Below, in pieces: positions 1 through 57,265 of a stretch of 57,265 bases of DNA. Below the pieces are notes generated by a model. The model was not told where the DNA came from, searched no databases, and saw only the letters and a list, made by a program, of their open reading frames with translations. Location of the stretch: the IMG/VR virus record IMGVR_UViG_3300015189_000005, positions 1 through 57,265 of that record. The stretch is one strand, 5' to 3'. Within the stretch, counting starts at the first letter, position 1; each line of letters begins with the position of its first letter. A program made the translations under genes and the position numbers. Source of the stretch: a virus.

Positions 1-528
1 CCCGCCACCCCACAGCAGCCACCACCGCAAGCCGCCGCCCATCACCAGCCGGCGACCGTGTTGCCGTTCCGGCTCAGCCCGCCGCTGAAGCTGCCAGAGC
101 CTCGCCCTGGCGACAACAGCGACCAGCAGCCGTTCGATCCCGTTGCCGGATGCGAGCAACTCACCGAGCGATGGCGAGAACTGCAGGGTCCGGGGCTCGA
201 CGCCGGTGCCCAGATCTACCTCGGCGACATCGCGCGGCAGAAATCTCCACAGGCCCGGATCCAGCTGCATTCGGTGATCATGGCTGGGGTTGAGTGCCAC
301 GTCCGGTCCGGCAAGTGGCGGGACTTCGCAACCGGCGAGCTGCGGCCGGAGCTGATGCCGAATCTCGCGGTGTTCCTCGGCGGGCTGCCGATTCCAGGAA
401 CCCGTGTTGCCAGCCGGATGTACCTCGACGATCTGCCGGAGTGGAAGCCCCGGAGCGCGAAGCCTCAGGGCGGTTCCGGCAAAGCAGCATCGAGCTTTTC
501 TGCACTGGCGGAGGGCATGGCGCGATGA
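1..528 (+). CDS. C-terminal part of a phage replication protein (5'-truncated)
   Basis: The frame is open from base 1, so the gene begins outside the window. The visible part opens with a Pro/Ala/Gln-rich linker and then a compact region with motifs such as ERWRELQGPG, IYLGDIARQ and SGKWRDFATGELRPELMP. A GTG at 58 exists but sits inside the linker and is unlikely to be the start. It ends in ATGA, overlapping the next gene, so the two are translationally coupled. The likely missing N-terminus is the DUF1376 gene that runs off the right end (56752), which breaks in a similar low-complexity linker. On that reading it is the DNA-binding or helicase-loading half of a replisome organiser. The C-terminal family itself I do not recognise. 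Confidence 0.6.
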   Translation, partial: PATPQQPPPQAAAHHQPATVLPFRLSPPLKLPEPRPGDNSDQQPFDPVAGCEQLTERWRELQGPGLDAGAQIYLGDIARQKSPQARIQLHSVIMAGVECHVRSGKWRDFATGELRPELMPNLAVFLGGLPIPGTRVASRMYLDDLPEWKPRSAKPQGGSGKAASSFSALAEGMAR

Positions 529-929
529 AGGCCACAAAAGAGAATCTGGAGCTGATCGGAAAGCAGCTTGAACGGCTGATGGTCAAGTCCTTTCCGCCTC
601 GCGACGATGCCGCGAAAAAAGAATACATCGCGGTGCTGTTGGCATCGGCCGTCAGCCCGTCGCACGTGAAAATTATTGTCGATGAAATCCTCTACACCGA
701 GGGGGATTTCCCGGAACCCGCCACGTTCCGCCGGGTTGCCGGAAGCACGCGGGATCTGGAGTATCTCGCCGATCCGGATTGCCCGCTGTGTGGCGGTTGC
801 GGCCAGATCATCACGTCGCTCACGTACCCATTCGGCGCGCAGCTGATCAGGTCTTCGGGGGCGAAGAAGTGCTCATGTTGGGCCAACCGGCTGCCGCCGG
901 AATGGAAGAAAGATCAGGGGGAAGCGTGA
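525..929 (+). CDS. Small Zn-type replication-accessory protein, unknown function
   Basis: 134 residues starting at the ATG of an ATGA overlap with the previous gene. The first two thirds look helical, with LELIGKQLERL and an AVSPSHVKIIVDEIL segment. The C-terminal third carries CPLCGGCGQ and then KKCSCW, a likely zinc site. Helical proteins with a late Cys cluster often follow DUF1376-type genes in phages, which suggests a helper in replication initiation; that is inference from position. It ends in GTGA, overlapping the next start. Confidence 0.65.
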   Translation: MKATKENLELIGKQLERLMVKSFPPRDDAAKKEYIAVLLASAVSPSHVKIIVDEILYTEGDFPEPATFRRVAGSTRDLEYLADPDCPLCGGCGQIITSLTYPFGAQLIRSSGAKKCSCWANRLPPEWKKDQGEA

Positions 930-1177
930 AAAAACAAATCTGCCAGTCGCCGCCGTTGACTCTCGCGCATTTCATCCGGTGTGCCTGCTGCGGCATCATG
1001 CACCTCGAAGGCTTTGCGATTCTCGCGACTGACGGGCGCTGGTACTGCGCTGATGTCTGGATGGGCCACCGTAAAGCGCCTGAGGCCGTAGCGCCACCGG
1101 TGGACGTTCGGAAGGCCTCAGGGCTTGCCGCCGCGCCTGAATCGCCTGTACGCAATTTCCGCACGGAGGTGGCCTGA
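926..1177 (+). CDS. Small Cys-containing protein, unknown
   Basis: 83 residues from a GTG start that overlaps the upstream stop (GTGA) and ends overlapping the next ATG (TGATG), so it belongs to a tightly coupled operon. It has a CACCGIMH cluster near residue 18 and a WYC about 22 residues later, compatible with a small zinc knuckle. The C-terminus is Ala/Pro-rich. I do not recognise the family. Confidence 0.55.
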   Translation: MKKQICQSPPLTLAHFIRCACCGIMHLEGFAILATDGRWYCADVWMGHRKAPEAVAPPVDVRKASGLAAAPESPVRNFRTEVA

Positions 1178-1518
1178 TGGCGCTCGCCTGTGGGATGGAC
1201 CCGGAACGCGAGAGAGCGGCGAGCCGACCGGAGAAGAGGGGTCGTCCGCCGCAAGGTGGCTCAGGCGTTCCCCGCGCAGGGTTCACCGGTGGCGATGCCG
1301 CGAAGCAGATCCGCCGCCTGGAGAATGCAAACTCAGAGCTTCGCCGCCGGATGCGCCACCTGGAAAACCAGCTCGAACGATTCCTGGTTGACCGCGAGCG
1401 TGAGAATACCCGGAGGCTGGCGGGCAAATGCAAGAAGCCTCACGAGGAACTGTACCTGCTGGTCGAGGCTCTGGAGCACCGACTGGACACCATGACGCGA
1501 GGAGGTGGCGCGCAGTGA
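1177..1518 (+). CDS. Basic coiled-coil protein, unknown
   Basis: 113 residues. The N-terminal third is basic and Gly/Pro-rich (PEKRGRPPQ). From about residue 42 to the end there is a heptad-rich, highly charged coiled coil (IRRLENANSELRRRMRHLEN and onward). Start and stop overlap the neighbouring genes by one or two bases. It could be a small DNA-associated scaffolding factor; no function can be assigned. Confidence 0.55.
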   Translation: MALACGMDPERERAASRPEKRGRPPQGGSGVPRAGFTGGDAAKQIRRLENANSELRRRMRHLENQLERFLVDRERENTRRLAGKCKKPHEELYLLVEALEHRLDTMTRGGGAQ

Positions 1519-1820
1519 TGGCGACAAATAATTCATCTCTCGATTCCGTGTTTGTTGCGGCACTCGATCAGGTTGTTGAACGCCGGATCGGGGAGCTTTC
1601 AAAGGCATGCACCAGCCGGATGTTTTCGACCAAACGCGCGGCGGCGTACCTCGGTGTTTCCTATGCGCAGTTCCGCATGATGGCCGAGGCTGAAGAGCGC
1701 AAGCCGGAAGGCGACCGGCTGCTGGTGTCGCATCGGTATTCCGGCACCGGCATGCACTACTACGACGTCCGCGACCTGGACAAATTCATTGAGCAGTCGA
1801 GAGGGAGGGATCGGTCATGA
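1518..1820 (+). CDS. Excisionase/MerR-like helix-turn-helix protein
   Basis: 100 residues. The middle holds a winged-helix recognition pattern, FSTKRAAAYLGVSYAQFRMM, of the sort found in phage Xis and HTH_17 proteins, followed by a wing-like stretch ending HYYDVRDLDKFIEQ. That last motif (target binding, then a one-helix tail) is typical of Xis-type proteins. It lies in the same operon as the integrase at 5009 but is not adjacent, so it could be the directionality factor or a transcription regulator. Confidence 0.65.
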   Translation: MATNNSSLDSVFVAALDQVVERRIGELSKACTSRMFSTKRAAAYLGVSYAQFRMMAEAEERKPEGDRLLVSHRYSGTGMHYYDVRDLDKFIEQSRGRDRS

Positions 1821-2263
1821 CAAGGCTGGAAATCGCGGCGGCGGCCATACGCGGGATGCTGGCATCCGGATGTGGGATAGCCTGCCCGAGCAGCCAGAGC
1901 GGTACCTGGAACGGAACTGCTATCGCGAAAGAAGCGCTGAGTATTGCGGACGCGCTGAGGCTTGAGGACGAGCGAACGCGCGGTGAGGCTGACACGCTGC
2001 TCGCTGAAGCGGGCGCGCCTGTTCCGATGGCGGACGACCTCGCCCAGCGGTTCATGCGCGCGGCCATCCACGGTACGCCCAATGTGATTTTGGCTCTCCC
2101 CGGGAAGAAGTCGCACGTCTTCCGCGAGGCCGTCATTACCAGGGGCGGGTCTCGCTGGGTCAAGCGCATCAATGGTTGTTCAGCCCATCCGATTGAGGGC
2201 GAGTCTCCCGAGTCCGTAATCCGCGCGGCGCTGGATTGGCTGGAGGAAAAACAAAGTGAATAA
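1817..2263 (+). CDS. Conserved-looking hypothetical protein
   Basis: 148 residues; ATG in an ATGA overlap. The N-terminal part is helical (LEIAAAAIRGMLASG). Residues 85-140 form a small alpha/beta-looking region with NVILALPGKKSHVFREAVITR, and the last helix is PESVIRAALDWLEEKQ. No catalytic motif is evident. The pattern 'RG..RWVKRI.GCS..P..GESPE.VI.AALDWL' resembles short phage proteins of unknown role near DNA methylases. Confidence 0.55.
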   Translation: MTRLEIAAAAIRGMLASGCGIACPSSQSGTWNGTAIAKEALSIADALRLEDERTRGEADTLLAEAGAPVPMADDLAQRFMRAAIHGTPNVILALPGKKSHVFREAVITRGGSRWVKRINGCSAHPIEGESPESVIRAALDWLEEKQSE

Positions 2264-2960
2264 GTGCGTGACGTGCGGCGGTCCGTTCCTGCCGGGGCAG
2301 GAGATGGATGAGATGGGTCCGGGGCATGCTGATCCGCGCGACTGCGTTGAATTCTCTCGCGGCGAGTTCAGCCATCCGGGAACTCCGAATAGTCTCGCAG
2401 CGATTGAAGAATCGAAGCGCCTCAACGGGAACTTCTTTCTCGAAGAGCGTGTTGCGCAATGGATCTGCACCCGGCTCGGACCCGCCAACTGCGGACCGAA
2501 AGAGCGAGCCATGCGGGTGCTCGAAGAAGCCGTCGAACTGGCGCAGGCTGAGGGGATCACTCACGCGCAGGTGATTCGGCAGGCGGCCCACGTGTTCGCC
2601 CGTCCAGCCGGAGAGCCCGCGCAAGAGGCCGCAGGCGTTGCTGTCTGCCTGTTCGGCTGGTGCGCATCCCGGGGCCACCGCCTGATGGATCTGGCGACCG
2701 CCGAGATTGAGCGGATTGAAGCGAAACCACTGGAGCAGATCCGCGGGAGTCTCGCGCGGAAATCGGATGCTGATCTGGTTTGCCTGGCGGAACAGCAGGC
2801 GCCGTCATTCCCGATCTGCCGGATATGCGGCAGCGATTGGGACCTTTGCCCGCACACGGAGGGTCATCCGGCGGCGATTGAGTGGCCTATGATTGCGTTG
2901 CTGGCGGCTATCGTTATCGCGGTCATGGCCTCGATCTGGTTTGAATTGGTGGCCCCGTGA
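2256..2960 (+). CDS. MazG-like nucleotide pyrophosphohydrolase with Cys clusters and a C-terminal membrane helix
   Basis: 234 residues, GTG start overlapping the upstream stop. Residues 4-20 contain CVTCGG, a small zinc-type motif. About residues 88-165 match the MazG-like pattern seen in phages: RVLEEAVELAQAEGI, then RPAGEPAQEAAGVAVCLFGWC, then a helix with ELIERIE-type spacing; the Glu residues would bind Mg2+ for hydrolysis of nucleoside triphosphates or (p)ppGpp. Residues 188-202 carry ICRICG and a later C. The last 24 residues are a hydrophobic helix (MIALLAAIVIAVMASIW), so the enzyme may be membrane-tethered. The combination with two Cys sites and a membrane anchor is unusual. Confidence 0.7.
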   Translation: MNKCVTCGGPFLPGQEMDEMGPGHADPRDCVEFSRGEFSHPGTPNSLAAIEESKRLNGNFFLEERVAQWICTRLGPANCGPKERAMRVLEEAVELAQAEGITHAQVIRQAAHVFARPAGEPAQEAAGVAVCLFGWCASRGHRLMDLATAEIERIEAKPLEQIRGSLARKSDADLVCLAEQQAPSFPICRICGSDWDLCPHTEGHPAAIEWPMIALLAAIVIAVMASIWFELVAP

Positions 2961-4477
2961 GCCTCAGCCAGAGGAAGCCTTTGATCGCAGCGGATCTGTT
3001 CTGCGGGGCAGGCGGGACTTCCACCGGGCTGATCCGGGCCGCGAAGTCCCTCGGTTATGCCGACGATGACATCGACCTGCTCGCCATCAATCACTGGGAT
3101 GTGGCAATCCAGACTCACTCTGCGAACCACCCGGGTACGCGGCACAAATGCGAGTCTCTCGATAACGTGGATCCGCGCAAGGCGTTCCCCGGCGGCCGGC
3201 TGGACCTGCTGGTTGCATCTCCTGAATGCACCCATCACGCCAACGCGCGCGGCGGCAAGCCGATGTCTGACCAGAGCAGAGCATCCGCTTGGCACGTATG
3301 CCGGTGGGCGGAATCGCTCTACATCGACACGCTGATCGTTGAGAACGTCCGCGAGTTCCAGACATGGGGGCCAATCGGAGCTGACGGCCGTCCGCTGAAA
3401 TCGAAGCGCGGCCAGACCTTTCACGCGTGGCTGAAGGCGCTCGAATCACTCGGCTACAAGGTCGATTACCGCGTTCTCAATGCTGCCGATTATGGTGGGG
3501 CCACCACGCGCGAACGCCTGTTCGTGATGGCTCACAGGGGCAACCGTAAGCCCGCATGGCCGGAGCCGACGCACGGGCAAAATGCGGCCCTGCAGCGCGG
3601 CCTGTTCGGGCAGCGCTTGCCCTGGAAGCCAGCTCGCGATGTAATCGACTGGAGCCTCGCGGGAGAAAGCATTTTCCGCCGGAAGAAACCTCTTGCGAGA
3701 ACCACATTGGAGCGCATCGCAGCCGGGCTGAGGAAGTTCGGCGGCCGGAGCGCGGAGCCGTTCCTCGTGATTCTCCGGCGGCACATGGATGCTTCCAGCC
3801 TGAGCGAGCCGATGCCGACTGTGACGGCGGGCGGAACCCATATCGCACTTTGCGAGCCCTTTCTGGTCAATGCTGGCGGGCCGGAAGGTCAGGGCCGCAA
3901 CGCTCGAAGTATCGATGATCCGCTGGCCACCATCCTCACCGATAACCACATGGGCATCTGCGAGCCATTCCTGATGAATCTGAATAGGGCACAGGACGGA
4001 CCGGTGACAGTGGACGAACCGATACGAACGATCACCGCAACCAGTTCAGACTTCGCGATGGTTGAGCCATTCATCGCTGAGCTTCGCGGCGGGAAGTCTG
4101 CGAACTCGATCAGCGAGCCACTCAGCACGGTCACCACGAAGGGCGCTCATCATGCCCTGATCGAGCCCTTCGTAATCCCGCTGAATCACGGAGCCGGGGA
4201 CGTCCGGACCCATTCAATTGGTGAACCCCTGCCAACCATCACCACGGTAGATGCGTGGGCACTGATCGAAGCAGGGAAGGCCGTGCTCGATATCCGGTTC
4301 CGCATGCTGCAGCCACACGAACTGGCCTCGGCAATGGGATTCGACCGAAACTATCGCTTTGCCGGGAACCGCGAGGCCCGCGTGAAACAGATCGGCAATG
4401 CGGTGCATGTGGATGTGGCGGAGGCTCTGTGTCGCGAAGCCCTTCGGCCCGCCGCCGAACGCAGAAACGCAGCCTGA
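2957..4477 (+). CDS. DNA (cytosine-5) methyltransferase with internal repeats
   Basis: 506 residues, GTG start overlapping the previous stop. Motif I is DLFCGAGGTSTG (about residue 13). Motif IV is SPECTHHA rather than the usual PPC, still giving the catalytic Cys. Motif VI is ENVREF, motif VIII is TRERLF, and motif X is QIGNAVHVDVAEAL near the C-terminus. Between VIII and X, residues about 254-444 hold four to five imperfect repeats with the core EPL.T.T......L.EPF. This occupies the target-recognition region. Known relatives occur in other phages. Likely role: marking phage DNA against host restriction. The DUF1643 gene follows after two bases. Confidence 0.9.
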   Translation: MSLSQRKPLIAADLFCGAGGTSTGLIRAAKSLGYADDDIDLLAINHWDVAIQTHSANHPGTRHKCESLDNVDPRKAFPGGRLDLLVASPECTHHANARGGKPMSDQSRASAWHVCRWAESLYIDTLIVENVREFQTWGPIGADGRPLKSKRGQTFHAWLKALESLGYKVDYRVLNAADYGGATTRERLFVMAHRGNRKPAWPEPTHGQNAALQRGLFGQRLPWKPARDVIDWSLAGESIFRRKKPLARTTLERIAAGLRKFGGRSAEPFLVILRRHMDASSLSEPMPTVTAGGTHIALCEPFLVNAGGPEGQGRNARSIDDPLATILTDNHMGICEPFLMNLNRAQDGPVTVDEPIRTITATSSDFAMVEPFIAELRGGKSANSISEPLSTVTTKGAHHALIEPFVIPLNHGAGDVRTHSIGEPLPTITTVDAWALIEAGKAVLDIRFRMLQPHELASAMGFDRNYRFAGNREARVKQIGNAVHVDVAEALCREALRPAAERRNAA

Positions 4478-4479
4478 CC

Positions 4480-4986
4480 ATGAGAACACAACCGGCACTC
4501 GGAGAAATCAACCTCGCGGAGTTCAGCCCATGCGGGCGGTACCGCTACAACCTGACCCGCATCTGGGATGTGAAGTTATCGGTAATCCCGAACCTCGCCT
4601 GCTGGCTGATGCTGAATCCATCAACAGCCGACGCGATGCGCAACGATCCGACCGTCGAGGGCGTTGAGAGACGCTCGCGGGAGTGGGGCTTCGACGGGTT
4701 TATCGTGGTCAACCTGTTCGCCCTCCGCGCCACTGACCCGGCTGAGATGCTCGCCCATCACGAGCCCGTTGGCCCCAAGAATGACACCGCTATTGCTGAG
4801 GCCGTCAGCAAGTCCGCGGTAACCATCTGCGCATGGGGGACAAAGGGGAAGCACCTCGGACGATCCGAGCACGTCCTGAGCCTTCTGGCAGGCCGGGAGT
4901 TGTACTGCCTGAGGCGCAACGCGGACGGATCTCCTGAGCACCCGCTGTACATCCCACGCGCCATCCATCCGGTTCGCTGGCTCTGA
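4480..4986 (+). CDS. DUF1643 family protein
   Basis: 168 residues. The family signature is clear: CGRYRYNLTRIWD, then LACWLMLNPSTADAMRNDPT, GFDGFIVVNLFALRATDP and AVTICAWGTKG. DUF1643 proteins are widespread in phages and bacteria, look like single-domain alpha/beta enzymes, and have no settled biochemical function that I can state. I chose the ATG two bases after the methyltransferase stop because the conserved region begins about 15 residues later; it is cotranslated with the methyltransferase. Confidence 0.85.
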   Translation: MRTQPALGEINLAEFSPCGRYRYNLTRIWDVKLSVIPNLACWLMLNPSTADAMRNDPTVEGVERRSREWGFDGFIVVNLFALRATDPAEMLAHHEPVGPKNDTAIAEAVSKSAVTICAWGTKGKHLGRSEHVLSLLAGRELYCLRRNADGSPEHPLYIPRAIHPVRWL

Positions 4987-5008
4987 GATACTCTGAGGGT
5001 CAGCACCA

Positions 5009-6172
5009 ATGGCGCGCCCGCAATCCAGCCCGACAGCGATCCCCGGATTCGGCTGTATCTACCAGCCGAGCTACCGCGACAAGCGCACGGGCGAACTCCG
5101 CAAATCCGGTATCTGGTGGCTGAAGTACTCCGCGAGCGATGGGCAATTCACGTACCGGAGCACGAAGACGGCTGACAGGGATCTCGCCTTCGCGGAGCTG
5201 GTCAAGGTCGCGGGCCGCCGGGTGTCCGGCGATCTCCAGAACGCCACACCGGAGCGGGTCAAGTTCGGCGTGCTCTTCGACCTGCTCGAAGACGACTACC
5301 GGCGGCAGAATCGATCCTCGCTCCCGGAGCTGGTACTGTCTGTCGGTAAACACCTCCGGCCCGCATTCAGTGAGAAGCGCGTGATCGAGCTCCGCAAGCG
5401 CGACATCGACCGGTTCATTGCCTCGAAGCTGAATCCCGGAGCAAGCGGACAGAAACCCCTGGCGCCGGGTACGATCAACCGGCTGCTGGCCAACATGCGG
5501 CGCGCGATGCAGCTGGGCGCGGAAGAGGATCCGCCTTTGGTAAACCGGATTCCGCCATGGTTCGCCGGCCTCGATCTCGACAACACGCGGACAGGGATCA
5601 TGTCCCATGAGGTGTACCGCAAGCTCTGCGAACTGCTCCCGCCTCACGCGAGGCTGGTGCTCGTGATCGGGTACCACCTCGGGATGCGGCGCGGGGAGAT
5701 CCTCGGGCTTCGCTGGTCACAGGTGGACCTCGCCCGCGGCCTCATCACCCTGACCGCGAAGCAGACCAAAAACAAACAGGCGCGGACCGCGCCGATCTAT
5801 GGCGAGATGGGAGCTTATCTGACGATGGCTCTGGCTGAGCGCGATGCTCAGTACCCGGCATGCGAGTGGGTGATCCAGATCGATGGCGAGCGAATCCACC
5901 GGATCGACACAGCCTGGCAGCGGGCGCGCGAGCTGGCGGGAGTGCCTGACCAGCGGCTGCACGATCTCCGGCGGACGGCGAGTACGAACATGGACCGCGC
6001 AGGCGTGCCGGGGATCATGATCGACCGCATTGTCGGCTGGAAATCAGAGAGCATGCGCCGCCGGTACCGGATCGGTGAGGACTCCGATGCGATCAGCGCG
6101 GGCCAGCGGCTCGATGCCTACTTCCGAGAGTCGGTTTCGCTCGCCGAAGTGAAGTCAGCCTTCAAGCAGTAG
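5009..6172 (+). CDS. int: Tyrosine recombinase (phage integrase)
   Basis: 387 residues, full length for the family. The N-terminal arm-binding region has WWLKYSASDG, the core-binding region follows, and the catalytic domain has Arg in GMRRGEILGLRW (about residue 227), the HxxR box LHDLRRTASTNM (about 317) and a C-terminal RRRYRI with the presumed nucleophilic Tyr (about 352). The enzyme would insert the phage at a host attB and, with a directionality factor, excise it. It is the last gene of the rightward operon; the spacer just downstream (6173-6257) is the natural place for attP. Confidence 0.92.
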   Translation: MARPQSSPTAIPGFGCIYQPSYRDKRTGELRKSGIWWLKYSASDGQFTYRSTKTADRDLAFAELVKVAGRRVSGDLQNATPERVKFGVLFDLLEDDYRRQNRSSLPELVLSVGKHLRPAFSEKRVIELRKRDIDRFIASKLNPGASGQKPLAPGTINRLLANMRRAMQLGAEEDPPLVNRIPPWFAGLDLDNTRTGIMSHEVYRKLCELLPPHARLVLVIGYHLGMRRGEILGLRWSQVDLARGLITLTAKQTKNKQARTAPIYGEMGAYLTMALAERDAQYPACEWVIQIDGERIHRIDTAWQRARELAGVPDQRLHDLRRTASTNMDRAGVPGIMIDRIVGWKSESMRRRYRIGEDSDAISAGQRLDAYFRESVSLAEVKSAFKQ

Positions 6173-6257
6173 CCTTCCCGCGCAACTATATTCGCTTCAG
6201 AATCAGCGCGTTAGCTGGCTTGAGTCAGCACGTCTGCAAAAAATCAACCCGTTGCTA
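6173..6257 (+). other. Integrase-proximal spacer, probable attP neighbourhood
   Basis: Non-coding, less GC-rich than its surroundings, directly after the integrase stop. It contains the inverted pair CGCGC (6180) ... GCGCG and a second pair, GCTG ... CAGC. In most temperate phages attP lies beside int, and nothing else competes for this stretch. No core can be named without a host junction. Confidence 0.35.
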
Positions 6258-6286
6258 TTGCAGATTTCTGCACGTGGGTATATAGT
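6258..6286 (+). promoter_or_regulatory. Putative sigma-70 promoter
   Basis: TTGCAG (6258-6263), a 17-base spacer, then TATAGT (6281-6286), facing the broken gene and the MoxR/VWA block. The -35 box overlaps a perfect palindrome (see next entry), the usual layout of a repressed phage promoter. A second promoter with the same -35 and a similar spacer lies at 16975. Confidence 0.5.
6259..6272. promoter_or_regulatory. Palindromic operator candidate
   Basis: TGCAGA-TT-TCTGCA, a perfect 14-base palindrome overlapping the -35 box of the promoter at 6258. A relative with 11 of 14 matches lies at 16976-16989 inside the other promoter. A dimeric repressor bound here would block RNA polymerase. Confidence 0.45.
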
Positions 6287-6338
6287 CAGTCATGTCAGCA
6301 AGCGAGTCCGGTGAACAACGGACCCCGAAGCTGAGAAT

Positions 6339-6354
6339 CCCCTTTGCGAAGGAG
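6339..6354 (+). repeat. Repeated ribosome-binding leader, copy 1
   Basis: CCCCTTTGCGAAGGAG, ending in a strong Shine-Dalgarno 10 bases before the ATG at 6365. Near-identical copies stand before the MoxR gene (6822) and the DUF3150-like gene (7860). Confidence 0.7.
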
Positions 6355-6364
6355 ACCTTTTCCG

Positions 6365-6805
6365 ATGACAACGATGACCCAGAAGATCGAAACCGTCCTG
6401 GCGAATGCCAACGGACGCCGCCGGACCCGCACCGTCCCCGCCACCGAAGTGATGGCCGACATCGAGACCTCTGATCCGGACCGGCAAGACCTACATCAAC
6501 TACGATGCCGGGAACGTGGCGAAATCCTACAAGTATGCCGCCACCACCACGGCAGTCCTGATCGTCCGCCGCGCTGACGGCGGCATCGCGGTCTGTGCGG
6601 ACGAGAACAACGCCAGCAAGGGTAGTTCGTCCCGGCCCTGCAGCCTCCGCGAGCAGATGTACACCGTGACCCCGGCAAAGGCCGTTGCATGGGCTGAGAC
6701 TCTGCGATCCCGGCGAAGAACGTCGCGGTACTCACTGCGGATGAGGTTGCGGCCATCATTGCTCACGTGGTAGCCAGCGAAATGACGGGCCGGAAAGCGG
6801 CCTAA
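6365..6805 (+). pseudogene. Hypothetical gene broken by two compensating frameshifts
   Basis: The ATG at 6365 follows a strong Shine-Dalgarno and opens MTTMTQKIETVLANANGRRR. Around 6452-6540 the sensible reading moves to the +1 frame (RTGKTYINYDAGNVAKSYKY, then VRRADGGIAVCADENNASKG, then EQMYTVTPAKAVAWAETL). Around 6700-6712 it returns to the original frame (IPAKNVAVLTADEVAAIIAH, then SEMTGRKAA) and stops at 6803. Read straight, the first frame stops at 6577. So either two indels decayed the gene or two sequence errors split it. The product would be about 145 residues; the family is not recognised. Confidence 0.5.
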
Positions 6806-6821
6806 ATCTCAAACCCCAAAA

Positions 6822-6839
6822 CCCCTTTAGCGAAAGAGG
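6822..6839 (+). repeat. Repeated ribosome-binding leader, copy 2
   Basis: CCCCTTTAGCGAAAGAGG, five bases before the ATG at 6844. It differs from copy 1 by two inserted A residues while keeping the CCCCTTT...GCGAA...GAG core. Confidence 0.7.
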
Positions 6840-6843
6840 AATC

Positions 6844-7842
6844 ATGAAACCCAGTCAAGTCAAGACCGCGATCAAGATCGCCATCAAAGCCAACCGCCCG
6901 GTGCTCGTATCAGGACAGCCAGGCGTGGGCAAATCCGAGGTCATCCGCAGCGTTGCCGCAGACCTCAAGATGACCCTAATCGACCAGCGAGCCGTGTTGC
7001 TCGACCCGGTCGACCTGCGGGGCCTGCCGCACGTGAACGGCGATAACCGGGCGCACTGGTGCTCCCCGGACTTCCTGCCCCAGATCGGCCGCGACGGCGC
7101 TCGCGGCATCCTGTTCCTGGACGAACTGCCACAGGCCCCGCCGCTGGTGCAAAGTGCGTGCTTCCAACTCATCCTCGACCGCAAACTGGGCGAGTATGCG
7201 CTGCCGGACGGCTGGATGTGCCTCGCCGCCGGAAACAACCTCGCCGACAGGGCGAACGTGCAGGCAATGCCGAGCCCCCTGAGGAATCGCTTTGTCCACA
7301 TCGACTTCGAACATGACGTCGACGACTGGTGCAACTGGGCGGTGAGCAATCAGATCCGGCCCGAGATCATCGCGTTCATCCGCTTCATGCCGAAGAGCCT
7401 GCACAACTTCGACCCGAACCAGCGCGATGCGAAAGCATTCGCCACCCCCCGGAGCTGGAAGTTCGCGAGTGATCTGCTGGCTGAAGGTATCCCGCCCGAG
7501 ATCGAAATGGAATTCATTTCCGGCACGGTCGGCCAGGGCGCGGCTACCGAGTTCCTCGGCTTCCTGCGGACCTTCCGCGATCTGCCGGACATGGATGCCA
7601 TCCTTCGCGACCCGCAAGGCACTCCGGTACCGACGCAACCAGCTGCACTGTACGCGGTGGCCACTGCACTCGGCAGCCGGATCACCGTTGCAAACGTTGC
7701 CACGATCATGGTCTACCTCGCGCGGCTCCCGAAGGAATTCGAGGTCGTCGCGATGACCGATGCGGTACGACGCGACCAGAATATCCAGCAGACGGCCAAT
7801 TTCGCCGGCTGGGCCGTGAAGAACGTCACGGTGATGATGTAG
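6844..7842 (+). CDS. MoxR-type AAA+ ATPase
   Basis: 332 residues. Walker A is GQPGVGKS (24-31), Walker B is ILFLDEL (89-95) and sensor 1 is the AAGNN segment; SPLRNRF supplies the Arg finger region. MoxR-type ATPases are hexameric remodelling enzymes that usually act with a VWA partner. The two genes downstream, a DUF3150-like protein and a metallopeptidase/VWA protein, complete the module. It could remodel a host complex or assist phage maturation; the target cannot be read from the sequence. Start set by the strong Shine-Dalgarno in the repeated leader. Confidence 0.88.
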   Translation: MKPSQVKTAIKIAIKANRPVLVSGQPGVGKSEVIRSVAADLKMTLIDQRAVLLDPVDLRGLPHVNGDNRAHWCSPDFLPQIGRDGARGILFLDELPQAPPLVQSACFQLILDRKLGEYALPDGWMCLAAGNNLADRANVQAMPSPLRNRFVHIDFEHDVDDWCNWAVSNQIRPEIIAFIRFMPKSLHNFDPNQRDAKAFATPRSWKFASDLLAEGIPPEIEMEFISGTVGQGAATEFLGFLRTFRDLPDMDAILRDPQGTPVPTQPAALYAVATALGSRITVANVATIMVYLARLPKEFEVVAMTDAVRRDQNIQQTANFAGWAVKNVTVMM

Positions 7843-7859
7843 CGCAGTCCGTCTCATTT

Positions 7860-7875
7860 CCCCTTTGCGTAGGAG
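7860..7875 (+). repeat. Repeated ribosome-binding leader, copy 3
   Basis: CCCCTTTGCGTAGGAG, seven bases before the ATG at 7883, 15 of 16 positions matching copy 1. Confidence 0.7.
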
Positions 7876-7882
7876 AAACCAT

Positions 7883-8869
7883 ATGAATTCCTCAGCAGCA
7901 GTATCCAGAAAGCGAACCGTCACTTCGCGCCCGGTCCATGGTGGCCGGGTGGTGAAGGCGGAGATCAGAAGCCAAGTTCCGACAGCGCCCGTCGCGGAAG
8001 ACAGCGCGCTCGCCGAGCGCGCCATGCTGGTGAACCTCAGTGTCAGCGTGTGGACTGCCCGCAAGCACGACGCGAAGGTCAGCGCGGCCGTGGCTGCTCA
8101 GCACGGTGCGACTGCCAAGGTCGGACGCTATAACAAAATGCTGGTGGCCCGCGAGAGGCTCAGCGACCTGACGAAACTGGCCAGCCGGGTGCGCACCGTC
8201 CATTACGAGCTGACGCTGCCATGGGCGGATGAAGGCGCTCGCATCCTGCCGAGTGCCCTGTACCTGCAGTACACGTCCGCTATCGGCCAGCTCCGCGACC
8301 AATTCGACGCCACGGCGGATCAGTTCGCGCTCGATTACCCCGAGTACCAGGCCGAGCAGATCCGGTTCTCCGGCACCCTGTGCGAAGCCGGGGAGTATCC
8401 CTCAGCGGATGAGATTCGCCGGAAGTTCGCCGTGTCGGTTAAGGTGCTCCCGGTACCGACCGCAGCGGATTTCCGCGTCCAGCTCGGCGACATCGACCGC
8501 AGCGTCATCAAGGCCCAGATCACGGCGCAGATGGAAGAAACGATGTCGATCGCACTTCGCGACTGCTTCCGACGCGCCTACAAATCCGTTGAGCACATGG
8601 CCACCCGGCTCGACCTGTTCGGTCAGGACGATAAGTCCCCGTTCCGCGATTCCCTTGTCGTCAACGTGCGTGAGATGTGCGACCTGCTCGGCTCGCTGAA
8701 CGTGATGCAGGATCGACACCTCAGCCGGATGGTGGATGAGATCCGGGACCGACTCACGGTCCACACGGCTGGCGATCTCCGGATAGATCAAACTGCGCGC
8801 GAGAAGACGGCCGCCGCGGCCCGCGACATCATGAGCCGGATGAGCGACTACATCGGAGGTGGGAACTGA
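7883..8869 (+). CDS. DUF3150-like partner of the MoxR/VWA module
   Basis: 328 residues, mostly helical. Recognisable segments are NLSVSVWTARKHDAKVSAAV, the YNKMLVARERLSDLTKLASR helix, and HYELTLPWADEGARILPSAL. The position between a MoxR ATPase and a VWA protein matches DUF3150, a family I recall from phages and plasmids with no known activity. Its last codons overlap the next ATG (TGATG), so the two proteins are probably made in fixed ratio. Family call rests on context and general pattern. Confidence 0.65.
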   Translation: MNSSAAVSRKRTVTSRPVHGGRVVKAEIRSQVPTAPVAEDSALAERAMLVNLSVSVWTARKHDAKVSAAVAAQHGATAKVGRYNKMLVARERLSDLTKLASRVRTVHYELTLPWADEGARILPSALYLQYTSAIGQLRDQFDATADQFALDYPEYQAEQIRFSGTLCEAGEYPSADEIRRKFAVSVKVLPVPTAADFRVQLGDIDRSVIKAQITAQMEETMSIALRDCFRRAYKSVEHMATRLDLFGQDDKSPFRDSLVVNVREMCDLLGSLNVMQDRHLSRMVDEIRDRLTVHTAGDLRIDQTAREKTAAAARDIMSRMSDYIGGGN

Positions 8870-10161
8870 TGGCACTGCCGAAAGCAGAGATCACCGCCGA
8901 GTGCCGCATCAGCAAGGCGCGCATCAAGCTCCTGATGCAGCAGCCGTTCTTCGGCACGCTCGCGCTCCGGCTCCGGATGATCGAGGCTGACCCGCGCATC
9001 ATTCCGACCATGGCGACGGACGGAAATCATATTTTCTACTCATCGAAATTCGTGGACAGCATCACCGATGCGCAGTTGCGCGGCGTAGTCGCCCACGAAG
9101 TCATGCACCCGGCGCTTCAGCACCTTTCCCGCATCCGGAGCCGGAACCTGCCGATCTGGAATATGGCTTGCGACTACGCCATCAACCCGATCCTGATCGG
9201 AGCCGGTCTGGAGCTTCCGCAGGGAGCGCTGATCGACAGCGACCGGTTCCCGCCGGAGATGTCGGCGGATGAGATCTACCAGATTCTGTACGCCGAGGCC
9301 CGCCAGCAAGCCCAGAATGCTCCCGGTATGGCCGGGGATGGTGATGGATCGTCAGAGTCCGGGGAAACGGCTGGTGAGTCTCAGGATGCGAGCGGGAGCG
9401 GTCAGGCGAAGCCCGGATCATCCGCCGTTGAGACTCCGGGCGGGTTTGGTCAGATGCTGGATCCGACCTCAGTCGATCCGTCTACTGGCCAGGTCAAAGC
9501 GGCCAGTCCCGCGGATCTCGCGGCAGCAGCAGATGAGTGGCGGATTGCTGCCGAACAGGCCGCGCGGGTGGCGAAGAACAGGGGCCGACTCCCGGCGAAC
9601 CTCGAACGCCTCGTGCATGAGGCGAAACAGGAGCAAATCGACTGGCGTGAGCAGCTCCGCCGGTTCGTCTCCACCGTCACCCCGAATGACTACTCCTGGA
9701 GTCGCCCGAACCGGCGCCACATCGCCGCCGGGCTCTACCTCCCCGGAATGGTCAAGGACGGTATCGGCGAGATCGTCGTCGCGGTCGACACCTCCGGCAG
9801 CATCGGAAACCACGAACTGAGCGCGTTCTCTGCGGAGATTGCTGCCATCTGCCGGGAGTGCAATCCCGAGCGCGTGTACGTGGTCTACTGTGATGCCGCG
9901 GTGGCCTGCGTTGAGGAGTTCGCCGCCGGAGATGATGTCCGCCTCACTCCGCACGGCGGAGGCGGTACCGACTTTCGGCCGCCCTTCGCGTGGGTGGAAC
10001 AGCAGGGCATTGACCCGCAGTGCCTGATCTACCTCACCGATCTCTGCTGCGACAGCTACCCGAAGGAGCCGCACTATCCCGCGATGTGGGTTTCGACCTA
10101 TGCCCGCATGGCGGCTCCGTGGGGTGAGACTCTCTACCTCCGACCGGAGTTATGCCGATGA
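8869..10161 (+). CDS. Metallopeptidase-like/VWA protein (DUF2201 type)
   Basis: 430 residues in two parts. The N-terminal part has the zinc-peptidase motif HEVMH (residues 76-80) in VVAHEVMHPALQH. A Gly/Ser/Glu-rich linker covers about 145-200. The C-terminal part is a VWA-like domain with MIDAS motif DTSGSIG (307-313) and a later GGGGTDFRPPF, the second metal-binding loop. It is the usual partner of MoxR ATPases. Whether the peptidase site is active is unknown. The stop overlaps the next start (ATGA). Confidence 0.85.
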   Translation: MALPKAEITAECRISKARIKLLMQQPFFGTLALRLRMIEADPRIIPTMATDGNHIFYSSKFVDSITDAQLRGVVAHEVMHPALQHLSRIRSRNLPIWNMACDYAINPILIGAGLELPQGALIDSDRFPPEMSADEIYQILYAEARQQAQNAPGMAGDGDGSSESGETAGESQDASGSGQAKPGSSAVETPGGFGQMLDPTSVDPSTGQVKAASPADLAAAADEWRIAAEQAARVAKNRGRLPANLERLVHEAKQEQIDWREQLRRFVSTVTPNDYSWSRPNRRHIAAGLYLPGMVKDGIGEIVVAVDTSGSIGNHELSAFSAEIAAICRECNPERVYVVYCDAAVACVEEFAAGDDVRLTPHGGGGTDFRPPFAWVEQQGIDPQCLIYLTDLCCDSYPKEPHYPAMWVSTYARMAAPWGETLYLRPELCR

Positions 10162-10388
10162 ATAACTCTGACCAGCGCAAGACCGATTTCGTCCTGGCTT
10201 GCCTCCTGGGTATCGCTCCGGGATCTGCTGTCGTCATCGCCGGTGGCACACTGCTCGCCGGGCGCACGGGCCGGGTAGTAAGAGTTTGCAGCAGGAGGCT
10301 CCTGATTAAGGTGAGGGTAAAGAGCATGGGAGGACGCTGGCTTCCGCCGAACAGGCTGATTCCCGCAGGTGGTGGTGCAGCATGCTGA
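10158..10388 (+). CDS. Small protein with an SH3/KOW-like strand pattern
   Basis: 76 residues from the ATG overlapping the VWA stop. The segment PGSAVVIAGGTLLAGRTGRVVRVCSRRLLIKVRV alternates like a small beta-barrel, with the 'GxTGxVV' turn of KOW/SH3-type folds, and ends NRLIPA. Such modules bind nucleic acid or protein. Function unknown. Confidence 0.5.
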   Translation: MNNSDQRKTDFVLACLLGIAPGSAVVIAGGTLLAGRTGRVVRVCSRRLLIKVRVKSMGGRWLPPNRLIPAGGGAAC

Positions 10389-10582
10389 TTCTCTCAGCCT
10401 GCGGTTACCTCATCGTCGGGTTCGTGGTGGCACTGATAGCACTCCCCGTCTTCAGCGATGGCAGGGGCTTCGCGAACCTGCTGACCACAACTATGGTTGT
10501 CGCGCTGGTATGGCCCTTGGTTGTATCAGGGGCCGTCCGGCGGCTTCTTCAGCATTATCGAAACAAAGGAAAACGATCATGA
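10382..10582 (+). CDS. Small two-helix membrane protein
   Basis: 66 residues with two predicted membrane helices: LILSACGYLIVGFVVALIAL and, after a short loop, TTTMVVALVWPLVVSGAV; the tail is basic (RRLLQHYRNKGKR). It overlaps both neighbours by a few bases. Holin-like in size, but its place among early-type small genes argues against a lysis role. Confidence 0.5.
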   Translation: MLILSACGYLIVGFVVALIALPVFSDGRGFANLLTTTMVVALVWPLVVSGAVRRLLQHYRNKGKRS

Positions 10583-11196
10583 GCAAATTCACGCCGGAAC
10601 AGACGCGGAGCATCGTCGAGGACACCATTGGGTACCTCACCCGTAAGGCTGAGTCCATGGCCACGCAGCGATACAAGACTGAACACTTGTGGGTCAAGAT
10701 CATCGCACTGAAGCGGATGGTGTCGCTGATCGGAGAGAATTCTGCAGCGAAGATTCAGGAAATTCAGGATGCATCGAAAGCCGAGGGTGAAGCCCGTGAA
10801 GTCAGGTGGAAGGGAATCGAAGCCCGGTGGAAAGAGAAACGGGCGAATTACATCCTGTGCATTCGTGAGAAGGAGTCTCGCATCATCCAGCTTTACGATG
10901 CAATGAATGCTGCTGGCGTAGAAATTCCGTCCGGTACTTACCGCACTCAAGACATCCAGGCGGCCATAGCGCCTGAGCTTGTTGCGCTGGCCATGCTGGA
11001 TGCCGTATTGGCAGGCGCGCGCAAGGATGGCCTCGTCTTCGCTATCGGCGATTGCTGGATTCAGCCGGCCGCGGATTCCGATATCTGGCACGCGGTGAAT
11101 CAGGTCACCGGCGAGAAGACTTCGCACACTGACGGGCTCGCCGCCATCCATGCGGCAATGAACACGAACGCAACGGAGGTAGACCCCGGTGAATGA
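10579..11196 (+). CDS. Coiled-coil hypothetical protein
   Basis: 205 residues, ATG after AAGGAAAACG. Residues 1-50 are helical, residues 55-110 are a charged coiled coil (SKAEGEAREVRWKGIEARWK), and the C-terminal 90 residues include AIAPELVALAMLDAVLAGAR and a Trp-rich end. No family recognised. Confidence 0.55.
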   Translation: MSKFTPEQTRSIVEDTIGYLTRKAESMATQRYKTEHLWVKIIALKRMVSLIGENSAAKIQEIQDASKAEGEAREVRWKGIEARWKEKRANYILCIREKESRIIQLYDAMNAAGVEIPSGTYRTQDIQAAIAPELVALAMLDAVLAGARKDGLVFAIGDCWIQPAADSDIWHAVNQVTGEKTSHTDGLAAIHAAMNTNATEVDPGE

Positions 11197-11440
11197 CGAC
11201 GAACGGTTCCTGCGAGACCTCAGGATCCGCCCTGAGCCAATCAGGGGCATCAACCCGCGCGAATGGATGGAGGTCCTGACCAGATCAGAGCCGGACGGAT
11301 TTCGCCGGAAGTGGGTCCCCCTTGGCGAGTACCAGAAGCTCACGAAGAACCGGGACCACTGGTGCGTACTGTTCTGGACGACGGCCGTAGCGTGGTTCCT
11401 TTTCGTAGCAATTGAATTGTTCCTCCGCTATTGGAGATAA
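11189..11440 (+). CDS. Small C-terminally anchored membrane protein
   Basis: 83 residues, GTG start overlapping the upstream stop by eight bases. The N-terminal 60 residues are soluble and charged; the last 25 form one hydrophobic helix (VLFWTTAVAWFLFVAIELFL) with a short basic end, so the protein would sit in the inner membrane with its N-terminus in the cytoplasm. Confidence 0.5.
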   Translation: MNDDERFLRDLRIRPEPIRGINPREWMEVLTRSEPDGFRRKWVPLGEYQKLTKNRDHWCVLFWTTAVAWFLFVAIELFLRYWR

Positions 11441-11444
11441 ACGC

Positions 11445-12227
11445 ATGGAAATTGCACAGGCAGCTCCGGGCGTTGCATGCGTTGATCCGCTGCTGTTCCC
11501 GTTCGATGAGTGGGAAATTCAGATCGCCCCGGTGATGCAGAAGCTGCGTAATATGGGAGTGAGTTACCTGTCCAGGCAGTGCGGTGATCACCGAATTGAG
11601 TATCAGGGGCCGCCTGCCAGCCACTACCAAGCCGTTGCGAAATGGTGGCGGGCATGGCTGGTGATGGCCAGAAAAAGGCGTGACATGGGCCGCATGATGG
11701 TATCAGATCGCGTGATGGCCGGGGCTGAGATCACCACAGCGCTCCCGCTGTTCTGGGGGCTCCCGCGCTGGTTCGACCGGCCTCAGGATGCCGAACGGTA
11801 TCTGGCCAGACTTGAAGCCCGCGCGCGGATGATTCTGGCGCCATGGGGAGACGGCCTCGATATCTCGCCACGTACACTCGGCGAGCAGTTCCTCCGGGAC
11901 CCGCGACGCCGCATCCACAAAGCAGGACGCGCAGTGGCCAGGGCAACCCTTGCGCGAGCACTGGGTCGAGCAGCAGCAGGTAACCCAGCATGGCCGGGGC
12001 ATGATGTGTTCCTTCGAAGCCGGGGGCTCTCGCGGTACTTCCACGAGGTCGTCCCGTACGGCTGGCAGATCCATCAGGCATTCGTTGCAGCCTGGATTCA
12101 TGAGGATCGGGTCCGTCTGAGGTCGGGATTCACTGTCAAGGATGTGCTGGAAAGTGACGTGTATGCGCTCGGCGTTGCGGGCCTTGTCGCACGGGAGATG
12201 CTCGATGACAACGACTACCCATTCTGA
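11445..12227 (+). CDS. Hypothetical protein, 260 residues
   Basis: Start ATG four bases after the previous stop with TTGGAGATAA as Shine-Dalgarno. Rich in Arg, Trp and Ala, probably alpha-helical. Segments include SHYQAVAKWWRAWLVMARKR, ALPLFWGLPRWFDRPQDAER and a C-terminal FTVKDVLESDVYALGVAGLV. No catalytic signature and no family recognised. Confidence 0.55.
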   Translation: MEIAQAAPGVACVDPLLFPFDEWEIQIAPVMQKLRNMGVSYLSRQCGDHRIEYQGPPASHYQAVAKWWRAWLVMARKRRDMGRMMVSDRVMAGAEITTALPLFWGLPRWFDRPQDAERYLARLEARARMILAPWGDGLDISPRTLGEQFLRDPRRRIHKAGRAVARATLARALGRAAAGNPAWPGHDVFLRSRGLSRYFHEVVPYGWQIHQAFVAAWIHEDRVRLRSGFTVKDVLESDVYALGVAGLVAREMLDDNDYPF

Positions 12228-12639
12228 CCCTCACGACGGACTGCGGGTCAGCGGGCTCCGGTTCGAGGTAACCGGGAATGCTGATGTGCAGACCTTTCAT
12301 ACCTCACGTGGCCAGGTTCACCGAGCTGGAAAAGTCATCCGGTGGTGCCTGGTTGCAGTCTCGGAGGAATCGGGTAGAGTAATACTGGCCGACAAGTTTG
12401 TCGGCAGCCGTGATCTGCCGAATTGCCCGGTATGGATGCAGGTTGCTGGACTGACGCTTGAACGGGTCAGGCGCGAGAGATTCGACGAGGCTGGCTGCAT
12501 GCCGTTTTCATTGATGTCCCATGTTGTGTCGGAGGTCAGCCGTTTCCTGGGTGGTTACGGCCTGATTGAAGTTCGGGCGCTGAGTAATGAGGAGATCTCG
12601 CCTGCTTTCGCGGAATACGTCGGGAGCCTGATGCGATGA
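12205..12639 (+). CDS. Hypothetical protein
   Basis: 144 residues; ATG lies 20 bases inside the end of the previous gene and the stop overlaps the next start (ATGCGATGA). Segments RFEVTGNADVQTFHTSRGQV and ILADKFVGSRDLPNCPVWMQ suggest a mainly beta N-terminal half, then helices. Not recognised. Confidence 0.5.
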   Translation: MTTTTHSDPHDGLRVSGLRFEVTGNADVQTFHTSRGQVHRAGKVIRWCLVAVSEESGRVILADKFVGSRDLPNCPVWMQVAGLTLERVRRERFDEAGCMPFSLMSHVVSEVSRFLGGYGLIEVRALSNEEISPAFAEYVGSLMR

Positions 12640-12923
12640 CGGACGAAGAGAAGTTCTTCGCGGTGAACTACATGGAGCGAGAAATTGAGCGAATCCAGAC
12701 CGGGGGCGATCAGTACTGGGTTCGAGGTATTCGTCCGCAAACGAAATGGCATTACTGCGATTTCGATTTCTCTCGTCTGATGATGGTGTGCGGCGGGATG
12801 GTTGTCAACGGGGCGTTGTGTCTGGCCAGCACGGAATACGGATATCCGCCAGCACCATCCGCGTGCTGTGAGAAGTGCATCGTTGAACTGACGGCAATGA
12901 TCCTGAAGGGAGAGATCCAGTGA
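12636..12923 (+). CDS. H-C-CxxC array member 1
   Basis: 95 residues. It opens the tandem small-protein family. Diagnostic residues: TKWHYCDFDF, then VCGG about 12 later, then CCEKC and LTAMILKGEIQ at the C-terminus. A metal site made of His, Cys and the terminal CxxC is likely. Start and stop overlap the neighbours by a few bases. Confidence 0.65.
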   Translation: MTDEEKFFAVNYMEREIERIQTGGDQYWVRGIRPQTKWHYCDFDFSRLMMVCGGMVVNGALCLASTEYGYPPAPSACCEKCIVELTAMILKGEIQ

Positions 12924-13225
12924 CCCCGGAAAGTACCCGAACCCCGGAAGAACGACAGTACAACACGGCGCATTATTCCAACCGGACCAAAACGTATCTG
13001 AAGATCGGGCAGGGAGAATACCTTATGCGGGGTGAAGCTCCCAGAACGCGATGGCATTACCTGTACTCCGGGGATGCAGTCTGCGGGATCAATCTCGGGA
13101 ATCCAGCCAGATTCACTGAGATCGATCTGGACGGAAACACCTGCTTCGATCCTGTTGAATGCTGCCCCGTATGCCTGGTGGCCGTCACCGTAAGACTGTT
13201 TCTCGGAGAGGCCAGAAAGCCATGA
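12920..13225 (+). CDS. H-C-CxxC array member 2
   Basis: 101 residues, GTG start in a GTGA overlap. TRWHYLYSGDAVCG matches member 1 position by position, and the C-terminal site is ECCPVCLVAV. The similarity to member 1 (TKWHY...VCG...CxxC) supports duplication. Function unknown. Confidence 0.65.
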   Translation: MTPESTRTPEERQYNTAHYSNRTKTYLKIGQGEYLMRGEAPRTRWHYLYSGDAVCGINLGNPARFTEIDLDGNTCFDPVECCPVCLVAVTVRLFLGEARKP

Positions 13226-13452
13226 CAATCACCATTACCGTCACCGTCGAGCGCGACCTGTCGAAACTCCCGGCGTTCAAATACCGGGCGAAGCTCAGGC
13301 GCGGGCAGATCAGCTTCGCGGGCAGTCTGTTCGGCTCCGTATCCCGGGCGAAGGCCGACGTTGAGGCCCTGCTGGACAGGCCGTTGAGATGGACTGATGC
13401 GAAGCCGGAAGACGCTACTCCCGTGCGTGCCACGGCGGAAATCGAGGTGTGA
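13222..13452 (+). CDS. Small hypothetical protein within the array
   Basis: 76 residues; ATG overlaps the upstream stop. No Cys pair, so not a member of the H-C-CxxC family. The first strand is TITITVTVERDL and a helix follows with SRAKADVEALLD. It looks like a small alpha/beta protein. Not recognised. Confidence 0.5.
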   Translation: MTITITVTVERDLSKLPAFKYRAKLRRGQISFAGSLFGSVSRAKADVEALLDRPLRWTDAKPEDATPVRATAEIEV

Positions 13453-13489
13453 TTTGGGGTTGCCATCGGAGATTAGCGCCTTCAATATC

Positions 13490-13732
13490 ATGGGAGAAAT
13501 CCACCTAAACGAAAACATCTGGTCTGGCCAATCATGGGCAGGTGGATGGATGTGTGGATGCGAAATAAAACGGTCCGTTCACACTCATTCTCTCGGCGTA
13601 ATTTACGAGCACAGGATGTGGCCTGGGAAATGGCTGACCCTTGACCAGGCGAAGCAAGCCGCCGGGGTGGAGAAGGTCTGCGAGGCGTGCGTTGCGGCCT
13701 TCGTGGCGAAGATCATGAGGGACGATGTTTAG
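13490..13732 (+). CDS. H-C-CxxC array member 3
   Basis: 80 residues. GGWMCGCEI is followed by the C-terminal block LTLDQAKQAAGVEKVCEACV and then AAFVAKIM, shared in part with members 4 and 6. Here the early part has CxC rather than WH...CG. Start taken at the ATG at 13490; a TTG at 13454 in the same frame is an alternative. Confidence 0.6.
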   Translation: MGEIHLNENIWSGQSWAGGWMCGCEIKRSVHTHSLGVIYEHRMWPGKWLTLDQAKQAAGVEKVCEACVAAFVAKIMRDDV

Positions 13733-13998
13733 CGTAAAAACCTATGAAGTCCTCGCGGTCTGTGTGCGGTCGGAAGTTCACTTTGTTTCCCGGCCCGGCG
13801 GATTCATGTGCTCTAACAATGTGTCTCCGGGATTCCAGCACAGTTCATCGCTGGTATGGGTGGGGAGAGCCGATAAGCGCGGGCAGCAGGCGTGCTTCAC
13901 GCTTGATGAGGCTCTTGAGCGTGCCGGGGTCCGATCACAGCGGAATCTGCGAGCAGTGCCTGGTTGAGTACACAGCCTTCCTGATGAGGTGCTCCTGA
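13725..13998 (+). pseudogene. H-C-CxxC array member 4, frameshifted
   Basis: The reading from 13725 carries SEVHFVSRPGGFMCSNN and FTLDEALERAGV, matching member 3, but then runs into unrelated sequence and stops at 13967. The expected ending GICEQCLVEYTAFLM is present in the +1 frame and stops at 13996-13998, overlapping the next ATG exactly as other genes here do. One extra base (or two lost) near 13930-13945 explains it. Sequence error or decay cannot be told apart. Confidence 0.55.
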
Positions 13999-14282
13999 TG
14001 GTGTTCCGAGCTTTCAAAGCTGATGATCAGGTTCACTTTCGCGTCGCAGCTGGGTTGACCACCGAAAGCCAGCCATGTTGCCCTGCCATGGATAACTACG
14101 CCCACGGAAAGTGCACCCGGATCTTCCTCGGAATCGTGCTTCAGGACGATCAGTGTGGGCTGACGGCACGGAAAATAACCATTGAACAACTGAGAGAGAA
14201 GATTGCGCCTGTCTGCGAGCAATGCACAGCCGCGCTGACGGCATATCTGATGACCGGGGAGGCCCCTGATGCCAGTAAATGA
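13998..14282 (+). CDS. H-C-CxxC array member 5
   Basis: 94 residues from the ATG overlapping the stop of member 4. DQVHFRVAAG gives the His; CCPAMDNYAHGKC adds Cys; the end is TIEQLREKIAPVCEQCTAAL then TAYLM, clearly related to members 3 and 4. Function unknown. Confidence 0.62.
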   Translation: MVFRAFKADDQVHFRVAAGLTTESQPCCPAMDNYAHGKCTRIFLGIVLQDDQCGLTARKITIEQLREKIAPVCEQCTAALTAYLMTGEAPDASK

Positions 14283-14715
14283 CCTGACAGGCCGCCGCTT
14301 CGTCCGCCTCACGGTGAAGACCCTTGCGGGTATCCGCAACAGCCTTGCGTACTGGAATTGCGAGTGTGATTGCGGGAAATCAATCGAAGTCTGCGGTAAG
14401 TATCTGACACGCGGAAGCACTGTGAGCTGCGGCTGCTACCGATCCGATCCGGAAGTCCGCCGCGCCGCCCGGCTGCAGATGGAACCCGAGGATCGTGTCC
14501 GGGCCGCGAGAGGCGAACACGTGACGCCGGAGAAACCACCGGTGATTCCGCGGACTCCTGTCACCAGGGTGAAGAAGATCCTCCCGCTGAAGCCAGTGAA
14601 GAAGGTTGAACCCGTCGCGCCGCCTGCACCTCAGCCAGCTCCAGCCTCGCTACGGACGGCCGATCTGCCACGGGTCACTTCACGGACCAGACAGAAGCCC
14701 GGAATTCTGCGATGA
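14269..14715 (+). CDS. Cys-rich DNA-binding-type protein with a basic Pro-rich tail
   Basis: 148 residues. Residues 1-60 follow the pattern LTGRRFVRLTVKT ... YWNCECDCG ... GSTVSCGCYR, a Cys-rich module I know from phage HNH/AP2-type and related DNA-binding proteins. The rest is basic and Pro-rich (KPVKKVEPVAPPAPQ). It is unlike the family around it and seems to have been inserted into the array; the remnant-like gene at 14606 lies just after. Confidence 0.65.
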   Translation: MPVNDLTGRRFVRLTVKTLAGIRNSLAYWNCECDCGKSIEVCGKYLTRGSTVSCGCYRSDPEVRRAARLQMEPEDRVRAARGEHVTPEKPPVIPRTPVTRVKKILPLKPVKKVEPVAPPAPQPAPASLRTADLPRVTSRTRQKPGILR

Positions 14716-14842
14716 TTTCACGGGTGTCGTAACCGATAAAGACAGTACTCTCTGGTGGGCAGAGGAAACGTTCTCTCTCATCTGGCATGAGCCGCGATGC
14801 CCCCGATGCCTGGCCGCTTTCGTCGCGAAGGTGATGGCGTGA
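14606..14842 (+). CDS. H-C-CxxC array member 6, possibly a remnant
   Basis: Up to 78 residues if the ATG at 14606 (inside the previous gene, other frame) is used. The C-terminal block WHEPRCPRCLAAFVAKVM is nearly identical to that of member 3, so the end is certainly from this family. The N-terminal half, overlapping the previous gene for 110 bases, is doubtful. It may be a member truncated by insertion of the Cys-rich gene upstream. Confidence 0.4.
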   Translation: MNPSRRLHLSQLQPRYGRPICHGSLHGPDRSPEFCDDFTGVVTDKDSTLWWAEETFSLIWHEPRCPRCLAAFVAKVMA

Positions 14843-14867
14843 AGCTGATCTTCGGGGATACCCAGAG

Positions 14868-15161
14868 ATGACGATTTCTAAGATTGAAATCGACGGCGTT
14901 GAATTCGAGTGGATCGGAAAATGGGCGTCGAGTTATTCAGGCAGCCGGATCTATCACCTGGTGGGATCGGGCCCGGCATACACCATGGATGGTGAAACAA
15001 TCGGCCGCGAGTTAGAGGAGAAATCTGTCTGCGGTGAAGACGTCAGTGCCTGCCGGCCCGCCCCGCACTACTTCCGGCCGCAGCCTCGCCAGACGTGCCC
15101 GGAATGCGCGGCGAAGCTGATGGCGGCGATGATGACCGGCGAGGAGGTAGCGAAGCCATGA
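14868..15161 (+). CDS. H-C-CxxC array member 7
   Basis: 97 residues. SRIYHLVGSGPAY supplies the His, SVCGEDVSAC the middle Cys, and QTCPECAAKLMAAMMTGEE the terminal site. The TGATGACCGG coding near the end is also seen in member 5. ATG follows CAGAG weakly as ribosome site. Confidence 0.62.
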   Translation: MTISKIEIDGVEFEWIGKWASSYSGSRIYHLVGSGPAYTMDGETIGRELEEKSVCGEDVSACRPAPHYFRPQPRQTCPECAAKLMAAMMTGEEVAKP

Positions 15162-15448
15162 AGCTGCGCCTATTATGCAATCAGGAGTCAGATCCGAATA
15201 CCGTGCAGTGGGTTGCGCCTGTTGATGCTGGCGGGAGGTGGCACGTTGTCGCCTGGGCAAGCCATTTCGGCGATCAGTTTGCCGAGGCAAACGTCACGAC
15301 GTTGTGCGTCCGCAGGTTCAGTATTCCGCTGAGCCACACCGTACTGGAGGCTCCTCCAGCCGAGACAGAAAATGCCTGCGTTTACTGCTGTGTTCGCGCG
15401 GTGACTTTAGCGATAAATGGCGCGGGTTTACAGGACACTGCTCCGTGA
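15158..15448 (+). CDS. H-C-CxxC array member 8
   Basis: 96 residues, ATG overlapping the previous stop. GGRWHVVAWASHFGDQF, then TTLCVRRF, then NACVYCCVRAV give the H, C, CxxC order. The tail after the CxxC is longer than in its relatives. Function unknown. Confidence 0.6.
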   Translation: MKLRLLCNQESDPNTVQWVAPVDAGGRWHVVAWASHFGDQFAEANVTTLCVRRFSIPLSHTVLEAPPAETENACVYCCVRAVTLAINGAGLQDTAP

Positions 15449-15657
15449 CGACGGGTCGGACGGACGATGATCCGCTGTTGTTCATCAAGGCCCGTGGCGT
15501 CTGGCACATTCACCGGATGGCAGGTTACTACCACTGCTGGGGGCAGGTTTCCGAAACAGACATTGACAACAAAGCGATCCTACACGAGCCGTCCGATAAC
15601 GGCCCGCGTTGCGAGAAGTGCCATGTGAATTTCGTTGTAGCGAAGATTGGCAAGTAA
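15445..15657 (+). CDS. H-C-CxxC array member 9
   Basis: 70 residues, GTG overlapping the previous stop. GVWHIHRMAGYYHCWGQV and PRCEKCHVNFVVAKIG. It is the closest relative of member 11, sharing G.WHIH...G...CW and the P.CE.C.V end, which shows that the array grew by duplication. Confidence 0.62.
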   Translation: MTTGRTDDDPLLFIKARGVWHIHRMAGYYHCWGQVSETDIDNKAILHEPSDNGPRCEKCHVNFVVAKIGK

Positions 15658-15670
15658 GGCAGGAATTGAA

Positions 15671-15922
15671 ATGGAACTGCACAGAGACGACTCAGCTACC
15701 TCAGAGTGGCTGGACAGCCTCACCCGCCCGGCAGAAATGCAATTTCTGAATGATCGAGAAGCGGAGATTTCGCACATTCGCGATCAGGATTATTCCTCCG
15801 ATTTTGCACTGTGCGCATTGTTGCGGTTGATAAGGTGGCCCGAGAAATCACTGGAGCCGAGGTACGCAATCTGCCCGAACTGCGCGAAAGATGCCGTCCT
15901 CCGGGCCATGGGAGCGACATGA
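15671..15922 (+). CDS. H-C-CxxC array member 10
   Basis: 83 residues. AEMQFLNDREAEISHIRDQD, FALC, and AICPNCAKDAVLRAMGA. Member 12 at 16161 has the same blocks in the same order (ELQFL, AEVSHIR, FALC, ICPACAREAVLDAMG), so the two are clear paralogues. It ends in ATGA coupled to member 11. Confidence 0.65.
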   Translation: MELHRDDSATSEWLDSLTRPAEMQFLNDREAEISHIRDQDYSSDFALCALLRLIRWPEKSLEPRYAICPNCAKDAVLRAMGAT

Positions 15923-16173
15923 GCCAGGTCTACACCCTGCCACCTCCCGAGAGCCCATGGGTGAAGCTCGCCGGCCAGTGGCACATCCACCACGGTACCG
16001 GCGTGATGATCTGCTGGATCGCGAATCCCGGCGCGGGGACAAGGCTGGATATGACTTCGTTCTGCGATCTTGTTCTCTTGGGACATGCTCTGGTGGACTG
16101 CCCACCGGAAGATGAACCGAAGTGCGAGCAGTGTTGCGTGATCGAAGCCGCGAGGATTGCATGGGACTACTAG
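15919..16173 (+). CDS. H-C-CxxC array member 11
   Basis: 84 residues. GQWHIHHGTGVMICWIANP and PKCEQCCVIEAARIAW, paralogous to member 9. Alternation of the 9/11 and 10/12 types suggests that a two-gene unit was duplicated. Confidence 0.65.
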   Translation: MSQVYTLPPPESPWVKLAGQWHIHHGTGVMICWIANPGAGTRLDMTSFCDLVLLGHALVDCPPEDEPKCEQCCVIEAARIAWDY

Positions 16174-16394
16174 CCACGCCGGAACCGGAACTGCAATTCC
16201 TGACTGAACCGGGCGCGGAGGTTTCGCATATACGATGTGAACGATATTCATGGATGGAATCACAATTCGCGCTGTGTACGCCAAGACTGATGTCGGCCAT
16301 GCAGAGGACGCCGGAACCGTTGCGACCGATCTGTCCGGCATGCGCGCGAGAGGCTGTTCTGGATGCGATGGGAATCTACAGGCCATTGGTGTGA
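16161..16394 (+). CDS. H-C-CxxC array member 12
   Basis: 77 residues. ELQFLTEPGAEVSHIRCERY, FALC and ICPACAREAVLDAMG match member 10. It overlaps member 11 by 13 bases in another frame. Confidence 0.65.
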   Translation: MGLLATPEPELQFLTEPGAEVSHIRCERYSWMESQFALCTPRLMSAMQRTPEPLRPICPACAREAVLDAMGIYRPLV

Positions 16395-16614
16395 CGACGG
16401 ATTCGGGCGGATATATCTCTTCGACTTCGGGCGAAAACTCCGTCACATCCCGGACCCCAGCCCGTTGATTTCGCCACGGATTACATGCTGCGGAGCATAC
16501 CTCCACGATGCTATTGGTGTCGTCCGGTATCCAGGCCTCTTTCCGCTCTGCGAGCAGTGCGCGGTCGCCTTCGTGCTCCGGCAGATGGACGTCCGTCCGG
16601 CGGGTTCCAGTTAA
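16363..16614 (+). CDS. H-C-CxxC array member 13 (last)
   Basis: 83 residues from an ATG 32 bases inside member 12. GRIYLFDFGRKLRHIPDP, ITCCGAYLHDA and PLCEQCAVAFVLRQM follow the family order with the middle CC. It closes the array; the next 700 bases are non-coding. Confidence 0.55.
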   Translation: MRWESTGHWCDDGFGRIYLFDFGRKLRHIPDPSPLISPRITCCGAYLHDAIGVVRYPGLFPLCEQCAVAFVLRQMDVRPAGSS

Positions 16615-16974
16615 AGTCCCGGTGAAAGTCAGGCTCTCTGCCGACATCCGGTCCGCCTCCATCCCGCCACCCCATCGCGTGCCAGTTCCGGTACCGGAGC
16701 CTCGCTGAACATCAAGCAGGCTGCGCATTTCAGAGAATCGGCCTCTCATCATACCCGCCGAAAACATCCCGCATCCCGCCACAGATTTCCCCCAGTGTGG
16801 CACCGCAGCGAAGTGCATTCAGTATGCACCCTCACTGGCATCGAGTGCAAAACTCTGGCAAATCCCAGTCATCTGCAAATCTGCACGAATGGATATCAGC
16901 CATTTGGGTGAAGGTCCGGTGAAAGTCTGGTGATGGTCAGGCCGTCGGGTTCTGCCGGTGCTGAAACAGAACAC
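16615..16974 (+). other. Non-coding spacer with short direct repeats
   Basis: No convincing gene on either strand. It holds two copies of CCGGTGAAAGTC (about 16620 and 16917) and a TGCA-N4-TGCA motif (16874-16885) related to the operator-like palindromes at 6259 and 16976. It looks like a regulatory region in front of the late promoter. Confidence 0.4.
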
Positions 16975-17004
16975 TTGCAGAATGTTGCATAGACGTGGTA
17001 TCGT
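16975..17004 (+). promoter_or_regulatory. Putative late-operon promoter
   Basis: TTGCAG (16975-16980), an 18-base spacer, TATCGT (16999-17004). It uses the same -35 as the promoter at 6258 and overlaps a related imperfect palindrome (16976-16989). No other promoter candidate stands out before the long 17313-45697 gene run. Confidence 0.45.
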
Positions 17005-17010
17005 CCTGAC

Positions 17011-17312
17011 GAAGGCGCGTTTTACGTATTCCCCCTGCAAGACCGCTACCGAGAGAGGGGGCACAACACCGGGCGTGCGGTGTACAGAAGTCTACCTCGG
17101 GTCAGGCTGACCATGCGGGCAACCGCGAAATTAGCCCACGCGAAGGTTCCGCTCTGTCGTGCCGGGTAAACCCCTTTCCGGTTGCGTCAGATCCCCGGAG
17201 CCTGCTGTCACGAGCCGCCCGTCGCTCAACGGGTATCGCGTGGCACCGCATTGCCCGTCGTGTCTCCCTCTCTCATTTTTTCGCCATCAAATTTCAGCAC
17301 ATTAAAACCGCC
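17011..17312 (+). promoter_or_regulatory. Long structured leader before the late genes
   Basis: About 300 bases of non-coding DNA between the promoter and the first late gene. Three successive hairpins can be drawn: CCCCCT/AGGGGG (17031-17061), ACACCG/CGGTGT (17066-17083) and GGTCA/TGACC (17100-17112). A long leader starting with stem-loops is what an antitermination element (for instance HK022 put-type RNA) would look like. An untranslated control element is inferred; its mechanism is not. Confidence 0.35.
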
Positions 17313-17702
17313 ATGGCCGAAAACGATATCCCGGTATTCGTCGATCCCGCACCGGCCGAGGGCAAGGCCAAAGCACCGAAGGCCCGCCAGGTGGCCCGCA
17401 TCAAGCCGGGCGAGGCCTGCGTCATCGTCCAGCAGGGATACGCCGGATGGCGAGGCCGGAAGAAGCGAGCCATCACGCTCATGATCCCGGTATCCGCCCT
17501 GCTGGCCTTTGTCAGCCAGATGCGGTACAAGCCCCGCCCGGAAGCCTCCGCGCTCGACAGCCGGACCCACAAGAAGTTGCCCGGGCTGGCCAACTACATG
17601 CACATCCGGAACGAGCACTACGCCCCCGATGCCGCCGGACGCGATGAGGTCTATCAGCCCGAGCTGGTGACTATCCGCAGGGTCGTTGAGCAGTTTTCCT
17701 GA
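17313..17702 (+). CDS. First late-operon protein, unknown
   Basis: 129 residues. The N-terminal 30 residues are Pro/Ala-rich. The rest has GEACVIVQQGYAGWRGRKKR, a hydrophobic stretch ITLMIPVSALLAFVSQM and a C-terminal DEVYQPELVTIRRVVEQF. The stop overlaps the next ATG (TGATG). Not recognised; it may bind DNA or assist packaging given the location. Confidence 0.55.
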   Translation: MAENDIPVFVDPAPAEGKAKAPKARQVARIKPGEACVIVQQGYAGWRGRKKRAITLMIPVSALLAFVSQMRYKPRPEASALDSRTHKKLPGLANYMHIRNEHYAPDAAGRDEVYQPELVTIRRVVEQFS

Positions 17703-18244
17703 TGAAGCGATTACACCTACCGATCAACGATGGGCAGCGGAAGTATCGCGGCTTCAGGGGCGGAAAGCAGGAATCGCACGGTCCGGTAAAGGTGATCTTT
17801 AGCCGAGACGCAAATCCTGTCATTGACCCGCCGACGAAAAACGGAATGCAGGCTGGCAGGCTGCGGCAAAACGCACCAGCATGCGAGAGGCTGCTGTGGG
17901 ATGCGCTGAAATCGATTGGCGCAAGGTTCGGCGTACCGTTCCAGCACTCGGTCGCACTCTACGGCTATGTGGCTGATTTCTATTGCCCGTCGTTGAATGT
18001 CGTGATTGAATTGGACGGCTATTTTCACAAGAATCGGCAGCAGCACGACAGGTGCCGAGACGCTGCATTGCAAGGGCACGGAATACGGACGCTGCGCTTT
18101 CCGTCAGTACTTGCCCACGCGGACATGGACGGGCTTCTCGGTCAGATCGTCCAGGAGTTGGGGTTGAAGTCGTGCTACGGTGAAATCGTCGGGCGCGCTG
18201 AATGCGAAAGCGAGACGGGGAGAGACCCTCCCGGGCACACCTGA
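17702..18244 (+). CDS. DUF559 (Vsr/PD-(D/E)xK-like) endonuclease
   Basis: 180 residues. Residues 55-155 hold the DUF559 pattern: LRQNAPACERLLWDALKS, VPFQHSVALYGYVADFYCPS, LNVVIELDGYFH with the catalytic Asp/Glu, and D..R...L..HGIRTLRFPS. DUF559 proteins resemble the mismatch nuclease Vsr and often behave as mobile or homing nucleases. It lies just upstream of the packaging genes, like the HNH nucleases of many siphoviruses, but may equally be a passenger. The 185 bases after it are unusual (see next entry). Confidence 0.8.
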   Translation: MKRLHLPINDGQRKYRGFRGGKQESHGPVKVIFSRDANPVIDPPTKNGMQAGRLRQNAPACERLLWDALKSIGARFGVPFQHSVALYGYVADFYCPSLNVVIELDGYFHKNRQQHDRCRDAALQGHGIRTLRFPSVLAHADMDGLLGQIVQELGLKSCYGEIVGRAECESETGRDPPGHT

Positions 18245-18429
18245 TACCGGCGAAAGCGGCGCGGAACCCGAGAGGGCAAGCCCCGTGGCCAACGGCCAAA
18301 CGCCTCGCCGGGCTTCAGCCTCCGTCATGGGGGTTTGGGGGCGGCACGAGATGCTTTCCTTGCGCCGCAGGCTGCTTCCAATCGTAGTAACCACGCTCGC
18401 TATCGCGCCCAGTCAGCTCATCCAAGATC
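18245..18429 (+). other. G-rich non-coding spacer after DUF559
   Basis: 185 bases without a convincing gene. It has short hairpins such as GGGC-AA-GCCC and GGCC-AAC-GGCC, and then a G-rich tract with two G5 runs separated by TTT (about 18329-18345). It separates the nuclease from the next gene in an otherwise overlapping operon, which would fit an inserted nuclease unit. Confidence 0.35.
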
Positions 18430-18792
18430 GTGCCCAGTTCACCGCCATCGGTCCCGGTCATCGCCAGTAAGATCGGCTCAGTCTCTTGGGCTTCGATCTC
18501 AGCAAGTAAGATCGCCTCCGGCACGATCACGGCAAGCCAGATCGCTTCCGTCTCGGCGAGTTCAATCTCCTTCGATCCGCCACCTGATCCCGTTGAGGTC
18601 CTCATCCGGCGCACCGCCGCGACCACCTTCGGCTATCGCAACTACGCCGAGCGCTGCAAGTACCTTGAAGAGGTCGAGCGCTTCGCTACCGCAACAGTGG
18701 ACCGCATGGCCCAGCAGGTAGAGACGGCTTCAAATATTGCCAAACTGTTCGCATCCGGAATATCCGCCGCAACTCCGGCCGCTCCGAAATGA
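18430..18792 (+). CDS. Small protein carrying tail-fibre-type repeats
   Basis: 120 residues from a GTG. Residues 10-45 read IASKIGSVSWASISASKI, then GTITASQIASVSASSIS, the same 17-residue repeat that fills the large tail protein at 36669 (GxITxxQIxSVxAxSIT). Residues 50-120 are a helical domain with RNYAERCKYLEEVERF. It ends in ATGA coupled to the next gene. It may be a fragment of a fibre gene fused to another domain or a protein that joins the fibre fold. Confidence 0.5.
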   Translation: MPSSPPSVPVIASKIGSVSWASISASKIASGTITASQIASVSASSISFDPPPDPVEVLIRRTAATTFGYRNYAERCKYLEEVERFATATVDRMAQQVETASNIAKLFASGISAATPAAPK

Positions 18793-19028
18793 ATCCTCGG
18801 GGGAGGTACGAGCTGAGCAACCGGAGAGTCCGGCGGACTCATCCAGCGGGGAGCCCGGGAGAGGTCCCGAAGCTCCCCCTGGCGAAGATCAGCCGGAAGG
18901 ATGCCGCCGAGTTCCTGCGATGGATGAACGGCCACGTGGGTTACCGGCTCAGCGATGAGGCCATCGCCGAACTCTCACTGAGATGGGAGCGACACTGCGC
19001 CGACAGAAAGGCCGAAACCGAATCATGA
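18789..19028 (+). CDS. Small basic hypothetical protein
   Basis: 79 residues, overlapping both neighbours. A basic N-terminus leads into ISRKDAAEFLRWMNGHVGYR and LSDEAIAELSLRWERHCADR, a helical pair. Its place right before the terminase genes is common for small packaging-associated proteins. Not recognised. Confidence 0.5.
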   Translation: MNPRGRYELSNRRVRRTHPAGSPGEVPKLPLAKISRKDAAEFLRWMNGHVGYRLSDEAIAELSLRWERHCADRKAETES

Positions 19029-19195
19029 TCTTCACCCCGCAGGGCCATCCCGTGAGACGGCCAGCCGGATTCGCCCGCGAGTACGAAGTGAGCATCAACG
19101 GCAAATCGATCCCGATCCCCCTCCCAGTAAGTAAAGCAAATGCCGAAACCGAAAGCGGAAACGCCGGACAGCCCCGGCCAACCGAACAAGCCTGA
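19025..19195 (+). CDS. Short hypothetical protein
   Basis: 56 residues from the ATG overlapping the upstream stop (ATGA), overlapping the terminase small subunit gene by 56 bases. It starts MIFTPQGHPVRRPAGF and has a Pro/Ile-rich middle. Coding status is only supported by the start-stop overlap. Confidence 0.35.
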   Translation: MIFTPQGHPVRRPAGFAREYEVSINGKSIPIPLPVSKANAETESGNAGQPRPTEQA

Positions 19196-19721
19196 CCCCA
19201 TTGCCCCGATTGAACTCGGCTCAACCAAGGTCCGGAAAAAACCCGGCCCCGCGAAAGGCCACGGAGGCAGCCAGATCGGCATCAGCATCGACTTCAATCT
19301 GGTTGTTTCGCTCGCGTCCGTGGGGTGCACGGACAAGGAAATCGCCACCGTGATCGGGATGCGGCATGAGCACTTCTGCCGCCGGAAGATCGAGGTTGGC
19401 ACGTACGAGGTCCGCGATCACAAGACGAAGCGCGTGACCGACACGATCACGATGACCCTCGCCGAGGCGTGCGAGTACGGTCGCGAGGGCCAGCTGAAAA
19501 CGAGCCTCCGCCGGGCTCAGTACGAGGCCGCGATGAGGGGCAACCCGACGATGCTGATTTGGCTGGGCAAGCAACTGCTGGGACAGAAAGACATCGTGAT
19601 CAATGAGATGGTCGACCCTCTGACGAATGGCACGAACCCGCGAGAGAGACTGTACAGCAGCATCGCTCGCCAGGCTGCCAGCCAGGCGCGTAAAGGCCGC
19701 TCTCCAAAAGCTGACAGATGA
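19140..19721 (+). CDS. Terminase small subunit-like protein
   Basis: 193 residues. The N-terminal 55 residues are Pro/Lys-rich. Then comes a helix-turn-helix type region, VVSLASVGCTDKEIATVIGM, followed by LAEACEYGREGQLKTSLRRAQ, AAMRGNPTMLIWLGKQLLGQ and a C-terminal tail. Small terminases bind the packaging start site through an HTH and hand it to the large subunit, which is the next gene. The middle motif 'G.TD.EIA...G' is the usual marker. Confidence 0.75.
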   Translation: MPKPKAETPDSPGQPNKPDPIAPIELGSTKVRKKPGPAKGHGGSQIGISIDFNLVVSLASVGCTDKEIATVIGMRHEHFCRRKIEVGTYEVRDHKTKRVTDTITMTLAEACEYGREGQLKTSLRRAQYEAAMRGNPTMLIWLGKQLLGQKDIVINEMVDPLTNGTNPRERLYSSIARQAASQARKGRSPKADR

Positions 19722-20949
19722 CGAAGTCGAAGCGCTGCTGTACGACTGGCGGTTCTGGGCGCGGCCCGGGCAGCTCGCCCCATCGGGTGACCGCTGGCGC
19801 ACATGGATGGTGCTTGCAGGTCGCGGCTACGGCAAGACCCGGACCGGTGCGGAATGGCTTCGCGAGAAGGTAGAGCGGCACCCCCAATGCCGGATCGCGC
19901 TGGTGGCCGCAACATCCGCCGATTGCCGCGAGACGATGATCGAGGGCGATAGCGGGCTGCTCAGCATCTTCCCGCCGGGACGCCGGCCGAGGTGGGAGCC
20001 ATCGAAGCGGCGCCTCACGTTCGCCAACGGCGCTCTGGCGACGACGTACTCAGCTGAGGAGCCTGAGAGACTCCGCGGCCCGCAGCATCACTTCGCCTGG
20101 TCGGATGAGTTGTGCGCCTGGAAGTATCCGCAGGAAACGTGGGACATGCTCCAGTTCGGGCTCCGCCTCGGCGAGCAGCCGCAGCAGATCGTAACGACGA
20201 CGCCGAAGCCGATCAAGACGCTTCGCAAGATCCTCAGCATGCCGAGCACGCGCATCACGCGCGGCAACACGTACGAGAACGAAGCCAATCTGGCGCCTGC
20301 GTTCATCGCCGAGGTCATCGCCCCGTATGAGGGAACCCGGCTGGGCCGTCAGGAGATCGAAGCCGAAGTACTCGAAGACGTCGAAGGCGCACTCTGGTAT
20401 CGCGACTGGTTCGACCGGCACCGCGTCACCCATATCGCGAATCGTGATCTGGTCCGCGTGGTCGTCGCTGTGGATCCTGCAGTAACCGCCACTCAGGCGA
20501 GCGATGAAACCGGCATCGTAGTTGCGGCGAAGGGCGTCGACGGCCGCGGCTACGTGCTGGACGATCTGAGTTGCCGGGTGAGCCCGGACGCATGGGCAAG
20601 CCGGACAGTGGGTGCGTATCACCAGTACGAGGCTGACCGGATCATCGGTGAGGCGAACAACGGCGGAGACCTGATCGAGAGGATGATCCGGCTGGTGGAT
20701 CCGCGGGCCAGTTATCGCAAGGTCAATGCCTCGCGGGGCAAGATCGCCAGAGCAGAGCCCATCGCGGCCTTGTACGAGCGCGGCCTGATTTCCCATGTGG
20801 GCACGTTCGCCCGGATGGAAGACGAGTGTTGCTCCTACACCGGAGCACCCGGCGAGATGTCGCCGAACCGCATGGATGCGCTCGTCTGGGCGCTGAGTGA
20901 ACTGTTCATCGAGAATCGCACCGGCGGGCCGAAAGTCCGCAGATTGTAG
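19627..20949 (+). CDS. Terminase large subunit
   Basis: 440 residues. ATPase domain: Walker A is GRGYGKT (65-71) in MVLAGRGYGKTRTGAEW; Walker B is FAWSDELCAW (about 156-165). Nuclease domain: VVAVDPAVT with Asp283 and DETGIVV, then EANNGGDL, and a C-terminal RMDALVWALSELF. The start is uncertain: the ATG at 19627 lies 95 bases inside the small subunit gene, and no other ATG or GTG occurs before the conserved LLYDWRFWARPGQ. It cuts and pumps DNA into the prohead. Confidence 0.9.
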   Translation: MARTRERDCTAASLARLPARRVKAALQKLTDDEVEALLYDWRFWARPGQLAPSGDRWRTWMVLAGRGYGKTRTGAEWLREKVERHPQCRIALVAATSADCRETMIEGDSGLLSIFPPGRRPRWEPSKRRLTFANGALATTYSAEEPERLRGPQHHFAWSDELCAWKYPQETWDMLQFGLRLGEQPQQIVTTTPKPIKTLRKILSMPSTRITRGNTYENEANLAPAFIAEVIAPYEGTRLGRQEIEAEVLEDVEGALWYRDWFDRHRVTHIANRDLVRVVVAVDPAVTATQASDETGIVVAAKGVDGRGYVLDDLSCRVSPDAWASRTVGAYHQYEADRIIGEANNGGDLIERMIRLVDPRASYRKVNASRGKIARAEPIAALYERGLISHVGTFARMEDECCSYTGAPGEMSPNRMDALVWALSELFIENRTGGPKVRRL

Positions 20950-20951
20950 CC

Positions 20952-21010
20952 GTTTCGTTTAGCAAAACAGGTGTTTCATTTAACGAATCGCGCTGATCGT
21001 TTCACTAACC
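20952..21010 (+). repeat. Three short GTTTC direct repeats
   Basis: GTTTCGTTTAGC (20952), GTTTCATTTAAC (20973) and GTTTCACTAACC (20999) lie in the only gap between the terminase and portal genes. They may bind a protein or be part of a leader for the portal gene. Confidence 0.35.
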
Positions 21011-21017
21011 CATCACA

Positions 21018-23102
21018 ATGTCTCTGATCTCGCTCAACCTGGGAACGGCATGGAAATCCGGCATGCAGCGCAAGGAGTCGCGCACGTCCGGACTCATCAC
21101 GCTCAACCTGGGCGAAGCCGTCTGGGCCCCCCGCGATTACGCCTCGCTGGCGAAGTACGGGTACCAGCTCAGCGCCGACGTGTTTACGTGCGTCTCGCTG
21201 ATTGCAAGCTCAGCGAAGCAGATCCGGCTGTTCGTCTCGGCGAAGGAAGGCGGCGAGGCTGTGGACGCCACGCGCAACGATTTGGCTCGCCTGATCGCGA
21301 AGCCGAACGCCCGGACCACACTCTCGGCACTGATCGAGCACGCGGTCTCCTACAAGCTCCTGTCCGGCAACAGTTACATCGAGCGCGTCGGTACCTCGCT
21401 CGTGGATGAGACCCTTCCACCGCGCGAACTCTGGACCCTGCGGCCGGACCGCATGCAGGTCCTAAAGGGCGATTCGACGAACCCAGTGAAGGGCTACCGC
21501 TACACCGCAGGCGGCAAGTCCGAGAACTTCCCGGCGTGGCAGATCCTCCACCAGAAATCTTTCCATCCGCTGGATGACTGGTACGGCATGAGCCCGCTGG
21601 AAGCCGCCGGTTACCCGGTCGACATCGGCAACGAATGCGCTAGGCTGTTCAAGCGCTTGCTCCAGAAGGGCCAGCCCGCCGGATGGGTGGAGCCTGAGGG
21701 TGATTGGGACGATGAGCAGATCGCGGACCTGAAGCGTCAGGTTGCGGCGCGATCCGAGGGCGGGGAGTGGATCTTCGGGCAGGGCATCAAAGCCTTCCAC
21801 GAGATGGGCTTCAACCCCGAGGACGGCCAGGTGCTCGAAGGCCGGGCGGCAATGAAACGCGACGTGGCCGCGGTCTACCGCGTGCCCTCGCAGATGATCG
21901 GTGACACCAGTTCGCAGACATACGCGAACTACAAAGAGGCTCGCAAGAGCCTCTACACCGAAGCCGTGATCCCCGAGGTTCAGGAGTTGGTCGACGGGCT
22001 GAACAACTGGCTGAGCCCACTGTTTAGCGGCGCGTGGATCAACATCGATCGTGACTCGATTGATGCCCTTGCGGAAGATCGGGACGTAGCAGCCACCAGG
22101 GCGGCGCGGATCTTCACCAGCGGCATTGTCCGGCGGAACGAAGCCCGGGCGGAGATGGGCTTCGAAGCACTGCCCGAAGCACTGAACGTGTGGTATCAGG
22201 ATCTGCCGAAGCCGGCTGGAACCGCATCCGGTGGCTCGGGGCTTGCCTCAGTAACAACGGCGAGCGCTGACCGTCTTCTGGCATCCTCCGGTTTCCCGGA
22301 TCGCTCTGGAGCGATTTACGAGTTCAAGTGCTTCAACCTCGGCAGCGAGGAAGAAAAGGAACTCCACTGGAAGGCGGTTGAGAAGGGCCGGGAAGCCTAC
22401 TACGACAGGTACGCGCGCAAGGCTGCCGAGGTGTTCGCCGATGAGCGCGTGAAGGTGTTGGTTGCCTTCCGCGACGCCGGTGAGAAGGGCGCACTCAGGG
22501 CCGTGGACATCGCCGAAGACGGATGGGATGGCCTGCTGACCGAGCTCTATTCCGAGGTCGCCACCGACTTCGGCAAGCGCACGCTGAGCAGCCTGAAGTC
22601 CCACACCGCGGTGGACATCGAGATCAAGGCCGGTACCGACGTATTCACCAGGGCGCTGATCGACTGGCTGATGAAGAACTCAGCCGAGAAGGTAGCTCAG
22701 GTCTCGAAGACGACGAAGTCAAAGATCCGGCGCGAACTGGCGCAAGGCGTGGCTGAGGGCGAGACGATCTTCGAACTCTCAAAGCGGCTGGAATCCATGT
22801 ATCGGAAATTCAGCGACTACCGCGCTGAGCGCATCGCCCGGACTGAGGTGATCTCGGCGTCGAACCTCGGCAGCCATGTGGCCGCGCAGTCCACCGGCAT
22901 CAAGTTCCGTAAGACCTGGCTCAGCACATTCGACCGGCGGACGCGGAGCTGGCACTCATCCGCCCACGGGCAGGCCCGCGACATGGACGCCCTGTTCGAT
23001 GTCCACGGCGAGAAGCTCATGTGGCCGGGGGATTCCTCGCACGGCGCCACCGGGACAAACGTGATTCAGTGCCGGTGCACTCAGACCTACCGAACGGTGT
23101 AA
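21018..23102 (+). CDS. Portal protein fused to a gpF/gp7-type head protein
   Basis: 694 residues. Residues 1 to about 400 are an HK97-type portal: DVFTCVSLIASSAKQIRLFV, AVSYKLLSGNSYIERVG, LHQKSFHPLDDWYGMSPLEA and a C-terminal MIGDTSSQTYANYKEARK. Residues about 420-694 are a phage Mu gpF/SPP1 gp7-like minor head domain, with RAERIARTEVISASNLGSHV, WLSTFDRRTRSWHSSAHGQA, and the end CRCTQTY. Portal and gp7-type proteins are usually separate genes; the fusion is notable. It forms the DNA entry ring and helps head assembly. Confidence 0.9.
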   Translation: MSLISLNLGTAWKSGMQRKESRTSGLITLNLGEAVWAPRDYASLAKYGYQLSADVFTCVSLIASSAKQIRLFVSAKEGGEAVDATRNDLARLIAKPNARTTLSALIEHAVSYKLLSGNSYIERVGTSLVDETLPPRELWTLRPDRMQVLKGDSTNPVKGYRYTAGGKSENFPAWQILHQKSFHPLDDWYGMSPLEAAGYPVDIGNECARLFKRLLQKGQPAGWVEPEGDWDDEQIADLKRQVAARSEGGEWIFGQGIKAFHEMGFNPEDGQVLEGRAAMKRDVAAVYRVPSQMIGDTSSQTYANYKEARKSLYTEAVIPEVQELVDGLNNWLSPLFSGAWINIDRDSIDALAEDRDVAATRAARIFTSGIVRRNEARAEMGFEALPEALNVWYQDLPKPAGTASGGSGLASVTTASADRLLASSGFPDRSGAIYEFKCFNLGSEEEKELHWKAVEKGREAYYDRYARKAAEVFADERVKVLVAFRDAGEKGALRAVDIAEDGWDGLLTELYSEVATDFGKRTLSSLKSHTAVDIEIKAGTDVFTRALIDWLMKNSAEKVAQVSKTTKSKIRRELAQGVAEGETIFELSKRLESMYRKFSDYRAERIARTEVISASNLGSHVAAQSTGIKFRKTWLSTFDRRTRSWHSSAHGQARDMDALFDVHGEKLMWPGDSSHGATGTNVIQCRCTQTYRTV

Positions 23103-23117
23103 GGACCCGACAAATCA

Positions 23118-23819
23118 ATGGAAACGGAATACAAGAGCTTCCCGTTCGAGGTGAAGGAAATCACCGATGCGGGGATGGTGAAGGGCTTCGCCGCGGCAAT
23201 CGGCAACGTGGACGACGGCGGAGACAAGATCCTGCCAGGCGCGTTCGACCGCAGCATTGCCAGGTCGAAAGGTGTGGTGCCGATGTTCTGGGGCCACCAG
23301 TGGGACCACACTCCAATCGGATACGGCAAAGAGGCCGCCGCTGACGACAAATACCTGAGTGTCGCTGGCGCCCTCACCCTCGGTATTCCTGCGGTCGATG
23401 CGGTCTACAAAAGCCTGCTCCACGCGAGGGAATCCGGCTTCACGATGGGAATTTCCATCGGCTATCGCGTGGCGCCGAAGGGCGCCGACTTCGAAGAGAA
23501 CGTTCGCGTGCTGCGAGAGGTCGACGTCTTCGAGTGGAGCATCACGCCGTTCCCCATGAACAAACGGGCGCGGGTGACCGGAGTAAAGTCCCTCGAAGAC
23601 CTGACAGAACGAGATTTTGAGCACCTCCTGCGGGATGCGGGGCTGAGTGCTCGTGAAGCGAAGACCATCATCAGCCGTGGTTTTCGTTCGCTCAAGGCCG
23701 AGCATCGGGATGATGTTCCGGGTGATGAGCTGCCTCCGCAGATCAAAGCGATTGCGGACGGCATTGAAGTGCAGCGCAGGCTGGCTGAACTGCGCGAACT
23801 CATTCATTCCAGGAGCTAA
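23118..23819 (+). CDS. Prohead protease (HK97 gp4-like)
   Basis: 233 residues. The first 150 are the HK97-type serine protease: GFAAAIGNVDDGGDKILPGA, then FWGHQWDHTPIG (His60/His64), the probable nucleophile Ser113 in GFTMGISIGY, and EWSITPFPMNKRA. It matures the capsid by cutting off the scaffold part of the major capsid protein, which is the next gene. The C-terminal 80 residues, with REAKTIISRGFRSLKAE, are an extra helical region. Confidence 0.9.
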   Translation: METEYKSFPFEVKEITDAGMVKGFAAAIGNVDDGGDKILPGAFDRSIARSKGVVPMFWGHQWDHTPIGYGKEAAADDKYLSVAGALTLGIPAVDAVYKSLLHARESGFTMGISIGYRVAPKGADFEENVRVLREVDVFEWSITPFPMNKRARVTGVKSLEDLTERDFEHLLRDAGLSAREAKTIISRGFRSLKAEHRDDVPGDELPPQIKAIADGIEVQRRLAELRELIHSRS

Positions 23820-23827
23820 GAAACACA

Positions 23828-25129
23828 ATGGAACTCACGACTTCCGAAATGCTGGATCAGGTCAAAAAGCTCATCACTGAGCAGTCCGTCATCCACGGCA
23901 AGGCGCTCGACGAGATGAAGAAGCTCGGGCGCGAAGTGCCGTCTGAAGTGCAGGAAAAGCTGGCCAAAATGGCGGCGGACGTTGAGAAGTACACCAACGC
24001 CTACACCGACATGCAGGCCAAATGCGGCGAACTCGAAGCGAAGAACAAGGCGCTTACCGAGAAGTACGACGACATCACCACGCGCCTGAATCGCAAGGGC
24101 GCCGGCGGTGAAGAGGACCCGGCCAGCAAGATCATCAACCCCGGCAAGTTCCTCATCGACCATGCGGACTTCCAGGCTTACGTCAAGGCGCGCGGCCACG
24201 AGCGCAGGGGCTCGAACTTCAAGATCGACCTGCCCGAGGGCTACGGCCTGAAGGACATCCTGACCAGCAACAGCAGTTCCTCGCTCGTGGTCGAAGAGCG
24301 GCAGGCGGGAATTCTGCTGATGCCGGACCTTCCGCTGACCATCCGCAGTATCATCCCGACCGCCCGCACGGGCTCGAATGCCATCGAGTACGTGAAGGAA
24401 ACGACCCAGACCAACAACGCCGGGCCGCAGTACTCGCCCGCACCGAACTCCATGACCGATGGCGCGCGGAAAAATAAGAGCGACCTGCGGTACACGCTCT
24501 ATTCGACGACCGTGAAGACCATCGCGCACTACATGAAGGCGTCGAAACAGATCCTCGACGACGTCGCCCGGCTGCAGGACGAAATCAACAACCGGCTCAT
24601 GTACCACCTGGCACTGGAAGAGGAAGAGGAACTGCTGCTGGGCGATGGCACTGCCAACACGCTCACCGGCATCGTCCCGCAGGCGACCGACTACAACACG
24701 GCGTTGAACGTCACCGGCGATACCTACATCGACAAGGTGCGCCACGCCCTGCTGCAGGTCACCCTGTCGAAGTATCTGCCCACGAACATCGTGCTCCACC
24801 CGACCGACTGGCACCGGATGGAACTGACCAAGACCGATGAGGGTGCGACCTCGAACAAAGGCAGCTACCTGCTGGCCAACCCCACTACCAACGCCGCGCC
24901 CCGGCTGTGGGGCCTCCCTGTGCTGCAGTCGCTGAACATGACCGCTGGCGACTTCCTTGTCGGCAACTTCCGGCTCGGCGCTCAGATCTTCGACCGCATG
25001 CAGGCATCGGTCCAGATGACCAACACGAACGAAGACGACTTCATCAACAACATGATCACGATCCTCGCGGAAGAGCGCATCGCGCTCGCTATCTACCGCG
25101 CGGATGCGTTCGTCTCCGGCAGCTTCTAG
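23828..25129 (+). CDS. Major capsid protein (HK97 fold)
   Basis: 433 residues. Residues 1-95 are a charged coiled-coil scaffold (delta) domain. The mature part has GILLMPDLPLTIRSIIPTAR, YVKETTQTNNAGPQ, KTIAHYMKASKQILDDVARL, LLGDGTANTLTGIV and GDFLVGNFRLGAQIFDRMQ, all standard HK97 positions. Protease cleavage probably falls near residue 100-125. An inverted repeat follows 7 bases after the stop (25137). Confidence 0.93.
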   Translation: MELTTSEMLDQVKKLITEQSVIHGKALDEMKKLGREVPSEVQEKLAKMAADVEKYTNAYTDMQAKCGELEAKNKALTEKYDDITTRLNRKGAGGEEDPASKIINPGKFLIDHADFQAYVKARGHERRGSNFKIDLPEGYGLKDILTSNSSSSLVVEERQAGILLMPDLPLTIRSIIPTARTGSNAIEYVKETTQTNNAGPQYSPAPNSMTDGARKNKSDLRYTLYSTTVKTIAHYMKASKQILDDVARLQDEINNRLMYHLALEEEEELLLGDGTANTLTGIVPQATDYNTALNVTGDTYIDKVRHALLQVTLSKYLPTNIVLHPTDWHRMELTKTDEGATSNKGSYLLANPTTNAAPRLWGLPVLQSLNMTAGDFLVGNFRLGAQIFDRMQASVQMTNTNEDDFINNMITILAEERIALAIYRADAFVSGSF

Positions 25130-25136
25130 GCTTTCT

Positions 25137-25163
25137 GAACTATCAAGTAATCCTTGACAGTTC
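25137..25163 (+). terminator. Hairpin after the major capsid gene
   Basis: GAACTATCAAG, five-base loop, CTTGACAGTTC: eleven positions with one mismatch, 7 bases after the capsid stop. There is no U run, so it may be a partial terminator or an mRNA-stabilising stem rather than a strong terminator. Similar stems follow two other structural genes (28295, 32647). Confidence 0.5.
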
Positions 25164-25251
25164 GCACCAGTTCACCACACAGAGGGGAATCGTCCGGCTC
25201 TCGTATGGCCGCCGGTTCCCCACCCTTCCCCGCCCGCTCAGTGAAAAAACA

Positions 25252-25572
25252 ATGAACGCAATTTATGTTCTGGTCATGGCTCTCAAGCCGCATCTCGGCA
25301 CGGATGAGACCGGCGCTCGGACCCGCAAGGTGAAGGGCGACGTGTACCGCGTGGAGGTGTCCCGTGCGCGAGTCCTGATCGGCTCCGGCATCTGCAGCGG
25401 GTTCGCCGGGCCGGATCAACGGCAGGACCTTACGCCTCCGGAGGCACAGCGACCGGAACCGCTCGAAGCAAGCCCGGTACCGGAACTCGAGGTCAAGCAG
25501 GTTCCCGCTCCAGCCATCCATCGCCCAGGGAAGCCGCGATCCGAGAAGGTAATTCGCGGTCGCAATAAGTAG
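25252..25572 (+). CDS. Hypothetical head-region protein
   Basis: 106 residues, ATG at 25252. An early hydrophobic segment (MNAIYVLVMALKPHLG) leads to GDVYRVEVSRARVLIGSGIC, and the rest is Pro/Glu-rich and basic. It lies between capsid and connector genes, as small head-stabilising or decoration proteins often do. Not recognised. Confidence 0.5.
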   Translation: MNAIYVLVMALKPHLGTDETGARTRKVKGDVYRVEVSRARVLIGSGICSGFAGPDQRQDLTPPEAQRPEPLEASPVPELEVKQVPAPAIHRPGKPRSEKVIRGRNK

Positions 25573-25576
25573 CGCC

Positions 25577-26182
25577 ATGTTCACCCACATCACCGTAGTC
25601 ACCGCTCCGGCCACGGAACCCCTGTCCCTCGCTGAGGTGAAACACCACCTTCGCATCACAGCCGACCTCGCGGACGCAGGCGAAAACACCGCGCGTAATG
25701 CGGCGCTGAACAGGATGATCACCGCGGCCCGTGAGAAGTGCGAGGACTACGTCCGGCGCGCCATCATCACGCAGACGGTCGATGTTTGGTTCGATTCCGA
25801 ATCCGGCATCGGCATCATCGACCTCCCGCGCGGTCCGATCCAGAGCATCACGAAGTTCAGCGTGTTCGATTCATCGAACGAAGAGATCATCGTGGACCCC
25901 GCGAGCTATTCGCTGGTTGGGGACGCGATCCTCACGAAGACCCTGCTACCTGCTCACCGGCCCCGACTGGGGATCTGCGTGCGCCAGGTGTGCGGCTTCG
26001 GTGGCTCAGCCGCCACGCCTAAAGTGCTGGTGGAAGGCATGCTGGAACTCATCGCGCACTGGTGGACCAACCCGGCCGGCGAGCCCGCCCTGGTGAAATA
26101 CGAGATCGAAGCGCGGCTCGGCGGGGATGTCCCGCAGCAGGTCGCCAGTAAGTGGCGGACGAAGCGCAAGGTGATCGCGTGA
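25577..26182 (+). CDS. Head-tail connector protein (gp6/phiE125 gp8-like)
   Basis: 201 residues. LSLAEVKHHLRITADLADAG opens the family, RMITAAREKCEDYVRRAI is the second helix, and LPRGPIQSITKFSVFDSSNE the beta part. These proteins form the ring below the portal. Its stop overlaps the next gene (GTGA). Confidence 0.8.
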   Translation: MFTHITVVTAPATEPLSLAEVKHHLRITADLADAGENTARNAALNRMITAAREKCEDYVRRAIITQTVDVWFDSESGIGIIDLPRGPIQSITKFSVFDSSNEEIIVDPASYSLVGDAILTKTLLPAHRPRLGICVRQVCGFGGSAATPKVLVEGMLELIAHWWTNPAGEPALVKYEIEARLGGDVPQQVASKWRTKRKVIA

Positions 26183-26523
26183 CGGCTGATCTTACGCTGT
26201 CCGAGATGACTGAGCTTGTCGAACTGCTGACCAGAGCCTCAGCATCAGACGGCGCCGGTGGATCGGTCCTGACGTGGGCGGTGTCCAGCCCGCCGGTGTT
26301 CCTCTACGCGAAACTGCACGAATCCACCTCCGGCGAGACCTACGCCTCGGATCAGCTGGGGAACGATGATCAGCGGACGTTCGATGTCTGGTTTAACTCG
26401 GGGATCACGGTTCGCCATGGCCTTCGCTGGCAGGGTCGTGATTACGAGCTGACGTCGGTCGAGGATGTGAAGAATCGCCACCGGGTGATGCGGCTCCGTG
26501 CGCGGTCTCGATCCGGCCTGTAA
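26179..26523 (+). CDS. Head-tail adaptor (SPP1 gp16-like)
   Basis: 114 residues; GTG start in a GTGA overlap. The pattern PVFLYAKLHESTSGE ... YASDQLGNDDQRTFDVWF ... IRHGLRWQGRDYELTSVED is that of the short beta-rich head-closure proteins, including the 'RWxGRxYxItsv' signature. It seals the head and joins it to the tail. Confidence 0.75.
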   Translation: MTADLTLSEMTELVELLTRASASDGAGGSVLTWAVSSPPVFLYAKLHESTSGETYASDQLGNDDQRTFDVWFNSGITVRHGLRWQGRDYELTSVEDVKNRHRVMRLRARSRSGL

Positions 26524-26576
26524 GCACGTCAATGTGAATGCCGCGCACCTCGCGGCGGATAGGAACCACCACCTCA

Positions 26577-27107
26577 ATGCCTGGCAATTCTTCTTCGGGT
26601 TCAGGCTCGCTCAGTGGCCGCATCATCACCGATAAACGTCTGCAGGCCAATGTTACCGCGCTGAAGAAGCTGATGCCGAAGTTCATCCGGGACGCGGTGA
26701 ATGAGCACGCCTTCGCCATCGCGGACCGGGCGAAGCAGAACATCACACAGGGCCCCGGCGGCATCGCCTCATCGCCCGCGATCGATACAGGCCAGCTCCG
26801 CGCGTCGATCAAGGTGAATACCTACGCGAACGGTTTCGCGAAGACGGTTGGAAGTGATGTGAAGCATGCACCCTTCATCGAACTCGGTACCGGCCCGCGG
26901 GCGAAGTTCCCGCCGCTGGAACCAATCAAAGCGTGGTGCAGACGCCACCGGATACCGGAGTCTGCTGCATTTTTGATCGCTCGAAAAATCAAGGAACGCG
27001 GGACACCCGCGAAGCCGTTTCTGTTTCCGGCGTATGAAGCCGAGCGCGCCGGATTCGAAGCCCGCCTTCGTGCCGCCGCCGCGATGGTTGGCCGTCAGCT
27101 CGCCTGA
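26577..27107 (+). CDS. HK97 gp10-like tail-joining protein
   Basis: 176 residues. LMPKFIRDAVNEHAFAIADR, TGQLRASIKVNTYANGFAKT and APFIELGTGPRAKFPPLEPI are the standard family positions; PAKPFLFPAYEAERAGFEAR follows. It occurs in the expected place, between the adaptor and DUF3168 genes. Start taken at the ATG at 26577. Confidence 0.82.
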   Translation: MPGNSSSGSGSLSGRIITDKRLQANVTALKKLMPKFIRDAVNEHAFAIADRAKQNITQGPGGIASSPAIDTGQLRASIKVNTYANGFAKTVGSDVKHAPFIELGTGPRAKFPPLEPIKAWCRRHRIPESAAFLIARKIKERGTPAKPFLFPAYEAERAGFEARLRAAAAMVGRQLA

Positions 27108-27118
27108 GTAATCAACAC

Positions 27119-27523
27119 ATGAAATCATGGGCCGTTCAGCAAGCCATAGTCACCGCGCTCAAAGCCAGTGTCGCGCTTGACGCACTGGTCACCGGGATCT
27201 TCGACGATGCACCCGCCGGTCAAACCTACCCATACGTCACCCTCGGGGAATCGACCGACATGCCGGATGATCTGCTGCGCGAGAAGGGCAACACGAGCAC
27301 GATCACGATACACGTCTGGGACCGCACGCCGAGCTACAGCCGGATCAAGCAGATCATGGACGCTGCCGACAGCGCGCTGCACAATGCTGCCCTGGTTGTG
27401 GCTGGCGTGCAGATCGTGAACGTCCGCCGCGAGATGGCCGAGACGATGAAGGATGCCGATGGCGAGACCCGCCGGGGCGTGATGCGGTACCGGATCGGGA
27501 CATTCGAGGGTGTGGGAGCGTGA
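27119..27523 (+). CDS. Tail completion protein (DUF3168-like)
   Basis: 134 residues. VQQAIVTALKASVALDALVT opens it, then YPYVTLGESTDMPDDLLREK, STITIHVWDRTPSYSRIKQI, and MRYRIGTFEG at the end. These are the DUF3168/gpU-like landmarks. It would cap the head-proximal end of the tail. The stop overlaps the next GTG. Confidence 0.82.
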   Translation: MKSWAVQQAIVTALKASVALDALVTGIFDDAPAGQTYPYVTLGESTDMPDDLLREKGNTSTITIHVWDRTPSYSRIKQIMDAADSALHNAALVVAGVQIVNVRREMAETMKDADGETRRGVMRYRIGTFEGVGA

Positions 27524-27813
27524 TCGTAATTGAAGACGGCGGAGGCCTGCATATCAACGGCACTGAGGTCCCACGCGTAGCGAGCTACACCATTACCCAT
27601 CGCGCCGGAGATCTACCTCGCGTCTCGATTGAGTGCATCGTACCTGACCACGATGGAACCGCCACTCGCAAAAATGTCGCGGCAACATTCGCGGCGGCCA
27701 ATGTCCATGTCGTATTTCTGGAGCCCCTCAAAGCTGAATCTATGGCGCAGGAGCTGCTCTCAGAACTCACCGCCGTCATCGCACGGCACACCGCGAGGGA
27801 AATAACCGAATGA
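27520..27813 (+). CDS. Small hypothetical protein
   Basis: 97 residues from a GTG overlapping the upstream stop. Beta-rich N-terminus (GGGLHINGTEVPRVASYTIT) followed by a helix with AQELLSELTAVIARH. It could bind nucleic acid or another tail part. Not recognised. Confidence 0.5.
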   Translation: MIVIEDGGGLHINGTEVPRVASYTITHRAGDLPRVSIECIVPDHDGTATRKNVAATFAAANVHVVFLEPLKAESMAQELLSELTAVIARHTAREITE

Positions 27814-27995
27814 TGAAAGGTTTCGTAATTCGAATTGAAATTCCGGCGCTTTCGGAGTTAGTCAACTTATTGCGCCAGCAAAATCGCGACCAGCAGCGAA
27901 TCGAAGAAGCTGCGGCAGCGGTAACCGAACTCACCTGTAAATTGCGCAGAGGCACCACAGAGCTGCGCGAGATCATCAACCAGGCAAAACAGTAA
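27810..27995 (+). CDS. Small coiled-coil protein
   Basis: 61 residues, ATG overlapping the upstream stop. IRIEIPALSELVNLLRQQNR leads to an amphipathic helix to the end. Probably a small oligomer. Not recognised. Confidence 0.45.
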   Translation: MMKGFVIRIEIPALSELVNLLRQQNRDQQRIEEAAAAVTELTCKLRRGTTELREIINQAKQ

Positions 27996-28024
27996 GTCCC
28001 CAGAGAAGAGGAGAGCAAAACATT

Positions 28025-28288
28025 ATGGCTGATTTCGCAAGTTTGAATGCCGCACTCGCGGCGCTGACCGCGCAGGTGGAGGAAACGGAAGGAGTCGCCG
28101 AGTCGGCCGCCGCGCTCATTGCAGGCTTCGCCACCGCCGTACAGGATGCGGTTGCCGCCGCATTGACGGCGGATAACAGTGCCGACGATGCCACACTGGC
28201 CGCCGCCGCCGCTGCTATCTCGACGGTAGCGGAGCGCTTCGGTGCGTCCGCCGCTGCCCTCGGCGAAGCGGTGGTGACGAACAGCTAA
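28025..28288 (+). CDS. Ala-rich helical structural-type protein
   Basis: 87 residues, strong Shine-Dalgarno (AAGAGGAGAG). Almost entirely Ala-rich helix: ASLNAALAALTAQVEETEGV, AALIAGFATAVQDAVAAALT, AAAISTVAERFG. Proteins of this type sit among structural genes in other phages, probably in the particle. A 9-bp perfect hairpin follows directly (28295), like those after the capsid and tail-tube genes, which hints at high expression. Confidence 0.55.
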   Translation: MADFASLNAALAALTAQVEETEGVAESAAALIAGFATAVQDAVAAALTADNSADDATLAAAAAAISTVAERFGASAAALGEAVVTNS

Positions 28289-28294
28289 CCCCTG

Positions 28295-28333
28295 CCCCGG
28301 TCATCATTCCTGGATACGGGATCGTGACCGGGG
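28295..28333 (+). terminator. Hairpin after the Ala-rich gene
   Basis: CCCCGGTCA and TGACCGGGG pair perfectly (nine base pairs) around 21 bases, within which ATTCC and GGGAT can pair further. No U run follows. Partial terminator or stabilising stem. Confidence 0.5.
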
Positions 28334-28361
28334 AACCACTTCGCGCTGAGGAAACGACTGA

Positions 28362-28688
28362 ATGATCCGACTCGACCAAACGGCACTGGATTACCTGATC
28401 GACGTCGCCAGGGACAGCGGCTTTGATGCGCAAGAGATTTACACCAGCGAGGCTGACGGACAGTTGCCGGAGGTGACCATCATCCTTCGCCAGCAAGGTG
28501 CTCCTGGCGTCGCCCGCCTAAAAATGCCCGACCTGTCTGGTTTGTCGCCGGAGTATCTGGACGAACTTCGGAAGGCTCTGGCCGAACTCAACCAGCGTGA
28601 ACCGACCGGCATCCTCGACCATCTCGCAGTTTACGCCAGTCAGCGAATCGCCCCTGACAAATTCCAGACGCTCGACCAAGGAGAATAA
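28362..28688 (+). CDS. Hypothetical protein
   Basis: 108 residues. ALDYLIDVARDSGFDAQEIY is helical, then a strand region VTIILRQQGAPGVARLKM, then LSPEYLDELRKALAELNQRE. It sits between the Ala-rich gene and the first glycosyltransferase. Not recognised. Confidence 0.5.
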   Translation: MIRLDQTALDYLIDVARDSGFDAQEIYTSEADGQLPEVTIILRQQGAPGVARLKMPDLSGLSPEYLDELRKALAELNQREPTGILDHLAVYASQRIAPDKFQTLDQGE

Positions 28689-28716
28689 CCGTGAACCATT
28701 ACCTGAGGATGAAGCG

Positions 28717-29397
28717 ATGAACCAGCCTCTGATCTCCTGCATCATGCCCACCCGCAACCGGCGCGAGTTCGTGCCCGGGGCTCTGCGGTGCTGGGATGCG
28801 CAGACCTGGGCGAATAAAGAACTGGTCGTCATCGACACGAGCGATGAGCCGATTCAGGACCTGCTGCCACGCAATGACAAGCGCATCCGGTATGTCAGGA
28901 TCCAGCCCGCCACGGAGTTCAACACAGGGGCCGTGCGGAACATTGCCTGCGGTCTGGCGAACGGGGAATTCATCGCACACTTCGACGATGACGACTGGAG
29001 CCACCCTCACCGCCTCCGTGAGCAGTGGAAGTCGCTGGCGCAGTCCGGCCGGGGCGTGAGTGGCTACCGATCAATTCTGTTCGCGGATGAGGCTGAGCGC
29101 CGCGCCTGGTGCTTCCGTGGCGCCGAAGCAGCAAGCTCCGCCCTCGGTACCTCGCTGTTCTACGCGCGCCCGTTCTGGCGACATCATCCGTTCAGGCCCC
29201 TGCTCATGGGCGAGGATGGCGAGTTCGTCCGGACCGCAGTCGAGCACAACAGTCTGATCTCGGTGGACGGGTTCTACCGCTGCATCGCCCGGGTCCACGC
29301 CGGGAACACGAGCCCGAAGTTCACCGACGACGAGCAGTGGACCGAGATCCACGACGCGCGGGAAATGGACCGCATTATCAACACGCTGAACGAATAG
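28717..29397 (+). CDS. Family 2-type glycosyltransferase 1
   Basis: 226 residues. GT-A fold markers: LISCIMPTRNRREFVPGALR (nucleotide-sugar binding), KELVVIDTSDE, and the metal-binding HFDDDDW (about 88-94). Later LLMGEDGEFVRTAV supplies the acceptor-side acidic motif. It could glycosylate a virion protein, phage DNA or host surface glycan; the genome gives no base-modification genes, so virion or host surface is more likely (inference). It heads a set of three glycosyltransferases and a methyltransferase. Confidence 0.85.
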   Translation: MNQPLISCIMPTRNRREFVPGALRCWDAQTWANKELVVIDTSDEPIQDLLPRNDKRIRYVRIQPATEFNTGAVRNIACGLANGEFIAHFDDDDWSHPHRLREQWKSLAQSGRGVSGYRSILFADEAERRAWCFRGAEAASSALGTSLFYARPFWRHHPFRPLLMGEDGEFVRTAVEHNSLISVDGFYRCIARVHAGNTSPKFTDDEQWTEIHDAREMDRIINTLNE

Positions 29398-29407
29398 CAA
29401 ACACCCC

Positions 29408-29656
29408 ATGAAAGAACAACCTGTACTGCGGTGGCTGCTGTTCTGGCTCGCCGTGTATGTGATGCTGCACATCGGTATCTCGCTCTACGCGGGCAAGGCG
29501 GCCGATGCGCTTTCCACCACCAACAGCCTGATTTCCGGCTTCGCGGGTGCCGCGTTCACCATGATGCGCCTGACCGGCGAAAAGGGTTCCGGCCGCAACG
29601 ATGAAAACAGCAGTAACAGTAATTCAGCCGGCGATCCGCCGCCCGCTTCGAAGTAA
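29408..29656 (+). CDS. Small membrane protein, possible holin
   Basis: 82 residues. One membrane helix near the start (WLLFWLAVYVMLHIGISLYA), a second weakly hydrophobic segment (TTNSLISGFAGAAFTMMRLT) and a polar Ser/Asn-rich tail. Size and topology suit a holin. It is followed by another membrane protein, as in lysis cassettes, but no endolysin is adjacent. Confidence 0.5.
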   Translation: MKEQPVLRWLLFWLAVYVMLHIGISLYAGKAADALSTTNSLISGFAGAAFTMMRLTGEKGSGRNDENSSNSNSAGDPPPASK

Positions 29657-30000
29657 TGGGAGTATCCCGGATGAATCCCTGTATACCTCACTGCGAAATG
29701 GACAGCAAGCTCGACGTAATACTCGCAAAGCTCGAACGGGTCGGCATCGAGCAGGCCCAGTTGCGGGACGCCGTAGACGGCATCAACGCCAGGCTGGACA
29801 CGCTAAACGGGAAGGTCTCACGGCACGAAGATCGGCTGAATGCGCAGGCCATCACCGAAGCTGAGCGCAAGGGCGCGGCCAGTGTAAATAACCGTTGGGA
29901 AGAGCGACTGAAGCCTGCGGTATGGGCTTTCATCGGGATCCTCGCGATGCTCATTCTCCAGAACAGCAGCGCAGTGCTGAAGGCCATTTCACCGAAGTAG
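29656..30000 (+). CDS. Coiled-coil protein with a C-terminal membrane helix
   Basis: 114 residues; ATG overlaps the upstream stop. A coiled coil with ILAKLERVGIEQAQLRDAVD and RLDTLNGKVSRHEDRLN is followed by a membrane helix (AVWAFIGILAMLILQN) and short tail. This layout is common in phage lysis-associated or haemolysin-XhlA-like proteins. It probably acts with the previous gene. Confidence 0.55.
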   Translation: MGVSRMNPCIPHCEMDSKLDVILAKLERVGIEQAQLRDAVDGINARLDTLNGKVSRHEDRLNAQAITEAERKGAASVNNRWEERLKPAVWAFIGILAMLILQNSSAVLKAISPK

Positions 30001-30049
30001 TTCGGCAGTTCAATCCCCTTCGAAAGCAACGAAAGCAACCCACAAACCT

Positions 30050-30499
30050 ATGCTCTGGCTGAACCTTGGCTGTTCCGACCGGCACGAATCCGGCTGGCTG
30101 AACGTGGACCTCTGCGAGCCCGCCGACGTCATCGCGGACCTCTCCGTGACGTGGCTCTGGAAGGATTCCGAGGTGGATGGAATCAAGGCGCACGACATCA
30201 TCGAGCACCTGCCGGACAAGATCCGGACGATGAATGAAGCGTGGCGCGTGCTGAAGCCCGGCGCGCATTTCGACATCGTTGTACCCACCACTGACGGGCC
30301 GGGCGCATGGCAGGATCCGACGCACGTTTCGTACTGGAATCGCAACTCGTTTCTGTACTACACAGACGGTGATCCGCACCGGGAGCGCTTCGGCAAGGCA
30401 TACGGAATCGAAGCCCGGTTCCGTGTCGTGAATGAGCGGCTGGACCGGATTCACGGCGTAGCGAAACTCTCCATCGTGCTCGCGGCGGTGAAGCCGTGA
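30050..30499 (+). CDS. SAM-dependent methyltransferase-like protein
   Basis: 149 residues. MLWLNLGCSDRHESGWLNVD has the motif I-like 'LNLGCG' variant, DGIKAHDIIEHLPDKIRTMN the acidic motif II/III region, and EAWRVLKPGAHFDIVVPTTD the post-motif strand typical of Methyltransf_11 enzymes involved in sugar or lipid methylation. It is short for the fold (first half of the domain is compact). It lies among glycosyltransferases, so a sugar is the likely target. Confidence 0.75.
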   Translation: MLWLNLGCSDRHESGWLNVDLCEPADVIADLSVTWLWKDSEVDGIKAHDIIEHLPDKIRTMNEAWRVLKPGAHFDIVVPTTDGPGAWQDPTHVSYWNRNSFLYYTDGDPHRERFGKAYGIEARFRVVNERLDRIHGVAKLSIVLAAVKP

Positions 30500-31191
30500 A
30501 CTGGTCCGTTGTTACCCTGTCGCGCGATTGCCGAAACCTCAGCAGGTGCTTTGATTTCCTGACGGCGAACGAGCGAACCTTCGACCGGTCCAGGCTGATC
30601 GTGGTTGATGACGGCGCGCTCGACGACTACCACACGCGAGAGAAGCTGTCCGGCGTCACGCCTATCCGCGGAGTAAAGCCGTTCGTGTTCGCCCGCAACG
30701 CGAATCTGGGGCTGAAGTATGCGTTCGACCAGCAGAGCGCGGACGTTGTAATCCTGCTGAACGATGATGCGCTGTTGAAGACCCGGCGCGGCTTCAGCAA
30801 GCTCGCCGCCGTGCACCATGAGCGCCGGGATTCCTGCGGCATCATCGCCGCGACGAACAACCACTGCGGAAACACCCGGCAGTATCCGGCGCGGAACCCC
30901 ATGCCGCCCTACATCCGGGGTGAGGCTGAGATGCTGTGCTTCGTCTGCGTGTCGATCTCGCGCGAGGCCTGGCAGCGCGTCGGCCAGCTTGACGAACGGT
31001 TCGTCGGTTACGGCTACGACGATGACGACTATTCGCGCAGGGTGCTTGACGCGGGCCTGAAGCTCGGCATCTACGATCTCTGCTTCGTCGATCACCTGAC
31101 CCTGCATTCCACTTACCGGCACGCGGAGTACCCGACGGCCGGCATCGAGCAAAACAGAAAGCTGTACCAGGAGAAATACAGTGCAACTTAA
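30496..31191 (+). CDS. Family 2-type glycosyltransferase 2
   Basis: 231 residues, GTG start overlapping the previous stop. Markers: LIVVDDGALDDY, FARNANLGLKYAFDQQSADV, VVILLNDDALLK (metal-binding NDD, about 90-92), and later YGYDDDDYSRRVLDAGLKLG, the rhamnosyltransferase-type acidic motif. HxxH-like STYRHAEYP follows. It works presumably after glycosyltransferase 1 in one pathway. Confidence 0.82.
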   Translation: MNWSVVTLSRDCRNLSRCFDFLTANERTFDRSRLIVVDDGALDDYHTREKLSGVTPIRGVKPFVFARNANLGLKYAFDQQSADVVILLNDDALLKTRRGFSKLAAVHHERRDSCGIIAATNNHCGNTRQYPARNPMPPYIRGEAEMLCFVCVSISREAWQRVGQLDERFVGYGYDDDDYSRRVLDAGLKLGIYDLCFVDHLTLHSTYRHAEYPTAGIEQNRKLYQEKYSAT

Positions 31192-31384
31192 CCCATTGAT
31201 CATCGAGAAAATTCTGGAGCTTGCCGAGCTTTGCGGAGAGGATTTCCAGACCTACTCTTTTTCGGTCCAACGCTATGAGGACGGCATGAACTTCTCGGTT
31301 TCCTGTGCGGATGCCGGAGGCTCCACTGTCACACAGTCCGCATACCAGAAGGCTCAGCCGCCAGCGGAGAATCCACCGGCGTGA
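31181..31384 (+). CDS. Small protein between glycosyltransferases
   Basis: 67 residues, GTG start inside the end of the previous gene and stop overlapping the next. NPLIIEKILELAELCGEDFQ is a helix, then two strands (YSFSVQRYEDGMNFSVS). Not recognised; may be a cofactor of the glycosylation genes. Confidence 0.4.
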   Translation: MQLNPLIIEKILELAELCGEDFQTYSFSVQRYEDGMNFSVSCADAGGSTVTQSAYQKAQPPAENPPA

Positions 31385-32121
31385 ACATCGTCGGCCTGCT
31401 GCGGGTGAAGAACGAAGCCCGCTGGATTGACCGCGTTCTGCGATCAATCACGGGGATATGCAGCTCCGTCGTTGTCTTCGATGACCACTCGACGGATAAC
31501 ACCAGATATCGCGCGGTCTCAGCCGGGCCGGACGTGATCGTCAAGCCATCGCCGTTCCCTGAAGGCGAGATCGACGAAGCCCGCGACAAAGACTGCTTGC
31601 TGCAGGCTGCGTTCCATCATGGCGTGCTCAGCGTTGGCGACTGGGCACTCATGATCGACGGCGACGAAGAATTGCACCAGGCTGACGGCGATCTGATCCG
31701 CTCCGCGGCAAGCTCCTTCGGCTCGCACAGCGTGTTCTCGCTCCAGGTCCTGTACCTCTGGAACGAGCCTGATCTGGTCCGCACTGATGGCGTCTACGGC
31801 ACGTTCGCGAGGCCTTCTCTGTTCCGTGTCCGGCGCGAGGATCACACGTTCCGGCGCACGGGCAACGGCGGCAACTTCCACTGCGGAAATATCCCGTCCG
31901 ATTATCTCTACGAACCGAAGGGCACGCTCAGTGCACGGTTGCTGCACTGGGGATACTTCGACGAAGAATTACGCCGTCGAAAATTCGAGTTCTATAACCG
32001 CATCGATCCCGACAACACTGTCGAAGATCGGTACCGACACATCACGCAGGGTGACCCCGGCGGCGCATCTGCGAAATCACGCCTCAAACATGCCGGACCG
32101 CTGAGACTCGCGCGGATCTGA
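31381..32121 (+). CDS. Family 2-type glycosyltransferase 3
   Basis: 246 residues, GTG overlapping the previous stop. Markers: VGLLRVKNEARWIDRVLRSI, VVVFDDHSTDNT, and the DXD-type LMIDGDEEL (about 91-98). The 'KNEARWIDRVLRS' and 'FDDHSTDNT' signature is characteristic of GT2 enzymes of the KdtX/WaaE type. It ends the cassette; the tail-tube gene follows after 51 bases. Confidence 0.85.
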   Translation: MNIVGLLRVKNEARWIDRVLRSITGICSSVVVFDDHSTDNTRYRAVSAGPDVIVKPSPFPEGEIDEARDKDCLLQAAFHHGVLSVGDWALMIDGDEELHQADGDLIRSAASSFGSHSVFSLQVLYLWNEPDLVRTDGVYGTFARPSLFRVRREDHTFRRTGNGGNFHCGNIPSDYLYEPKGTLSARLLHWGYFDEELRRRKFEFYNRIDPDNTVEDRYRHITQGDPGGASAKSRLKHAGPLRLARI

Positions 32122-32153
32122 CAAGCAGTCGAGTCGGCACTTCCTACCCCCAC

Positions 32154-32164
32154 AAATCAAGAGG
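32154..32164 (+). repeat. Repeated ribosome-binding motif AAATCAAGAGG, copy 1
   Basis: Eight bases before the tail-tube ATG. The same eleven bases stand before the tail chaperone gene (32700-32710). Confidence 0.6.
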
Positions 32165-32172
32165 TTTTAACC

Positions 32173-32613
32173 ATGTCCAAATATACGGGCCGAGGTGCGG
32201 AATTTCAGGTCCGCACGGTCGCATCTCCCGAAACCTGGGCCACGGTGGCTCAGGTCCGCCGCATCGGCGCCATCTCGCTCACTGCCGATGAAATCGAGGC
32301 CACCACGCTCGATACCGTTGGCAATTTCCGAACATACCTTCAGGGCTTTCGCGATGCCGGCGAACTCCCGCTGGAGGTCATCTGGGATCCCACGCTGGCA
32401 ACTCACGGATCGTCAGGGACGGGCCTGTATGCGCTTTTCCAGTCGGGTGAAACTCAGGCATTCCGCGTCAAGATTCCGGTATCGCCGACGTACTACCTCC
32501 GGATCGGCGGGTTCGTTCGCGATTTCGAATTGCCCGAGTTCAACGTCGACGATCCCATCGCCGTGACGGCCACTGTCCGGCTGTCGGATAACCCCACGCT
32601 CGGCACCAGCTAG
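32173..32613 (+). CDS. Major tail (tube) protein
   Basis: 146 residues. GRGAEFQVRTVASPETW, then IGAISLTADEIEATTLDT with the usual 'D.T' pattern, then LQGFRDAGELPLEVIWDP and FPVSPTYYLRIGGFVRDFEL-type ending. This is the gpV-like tube fold pattern (G..l.l..d.ieatt.dt.g...y..g..d.G.l..e). It assembles as hexamer rings along the tape measure. A perfect 12-bp hairpin lies just downstream (32647). Confidence 0.82.
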   Translation: MSKYTGRGAEFQVRTVASPETWATVAQVRRIGAISLTADEIEATTLDTVGNFRTYLQGFRDAGELPLEVIWDPTLATHGSSGTGLYALFQSGETQAFRVKIPVSPTYYLRIGGFVRDFELPEFNVDDPIAVTATVRLSDNPTLGTS

Positions 32614-32646
32614 ACCTCCCTGATCCACGCAACTCATGGAGACCCG

Positions 32647-32683
32647 GCAGGGCTTCGATGACTCACGCACCTCGAAGCCCTGC
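32647..32683 (+). terminator. Perfect 12-bp hairpin after the tail-tube gene
   Basis: GCAGGGCTTCGA, 13-base loop, TCGAAGCCCTGC. The strongest stem of the late region. Not followed by a U run. It may end part of the transcripts or protect the 3' end of the abundant tube message, lowering expression of the downstream chaperones. Confidence 0.6.
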
Positions 32684-32699
32684 TCGCGAACTATTCAGT

Positions 32700-32710
32700 A
32701 AATCAAGAGG
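32700..32710 (+). repeat. Repeated ribosome-binding motif AAATCAAGAGG, copy 2
   Basis: Three bases before the ATG at 32714; identical to copy 1. Confidence 0.6.
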
Positions 32711-32713
32711 ATT

Positions 32714-33139
32714 ATGACGAAAGACATTCTCAATACCCCTGTACCCGTGGAGATGGACAAGCCGCGGGCCTTTCAGTTCAACATGAACGCGCAGATCGCC
32801 TTCGAGGATCGGTCCGGCATGACTATGCTTCCCGTGCTCGTGAATATGTCGCGGGGTGAGATTCCTCCGATGCGGGTATTGCTTCTGCTCACGTGGTCCG
32901 GCCTCATCCTGAACGATCCCGCACTCACTCCCGAGCAGCTCGGGACATGGCTGACCATGCGTCGGTTCAACCAGGTCGCCCCGGCCTTCCGTGCCGCGCT
33001 GGCGCAGTATCTGCCCGAGCTTGAGGCGACCGATGTTACAGACCCTCAGACGGCTCCGGCGAACAGCAGCGAGGCATCGACTGGGGCCGAATCTGGAAGC
33101 TCGGAGTTGTCGACCTCGGCATCGAATCCGGTCGGGTAG
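32714..33139 (+). CDS. Tail assembly chaperone, G-like
   Basis: 141 residues. PRAFQFNMNAQIAFEDRSGM and MRVLLLLTWSGLILNDPALT match the gpG-type chaperone; the tail is Ser/Ala-rich. Chaperones of this kind coat the tape measure before tube polymerisation. A T-like frame overlaps the 3' end in -1. Confidence 0.75.
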   Translation: MTKDILNTPVPVEMDKPRAFQFNMNAQIAFEDRSGMTMLPVLVNMSRGEIPPMRVLLLLTWSGLILNDPALTPEQLGTWLTMRRFNQVAPAFRAALAQYLPELEATDVTDPQTAPANSSEASTGAESGSSELSTSASNPVG

Positions 33140-33423
33140 GGCTGCTGACCCTGCGCCAGTTCGTGATGCTCTCGCAGCGCATCAACGAGCGCAACCGGGA
33201 GCGCCTGTACGGCCCGGCGCTGATCTGCAGCGTGATCGCCAACACGCACCGCGATCCGAAGAAGAAGCGCACGCCGTTCACCCCGGATGACTTCCTTCCG
33301 TCATCCCGGAAGCGGCCTGAGATCAACGGTCCTGAGCAGAGCCCGGAAGCCATGCTGAAGATCGCCATGCTGCTCACCGGCACAACCGAACTCGCCGCAA
33401 TCCCGCCGCCTGCAGACCAGTAG
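33025..33423 (+). CDS. T-like extension of the tail chaperone, reached by frameshift
   Basis: The -1 frame relative to the G-like gene is open from 33025 and encodes IDWGRIWKLGVVDLGIESGR then LLTLRQFVMLSQRINER, the 'DWg.lw..gv..lGl....f..lt..Ef' pattern of gpT-type extensions. No ATG or GTG precedes this conserved stretch; the first ones are at 33160-33163, after it. So it is probably made as a G-T fusion by -1 frameshifting between about 33025 and 33076. I see no canonical slippery heptamer, so the exact site is open. Confidence 0.6.
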   Translation, partial: GDRCYRPSDGSGEQQRGIDWGRIWKLGVVDLGIESGRVGLLTLRQFVMLSQRINERNRERLYGPALICSVIANTHRDPKKKRTPFTPDDFLPSSRKRPEINGPEQSPEAMLKIAMLLTGTTELAAIPPPADQ

Positions 33424-33460
33424 TTTTCAACGCATCAATCGTTCAGTAAACAAAACCACA

Positions 33461-36400
33461 ATGGGCACTTTCACGGGCTCTCTCGGTACCCTCTGGGTCG
33501 AGATCGGCGCGCGCATCTCCGAGTTCGAGGCAGGTATGTCTCAGTTCTCGAAGACGCTCGATTCATCGATCTCTGACGCGGAATCCAAGTTCCGGGGACT
33601 CGACAAGTTCGGCGGGATCGCGACCAACATCGGCGTGAGCCTGACTGCCGCAATCACGGCTCCCATCATCGGCATCGGCGCCGTCGCGATCAAAGCATCC
33701 GGTGATTTCGATACCGCGATGCGCACCGTGTCCGCGCGCGGCGAGATCACAGGCAAGGACCTGCAAGGACTCAAACAGCAGGCCATCGACCTCGGCGCCG
33801 CTACGCAGTTCAGTTCGAAGCAGGCCGCTGACGGCATGGCGGAATTCGCGGGCGCGGGCTTCAACGCGAAACAAATCTTCGCTGCAATGCCGGGCACGCT
33901 GAACCTCGCAGCAGCTGCACAGACCAGCGTTGGCGAGGCCGCGAAGACGGTAAAGGATCTGCTGGGCCAATTCGGCCTGGCTGCGACGGACTCACAGCGC
34001 GCCGTCGACGTACTCGCGAAGTCCAGTAACGAATCCTCCGGCACGCTAGGCGAGATGGCGAACTCGCTCCGGTACGTCGGTCCGGTGGCGAAAGCTGCTG
34101 GTCTGGACATCGAGCAGACGAGCGCCGCGCTGATCGTGCTCGACAAAGCGGGTATCCGTGGCGAACAGGCCGGAACATCGTTCCGCGCCATGCTGGCGAG
34201 CCTGCAGGGGCCGTCAAAGGACGCGAAGAAATACATCGACGAACTCGGGATCGCAGTCACGGACGGCGGCGGAAAGATGCTGCCGTTCTCGGCGATCATC
34301 GAGCAGTTTAAGGTCTCGCTGTCGAAGATCCCGAACGAGGCGGACAAGGCGAAAGCACTGGTCGAGATCTTCGGGCGTGAATCCCTCGCGGCGGCCAACA
34401 TCCTGACCAGCCAGGGCTCGCCCGCCCTGCTGGAATTCGAAGACAAGTTGCGCAAGGCCGGCGGTACCGCCGAAGCGATGAAGAACATCGTCCAGGGAGG
34501 TATGGGCGGTGCTCTGGAGAAGATGAAGGGCTCGGTTGAAACCGCTGCTCAGTCTCTCGGCGACGTGCTCGCCCCGAGCGTGATCGCGGTGGCCGGATTC
34601 ATCGAAAGTGGCGCGAACAAGCTGAGCGAATTTGCTCAGTGGTTCACCACACTTCCCGGGCCGGTCCAGGGGACCGCGCTCGCCATCGTTGGATTCGCCG
34701 CCGCGCTGGGGCCTGCTCTGGTCATCGCGGGGCAACTGGCGTTCGCCATCACCAGCCTCGCCACCGTTGCGCCGCTGGTCGGATCCGCGTTCACCGCACT
34801 GTCCGGTGTGGTGGCCGGGGTCACGGCATCCATGGTGCTGTACACCGGTGGTGTCGCGGCGGCCGTCATCGCCATCGGCTACCTGGTCAATGCAATCTAC
34901 GAGCAGGAGAAGGCGTACAAGAATCTCGAAGCGGTCAACAAGACTCAGGCCAGCAGCCTGAAGAAGCTCGAAGATTCACTCCGCTCACAGGGCGGCGCGG
35001 TCGATGAGCTGAAAGACAAGCTGAAGCGCGGGCAGATCACCCAGGCCGAATACGAGAAGGGCCTGCGAGACATCGGCAAGGCCATAGGGGACGCGAAGAA
35101 AGCCTCTGGTCAGATCGTCACTGCGCAGACGAAGCAGACCGACACTCAGGACGAACTCACCAAGAAAATCAAGGCTGCCCAGGATGCGCTGAAGAAGAAC
35201 ACCGCCGAGCAAAAGGGCGCTATCGAGACTACCGGCGAACTCCATCGGAAGGATGCGATTCTCTGGGAAACTGCCAGGCAACTCGAAGCCCAGTATAAGA
35301 AAAACATCACCGAGCTGGTGAATTACAAGCTCGCGCATGAATCGATCCTGAGTCGCACTCCGCAGATGATTCAGGCCGGTGAGGACCTGAATAAAACGGT
35401 TGACGAGCAGGCCAGAAAACTGGTGATTGCTGGCGGCCAGTGGAGCAAGTGGGCTGCTGAATCAACTGCGGCGATGACCAAAGCCGTTGTGCCGCTGAAG
35501 GATCTTGAAGACGCCTACAAGCAACTCGGCATCAAGAGTGCGGAATCGCTCGACATGCAGGCGGAGCGGTCGAAACAAGCCTACGAGAAGATCAAGGCTT
35601 CCGGCACCGCAACGGCGCGCGATCTCGATCAGGCGTGGGTGGCATATGAGAAGGCTCGGATCGATGCGGCTATCGCAAACGGTGAGGAAATCCCGCGACG
35701 TCAACTCGACGCGCTGAAGAAGATGGAAGACCAGCTCGACCAGTCTTCCACAAAGCAGAAATCGGCCTGGGATGGTTTCGGAAAGCAGATCTCCACCGGC
35801 ATCACGAACCTCTCTCAGGATCTGGTAAAGACCCTTTTCGAGGATCCGAAATCCTTTGGCGAAATGGCCATCAAGGGGCTGAAGAACATCGGCCAGGCTG
35901 TTGCGCTGCATTTCGTGGAACCTGCGATGAAAGCGATATCCGAGTTCATCTCCGGCGCCATCACGGATCTGTTGTCAGGCCGGGGCCTCGGCGGCGTGCT
36001 TGACCGGCTGAGCAAGATCGGCGATGCGATCCTCGACATCTTCGGCGGCGCGAGCAGTGCGGCCGGTGGTGCTGCCGGGGCTGTAGGGGCTGCGGGTAGC
36101 GCTGCTGGATCCGCCGGAGGTGCGGCGGGATCTGCGGGTAGTGCAGCGGCCAGCGGTCTTGCGGGTATCGTGGGCGCGGTCGGCTCTGTGGTTACCGCGG
36201 TGTCCTCGATCATCGCGAACTTCCAGCTGGCGAAGCAGGAAACCACCCTCAACGCGATTGAAGAATCCACCCGGTACGTGAAGATCTGGACCGGCGAGCA
36301 GCCTCAGAGCCTGCTCTGGTGCGCACAGAAGTCAACCGAGTACATCGGGTACATCGTGGCCACTACGGACAGCATCGGGCGCAAGCTCGATGACTGGTTA

Positions 36401-36649
36401 TCGCCCTTGCCTGACCTGTTCACGCAGTCGGCAGAAGCGCTCGCCTGGGCGGTCAAGCGGCTCGATCAGATCGGGGATTCGGTCACGTGGGGTTCGGAAG
36501 CCGACAAGCGGTCAGAGGCCCTGCTGAGCGAGATCCTTTCGGCGATCCAATCCCGCACAACTCAGGTATCCATCGTGATCAGCGGCGCACAGAGTCCGAC
36601 TGCGACCGCGAGCGCTGTAGCCATGCGCCTCCAGGGCATCACGCTCTAA
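33461..36649 (+). CDS. Tape measure protein
   Basis: 1062 residues. A TP901-1-type core spans about 60-340 (FGGIATNIGVSLTAAITAPI, TAMRTVSARGEITGKDLQGL, LGAATQFSSKQAADGMAEFA, VGPVAKAAGLDIEQTSAALI, AGIRGEQAGTSFRAMLASLQ). Hydrophobic segments occur around 400-480 (VIAVAGFIESG, AIVGFAAALGPALVIAGQLA, ASMVLYTGGVAAAVIAIGYL). A coiled coil follows, then a Gly/Ala/Ser-rich tract near 865-910. Its length sets tail length, and it may form the membrane channel at DNA entry. Confidence 0.92.
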   Translation: MGTFTGSLGTLWVEIGARISEFEAGMSQFSKTLDSSISDAESKFRGLDKFGGIATNIGVSLTAAITAPIIGIGAVAIKASGDFDTAMRTVSARGEITGKDLQGLKQQAIDLGAATQFSSKQAADGMAEFAGAGFNAKQIFAAMPGTLNLAAAAQTSVGEAAKTVKDLLGQFGLAATDSQRAVDVLAKSSNESSGTLGEMANSLRYVGPVAKAAGLDIEQTSAALIVLDKAGIRGEQAGTSFRAMLASLQGPSKDAKKYIDELGIAVTDGGGKMLPFSAIIEQFKVSLSKIPNEADKAKALVEIFGRESLAAANILTSQGSPALLEFEDKLRKAGGTAEAMKNIVQGGMGGALEKMKGSVETAAQSLGDVLAPSVIAVAGFIESGANKLSEFAQWFTTLPGPVQGTALAIVGFAAALGPALVIAGQLAFAITSLATVAPLVGSAFTALSGVVAGVTASMVLYTGGVAAAVIAIGYLVNAIYEQEKAYKNLEAVNKTQASSLKKLEDSLRSQGGAVDELKDKLKRGQITQAEYEKGLRDIGKAIGDAKKASGQIVTAQTKQTDTQDELTKKIKAAQDALKKNTAEQKGAIETTGELHRKDAILWETARQLEAQYKKNITELVNYKLAHESILSRTPQMIQAGEDLNKTVDEQARKLVIAGGQWSKWAAESTAAMTKAVVPLKDLEDAYKQLGIKSAESLDMQAERSKQAYEKIKASGTATARDLDQAWVAYEKARIDAAIANGEEIPRRQLDALKKMEDQLDQSSTKQKSAWDGFGKQISTGITNLSQDLVKTLFEDPKSFGEMAIKGLKNIGQAVALHFVEPAMKAISEFISGAITDLLSGRGLGGVLDRLSKIGDAILDIFGGASSAAGGAAGAVGAAGSAAGSAGGAAGSAGSAAASGLAGIVGAVGSVVTAVSSIIANFQLAKQETTLNAIEESTRYVKIWTGEQPQSLLWCAQKSTEYIGYIVATTDSIGRKLDDWLSPLPDLFTQSAEALAWAVKRLDQIGDSVTWGSEADKRSEALLSEILSAIQSRTTQVSIVISGAQSPTATASAVAMRLQGITL

Positions 36650-36668
36650 ATTTCCACACATCAAAATC

Positions 36669-39600
36669 ATGAGGCTAAACGTAGCCGTCAACGGAACCAA
36701 TTACACCGGTTCCGCTCTGGCGGAAGGGATCGGCATTAACAAGTCGATCACTGATCGTGCGTCCACCGCCGAGGTCACTTTCCAGCTGCACGGAACGCAG
36801 GCGGCGGCCCGCTACGACTCCGCGCATTACGACGCCGACCGGTACGGCGTTTCCGTCCGGGAGCTGGATGAAATCGTAATCACGAATGAAGCTGATGGTT
36901 CCCGGCAATTCGGCGGAATTATCACCCGGCTCGAATACGATCTGAAGAAATACGACCCGGCGGCTGGGTCCGGCTCCATCGTCGAAGTCAAAGCGATTTG
37001 CAACGACTGGACCTGGCTGCTCGACAGCACGGTTATCGCGTCTGAAACCTTCGATGGCAAGAACGAGCGCGAGATCCTGCAAACGTTGTTCGGGCGGTAC
37101 CTGCCGCAGATTTCAACGCTCACCGCGAACATCACGCCATACCTGACGCTCGATTACTTCGAGGTCAAGGACAAGAGCCTCCGCGACGTCTGCGACGAAC
37201 TCACGGAATTATCCGGCGTGGAATGGCGTGTCGATTACGACAAGGCCCTGCATTACTTCGCTCCGACCGCAAACCCTGCTGCCTTCGGTCTGTCTAATAA
37301 CCCAAACCATTCGACTACATTTCCGATCGATGCGTTCACTTCTTACTCTCGCGACTTTATCCGTGTCGTTAACCGCTGTACTGTTCTCGGGGCAATTCTT
37401 TCTGGCGGTACCGAGATCCGCGTAGTGTACGAGGATCCGCTCTCCGTGGCTCAGTACGGAGTTCGCGCCCACACCATCATCGACCGCAACATCCAGACGG
37501 CCTCCGATGCACTCGCGCGGGCGGCGGCGCAGGTCGCCGAGAATGCGTTTCCGAAGGAATCGCTGAAGATCGAAACGCTGAGCGATGGCCTTGATATCGG
37601 CCAGGCTCTCCCGGTCTACCACCGCGATTTCCGGATCTCCGGGACGTATGTGATCTACGGCATCCGGATGTCGCAGAAGACTGGCTCCATCACTCGCTAC
37701 GAGATGGAGGTGGGCGCCCGGGAACCGTCTGAGATCCGCCTGATGCGCAGGCTGGATGCACTGTCCCGCAGGTCCACCAGGCAGCCGGAAGCCGTTCCTG
37801 TCGACGGCACTGTCACCGACGACAAGATTACGGGGTCAGGCCTCACGTCGGGCTCAATCACCAGCGTGAATAGCTCCGCTCTCCTCGGACCCATTACCGC
37901 CGGGCAGATCGGGTCGGTAAGTGCCACTTCGATCATTGGAACGATCACGGCTGGCCAGATCGGGACGATCACTGCAGGGCAAATCACCGGGACCATCAGT
38001 GCTGGCCAAATCGGCAGCGTCAGCGCGACGTCGATCACCGGCCTTATTGCCGCATCTCAGATCGGGAGCGTGGCAGCCGCGACGATTACCGGCAGCATCA
38101 CCGCCGGGCAGATCGGATCCGTAACCGCAGCATCCATCACCGGGACCATTACCGCGAGTCAGATCAGTACCGTTGCGGCCACATCAATCACAGGCAGCAT
38201 TACGTCGGCTCAGATCGGCTCCGTCGCTGCCACCGCCATCACGGGTTCCATCACCTCTACCCAGATCGGAAGCGTTGACGCGACCAGTATCGTCGGCTCG
38301 ATTACGAGCAGCCAGATTTCCAGCGTGGCCGCTTCCACTATCACAGGCTCGATCACGGCTGGCCAGATCGCGACGATCACCGCGGGCCAGATCACCGGCA
38401 GCATTACAAGCGGCCAGATCTCATCAGTCGCGGCCAGTACGATCACCGGTTCAATCACCTCAGGCCAGATCGCAAGCGTTGCAGCAGCCAGCATCACCGG
38501 CTCGATTACCTCGTCCCAGATCTCCAGTGTCGCGGCCACTTCCATCACGGGCAGCATCACTGCAGGCCAAATCTCGTCTGTGGCCGCGAGCAGCATCACG
38601 GGGACATTGTCTTCAGGCCAGATCGGCTCTGTGGCGGCGACCTCGATCACCGGTTCGATCACGGCCGGGCAGATCGGATCGGTTGCGGCAACAACCATCA
38701 CGGGCGTGATCGTGTCCAGCCAGGTGGCGGACGACCTCATCAACTCCCTGGGCAAGCTGGCCAACGCACTGAGACCGATTCCAAATCTGGCTTCGTCGCC
38801 GACCCTGCCGGACGCGAATTACCCTGCAGGTTCCTTCTATCGCAACACCGGGAGCGGAACGTTCTACGAGAACGTCGCAGGTACCTGGACGGCCACCACT
38901 CAGGGAGCGGCCGTCACGGGGAAATTCGAGTACTTCAACCTCGGGACGATTGAGGCGAGCTCGATCATCGGTCTGATTGCAGCTGCGCAGATCGGATCCA
39001 TTGCAGCCGGACAGATCACCGGGACCATCACCAGTGGTCAGATCAGTTCCGTTGCCGCTTCGACCATAACCGGAACCATCACGGCGAGTCAGATCGCGTC
39101 CGTTGCGGCAACGTCCATTACTGGCTCGATTACGAGTGGCCAGATCGCCACTATCACCGCCGGACAGATCACCGGCTCGATCACGAGTTCTCAGATTGGC
39201 TCAGTGGCCGCCACGTCAATCACGGGCAGCATCACGAGCGGACAAATCAGTTCCGTTGCCGCCACGTCGATCACGGGAACGCTGAACTCTTCGCAAATCG
39301 CCTCCGTCACCGCCGCGAGCATCACCGGGACCATCACTTCGTCTCAGATCGGGAGTGTCGCGGCCACCACGGTGACCGGTACCCTGACCGCCTCGCAGAT
39401 TGCCAGCGTGAATGCGTCCAGCGTGACCGGCACGCTGTCGGCTTCCCAGATCAATACCGTAACCGCCGGGCAGATCACGGGAACGCTCACGGCGAGTCAG
39501 ATCGCTTCGGTGGCGGCATCCTCAATCACAGGCAGCATCACGAGCAGCCAGATCCTGTCCGTATCTGCAAGCGCCATCGTCGGCAGCCTGACCGCTGGCC

Positions 39601-41081
39601 AGATCGGAGCGGTGAACGCCAGCGTTATCCAGGGAACCATCACCGTTTCTCAGCTCGCGGGCGGCATCACCGCTGACAAGATCACCACGGTGTATGTGGG
39701 CAATATCGCAGCCGGCGGTACCGGAAACAACGGCTACCTGAACACTGATCTCCTGCCGTTCGGCAACTCGGACAACCTGCTGGTCAATCCGAGCTTCGAA
39801 GCCGGATCCGCCAACTGGCCGGATAACTCAAAAGGCGACCGGCAGCCGAATCTCTGGCAGTTCTTCAACACAACCACGAGCAGCAGGTCGGGCGCTTACT
39901 GCATCGCGCACTATTCCGGCGGTACTCCGGATGGATCTCCGGCTGGCCCGAACGATTACAATTTCGCCTTTCTCGGGAGCTCGCCGTGGGTGAAGCTCAC
40001 AGCCGGCGACCAGTACACCCTGGAGGGCTACATCTGGAATTCCTCCACGCCCTACCCGAACGGGACTCTGGAGATTTACCTCGACACGTTCCAGCCGGAC
40101 GCAACCTATATCGGTGCAATCTGCTACACCGCCCTGACCACTGAGGGACGCGGCTCCGGCTGGTACAAGTTCACCGCTTCCGGCACTTCAGCAGCGAACG
40201 CCTCATATGGCCGCGTGTCTGTCGTGATTCGCAATCACACCAGCGGCCAGGCGTGGCTGGTGGATGACCTCATGCTGGTCCGCCGGATCGCGGGGAACCA
40301 GATCCAGCCGCTGACCATCACGGCGGGAAATATCGCGGCTCTGACCATCACGGCGGGCCAGATGGCCAACGCGACCATCACGGCGACTCAGGTAGCAAAC
40401 GCCACGCTTACCGGCACCAACATTGCCAGCCAGACGCTGACGGCAACGAACATCGCGAACCTCACGATCACGAACGCGCAGATCGCAAACCAGACCATTA
40501 CCGCTACCCAGATCGCCAATGCAACGATCACTGGTACCCAGATTGCGAATGCCACCATCACCGCCGCGAAGATCGCAGCAGCCACCATCACGGCCACGGA
40601 AATTGCGGCTCTCACTATCACCGCGGGCAACATTGCAAACCTCACCATCACCGGTGGAAAGATCGCAAACGCCACCATCGACGACGCAAAGATTACGACG
40701 CTGAGCGCCAGCAAAATTACAGCCGGAACCATCTCAGCTTCGATCTCTCTGACATCTCCCACGCTCGTAATCACCAGCGGTACAACGACCATCAACATCG
40801 ACGGAACGAACAAGATCCTCGTAACCGATACGACGCAGACGTCGTTCGCTCAGGTGCTCGGCAGTCAGGTCCGAGTGGAGGCCACCAATAACAACCTCGT
40901 CTACGCGCAAATTGTGAAGTCAGGTTTTCAGAGTCAGAATGCCTCCGGCAATAGTTGCGAATTGCGGGGAGACGGACTGCGTTTCAATACGACGAAAGTT
41001 GTCGGGCCGCAGTATTCACCGCGTCCGGTGACGCTGGCGGACGTGATTACTCTGCTGGTCACACACGGTCTGAGCGTGTGA
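36669..41081 (+). CDS. Giant tail protein with hub, repeat shaft and carbohydrate-binding-like domain
   Basis: 1470 residues. Residues 1 to about 370 resemble a baseplate hub/tail-associated domain (LRDVCDELTELSGVEWRVDY, EMEVGAREPSEIRLMRRLDA). About 390-680 and 760-1000 are tandem 17-residue repeats (G-[ST]-I-T-x-x-Q-I-x-S-V-x-A-x-[ST]-I-T), often read as 8+9 half-repeats. A short insert, PDANYPAGSFYRNTGSGTFY, separates the two blocks. About 1035-1205 is a jelly-roll-like carbohydrate-binding domain (NLLVNPSFEAGSANWPDN, WLVDDLMLVRR). About 1210-1360 are 10-residue repeats of the NATITATQIA type, and the tip is unrelated. A trimeric beta-helical shaft with sugar-binding tip is the likely form. 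Confidence 0.85.
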   Translation: MRLNVAVNGTNYTGSALAEGIGINKSITDRASTAEVTFQLHGTQAAARYDSAHYDADRYGVSVRELDEIVITNEADGSRQFGGIITRLEYDLKKYDPAAGSGSIVEVKAICNDWTWLLDSTVIASETFDGKNEREILQTLFGRYLPQISTLTANITPYLTLDYFEVKDKSLRDVCDELTELSGVEWRVDYDKALHYFAPTANPAAFGLSNNPNHSTTFPIDAFTSYSRDFIRVVNRCTVLGAILSGGTEIRVVYEDPLSVAQYGVRAHTIIDRNIQTASDALARAAAQVAENAFPKESLKIETLSDGLDIGQALPVYHRDFRISGTYVIYGIRMSQKTGSITRYEMEVGAREPSEIRLMRRLDALSRRSTRQPEAVPVDGTVTDDKITGSGLTSGSITSVNSSALLGPITAGQIGSVSATSIIGTITAGQIGTITAGQITGTISAGQIGSVSATSITGLIAASQIGSVAAATITGSITAGQIGSVTAASITGTITASQISTVAATSITGSITSAQIGSVAATAITGSITSTQIGSVDATSIVGSITSSQISSVAASTITGSITAGQIATITAGQITGSITSGQISSVAASTITGSITSGQIASVAAASITGSITSSQISSVAATSITGSITAGQISSVAASSITGTLSSGQIGSVAATSITGSITAGQIGSVAATTITGVIVSSQVADDLINSLGKLANALRPIPNLASSPTLPDANYPAGSFYRNTGSGTFYENVAGTWTATTQGAAVTGKFEYFNLGTIEASSIIGLIAAAQIGSIAAGQITGTITSGQISSVAASTITGTITASQIASVAATSITGSITSGQIATITAGQITGSITSSQIGSVAATSITGSITSGQISSVAATSITGTLNSSQIASVTAASITGTITSSQIGSVAATTVTGTLTASQIASVNASSVTGTLSASQINTVTAGQITGTLTASQIASVAASSITGSITSSQILSVSASAIVGSLTAGQIGAVNASVIQGTITVSQLAGGITADKITTVYVGNIAAGGTGNNGYLNTDLLPFGNSDNLLVNPSFEAGSANWPDNSKGDRQPNLWQFFNTTTSSRSGAYCIAHYSGGTPDGSPAGPNDYNFAFLGSSPWVKLTAGDQYTLEGYIWNSSTPYPNGTLEIYLDTFQPDATYIGAICYTALTTEGRGSGWYKFTASGTSAANASYGRVSVVIRNHTSGQAWLVDDLMLVRRIAGNQIQPLTITAGNIAALTITAGQMANATITATQVANATLTGTNIASQTLTATNIANLTITNAQIANQTITATQIANATITGTQIANATITAAKIAAATITATEIAALTITAGNIANLTITGGKIANATIDDAKITTLSASKITAGTISASISLTSPTLVITSGTTTINIDGTNKILVTDTTQTSFAQVLGSQVRVEATNNNLVYAQIVKSGFQSQNASGNSCELRGDGLRFNTTKVVGPQYSPRPVTLADVITLLVTHGLSV
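37850..38725 (+). repeat. 51-bp tandem repeats, tail gene block 1
   Basis: In-frame degenerate 51-base repeats (17 codons) with the recurring core CAGATC(G/A) and ATCACCGG. Divergence is mostly at third positions and at the variable residues, so the array is under protein-level selection. Confidence 0.8.
38950..39670 (+). repeat. 51-bp tandem repeats, tail gene block 2
   Basis: The same 17-codon unit resumes after a 230-base non-repeat insert. Copies are as similar to block 1 copies as to each other, so the insert may have entered a once-continuous array. Confidence 0.75.
40310..40730 (+). repeat. 30-bp tandem repeats, distal tail gene
   Basis: Shorter in-frame units of 10 codons (xATITATQIA). 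They follow the sugar-binding-like domain and lead to the C-terminal tip. Confidence 0.75.
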
Positions 41082-41110
41082 CCTTCGACCAAAGTAAAAA
41101 GTAAAGAGCC

Positions 41111-41491
41111 ATGATCCAGAACACCATTCGAATTCTCGCGTTTCTCAGCTTTCTCCTGCTGCCGGTATTTGCGGAAATCGGCAGTCAGCACACCGTTGGC
41201 CAAATCACCCTCATGGTCGTCGAGTCGGACAGGGACGTCACGGTCTTCATCGCTTCCGCGTCGGCCACTGCCCGCGCCGTAGAGGTAACGGTGATCTCCG
41301 CTGGCCAGCTTGGCATGACTGGTCGGCTTCGCCTGACCAAGCTGGTGCGGGTTCCCGGGGTTGGCGGGCGGCCAGCGAAACTCACCTTTGACACCGCAGG
41401 AGAGCGCGTCCAGGAGATCCGCCTGAATGAGCTCACGGGACTTACTTCCCAGACCATCTTCTTCACCTCCACGAAAGGAAACTATGAATAA
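41111..41491 (+). CDS. Exported hypothetical protein 1
   Basis: 126 residues with a clear Sec signal peptide (IRILAFLSFLLLPVFA, cleavage after VFA). The mature part is beta-rich (QITLMVVESDRDVTVFIASA, LRLTKLVRVPGVGGRPAKLT). First of a run of exported proteins after the tail protein. Function unknown; periplasmic or surface location expected. Confidence 0.6.
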   Translation: MIQNTIRILAFLSFLLLPVFAEIGSQHTVGQITLMVVESDRDVTVFIASASATARAVEVTVISAGQLGMTGRLRLTKLVRVPGVGGRPAKLTFDTAGERVQEIRLNELTGLTSQTIFFTSTKGNYE

Positions 41492-41783
41492 TCAATCTGC
41501 TGAATTCGTACTCGATCAGGTCAGCGCAACCCTGCTGAAGGAACTGGACGCCACCAGGCAGGAATACCTGCGGGCCGCCCAGGCCTGCGTAGGGCAGGCG
41601 CAGGCCATCATCACCCTGAAGCTCCGCGAGGCCAAACTGGAAGGCTCCTGGGACATCTCCCCGGATTGCACCAAGCTCATCCAGCATCCAACTGAAGATC
41701 CGGCGAAGGTACCGCGGCGCGTTGCGGAAATGTCGCACGGCGGGGCTCCTGATATCACGCGAAGAAACGTTCGCAAGAGGTAA
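41484..41783 (+). CDS. Small helical cytoplasmic protein
   Basis: 99 residues, ATG overlapping the previous stop by eight bases, Shine-Dalgarno GAAAGGAA. QVSATLLKELDATRQEYLRA and AQAIITLKLREAKLEG form helices; the tail is basic. Not recognised. Confidence 0.5.
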   Translation: MNNQSAEFVLDQVSATLLKELDATRQEYLRAAQACVGQAQAIITLKLREAKLEGSWDISPDCTKLIQHPTEDPAKVPRRVAEMSHGGAPDITRRNVRKR

Positions 41784-41789
41784 ATCACC

Positions 41790-42242
41790 ATGGCATTCCC
41801 CCCACTGGTCATCACCGGCGACATCATTTCCGCCTCACACATCAACGCCATCCGCAACGCCCTGATCACATGGCCGGGGGGTGTAGACGCGGCAAACTAC
41901 ACCCTCTCGAATGCCACATTGCAGTCCGCCCGTATTGGATCAACAGGGCTGGAGTTCCGCAATGACGCAGGCGCGACGGACCAGAAACGATGGGAGATCG
42001 TGCAGGATGCCCCGAGTGGGCTCTTGTTGGTTCGTGCTGTCAGTGATAGCGGGGCGCCTTCCGTTGCCTGGGTTATCGCGAGGACCGGCCCGAACGTCGT
42101 CGAGCAGGGCTTCTACGGCAATGTCACCTTCGCTGACCTGATCCGGACGCCGCGATTGTTCGCGACGGCCCTCCCCACCACTGCGCCCACCGCCGGAACC
42201 AAAGAAGTCTGGAACGACGGCGGAACCCTGAAGATCGCATAA
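41790..42242 (+). CDS. Tail-tip or fibre-associated protein
   Basis: 150 residues. ITGDIISASHINAIRNALIT is the type of N-terminal segment seen in phage fibre and neck-whisker proteins. Then TLSNATLQSARIGSTGLEFR and RFVDLIRTPRLFA-type strands, ending GTKEVWNDGGTLKIA. Probably a component of the tail tip. Confidence 0.5.
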   Translation: MAFPPLVITGDIISASHINAIRNALITWPGGVDAANYTLSNATLQSARIGSTGLEFRNDAGATDQKRWEIVQDAPSGLLLVRAVSDSGAPSVAWVIARTGPNVVEQGFYGNVTFADLIRTPRLFATALPTTAPTAGTKEVWNDGGTLKIA

Positions 42243-42252
42243 GGAAAATCAA

Positions 42253-42765
42253 ATGAAAATCAAGAATAATTTCTCGCGAGCGCTGATGCTGCTCGTGATT
42301 GCCTGCATTGGCGCGACCGCCCAGGATGTGTGGAAGTACTCCACCAGCGGAACGCTTTCCTCGGCATCCGCTTCGTTCACTGTGGCCCTCCCGGCCACCG
42401 GAAACAACCAGGTCGATCTGCTCGATTACGTGCTTCAATGCACCGCCAGCTGCACGGTGTCGACGTTCATCAACCAGACCGCTCCCACGGCCACGCTGGC
42501 TGCATGGCGGGCGGAGAATCCATCAACGACGCCGGACGGTGGCGCAACGCAGCCGAAGGCTCTGATCTACACCGCGAGCAATTCGACGGGCGGCACGAAG
42601 GCGGATGAACCGTTCGTACTTCCGGCGAATGCAATCATGCCCTGGGACCTGCAGGGAATCACGCTGATCGGGTCCGGAACTACGAAGAATTACACCGTGA
42701 AAATTGGACCTTTCACGGCGACGACGACTTACACGATTCAGATCCGAGTGAAGGTGCGCCGATGA
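42253..42765 (+). CDS. Exported hypothetical protein 2
   Basis: 170 residues with a signal peptide (MLLVIACIGATA, cleavage before QDVWKY). The mature part is beta-rich and Thr/Ser/Ala-rich (LSSASASFTVALPATGNNQV, two Cys in LQCTASCTV). The stop overlaps the next ATG (ATGA). Not recognised. Confidence 0.58.
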   Translation: MKIKNNFSRALMLLVIACIGATAQDVWKYSTSGTLSSASASFTVALPATGNNQVDLLDYVLQCTASCTVSTFINQTAPTATLAAWRAENPSTTPDGGATQPKALIYTASNSTGGTKADEPFVLPANAIMPWDLQGITLIGSGTTKNYTVKIGPFTATTTYTIQIRVKVRR

Positions 42766-43295
42766 AAAACGTGATCATTCTGGTGGCGGGATGGCTTCTG
42801 TATGCGGCGGTAGCCAACGCCGCCGGACCGAAGTTCCCGGTCATACCTGCGGGCGATCCTGCTTCGTTAAACGGCCGGCCATTGACTGGCACCCCGACAG
42901 ACGGCCAGGGCTGGTGCTACCAGACGAGCTCCAGTGCGTACATCCCCTGCACCTCCAGCCGGGAAATCACCTTTGGGATCTGTGCAGGGGCCAATTGTGC
43001 CGTCAACGATACCGTCAGCATCCCTCGTCTCATATCTTCGGTGTCAGCGGGCACGCTTACCAAGTGCAAAGCGAAAACAGGTACTGGTCCAACAGGATCT
43101 GCACTTAGCGTGCAGGTCAAAAAGAACGGCACTACTACCGCTACAGTATCTGTTTCTGCCGGTCAAACCCTCGGGAACACCACCACTTTTAGTGCGTCCA
43201 CCATCGCGGAGGACGACATTTTAACTATCGTGATTTCCGCCATCGGTTCCCCTACTCCCGGAAAGGATGTATTTGTCGTATGCACCGTACAGTAA
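42762..43295 (+). CDS. Exported hypothetical protein 3
   Basis: 177 residues, signal peptide NVIILVAGWLLYAAVANA with cleavage after ANA. The mature part contains several Cys (WCYQTSSSAYIPCTSS, GICAGANCAVNDTV, VVCTVQ) consistent with disulfides in an exported protein. Its end overlaps the next gene by 16 bases. Not recognised. Confidence 0.58.
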   Translation: MKNVIILVAGWLLYAAVANAAGPKFPVIPAGDPASLNGRPLTGTPTDGQGWCYQTSSSAYIPCTSSREITFGICAGANCAVNDTVSIPRLISSVSAGTLTKCKAKTGTGPTGSALSVQVKKNGTTTATVSVSAGQTLGNTTTFSASTIAEDDILTIVISAIGSPTPGKDVFVVCTVQ

Positions 43296-45697
43296 TCTTG
43301 TGCTTTTTCGCCCTGCTACTGCTGTCTTCGTCTGCTTTCGGAGCCAATTGCGGTGGCGCGACAGTGTGTGCGTGTAACGACCTCGTGACGAGCAATTACA
43401 CGCTGACGGCCAACCTCACATGCCCGTACAGTGCTCTTGGGTCTACACCCGCCCTTCGCGTGAACACTGCGAGCGTGATTCTTGACGGCGGCGGGTATAC
43501 GCTTGACGGTGGCAACACGGCTGTAACTCCATGGTCAGGCACGGCGGCAACAATCCGGCAGAGCAGGGTTTGCGTATCGGTTGGTGGGGCTAATGTTACG
43601 GTGAGAAATTTCGGCAATATCAAGGGGTGCAAGGATGGTGTGTTGTCCACCGCAACAAACACCACGATCTCGAATAACACCATAACCAACATGGGGCTGG
43701 ACGGGATCATTCTGAACTCTACGGGGGCTACGGGGGCCACGATCAGCGGTAATACAATTGCTGGTGCGTTTGGTTACGGCATCTACTCCAAGGCCGCGTC
43801 TGCGTCAATCACGTCCAACACCGTCACAGGACAGCGCAGCGATATCAGCCAGCAGGCTGGGGCATGTTTTGCCTTTGAAGGCGCAGGTAGCCAGACTGTC
43901 ACCGGTAATACCTGTACTGCCTCACTAACCCATGCCTTCATTTTCCGAGGAACCGTTGGCGGTACTTTCAGCAGCAATGTAGTGACGACGCCAAAATCGG
44001 GCGTCTTCTGGCTTCCGAGTGGGGTGTCAACGTCGGGCATCACCTGGAACACCAATAACACGCTCGACACGTACCCGATTTACCTTGTCGAGTCGGCGTC
44101 CAGCACCACGTATGACCTCGCGAGCCTCGGGACGCTGGGAGCTTTCGTCTGCCGTTCCTGCACTTCGGTAACTATCAAAGACGGCACCGTCATCGATACG
44201 GTCGCCATCACAGGAAACGGGAATACTGTACAGAACATCACCCTGACGGGCAGCAACACGGACATTTGGGGGCGCGTCCTCTTCTCAACTACTGAGTTCA
44301 TGGGGAACGCAATCGTACTGTCCGGTAACAACAACACCGTCACAGGCTGCACGCTCGATCGCGTTCAGTCTGGTGAAAACTCTGCGGCTATCACCATGCT
44401 CGGAACTGGCAACGTGGTCACCGGCAACACGATCACACGCTCTCAGTTGGGGGTGTCGCTTTTGGCTGCTGGCACTATTACGGGCAACACCTTTGCCTTT
44501 AACCGTTCCAATTTGTTTGCCGCAGCCGGTAGTACGGTCACGGGCAACACATCGGACTATGAACTTGATCTGATCGCAACACGCGCCATTACCGACCCCA
44601 TGGCGAAGATGGTCACCTGGGTTGAATCTCGGCCCTCAAGTGTCTCCATCGGCGGAACGGCATCGTTTAGCTTTTCGCTTGCTGACGGCGCAGGTGTTTC
44701 ATGCTCGTCCTGTACCTATACAGTGTCCACCTACCCGAGTGAGACTGTCACGTCGTCCAAGGTGGGCAACGTCGTATCCGGTTCGTTCACACCGTCGCGT
44801 GGGGGAACCTACACGCTCTACGTCACCGCCAGCGATGGGTCGAACACATGGAGGCGCAACTTCATCTGGGCTGTCGGGGCCACATCTACCCAGACCACGA
44901 GGTACTACATCCGAATGCTGCGCAACGTCAACGGGGGTAATGGCGGCGGGTTGGATGCCAGTGTCATGTCCACCACCGCACCCTCTGTTGATGAGCTTTT
45001 GTACTGTAGTGCTGATACCATCTCGAATCCACTGGAAATCCCGAACTACCCTCTTTCGGTGGTGACCGGAGCAAGCTCATCGCTTGCGGTGTCGGTGGGG
45101 GCAGAGGACTCTCTGGCTGCTGTTGACGGCTTCTATACACGCTTCCCGTACTATGATCGACTGCCACCGGAGGCTGATACTCCCAACGTGCTTGCCGTCG
45201 CACCGGTAACGAAATACACCTTCGTGACCGGCACTATGTCCCTGTCGTCTGTCGCGTGGCCGATGGATATCGCAGCGATATGGCGGCTCCCGACGACCTA
45301 CATTTCCGGTGCTGGCTTTCTCCCAATTTTGTCCAGCCCCTCGGCTACGCCATCGTACACCGACTGGACCGCCACCTACGCCTCCACCTATCCGGTATAC
45401 TCCCTGAGCGAAGATCAGGTGGCCACGATCTCCTCAACTCAGGAGGGCATCGTGCTTCACAACCCCACCAGCGCGAGTCGTACTCAAACCGCTGTAGTGG
45501 GGGGCTTCACGTCAGGTCAGACTTACGGTGCCTACGTAGGCGGGTTGCCAGTTCTCACAGCCACGGCTGACGGCTCAGGCCGTGTATCCGCTGCATTGCC
45601 TGTTCCGGCCAGTACAATCCGAACAGCACAGATCCTCCGACCTGTGAGTGGGTTGGCAGGTTATGCAGGTGTGTCACAGGGGAACTTCGCGCAGTAA
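43280..45697 (+). CDS. Exported right-handed beta-helix protein
   Basis: 805 residues. Signal peptide (VILCFFALLLLSSSAFG). Residues 60-420 are a beta-helix with recurring N-T-I/V...N turns such as VTGNTITRSQ, TGNTISNNTITNMG-like segments and TISGNTIAGAFGYGIYSKAA, as in NosD and pectate-lyase families. The C-terminal half adds Ig-like and other beta domains (SVSIGGTASFSFSLADGAG, GTYTLYVTASDG). It could bind or cut host surface polysaccharide. No catalytic residues can be assigned. The signal peptide makes a tail-spike role doubtful, since virion proteins fold in the cytoplasm. Confidence 0.7.
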   Translation: MHRTVILCFFALLLLSSSAFGANCGGATVCACNDLVTSNYTLTANLTCPYSALGSTPALRVNTASVILDGGGYTLDGGNTAVTPWSGTAATIRQSRVCVSVGGANVTVRNFGNIKGCKDGVLSTATNTTISNNTITNMGLDGIILNSTGATGATISGNTIAGAFGYGIYSKAASASITSNTVTGQRSDISQQAGACFAFEGAGSQTVTGNTCTASLTHAFIFRGTVGGTFSSNVVTTPKSGVFWLPSGVSTSGITWNTNNTLDTYPIYLVESASSTTYDLASLGTLGAFVCRSCTSVTIKDGTVIDTVAITGNGNTVQNITLTGSNTDIWGRVLFSTTEFMGNAIVLSGNNNTVTGCTLDRVQSGENSAAITMLGTGNVVTGNTITRSQLGVSLLAAGTITGNTFAFNRSNLFAAAGSTVTGNTSDYELDLIATRAITDPMAKMVTWVESRPSSVSIGGTASFSFSLADGAGVSCSSCTYTVSTYPSETVTSSKVGNVVSGSFTPSRGGTYTLYVTASDGSNTWRRNFIWAVGATSTQTTRYYIRMLRNVNGGNGGGLDASVMSTTAPSVDELLYCSADTISNPLEIPNYPLSVVTGASSSLAVSVGAEDSLAAVDGFYTRFPYYDRLPPEADTPNVLAVAPVTKYTFVTGTMSLSSVAWPMDIAAIWRLPTTYISGAGFLPILSSPSATPSYTDWTATYASTYPVYSLSEDQVATISSTQEGIVLHNPTSASRTQTAVVGGFTSGQTYGAYVGGLPVLTATADGSGRVSAALPVPASTIRTAQILRPVSGLAGYAGVSQGNFAQ

Positions 45698-45713
45698 TCA
45701 ATAAAAGAAAGAA

Positions 45714-46466
45714 TCAGGGTTCAATCGAATGCACCGAAGTGAACGCGCCTCCGGGATTAAACCGGAGGCCCATCACCGAAATACTGCCCGGGGAAGCCGT
45801 AAATTCCAGACTTCCCCGTCTCCCCGCAGTATCCGCGTATTTCTCCGGCAGTGAGAACACCAGTTTCGACGACCGACCAACCGTGAACTGATCGAGCCCC
45901 GTCCGGCGGCCTTGCTCATCGCGGATCGCAACCGTGATCGTGGCGGTGGTGAAACTGCTGCTGTTCACCAGAGCCACGCCGGTTGAATATCCCGCCGCAT
46001 TGTCATACCAGAGCACCGACCGCGAGCTACTGGACGATGACAACAGCGTAGTCGCCTCGAAGTCCGGACGCCCTTCCACGCGCTGCGTGAAGGTGACATA
46101 CCCTCCAATATCGGGACAGCACGGCAACGTCACGTAGGCCCAGCCCTGAGCCAGCGCGCCGGTGTCCTGTGTGGTCAGTGAGGCCGTACCTCTCGGAGGA
46201 ATCACCGCAGTTGCTGACTCCGCCGGTGCGGCGCCGTTGACCGAAATCCGCCAGGGCGCTCCGTCCGCCGCAAAGAATCGCACAGGGATTCTCAGCTCAG
46301 TATCCTCAACGCTTACCAGCGTGATTGTGGTTCGCCAGCCGCCTCCCCGGCCACAACCTGAGGCGCGATTTCATCAAAGCTCGATGTCCGGACGGACTTC
46401 GATTTCTGCGGCAAAACGGCCGCCATTGTCGCGAGCATCAAGCCCGCCAGTTTCATTCCCCGCATC
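45714..46466 (-). pseudogene. Host-like exported protein (Acidobacteriota type), frameshifted
   Basis: The N-terminus MRGMKLAGLMLATMAAVLP is a signal peptide, followed by FDEIAPQVVAG. The expected continuation GGWRTTITLVSVEDTELRIP and all later motifs (FFAADGAPW, GYVTFTQRVEGRPDFEATT, LWYDNAAGYSTGVALVNSSS, IRDEQGRR, VMGLRFNPGGAFTS) lie in the -1 frame. The switch coincides with a four-base C run (46345-46348, + strand); a fifth base would restore one frame of about 250 residues. As I remember it, this protein type is frequent in Bryobacterales. A host-derived moron, gene decay or a homopolymer read error are all possible. Confidence 0.6.
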
Positions 46467-46490
46467 TTCAGTCCCTCCCCAATTCCGCCC

Positions 46491-46730
46491 TCATATCGCA
46501 CGATCCCTGCTGATTACACAGGCTGATGCCCCGAGCAGGTTCAGCGCATCCTCATCGACCTGGCCCTGCTGTAAGGCATCCAGCAGGTCAGCTCGCTCTC
46601 GCAGTATTTCCGCCTCGTTTTGCAGGTAGCTTCTCACCCACTCGGCGCTTATCCTCCGCTTCTTCTCCGCTTTGTGCGGACAATCGGTGTGGCAGTTTCG
46701 GCAACGGATCTCGACTATTCTGCTGCTCAT
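46491..46730 (-). CDS. Small Cys/His protein
   Basis: 79 residues, MSSRIVEIRCRNCHTDCPHK, then a helix (AEWVRSYLQNEAEILRERAD, LLDALQQGQVDEDALNLLG). The CxxC...C.H cluster suggests zinc binding. It overlaps the end of the RHH gene (46588-46730) in another frame. Coding status rests on its composition. Confidence 0.5.
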   Translation of the reverse strand: MSSRIVEIRCRNCHTDCPHKAEKKRRISAEWVRSYLQNEAEILRERADLLDALQQGQVDEDALNLLGASACVISRDRAI

Positions 46731-47085
46731 TGTCGTTGTTTGTAGTGGCAAGGATTTCGGAAACAGCGTCCAGTAATATCGCGACACGGTCCCCTCCCGC
46801 AACCTCTACCAGACGTTTGACGCTTTCGGCGAGCGATTTGCCTCCGGCCTCCGTCAATTCCCGGAGAAACTCCCCCGGCACCCTCTGTCCGGCGGCGTAT
46901 CTGGCCTGCCACTGGATGAATGCCTCGCCGATGATCTCTTCCATGTCGAGGTCGAGGTCGGCGGCTGCCATGCGCAACTGCCTGCGGAGGCTCGCCGGGA
47001 ACCTCACTGTAGCGCGTTTCTCTGCTGCTTCCATTCGATCTATCCCCTTTCTTTTCTGTCGGTTGCTGCGATGGGGCGTGCTCAT
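46588..47085 (-). CDS. Ribbon-helix-helix regulator (leftward)
   Basis: 165 residues from the first ATG; an ATG at 47034 (MEAAEKRATVRF) with a better-spaced AAGGGG is also possible. KRATVRFPASLRRQLRMAAA, DLDLDMEEIIGEAFIQW is the RHH pattern (short beta strand, two helices) of Arc/CopG repressors. The C-terminal half is helical and charged. It is transcribed away from the RHH gene at 47178, with a palindrome between them (47102). Confidence 0.65.
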   Translation of the reverse strand: MSTPHRSNRQKRKGIDRMEAAEKRATVRFPASLRRQLRMAAADLDLDMEEIIGEAFIQWQARYAAGQRVPGEFLRELTEAGGKSLAESVKRLVEVAGGDRVAILLDAVSEILATTNNDNEQQNSRDPLPKLPHRLSAQSGEEAEDKRRVGEKLPAKRGGNTARAS

Positions 47086-47101
47086 TTCCCCAACCGTTTA
47101 A

Positions 47102-47123
47102 GCGCATTGAAATTTCAATGCGC
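47102..47123. promoter_or_regulatory. Perfect 22-bp palindromic operator
   Basis: GCGCATTGAAA followed immediately by its exact inverse. It lies between the two divergent RHH genes, 17 bases before their common starts. A related half-site, CGCATTGGAATTTCAAACG, is at 47217-47235 inside the rightward RHH gene. RHH proteins bind such palindromes as dimers of dimers. Confidence 0.65.
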
Positions 47124-47141
47124 AGACATTTCTAAATGCTG

Positions 47142-47171
47142 TTGACATTTTCATGCTGATATCTGCATAAT
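47142..47171 (+). promoter_or_regulatory. Strong early promoter, probably leaderless
   Basis: TTGACA (47142-47147), an 18-base spacer and CATAAT (47166-47171). The start ATG at 47178 is seven bases after the -10, so transcription would begin at or beside the A of the ATG, giving a leaderless message as for lambda cI from PRM. Confidence 0.6.
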
Positions 47172-47177
47172 GCCGAT

Positions 47178-47420
47178 ATGGCAAACACTACAAGAACGCC
47201 ACATGCAAAATTATCACGCATTGGAATTTCAAACGGAACCAGTGCGCAACGGAAGATCAACCGCGAAGCCGGGTTCTCGCAGACCACGGTGGTCCTGCCG
47301 ACAAAGCTCTGCGCCGCCCTGAAGGCGCGGGCCACGATGAAAAACCGGAACCTGCGCGAGTACCTGCTGGATGTACTGCAGGATCATCACACCTCCACCC
47401 CGATGCCGGAGTTGGGGTAA
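47178..47420 (+). CDS. Ribbon-helix-helix-like regulator (rightward)
   Basis: 80 residues. The N-terminal 32 residues are basic and disordered (NTTRTPHAKLSRIGIS). Then GFSQTTVVLPTKLCAALKAR and KNRNLREYLLDVLQDH form the RHH pattern. It could repress the promoter at 47142 (autoregulation) and so decide between the lytic and lysogenic programmes, together with the divergent RHH protein. That role is inferred from the divergent layout and operator. Confidence 0.6.
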   Translation: MANTTRTPHAKLSRIGISNGTSAQRKINREAGFSQTTVVLPTKLCAALKARATMKNRNLREYLLDVLQDHHTSTPMPELG

Positions 47421-47446
47421 ACAAACGGTCATCGGGAAAACAGGTT

Positions 47447-47755
47447 ATGCCGAAATCGTCACTGCGTGCAAACCGAAGTCCACAATGCACTGAAATTGCA
47501 AGCATTTTGCCGTGTCCAGCGGTTCAGGCCGACATCGCAAGCGCTGCTCACGAGCTGGCTGCTGACCCGGCGTTCCATGGCGAAATCTCAAAAACGCTCT
47601 CGCGCCGGTTCAGCATGCCGGAGAAGGTGATTGATCGCGTCGTTGCCCTTCGCGGCCAGGCATTCGAGCGCGGGTACAACGCGCAGCGGACCGGGATGCT
47701 CAACGCGATGGCTATCGGCGGATGCGTGGTTCAGAACTCTCTGAGGGGGAGATAA
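47447..47755 (+). CDS. Small hypothetical protein
   Basis: 102 residues. ADIASAAHELAADPAFHGEI, LSRRFSMPEKVIDRVVALRG and QRTGMLNAMAIGGCVV suggest a helical protein. It precedes the recombination-type genes. Not recognised. Confidence 0.5.
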   Translation: MPKSSLRANRSPQCTEIASILPCPAVQADIASAAHELAADPAFHGEISKTLSRRFSMPEKVIDRVVALRGQAFERGYNAQRTGMLNAMAIGGCVVQNSLRGR

Positions 47756-47761
47756 GGGGAA

Positions 47762-48904
47762 ATGGAAACACAAGAGCTTGCCGTTCGCCAGAACAGCAAC
47801 ATCGCCGCAACTCGCCAGGAGTTTGGCGCGACCGAGATTCAGATGGGTCACGAGACCGCAGCCTCGGCCGTTGCGGCTCGCGAAGCTGCTGCCGTGCAGG
47901 CCCGGTACGTGATGGCCATGCAGCGGCCCCGGAACGTTGAGCAGTGCCGAAGCCGGCTGCTGAATATGTGCCTGAAGCCGGGCTTCGCTACCAAAGTTGA
48001 ATACGCGAAGCCTGCTGGTAAAAAGTGGGTAAACGGGAAAGAAGAAGCTCAGTTCATCACCGGAGCCAGCATCCGCTTCGTCGAGACTGCGCTGCAGTGC
48101 TTCGGGAACGTGCTCCCGCAGACGGCCACGGTATTCGACGGGCCCCGGGCGCGCATCTGCCGGGTGTCGGTCACTGATCTCGAAGTGAACATCACCTACG
48201 AAATGGAGGTGTTGATCGAGAAGACCGTCGAGCGCAAGGGGTATGAGAAGCCGAAAGGCTCGGGCAAGTATGAGCCGCCGCAGGGTCGGGAGATCATCGC
48301 CGAACGCCTGAATTCCTACGGCGAACCGGTGTTCATCGTCGTCGCCACCGACGACGAAATTACCCTCAAGCAGAACTCCGCAATCTCAAAGGCTCTCCGC
48401 ACTCAAGGGCTTCGGATCCTGCCCTGGGACATCGTTGACGAAGCCATCCTGACCGCGCGGCAGACCATGCGCGACCGCGATGCGAAAGACCCCGACGCGG
48501 CCAAACGCGAACTGCTGGACTACTTCGCCGCCCTCGGAGTGGAGCCGGTCGACATCGAGAGCTACCTGAGCAAGTCGATCTCGAAGCCCCTGCTCCCCGC
48601 CGAGATTGCCGCACTCCGCAAGGTCTACGCGGCCATCCGTGATGGCGAGGCCACATGGGCCGACATCATGGCTCAGAAGGACCCTGAGGGCTCCGATGAG
48701 CTGCAGGCCGAGATCGCCAAACGCAAAGCCGCGGAGTATGCTGCCGCTGTCGCCGCTGGCACGATTCCGGCAATGACCTCCGCGTCTGCAACCACAGCAA
48801 CCGGCTCGGCCGCCGCAGCTACAACCACTGACACAGCCACCACGGCCGCCCAGACAGCGCCGCGCATGGCCGAGAAGCTCCAGTTCGGGAGGAAGCAATC
48901 GTGA
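47762..48904 (+). CDS. Phage conserved protein, possible single-strand annealing protein
   Basis: 380 residues. The first 260 residues form one domain with CRSRLLNMCLKPGFATKVEY, GASIRFVETALQCFGNVLPQ, AERLNSYGEPVFIVVATDDE and GLRILPWDIVDEAILTARQ. A helical region with YFAALGVEPVDIESYLSKSI and LRKVYAAIRDGEATWADIMA follows, then an Ala/Thr-rich tail. Its location before a RecF/SbcC-like ATPase is where some phages have an annealing protein such as RecT, Erf or Sak-like. I cannot confirm the family. Confidence 0.5.
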   Translation: METQELAVRQNSNIAATRQEFGATEIQMGHETAASAVAAREAAAVQARYVMAMQRPRNVEQCRSRLLNMCLKPGFATKVEYAKPAGKKWVNGKEEAQFITGASIRFVETALQCFGNVLPQTATVFDGPRARICRVSVTDLEVNITYEMEVLIEKTVERKGYEKPKGSGKYEPPQGREIIAERLNSYGEPVFIVVATDDEITLKQNSAISKALRTQGLRILPWDIVDEAILTARQTMRDRDAKDPDAAKRELLDYFAALGVEPVDIESYLSKSISKPLLPAEIAALRKVYAAIRDGEATWADIMAQKDPEGSDELQAEIAKRKAAEYAAAVAAGTIPAMTSASATTATGSAAAATTTDTATTAAQTAPRMAEKLQFGRKQS

Positions 48905-50316
48905 AGCTCGCTTCCATCACCCTGAAGAACACCGGCATCATCCAGTCGCTGTTTCTGCCGTGCATTTCCCCTGACGGCTCCGATGGTTCGGTGGTGCTCA
49001 TCTCCGGCGCAAACGCCACGGGCAAGAGCACCATCCTGAATGCGGTCGCCACGATGTTCGAGGGCGGCTCGAACCCCGACCTCATCGGGCCCGCCGGTGA
49101 TGAATATGTGATCGAGATCGTATTCGACAACGGCTGGCGGTTCACGCGCACGGAGTCGGCATCAGGCTACGAGCTGAAGGGCTTCTACCCTGAGGGCGGG
49201 AAGATCAACAGCCCGGCCACCACGCTGAAGAAGCTCATGGCTGACCCGAACGCCTTCAGCCCCACCGGGCTGGTGGACGCGGCCCCGAAGGATCGCGCGA
49301 AGTTCCTTCAGGCCGCAATCCCGATGGAGTTCACTGAGCGCGAGATCCGGGAAGCTGCCGCCGGAGCGCTGGCGGGCGCCGCACTGCCCAAGGTGATGGA
49401 TGCCACCCGGTTCGCGTCTCTGCGCGAAGGCATGTACGATCAGCGCCGCGAGATCAATGTCCGGCTTACCCAGCTCCGGGCCACCCGCCGCACTCTGGCT
49501 GAATCTCTGCCGGAAGGCGATCCGATGCGGTTCGCCAAACGCGCCTACGATGCCGCCACGGGCGCGGAGATCAAGCCGGAGACTCCAGCCATCTCCGAGG
49601 TGGAGGACCTCAAGGAACAACTGGAGAGCGCCAAGAAGCTGCTCGCCAGAACGCTGGAAGGTTGGCGCGGTGATGCTCAGGTGCTCCGCGACGGAATCAC
49701 GCAAGCCGAGCAGGCGGAGATCGAAGCCATCCGGCGCGATGCCGAGGTTCGCATGGAAGCCGTCCGTGCCGCGAAACAGATCGAGCGCGACGAACTGCAG
49801 GTGAAGTACGAATCGACCGTAGCGGAGATGCGCGGACCCTACGACGAAGATATCGAGGACATCACCAAGGAGCTTGCGGCGGCCGAGCAGCGGGCCTCTG
49901 ATGAGCGCCGCATGCAGGGTGTTCGAGATTCCATCACGACGCTGGATGCCGAGATCGAGCAGAAAGACGCTGATGCTGTCCAGCGCGATGAAGCTGTCAA
50001 GGGCCTCGACGAGCTGAAGCGCAGGAAGCTCGATTCCTCGCCACTGCCGGGAGTGGAAGTCCGCGACGGCGTGATCTATTACGACGGGCTCAACTTCGAC
50101 ACCCAGCTGAACACCGCTCAGCAGTACCTGCTCAGCTTCCAGGTGGCCGCGCTAACCCGAGGCGAGCACGACCTTCGCCTGATGATCTTCGACCAGGCTG
50201 AGGCTCTCGATTCCGAGAATCGCGCCGCCTTCATCGACGGCATCAAGGCCGCTGGCTATCAGGTCCTGATGGCCGAGGTCGTCGACGGCAAGCCGCTCAT
50301 GGCGTGCGCCGTCTGA
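48901..50316 (+). CDS. SbcC/RecF-like ATPase
   Basis: 471 residues, GTG overlapping the previous stop. Walker A is GANATGKST (36-44). A long central coiled coil occupies about 220-370. Walker B is LMIFDQAEALD (about 427-437), with Gln where most ABC/RecF ATPases have the catalytic Glu. It is shorter than SbcC, similar to phage versions. With the previous gene it may form a recombination or end-processing pair. Confidence 0.8.
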   Translation: MKLASITLKNTGIIQSLFLPCISPDGSDGSVVLISGANATGKSTILNAVATMFEGGSNPDLIGPAGDEYVIEIVFDNGWRFTRTESASGYELKGFYPEGGKINSPATTLKKLMADPNAFSPTGLVDAAPKDRAKFLQAAIPMEFTEREIREAAAGALAGAALPKVMDATRFASLREGMYDQRREINVRLTQLRATRRTLAESLPEGDPMRFAKRAYDAATGAEIKPETPAISEVEDLKEQLESAKKLLARTLEGWRGDAQVLRDGITQAEQAEIEAIRRDAEVRMEAVRAAKQIERDELQVKYESTVAEMRGPYDEDIEDITKELAAAEQRASDERRMQGVRDSITTLDAEIEQKDADAVQRDEAVKGLDELKRRKLDSSPLPGVEVRDGVIYYDGLNFDTQLNTAQQYLLSFQVAALTRGEHDLRLMIFDQAEALDSENRAAFIDGIKAAGYQVLMAEVVDGKPLMACAV

Positions 50317-50348
50317 AGTTCCTGGCCGGACCCTGAAAAGGTCAACCT

Positions 50349-50385
50349 GGGCGGTGGTTTCCTCCGATCCCGCCGCCCGATTTTT
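50349..50385 (+). terminator. Rho-independent terminator
   Basis: GGGCGGTGG pairs with CCGCCGCCC (nine positions, one G-U) around a 12-base loop, then GATTTTT. It lies after the ATPase gene and would separate or attenuate the downstream replication genes. Confidence 0.65.
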
Positions 50386-50484
50386 CCCGCAGTCGGTTTC
50401 AATGAATGCCCTCAGATTACTCCAGAGGACATCCCTCGAAACGCGAATGAGCACCGGGTTTCAGAGCGTGAGCAAAAGGGGCAG

Positions 50485-50796
50485 ATGCAACAGCAGATCA
50501 CAAACAGAATCAGATGCGCGACGTGCGACGGCAACGGCCGGATCTGTTGCGTCTGCGGACAGCCCGGGCACAAATGCGGCTGCTATGCCGAGACGATCAT
50601 GCGGCCCTGTCCGGCATGCGACATCACGATCCGCGAGGCTGTCCGGTCACTTGGCAGAGAGTTCGCGATCTACGCACTCGTACTGATCGCCGCTGCTCTG
50701 TGTCTGGGGATTGCGCTCGGCGCGGGAAGCCGTCCGCATAACACCAACCTCACTACCACCACAACTTCAACCGGAGAAACAAAATCATGGAAATGA
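50485..50796 (+). CDS. Cys-rich small membrane protein
   Basis: 103 residues. IRCATCDGNGRICCVCGQPG and HKCGC then RPCPACD resemble DnaJ-type CxxCxGxG zinc modules. A membrane helix, IYALVLIAAALCLGIALGAG, and a Thr-rich tail follow. It overlaps the next gene by ten bases. Confidence 0.55.
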   Translation: MQQQITNRIRCATCDGNGRICCVCGQPGHKCGCYAETIMRPCPACDITIREAVRSLGREFAIYALVLIAAALCLGIALGAGSRPHNTNLTTTTTSTGETKSWK

Positions 50797-51647
50797 ATGG
50801 CGAACTGATGCAGTTCGATGGAACCCACATTGTCGGGTTCAACGTTACGCCAGCCGATGACGGCATTACCTCGGTGCTCATTCTAACCGCGAAGCTCACC
50901 CCGGATATCGCCGAGATGATGGGATGCCGCGCTTCGATTTTCGATCAGCACGGCCAGCTTCACCAGCGCATTACCAGAGCCGATCTGGGTGAATCGAAAC
51001 TGCGCGACATCGACGTCATCCTGCCCGCAGTGGGCACTACGTCGAGCGCCGAAGCCTACAGACCGGAGCTGGTTCACAAGTTCGTGTTCAACCGGATTGA
51101 GAACGAAAACGAGGGCGACGGGATGTCCGTCACGATGCGTTGCCGATTCAAGAATCGCGAGAACGATCTCCTTCGCCTGGTCCGCAAGATGCGGAAGAAG
51201 CCCTTCGAGTTCGCCATTCGTTCTCATCAGCAGGCCTTCGACTGGGCCGGAGCCATCGGAGGAACGCAGTCCGCGGCAACCACCGAGGGTGAAGAAGCTG
51301 AAGGCACCGAAGAGGTTCCGCCTCTGCTGGTGATTGCCGCCGCAACGTGCCGGTACTGCTCTGCGGGTGATTCGAAGAATGACGAAGGCAAGCATATGGC
51401 GGACGGCAAGCTCGTCGAGTGCGAGATCGATCACCCGCCTGCTGCTGAGGCTCCGGCTGAAACCATCAATGTCCATGGGCGCAAGCGCGGCAACGTGCTG
51501 GCGATGCCCGAGGGCGACAGCGGAGGACCGGCCATTGCGGATGCCCGCGACGTCGCCGGAAAGAAGCCTCGCCCGCAGCGAACGCGCGGTGAGATGGCGC
51601 CGCCGCCGGATGCTGCTCGCGCTGCTGACTCGGTATCGGTGCAGTAG
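50787..51647 (+). CDS. Hypothetical protein
   Basis: 286 residues. The first 150 are a mixed domain (HIVGFNVTPADDGITSVLIL, KFVFNRIENENEGDGMSVTM), the rest low complexity with two Cys (CRYC) around residue 190 and a basic Pro-rich C-terminus. Not recognised; in the position of a single-strand binding or processing factor, which is only context. Confidence 0.5.
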   Translation: MEMNGELMQFDGTHIVGFNVTPADDGITSVLILTAKLTPDIAEMMGCRASIFDQHGQLHQRITRADLGESKLRDIDVILPAVGTTSSAEAYRPELVHKFVFNRIENENEGDGMSVTMRCRFKNRENDLLRLVRKMRKKPFEFAIRSHQQAFDWAGAIGGTQSAATTEGEEAEGTEEVPPLLVIAAATCRYCSAGDSKNDEGKHMADGKLVECEIDHPPAAEAPAETINVHGRKRGNVLAMPEGDSGGPAIADARDVAGKKPRPQRTRGEMAPPPDAARAADSVSVQ

Positions 51648-51649
51648 CC

Positions 51650-52240
51650 ATGATCCTGAGGTTCACCCTGCCTATCGTCCCCCGGACGAAAAAGACATCG
51701 AGCCAGATCGTCAGCTTCGGGAAGGCCTGCGGTGAGTGCGGCCGCCGGGAGTTCCAGAAGCTCGTGCCCTCGGAACAGTTCCTTGCCTTCGAGGCTTTGG
51801 CTGTTTCGATGGCATCCCCGATCCGGGCTGCAATCGAATCTTCAGGCAGGGTGATCCTTCCGGTGGTAGAGCCGGTATCGATCAAGGCCGAGATCTACCG
51901 CGACCGCGAGACGGGCGACTGGAACGGCTACACCGATGCCCTCGCGGACGTGCTCCAGGAGCCGATGTACAAGGGCTGCTGCGTGTGCGGCAAGGGCTGC
52001 GTGATCGGCCTGAGCGCGATGAATGCTGACGCGCCGAAGACCTGCAGCCAGTGCGGGCGAATAGATGGATCAAAGCGCTTCGTTGCACGCGATGGAAGGC
52101 AGTCCCGCAAGGGTCTCGGCATCATCGCCAACGATGCGCAAATACAAGACTGGGACGGTACCCGGCTGCGGAAAGATGCGAATGATCCACGCATCGAAAT
52201 CACGATAACGACGGTCACCATGGGGAGTTTATTCGCGTGA
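51650..52240 (+). CDS. RusA-like Holliday junction resolvase with a zinc-type insert
   Basis: 196 residues. The RusA marks are LRFTLPIVPRTKKTSSQIVS (start), GDWNGYTDALADVLQ (about 89-103, metal-binding Asp) and IIANDAQIQDWDGTR near the end. Between the two active-site halves lies an insert with CCVCGKGC and CSQC (about 109-134), an extra zinc ribbon. RusA enzymes cut four-way junctions before packaging. The stop overlaps the next gene (GTGA). Confidence 0.78.
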   Translation: MILRFTLPIVPRTKKTSSQIVSFGKACGECGRREFQKLVPSEQFLAFEALAVSMASPIRAAIESSGRVILPVVEPVSIKAEIYRDRETGDWNGYTDALADVLQEPMYKGCCVCGKGCVIGLSAMNADAPKTCSQCGRIDGSKRFVARDGRQSRKGLGIIANDAQIQDWDGTRLRKDANDPRIEITITTVTMGSLFA

Positions 52241-52707
52241 GCAAGAAGCCCAGAACATCGCTGTACATGGAAACGACAAGGATCTCGGCAAGCAAGACGG
52301 CCGCCGAGATCGAAGACATGCTCCGGCTCGCAGGGGCCCGCACGATCGCGAAGCAGTATGGTCCGGCCGGGGACATCACCGGAATGACATTTTCCCTGCT
52401 GATCGGCAATGCCGAGGTTCCGTTTGCTCTGCCGGTGCGGAGCTCGCTGCTGGTGGAGCGCCTCCGCGAGAACAAGTACGGCAAGCGCAACCCGGCGCTA
52501 TCGGTAATGCAGGGCCTCAGGGAACAGGCTGAGCGCGTGGCATGGAGGCAGATGCTGCGGTGGATTGAAGCGCAACTCGCGATGATCGACACCCGCATGG
52601 TGACAGCCTCCGAGGTCTTCCTTCCGTACGCGTGGGACGGCCGCAAGACCTTCCACCAGGCCATCAGTGAAGGCGGGTACCGGGCACTGCTCGGGGACGG
52701 CAAGTAA
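52237..52707 (+). CDS. Hypothetical phage protein
   Basis: 156 residues. It opens SLYMETTRISASKTAAEIED, then ITGMTFSLLIGNAEVPFALP and RENKYGKRNP; the C-terminal half is helical (EQAERVAWRQMLRWIEAQLA, MVTASEVFLPYA). I recall similar proteins next to RusA genes in other phages, without known function. Confidence 0.6.
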   Translation: MSKKPRTSLYMETTRISASKTAAEIEDMLRLAGARTIAKQYGPAGDITGMTFSLLIGNAEVPFALPVRSSLLVERLRENKYGKRNPALSVMQGLREQAERVAWRQMLRWIEAQLAMIDTRMVTASEVFLPYAWDGRKTFHQAISEGGYRALLGDGK

Positions 52708-52710
52708 GCC

Positions 52711-55257
52711 ATGATCGACAAGCGGCAAGCATACCTCGAGTTTCTGCGGTCCAAAGTCGTTCTCGCGCCAGAGACGGGCTTCGCTGAGGCGACATCAGAC
52801 GCGATGAACCCCCGGCTGTTCCCGCACCAGCGCGACCTCGCTGCATGGGCGATCCGGGGCGGTTGCCGTGCGGTGTTCACCAGTTTCGGTACCGGCAAGA
52901 CGAACATCCAGATCCAGATCCTTGACTACCTGGTAAAGCACCTGACCGAGGGAGAAGCTGGGTTGATCCTGTGTCCTCTGGGAGTGCGCGGCGAGTTCGT
53001 TGCGGACGCGATGAAGTTCTTTGGGATCTCGCTGAAGTACGTTCGGACCAATGCGGAGATCGAAGCCGAGCGCGCAGCCGGCCGCCAGTATTTCCTGACA
53101 AATTACGAGCGTGTTCGCGATGGCAACATCGACCCGAACCAGTTCGCTGTGGTATCTCTCGACGAAGCCAGCGTGCTCCGGTCGTTCGGATCGAAGACGT
53201 ACCAGACGTTTCTGACGCTGTTCCAGCGCGTGAAATACAAATTCGTCTGCACGGCAACCCCGTCACCGAACCGATTTAAGGAACTCATCCACTATGCCGC
53301 GTTCCTCGGCGTGATGGATTCCGGCCAGGCGCTGACGCGGTTCTTTAAGCGCGACTCATCGCAGGCCGGGAACCTCCAGATTCACCCTCATAAGGAGGCC
53401 GAATTCTGGCTCTGGGTATCGAGCTGGGCCACATTCCTCACCACGCCTTCGGACCTCGGCTACTCCGATGAGGGGTATATCTTGCCGGACCTGCAGATCA
53501 TCCAGCACCGGCTCGATGTCGATTACTCCACGGCCGGATTCGACTCCTGGGGACAGGGCAAGCTGGTGCGCAATGCGGCGGTCGGTCTGCGGGATGCGGC
53601 GCGCGAGAAACGGGACAGCCTGAGTGACCGCGTGGCGCGCGCAAAGGCCATCGTAGACGCGGCCTTGAAGGGTGAGCACTGGATTATCTGGCACGACCTC
53701 GAAGATGAGCGCAGAGCCGTTGAGAAGGCATTCGCAGGCTACAGCATCCGAACCGTCTACGGGTCGCAAGACCTTGACGAGCGCGAGCGCGACATCGCGG
53801 ACTTCAGCGAGGGTAAGTACGAGATCCTCGCCACGAAGCCGATCATCGCCGGTTCCGGCTGCAACTTCCAGCGTCACTGCCACAGGGCGATTTACCTGGG
53901 CGTCGGCTATAAGTTCAACGACTTTATTCAGTCCGTCCACCGGCTACAGCGCTTCCTCCAGACGTTCGCCGTCGAGATTCATGTGGTCTACACGGAATCA
54001 GAAGACGCGATCTATCAGAGCCTGCTGCTGAAGTGGGACCAGCATAAACGGCTGGTCGCGGAAATGACCGGAATTGTTCGCAAATACGGGCTGAACAATG
54101 CCCGCCTGGGAGATGAGATGCAGCGTTCAATCGGGATTGTCCGGCAAGAGGTGAAAGGCGATCTGTTCACCGCAGCGAATAACGACTGCGTGCTGGAGCT
54201 TCAGGCGATGCCGGATAGCTCTGTCGGCATGATCTGCACTTCGGTGCCGTTCAGTGATCACTACGAATATACCGAGTCCTACAACGATTTCGGTCACAAC
54301 GACGGCGACCGCGGCTTCTTCAATCAGATGGATTATCTGACCCCGGAGATGCTCCGGGTGCTTCAGCCGGGCCGTATGGCTTGCATACACGCGAAGGACC
54401 GCATCGTCTACGGCTCGGTTTCTGGACTCGGCATGTATTCGGTGAACGAGTTCAGCGATAAGTGCGTGGCCCACATGAAGAAACACGGCTTCGTCTACTG
54501 TGGGCGCATCACCGTCGTGACCGACGTCGTCCGCGAGAATGCGCAGACCTACCGCCTCGGGTTTTCCGAGAACGCGAAGGACGGCACGAAGATGGGCGTC
54601 GGAAGCCCGGAATACATCCTGCTGTTCCGCAAGCTGCCGACCGACCAGAGCAATAGTTATGCCGACGAGCCTGTCGTGAAGTCGAAAGAAGATTACACGC
54701 GGTCCCGCTGGCAATTCGATGCGCACGCGCTCTGGCGGAGCAACGGCAACCGGTTCCTGCGCCCTGAAGAGATCAGGGAAATGCCGATAGCCGCGCTCCG
54801 GGCCGCATGGCGGAGCTTCAACGCGCGGGCGGTCTACGACTTCAGCGAGCACGTATCCATCGCTGAGGCACTGGAAGCCGCTGGGTGCTTGCCGTCGAGC
54901 TTCATGGCTCTGGACCCAGTGAGCCATTCCCCATGGGCGTGGGACGACATCACGCGCATGCGGACGCTGAACACCGAGCAGGCCCGCAAGGATGTCGAGC
55001 AGCATGTTTGCCCTCTCCAGTTGGATATTGTCGAGCGCCTGATTGAGCGGTACAGCAACAAGGGCGACCTGATCCTCGATCCGTTCGCCGGGCTTCACAC
55101 CGTGCCGCACGTGGCCATCCAGATGGGGCGCACGGGATACGGCGTCGAGCTGAATTCGGAGTACTGGGCCGATGGCGTCGGCTACTGCCGGGCTGCCGAA
55201 CAGAAGGTCAGCATGCCCACGTTGTTCGACATGTTGGAGCTGGAGCAGGTTGCGTAG
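52711..55257 (+). CDS. SNF2-type helicase fused to a DNA N4/N6-methyltransferase
   Basis: 848 residues. Helicase part (1 to about 455): Walker A TSFGTGKTN (57-65), LILCPLGVRGEF, Walker B as DEAS (about 151), VCTATPSPNRFKEL, and a C-terminal QSVHRLQRFLQT. Methyltransferase part (about 475-848): motif IV TSVPFSDHYEYTESYND (about 510), where SVPF replaces the usual (D/S)PP(Y/F), and motif I DPFAGLHTVPH (about 790) where the usual form is DPFxGxGTT. The order IV then I is that of the beta class. Whether it methylates, remodels or restricts is unknown. Confidence 0.85.
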   Translation: MIDKRQAYLEFLRSKVVLAPETGFAEATSDAMNPRLFPHQRDLAAWAIRGGCRAVFTSFGTGKTNIQIQILDYLVKHLTEGEAGLILCPLGVRGEFVADAMKFFGISLKYVRTNAEIEAERAAGRQYFLTNYERVRDGNIDPNQFAVVSLDEASVLRSFGSKTYQTFLTLFQRVKYKFVCTATPSPNRFKELIHYAAFLGVMDSGQALTRFFKRDSSQAGNLQIHPHKEAEFWLWVSSWATFLTTPSDLGYSDEGYILPDLQIIQHRLDVDYSTAGFDSWGQGKLVRNAAVGLRDAAREKRDSLSDRVARAKAIVDAALKGEHWIIWHDLEDERRAVEKAFAGYSIRTVYGSQDLDERERDIADFSEGKYEILATKPIIAGSGCNFQRHCHRAIYLGVGYKFNDFIQSVHRLQRFLQTFAVEIHVVYTESEDAIYQSLLLKWDQHKRLVAEMTGIVRKYGLNNARLGDEMQRSIGIVRQEVKGDLFTAANNDCVLELQAMPDSSVGMICTSVPFSDHYEYTESYNDFGHNDGDRGFFNQMDYLTPEMLRVLQPGRMACIHAKDRIVYGSVSGLGMYSVNEFSDKCVAHMKKHGFVYCGRITVVTDVVRENAQTYRLGFSENAKDGTKMGVGSPEYILLFRKLPTDQSNSYADEPVVKSKEDYTRSRWQFDAHALWRSNGNRFLRPEEIREMPIAALRAAWRSFNARAVYDFSEHVSIAEALEAAGCLPSSFMALDPVSHSPWAWDDITRMRTLNTEQARKDVEQHVCPLQLDIVERLIERYSNKGDLILDPFAGLHTVPHVAIQMGRTGYGVELNSEYWADGVGYCRAAEQKVSMPTLFDMLELEQVA

Positions 55258-55282
55258 AGGGAGAGGGGAAAGGGGAATCGTT

Positions 55283-56098
55283 ATGGGAGAAATCACGAAA
55301 ATTCAATGGTGTGATTGCACGTTCAACCCGTGGATGGGATGCGTGAAGGTCTCGCCGGCTTGTGACCACTGCTACGCAGAGGCCGACCGCAAGCGCCGGG
55401 GGCAGCTGCTCTGGGGCAAGAGCGCGCCCCGCCAGGTGACCAGTGAGGCCTACTGGAAACAGCCGTTCCGCTGGAATAAGCAGGCCGCCGCCGATGGCGT
55501 CCGGCGCCGCGTGTTCTGCGGTTCGCTCTGCGATGTCATGGAAGACTTCTCGGGCCAGCTGATCGGCGGTAACGGATGCCAGACGGAGCTTCAGGACATC
55601 CGCACCTGGCTGTACCAGATCATTCAGCAGACCCCGAATCTCGACTGGCTGTTGACCACGAAGCGCCCGCAGAACTTCAAGCGGTTTCTTCCCGCCGAGT
55701 GGCTCATCAGGATGCCCGCAAACGTCTGGGGCCTCACCACGATTGAGAACGGCAACCACCTGTGGCGCATGGACGCGCTGGCCGAGGTTCCGTTCGTCGT
55801 CCGCGGCATCAGTGCGGAGCCCCTTCTGGGACCGCTGAGGATCACCGGCTACAAGGGAAAGCTGGACTGGGTGATTGCCGGCGGAGAGTCTGGGCCGGGC
55901 GCGCGTGATTGCCATCTGGAGTTCGCCAGGGACCTCCGCGACCAGTGCCGCGACATAGGCGCGAGCTTCTTCTTCAAGCAGGCGGGCGCAGTTGCCAGCC
56001 TCGACGGCCGCCGCCTGATCACCATCGACCCGAAGGGCGGGAACCTGAGCGAGATTCCTGAAGACCTCCGCATCCGGGAGGTACCCCGTGCCTCTTAG
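55283..56098 (+). CDS. Phage Gp37/Gp68 family protein (DUF5131)
   Basis: 271 residues. IQWCDCTFNPWMGCVKVSPA and CDHCYAE give the C-x6-C-x2-C cluster resembling radical SAM, followed by VFCGSLCDVMED, LDWLLTTKRP, VWGLTTIEN and DWVIAGGESGPGAR. These are the family marks. A [4Fe-4S]/SAM enzyme is suspected for the family; the substrate is not known. Shine-Dalgarno GAGGGAGAGGGG precedes it. Confidence 0.85.
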   Translation: MGEITKIQWCDCTFNPWMGCVKVSPACDHCYAEADRKRRGQLLWGKSAPRQVTSEAYWKQPFRWNKQAAADGVRRRVFCGSLCDVMEDFSGQLIGGNGCQTELQDIRTWLYQIIQQTPNLDWLLTTKRPQNFKRFLPAEWLIRMPANVWGLTTIENGNHLWRMDALAEVPFVVRGISAEPLLGPLRITGYKGKLDWVIAGGESGPGARDCHLEFARDLRDQCRDIGASFFFKQAGAVASLDGRRLITIDPKGGNLSEIPEDLRIREVPRAS

Positions 56099-56186
56099 AC
56101 TGTGGCATCTGCCGCTGATTTCACTCGCGATGATTGGGGCCGGGCGCCTCGTCGGCATGGCCGTGGAGTGGCTGCTATGTCGGTGA
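56088..56186 (+). CDS. Possible 32-residue membrane peptide
   Basis: GTG at 56088 overlapping the end of the Gp37/Gp68 gene. It would encode LRLWHLPLISLAMIGAGRLV then MAVEWLL, a single hydrophobic helix, and ends overlapping the next ATG. Short; support is only the overlap and hydrophobicity. Confidence 0.3.
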   Translation: MPLRLWHLPLISLAMIGAGRLVGMAVEWLLCR

Positions 56187-56755
56187 TGAAGAAAGCAGCC
56201 TTCAATCTACTGGTCACCCGCATCGCCGAGAGCCTGGAATCCAGCAGTGAACCTGCTCGACTGGGTGATGTGCAGGCGCTGGTGGAAGAACTGCAGCGTC
56301 GCGCGAAGCGTGACGAAGCCGAGAGGGAAGAGCCGCCCTCTGGTGAGTTCCTCGACAGCCTGGATCTCTTTGGCCAGACGACCATGGACTGCGACTTCTG
56401 CGGGCGGCGGTACGTGGCGCTTCGGGATTCCACTGATGAGGAAATCGCGGACTGGGAGCGTGTCGCGAAGAAAGATAAATCGGTAGTCCTGGACTATGCC
56501 GTAGAGGGCTTCGAAGGGACCGTGCTGGATGACCGAACCTTCGTGGTGGGTTGCCCGTGCAACAGCGCTGTCCGGTACGAAAACTTCATCTGGGAACACC
56601 GCAAGCTGATCACCGATTACATCGTTCTCCGCACAGCCGTGCGGCTCGATGACGCGGTCATTGACGGGAGGCTGGCGGCTGCTCTGTGTGTTGCAGCGGA
56701 CGCGCCCGGGATCGCCGAGAAAGTAGCTGCTGAGTTGAGAGGAGAGTGCCAGTGA
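56177..56755 (+). CDS. Hypothetical protein with a Cys pair
   Basis: 192 residues from the ATG at 56177. A first helical region (KKAAFNLLVTRIAESLESSS) is followed by MDCDFCGRRYV and, about 55 residues later, VVGCPCN, a likely zinc site, then helices to the end (LDDAVIDGRLAAALCVAADA). It immediately precedes and overlaps the DUF1376 gene. Not recognised. Confidence 0.5.
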   Translation: MSVMKKAAFNLLVTRIAESLESSSEPARLGDVQALVEELQRRAKRDEAEREEPPSGEFLDSLDLFGQTTMDCDFCGRRYVALRDSTDEEIADWERVAKKDKSVVLDYAVEGFEGTVLDDRTFVVGCPCNSAVRYENFIWEHRKLITDYIVLRTAVRLDDAVIDGRLAAALCVAADAPGIAEKVAAELRGECQ

Positions 56756-57265
56756 AACGACAGGATCAGCCGGACCTGCAGTTCTACCCGTGGAGTGTCC
56801 TGCGGTGGCTCCCGAGCACCGCGCGGATGAAGCTCGATGCCCTCGGCCGGGGCATCTACCGCGAGCTTCTGGACCTCTGCTATGTGCAGGGTTCCATCCC
56901 CGCCGACAAGGCTACCCTGGCCAATTACTGCGCCTGCTCGGTCGCGGATCTTGAGCGCTACTGGCCGATCCTGTCGGCCTACTTCCGGTACACTTCGCGC
57001 GACAAGAAAACGCTCGAAAACGCGGAGGCTTCCATGTTCCGACAAAACTTTGCAGGCCATTCAGGTCAATTACGCGAATGGGGTGCACTTGGCGGACAAG
57101 AAAGTGCGAAGAGGAGACGTTCAAAATCAACAACTTCAGCAGCCAAGCTTGATTCACCAGCGAAGCCACCCTTCGAGGAAGTTGAAGCCAAGAAAAGAAG
57201 AGAAGAGAAGAGAGAAGAAGAGAGGAGAGAAGAGGGAGGGTCTGGCGACCCTCCGGCGGACACTG
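56752..57265 (+). CDS. DUF1376 (YdaU-like) replication protein, 3'-truncated
   Basis: Starts GTG at 56752 in a GTGA overlap. LQFYPWSVLRWLPSTARMKL then LGRGIYRELLDLCYVQGSIP, LANYCACSVADLERYWPILS and WGALGGQESAKRR form the DUF1376 domain of phage replication initiators. A basic/Glu-rich purine-coded stretch follows and the frame runs off the window. The missing part is probably the frame entering at base 1; two extra bases (mod 3) are needed to join them. Confidence 0.8.
   Translation, partial: MKRQDQPDLQFYPWSVLRWLPSTARMKLDALGRGIYRELLDLCYVQGSIPADKATLANYCACSVADLERYWPILSAYFRYTSRDKKTLENAEASMFRQNFAGHSGQLREWGALGGQESAKRRRSKSTTSAAKLDSPAKPPFEEVEAKKRREEKREEERREEGGSGDPPADT
57190..57240 (+). repeat. Uninterrupted 51-base polypurine tract
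   Basis: Only A and G from 57190 to 57240, coding for alternating Lys/Arg/Glu. Such tracts can form triplex DNA and are hard to assemble; the window ends 25 bases later, within the linker of the same gene. Confidence 0.75.

Follow-up and report, generated by a model that had tools for sequence, protein, structure and literature searches.

A tandem row of thirteen small, probably zinc-binding CxxC proteins in a temperate tailed phage

Introduction

Do phages turn a single small fold into variants aimed at many targets in the host? Phage and halovirus genomes commonly encode small, unnamed Cys/His micro-proteins; a function is known for almost none of them, and standard libraries miss the whole class. 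The locus analysed here lets this question be asked, as thirteen natural variants on what appears to be one scaffold in one phage offer material for testing what the scaffold binds. It lies in one virus record, 57,265 bases long (IMGVR_UViG_3300015189_000005), which is hereafter called the window.

Results

Genomic setting and gene content

The window's virus is a temperate tailed phage whose gene content includes a tyrosine integrase, a terminase, a portal fused to a Mu F-like domain, an S78 prohead protease and an HK97-type capsid; its suspected host group is the acidobacteria. The array spans 12636–16614 and holds 13 CxxC genes, all on the plus strand, between an AAA ATPase / DUF2201 pair at 6844–10161 and the packaging genes, with the large terminase subunit at 19627–20949. 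The neighbours on the former side are also described as AAA/VWA genes. The G+C content of the array stretch is 0.57–0.58, against about 0.61 for most of the genome. Accessory genes typically show such a lowered G+C and such a place, with AAA/VWA genes on one side and the terminase on the other. A profile built from the members finds matches within the array and nowhere else in the phage. The genes are as follows.

g1, 12636–12923, plus strand: open reading frame of 95 aa; WHY...CG...CEKC followed by a helix; g1/g2 subfamily (g1/g2 E 1.6e-8); leave-one-out score 22.5 bits
g2, 12920–13225, plus strand: 101 aa; WHY...CG...CPVC; GTG start overlapping the g1 stop
g3, 13222–13452, plus strand: 76 aa; no Cys; non-member inside the operon; codon preference strongly coding
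g4, 13490–13732, plus strand: 80 aa; IHL...CGC...CEAC
g5, 13725–13998, plus strand: VHF...C...CEQC; gene divided by a frameshift near 13930
g6, 13998–14282, plus strand: 94 aa; VHF...CC...CEQC
g7, 14269–14715, plus strand: 148 aa; Cys-rich domain; non-member; matches phrog_374 (E 3.6e-18, profile positions 192–257 of 617)
g8, 14606 (uncertain)–14842, plus strand: at most 78 aa; LHL...C...CPRC; putative TTG start at 14606 overlapping g7; profile match 14603–14842
g9, 14868–15161, plus strand: 97 aa; YHL...CG...CPEC
g10, 15158–15448, plus strand: 96 aa; WHV...C...CVYC; grouped with g11 and g13
g11, 15445–15657, plus strand: 70 aa; WHI...CWG...CEKC; GTG start; duplicated unit copy 1, gene 1
g12, 15671–15922, plus strand: 83 aa; SHI...C...CPNC; duplicated unit copy 1, gene 2
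g13, 15919–16173, plus strand: 84 aa; WHI...C...CEQC; duplicated unit copy 2, gene 1
g14, 16161–16394, plus strand: 77 aa; SHI...C...CPAC; duplicated unit copy 2, gene 2
g15, 16363 (uncertain)–16614, plus strand: at most 83 aa; RHI...CCG...CEQC; ATG at 16363 overlapping g14 by 32 nt, GTG at 16391 in another frame

The coordinates given for the array in the initial annotation, and the range of 70–101 residues for its H...C...CxxC proteins, hold. That annotation had counted about twelve members and assigned nearly every gene to the family; the array stands, but its members number thirteen, and two genes within it do not belong. We excluded g3 as it has no Cys, and g7 as part of an HNH-endonuclease-type protein: its phrog_374 match covers an internal part of that family without the HNH core.

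Ten of the thirteen members are plain intact genes. The g5 gene consists of two open reading frames in different frames, with separate profile matches at 13725–13937 and 13894–13995; the first half resembles g4 up to TLDEALERAGV, the CEQC motif sits in the second half, and codon preference changes frame near the same point. Either the gene is broken or the sequence contains an error here. In g8 and g15 a convincing start codon is absent, and both have the right C-terminus; the CxxC tail of g8 is 62% identical to that of g4 over 16 aa. We considered and rejected the reading of these genes as spurious open reading frames, since most of them have their codon-preference peak in the frame assigned to them; the signal is marginal in g10 and g15, and g14 is an exception, backed by synonymous changes relative to g12.

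A start-to-stop overlap had been described for the genes throughout. This is true of most junctions, with 4-nt overlaps at g1/g2, g2/g3, g9/g10, g10/g11 and g12/g13 and overlaps of 1–32 nt at g4/g5, g5/g6, g6/g7, g13/g14 and g14/g15, but gaps precede g4, g9 and g12, and the g7/g8 overlap hinges on the uncertain g8 start. No terminator-like site was found inside the array, and a scan with the sigma-70 consensus, which may not be the host's, found no promoter on the array strand.

One family joined by its C-terminal module

All thirteen proteins follow the order H[hydrophobic]-x(5-24)-C...CxxC with a short C-terminal helix, and some 10–19 residues follow the CxxC in each. To judge relatedness, each member was scored by a profile hidden Markov model (HMM) of the other twelve, giving 11.8–22.9 bits, and the same was done for 300 shuffles per member in which every Cys and His was kept fixed. 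Of these 3,900 shuffles just one, a shuffle of g10, scored as high as the real protein; for the remaining twelve members no shuffle did so. Cys/His composition alone is thereby excluded as the source of the pattern, and the alignment is better than composition provides.

The signal is unevenly distributed along the proteins. When the CxxC tail was removed, only g2, g11 and g13 remained clearly significant, so that the common ancestry of the family as a whole concerns chiefly the C-terminal CxxC-helix module. The shared order of His, Cys and terminal CxxC noted initially is thus present in all thirteen members, but what relates them lies mainly in the tail. The H...C part can be aligned only inside subfamilies (g1/g2; g10/g11/g13; g12/g14; and g4/g5, with g4/g6 matching more weakly). 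Given the composition, a loose H..C pattern carries little weight (product of shuffle frequencies 0.007); a His plus hydrophobic residue followed by a Cys within about 25 residues occurs in 13 of 13 members with a shuffle product of 7e-8, for a pattern picked post hoc. Because alignment of the H...C region is not significant for most members, their N-terminal parts could differ in fold. Taken together, the sequence comparisons support a tandem expansion of one family.

Old duplications under purifying selection

Within the array, g12 and g14 share 50% identity (E 9e-17; tree support 98/99), and g11 and g13 are close kin (blastp E 9e-7). These relationships fit the duplication of a two-gene unit, g11-g12, and bear out the alternation of paralogues that had been proposed. 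A second C-terminal type had also been suggested; pairwise matches link g4, g5 and g6, with g8 close to g4, but the deep branches of the family tree lack resolution and do not set this group apart.

The paralogue pairs are under purifying selection and their duplications are old. Across g12/g14 and g11/g13, dN is 0.47–0.73 and dN/dS is about 0.2, with dS near saturation (for g12/g14, dN 0.47 versus dS 2.0). Selection of this kind indicates that the copies are maintained as proteins. The very strong diversification claimed for the array is real as divergence, but the pairs that can be measured show purifying rather than positive selection.

Predicted fold and metal site

The AlphaFold2 model of g14, computed from an alignment of 12 window sequences, has a mean pLDDT of 79.7 and comprises a beta-beta element with H23 in the second strand, followed by C39, a further short strand and, where the last helix begins, C58-x-x-C61. 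The model of g4 is poor (pLDDT 55). The order of elements in the g14 model suggests the geometry of a putative metal site, and the members are probably zinc-binding.

A search of a viral fold library with g14 returned proteins of the haloviruses HCTV-2 (76 residues) and HHTV-2 (74 residues) first, with Foldseek probabilities of 0.90 and 0.82; E was 0.2–0.3 and TM 0.54–0.58, for the one modelled member. Equating these library entries with genome proteins by virus and length, we found in these two halovirus genomes proteins of matching length that share the residue order of the array members (AHIF...ICG...VCGNC; THLF...LCG...VCTNC). Actinophage proteins come after the halovirus matches. The PDB gave no significant match by fold or by sequence.

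Searches for relatives

Library searches named none of the members. No Pfam match exceeded its curated cut-off, the best being Zn_ribbon_IS1595, which reached 19 bits with g12 where 25.4 are required; the lowest PHROGs E-values were no better than 0.18 for ten members and 0.43 for g8, NCBIfam gave nothing below E 0.11 for members, and PADLOC, run with 12 members, gave no match up to E 1. As PADLOC models defence proteins, its null result says little about counter-defence.

Broader searches for relatives were likewise negative. All 13 proteins gave no tblastn match at E up to 5 in 50,697 phage records, a weak test owing to their small size and the low-complexity filter. Scans of viral contigs with g13, g12/g14, g1/g2, g9 and g4 yielded no convincing relative, the sole match (L093) being a 17-residue chance match inside a larger frame; a plasmid search gave one match, judged to be chance, and a constructed generic H-CG-CxxC probe gave nothing convincing. 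The family profile, run over 395–400 genomes from each of two phyla, gave single matches at E 0.006–0.008, as expected by chance. Relatives of the terminase were found at 35 IMG/VR loci and 23 genome loci (best 62% identity); the array is absent from all 35 of these viral records, and a profile search of 6 of the 23 genomes gave nothing below E 0.06. Scans with the VWA and portal proteins for closer phages found nothing near.

We also counted open reading frames with the pattern at 68 loci (1.42 Mb), comprising the window, loci overlapping it or each other, and otherwise phages, haloviruses and prophage regions. The window holds 10 within 4 kb, against at most 3 in the 67 other loci, where some of the 3 are random frames. 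No other phage with such a row was found; since the survey is small and the class is poorly caught by sequence search, this absence elsewhere is weak evidence.

Discussion

We tentatively favour the view that the array is an accessory operon, expanded by tandem duplication of one gene for a probably zinc-binding micro-protein of about 80 residues, whose thirteen copies act as small binders of different host proteins. Each protein would hold one metal ion through one His, one Cys and the terminal CxxC at the helix start, on a compact, treble-clef-like scaffold as predicted for g14 only. The short segments that separate the ligands are free to vary, and the exposed surface would thus differ from copy to copy. 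We infer co-expression of the array genes, the timing of that expression and the nature of the targets: the copies would be made together during infection as small binding factors, each of which may block or redirect a different host protein in host takeover or counter-defence. This part of the reading is modelled on known host takeover clusters, SPO1's among them, and a counter-defence role is plausible. In its fullest form, at least a dozen binders of one fold that are translated together and each directed against a different host or defence protein, the proposal is doubtful. Such a tandem effector repertoire on one fold would, within the reach of our searches, be without an earlier description.

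Damage or odd annotation seems to affect three of the thirteen genes, an unexpected state if every copy is needed. The frameshifted copy and the two without clear starts would suit a birth-and-death array, amplified non-adaptively or for dosage by recombination and then decaying, with few functional copies, as would the lack of such an array in any other phage searched. Against this, dN lies well below dS in both paralogue pairs, ten copies keep intact reading frames, and the copies are too divergent in DNA for ongoing recombination (direct repeats within the array are few, none above 85% identity), and we consider such a history unlikely. The tight translational overlap of the genes and the g11-g12/g13-g14 unit bring to mind a hetero-oligomer or a set of pairs, in which the alternating g11-type and g12-type proteins would be obligate partners duplicated jointly. 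Yet no alternation is seen among the remaining members, the third g11-type copy (g10) is not followed by a g12-type gene, and duplication of neighbouring genes requires no functional link; this arrangement seems quite improbable.

The members could instead be regulators that bind nucleic acid, each with its own DNA or RNA site and each governing one stage in the phage's programme, which is the role supposed for small zinc-finger proteins in haloarchaea and in haloarchaeal viruses. Among haloarchaeal small CxxC proteins, Brz regulates genes, and AFV1p06 binds DNA, according to the passages of PMC7230728 that cite them; the weak PDB resemblances of our proteins by fold and sequence, none of them significant, are mostly to small zinc-binding ribosomal proteins. 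Most members, however, are acidic or neutral (pI 4.8–7.7, net charge −6.2 to +0.7), unlike typical nucleic-acid binders, and no repeated operator-like sequence was noticed within the array, so that a regulatory role, too, is hardly the expected one. We therefore retain, as the preferred reading, small binders of different host proteins encoded by an accessory operon.

Comparison with known systems

The 26 clustered genes of the SPO1 host takeover module are small for the most part, and their presumed point of action is in host processes (PMC6873191). Like the array, the module is a compact cluster of small genes; unlike the array, its genes have not been reported to be copies of one family, and its functions are partly known by experiment, whereas those of the array are predicted only. 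Many small Cys-motif proteins in one virus are not new either, since Hardycor2 and Serpecor1, haloviruses of the HF1 group, have 21–23 CxxC genes each (PMC7230728). As in this phage, these many small proteins are encoded outside the structural genes (PMC7230728), but the description of the HF1-group set is of proteins carrying at least one CxxC motif and not of one tandem family, and the H-C-CxxC order is uncommon in HF2.

Closer in design are single proteins, and the expectation that such proteins exist in other phages proved correct. HHTV-2 gene 84, HCTV-2 gene 72, Hardycor1 HrrHc1_205 and HVTV-1 gene 68 encode 64–86 aa with H[I/L], C(G) and a late CxxC, as in the array; in the tailed haloviruses these H...C(G)...CxxC proteins are few and scattered in each genome, whereas the array members form a tandem family. 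Comparison of the family with the halovirus trio by hhalign gave a probability of 0.2%, and no HMM match was found in ten records, which argues for a shared design and not for proven kinship. Proteins of the Arthrobacter phages Mufasa8 and Kumotta and the Streptomyces phages Nesbitt and Shawty match g14 weakly and by fold alone. In phiC31, gp54 (57 aa; THAV...ECG...TCTPC followed by a helix) has its residues in the order seen in array members, and is the only clear copy, compared with thirteen here. All thirteen members have the size and the order of His, Cys, CxxC and helix of these unnamed small proteins of haloviruses and actinophages. What is known, then, is the unnamed kind of phage micro-protein, as single genes; what is new is its arrangement in a tandem row of thirteen.

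Genes around the micro-protein array

Within the array of small H...C...CxxC proteins lies one gene, g7 (14269-14715), whose Cys-rich domain matches an internal part of phrog_374, an HNH endonuclease family, without the HNH core. Possibly, g7 is what is left of an endonuclease gene that had been inserted here. A DUF559 gene (17702-18244), of Vsr-like nuclease fold, is situated directly upstream of the packaging genes.

The phage also encodes DNA methylases, one of which is a single 848-aa chain (52711-55257) that joins an SNF2-type helicase part to an N6/N4 DNA methylase domain. Another is listed here:

2957-4477, C5 cytosine methylase

In the tail region, a 1470-aa protein (36669-41081) is mostly made of SITSGQISSVAASTITG-like repeats, a run of which also occurs in a small reading frame (18430-18792) close to the small terminase region; comparison with PHROGs gave a weak tail match. 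Three to four further ORFs of the tail region (28597-32121) appear glycosyltransferase- or methyltransferase-like when their translations are judged by eye.

Host hint and comparison with haloviruses

The protein encoded at 45714-46283 (-) ends in MGLRFNPGGAFTSV. Such an ending is typical of Acidobacteriota (Solibacter-like) and may hint at a host from that group.

At 6844-10161, an AAA ATPase adjoins a DUF2201/VWA-like protein, an arrangement that the phage has in common with the haloviruses HHTV-2, HCTV-2, Hardycor1 and HVTV-1. All four of these haloviruses also carry an H-C-CxxC micro-protein. The arrangement in Gordonia phage FlyingTortilla is comparable, but there the AAA protein is paired with a CobT-like one.
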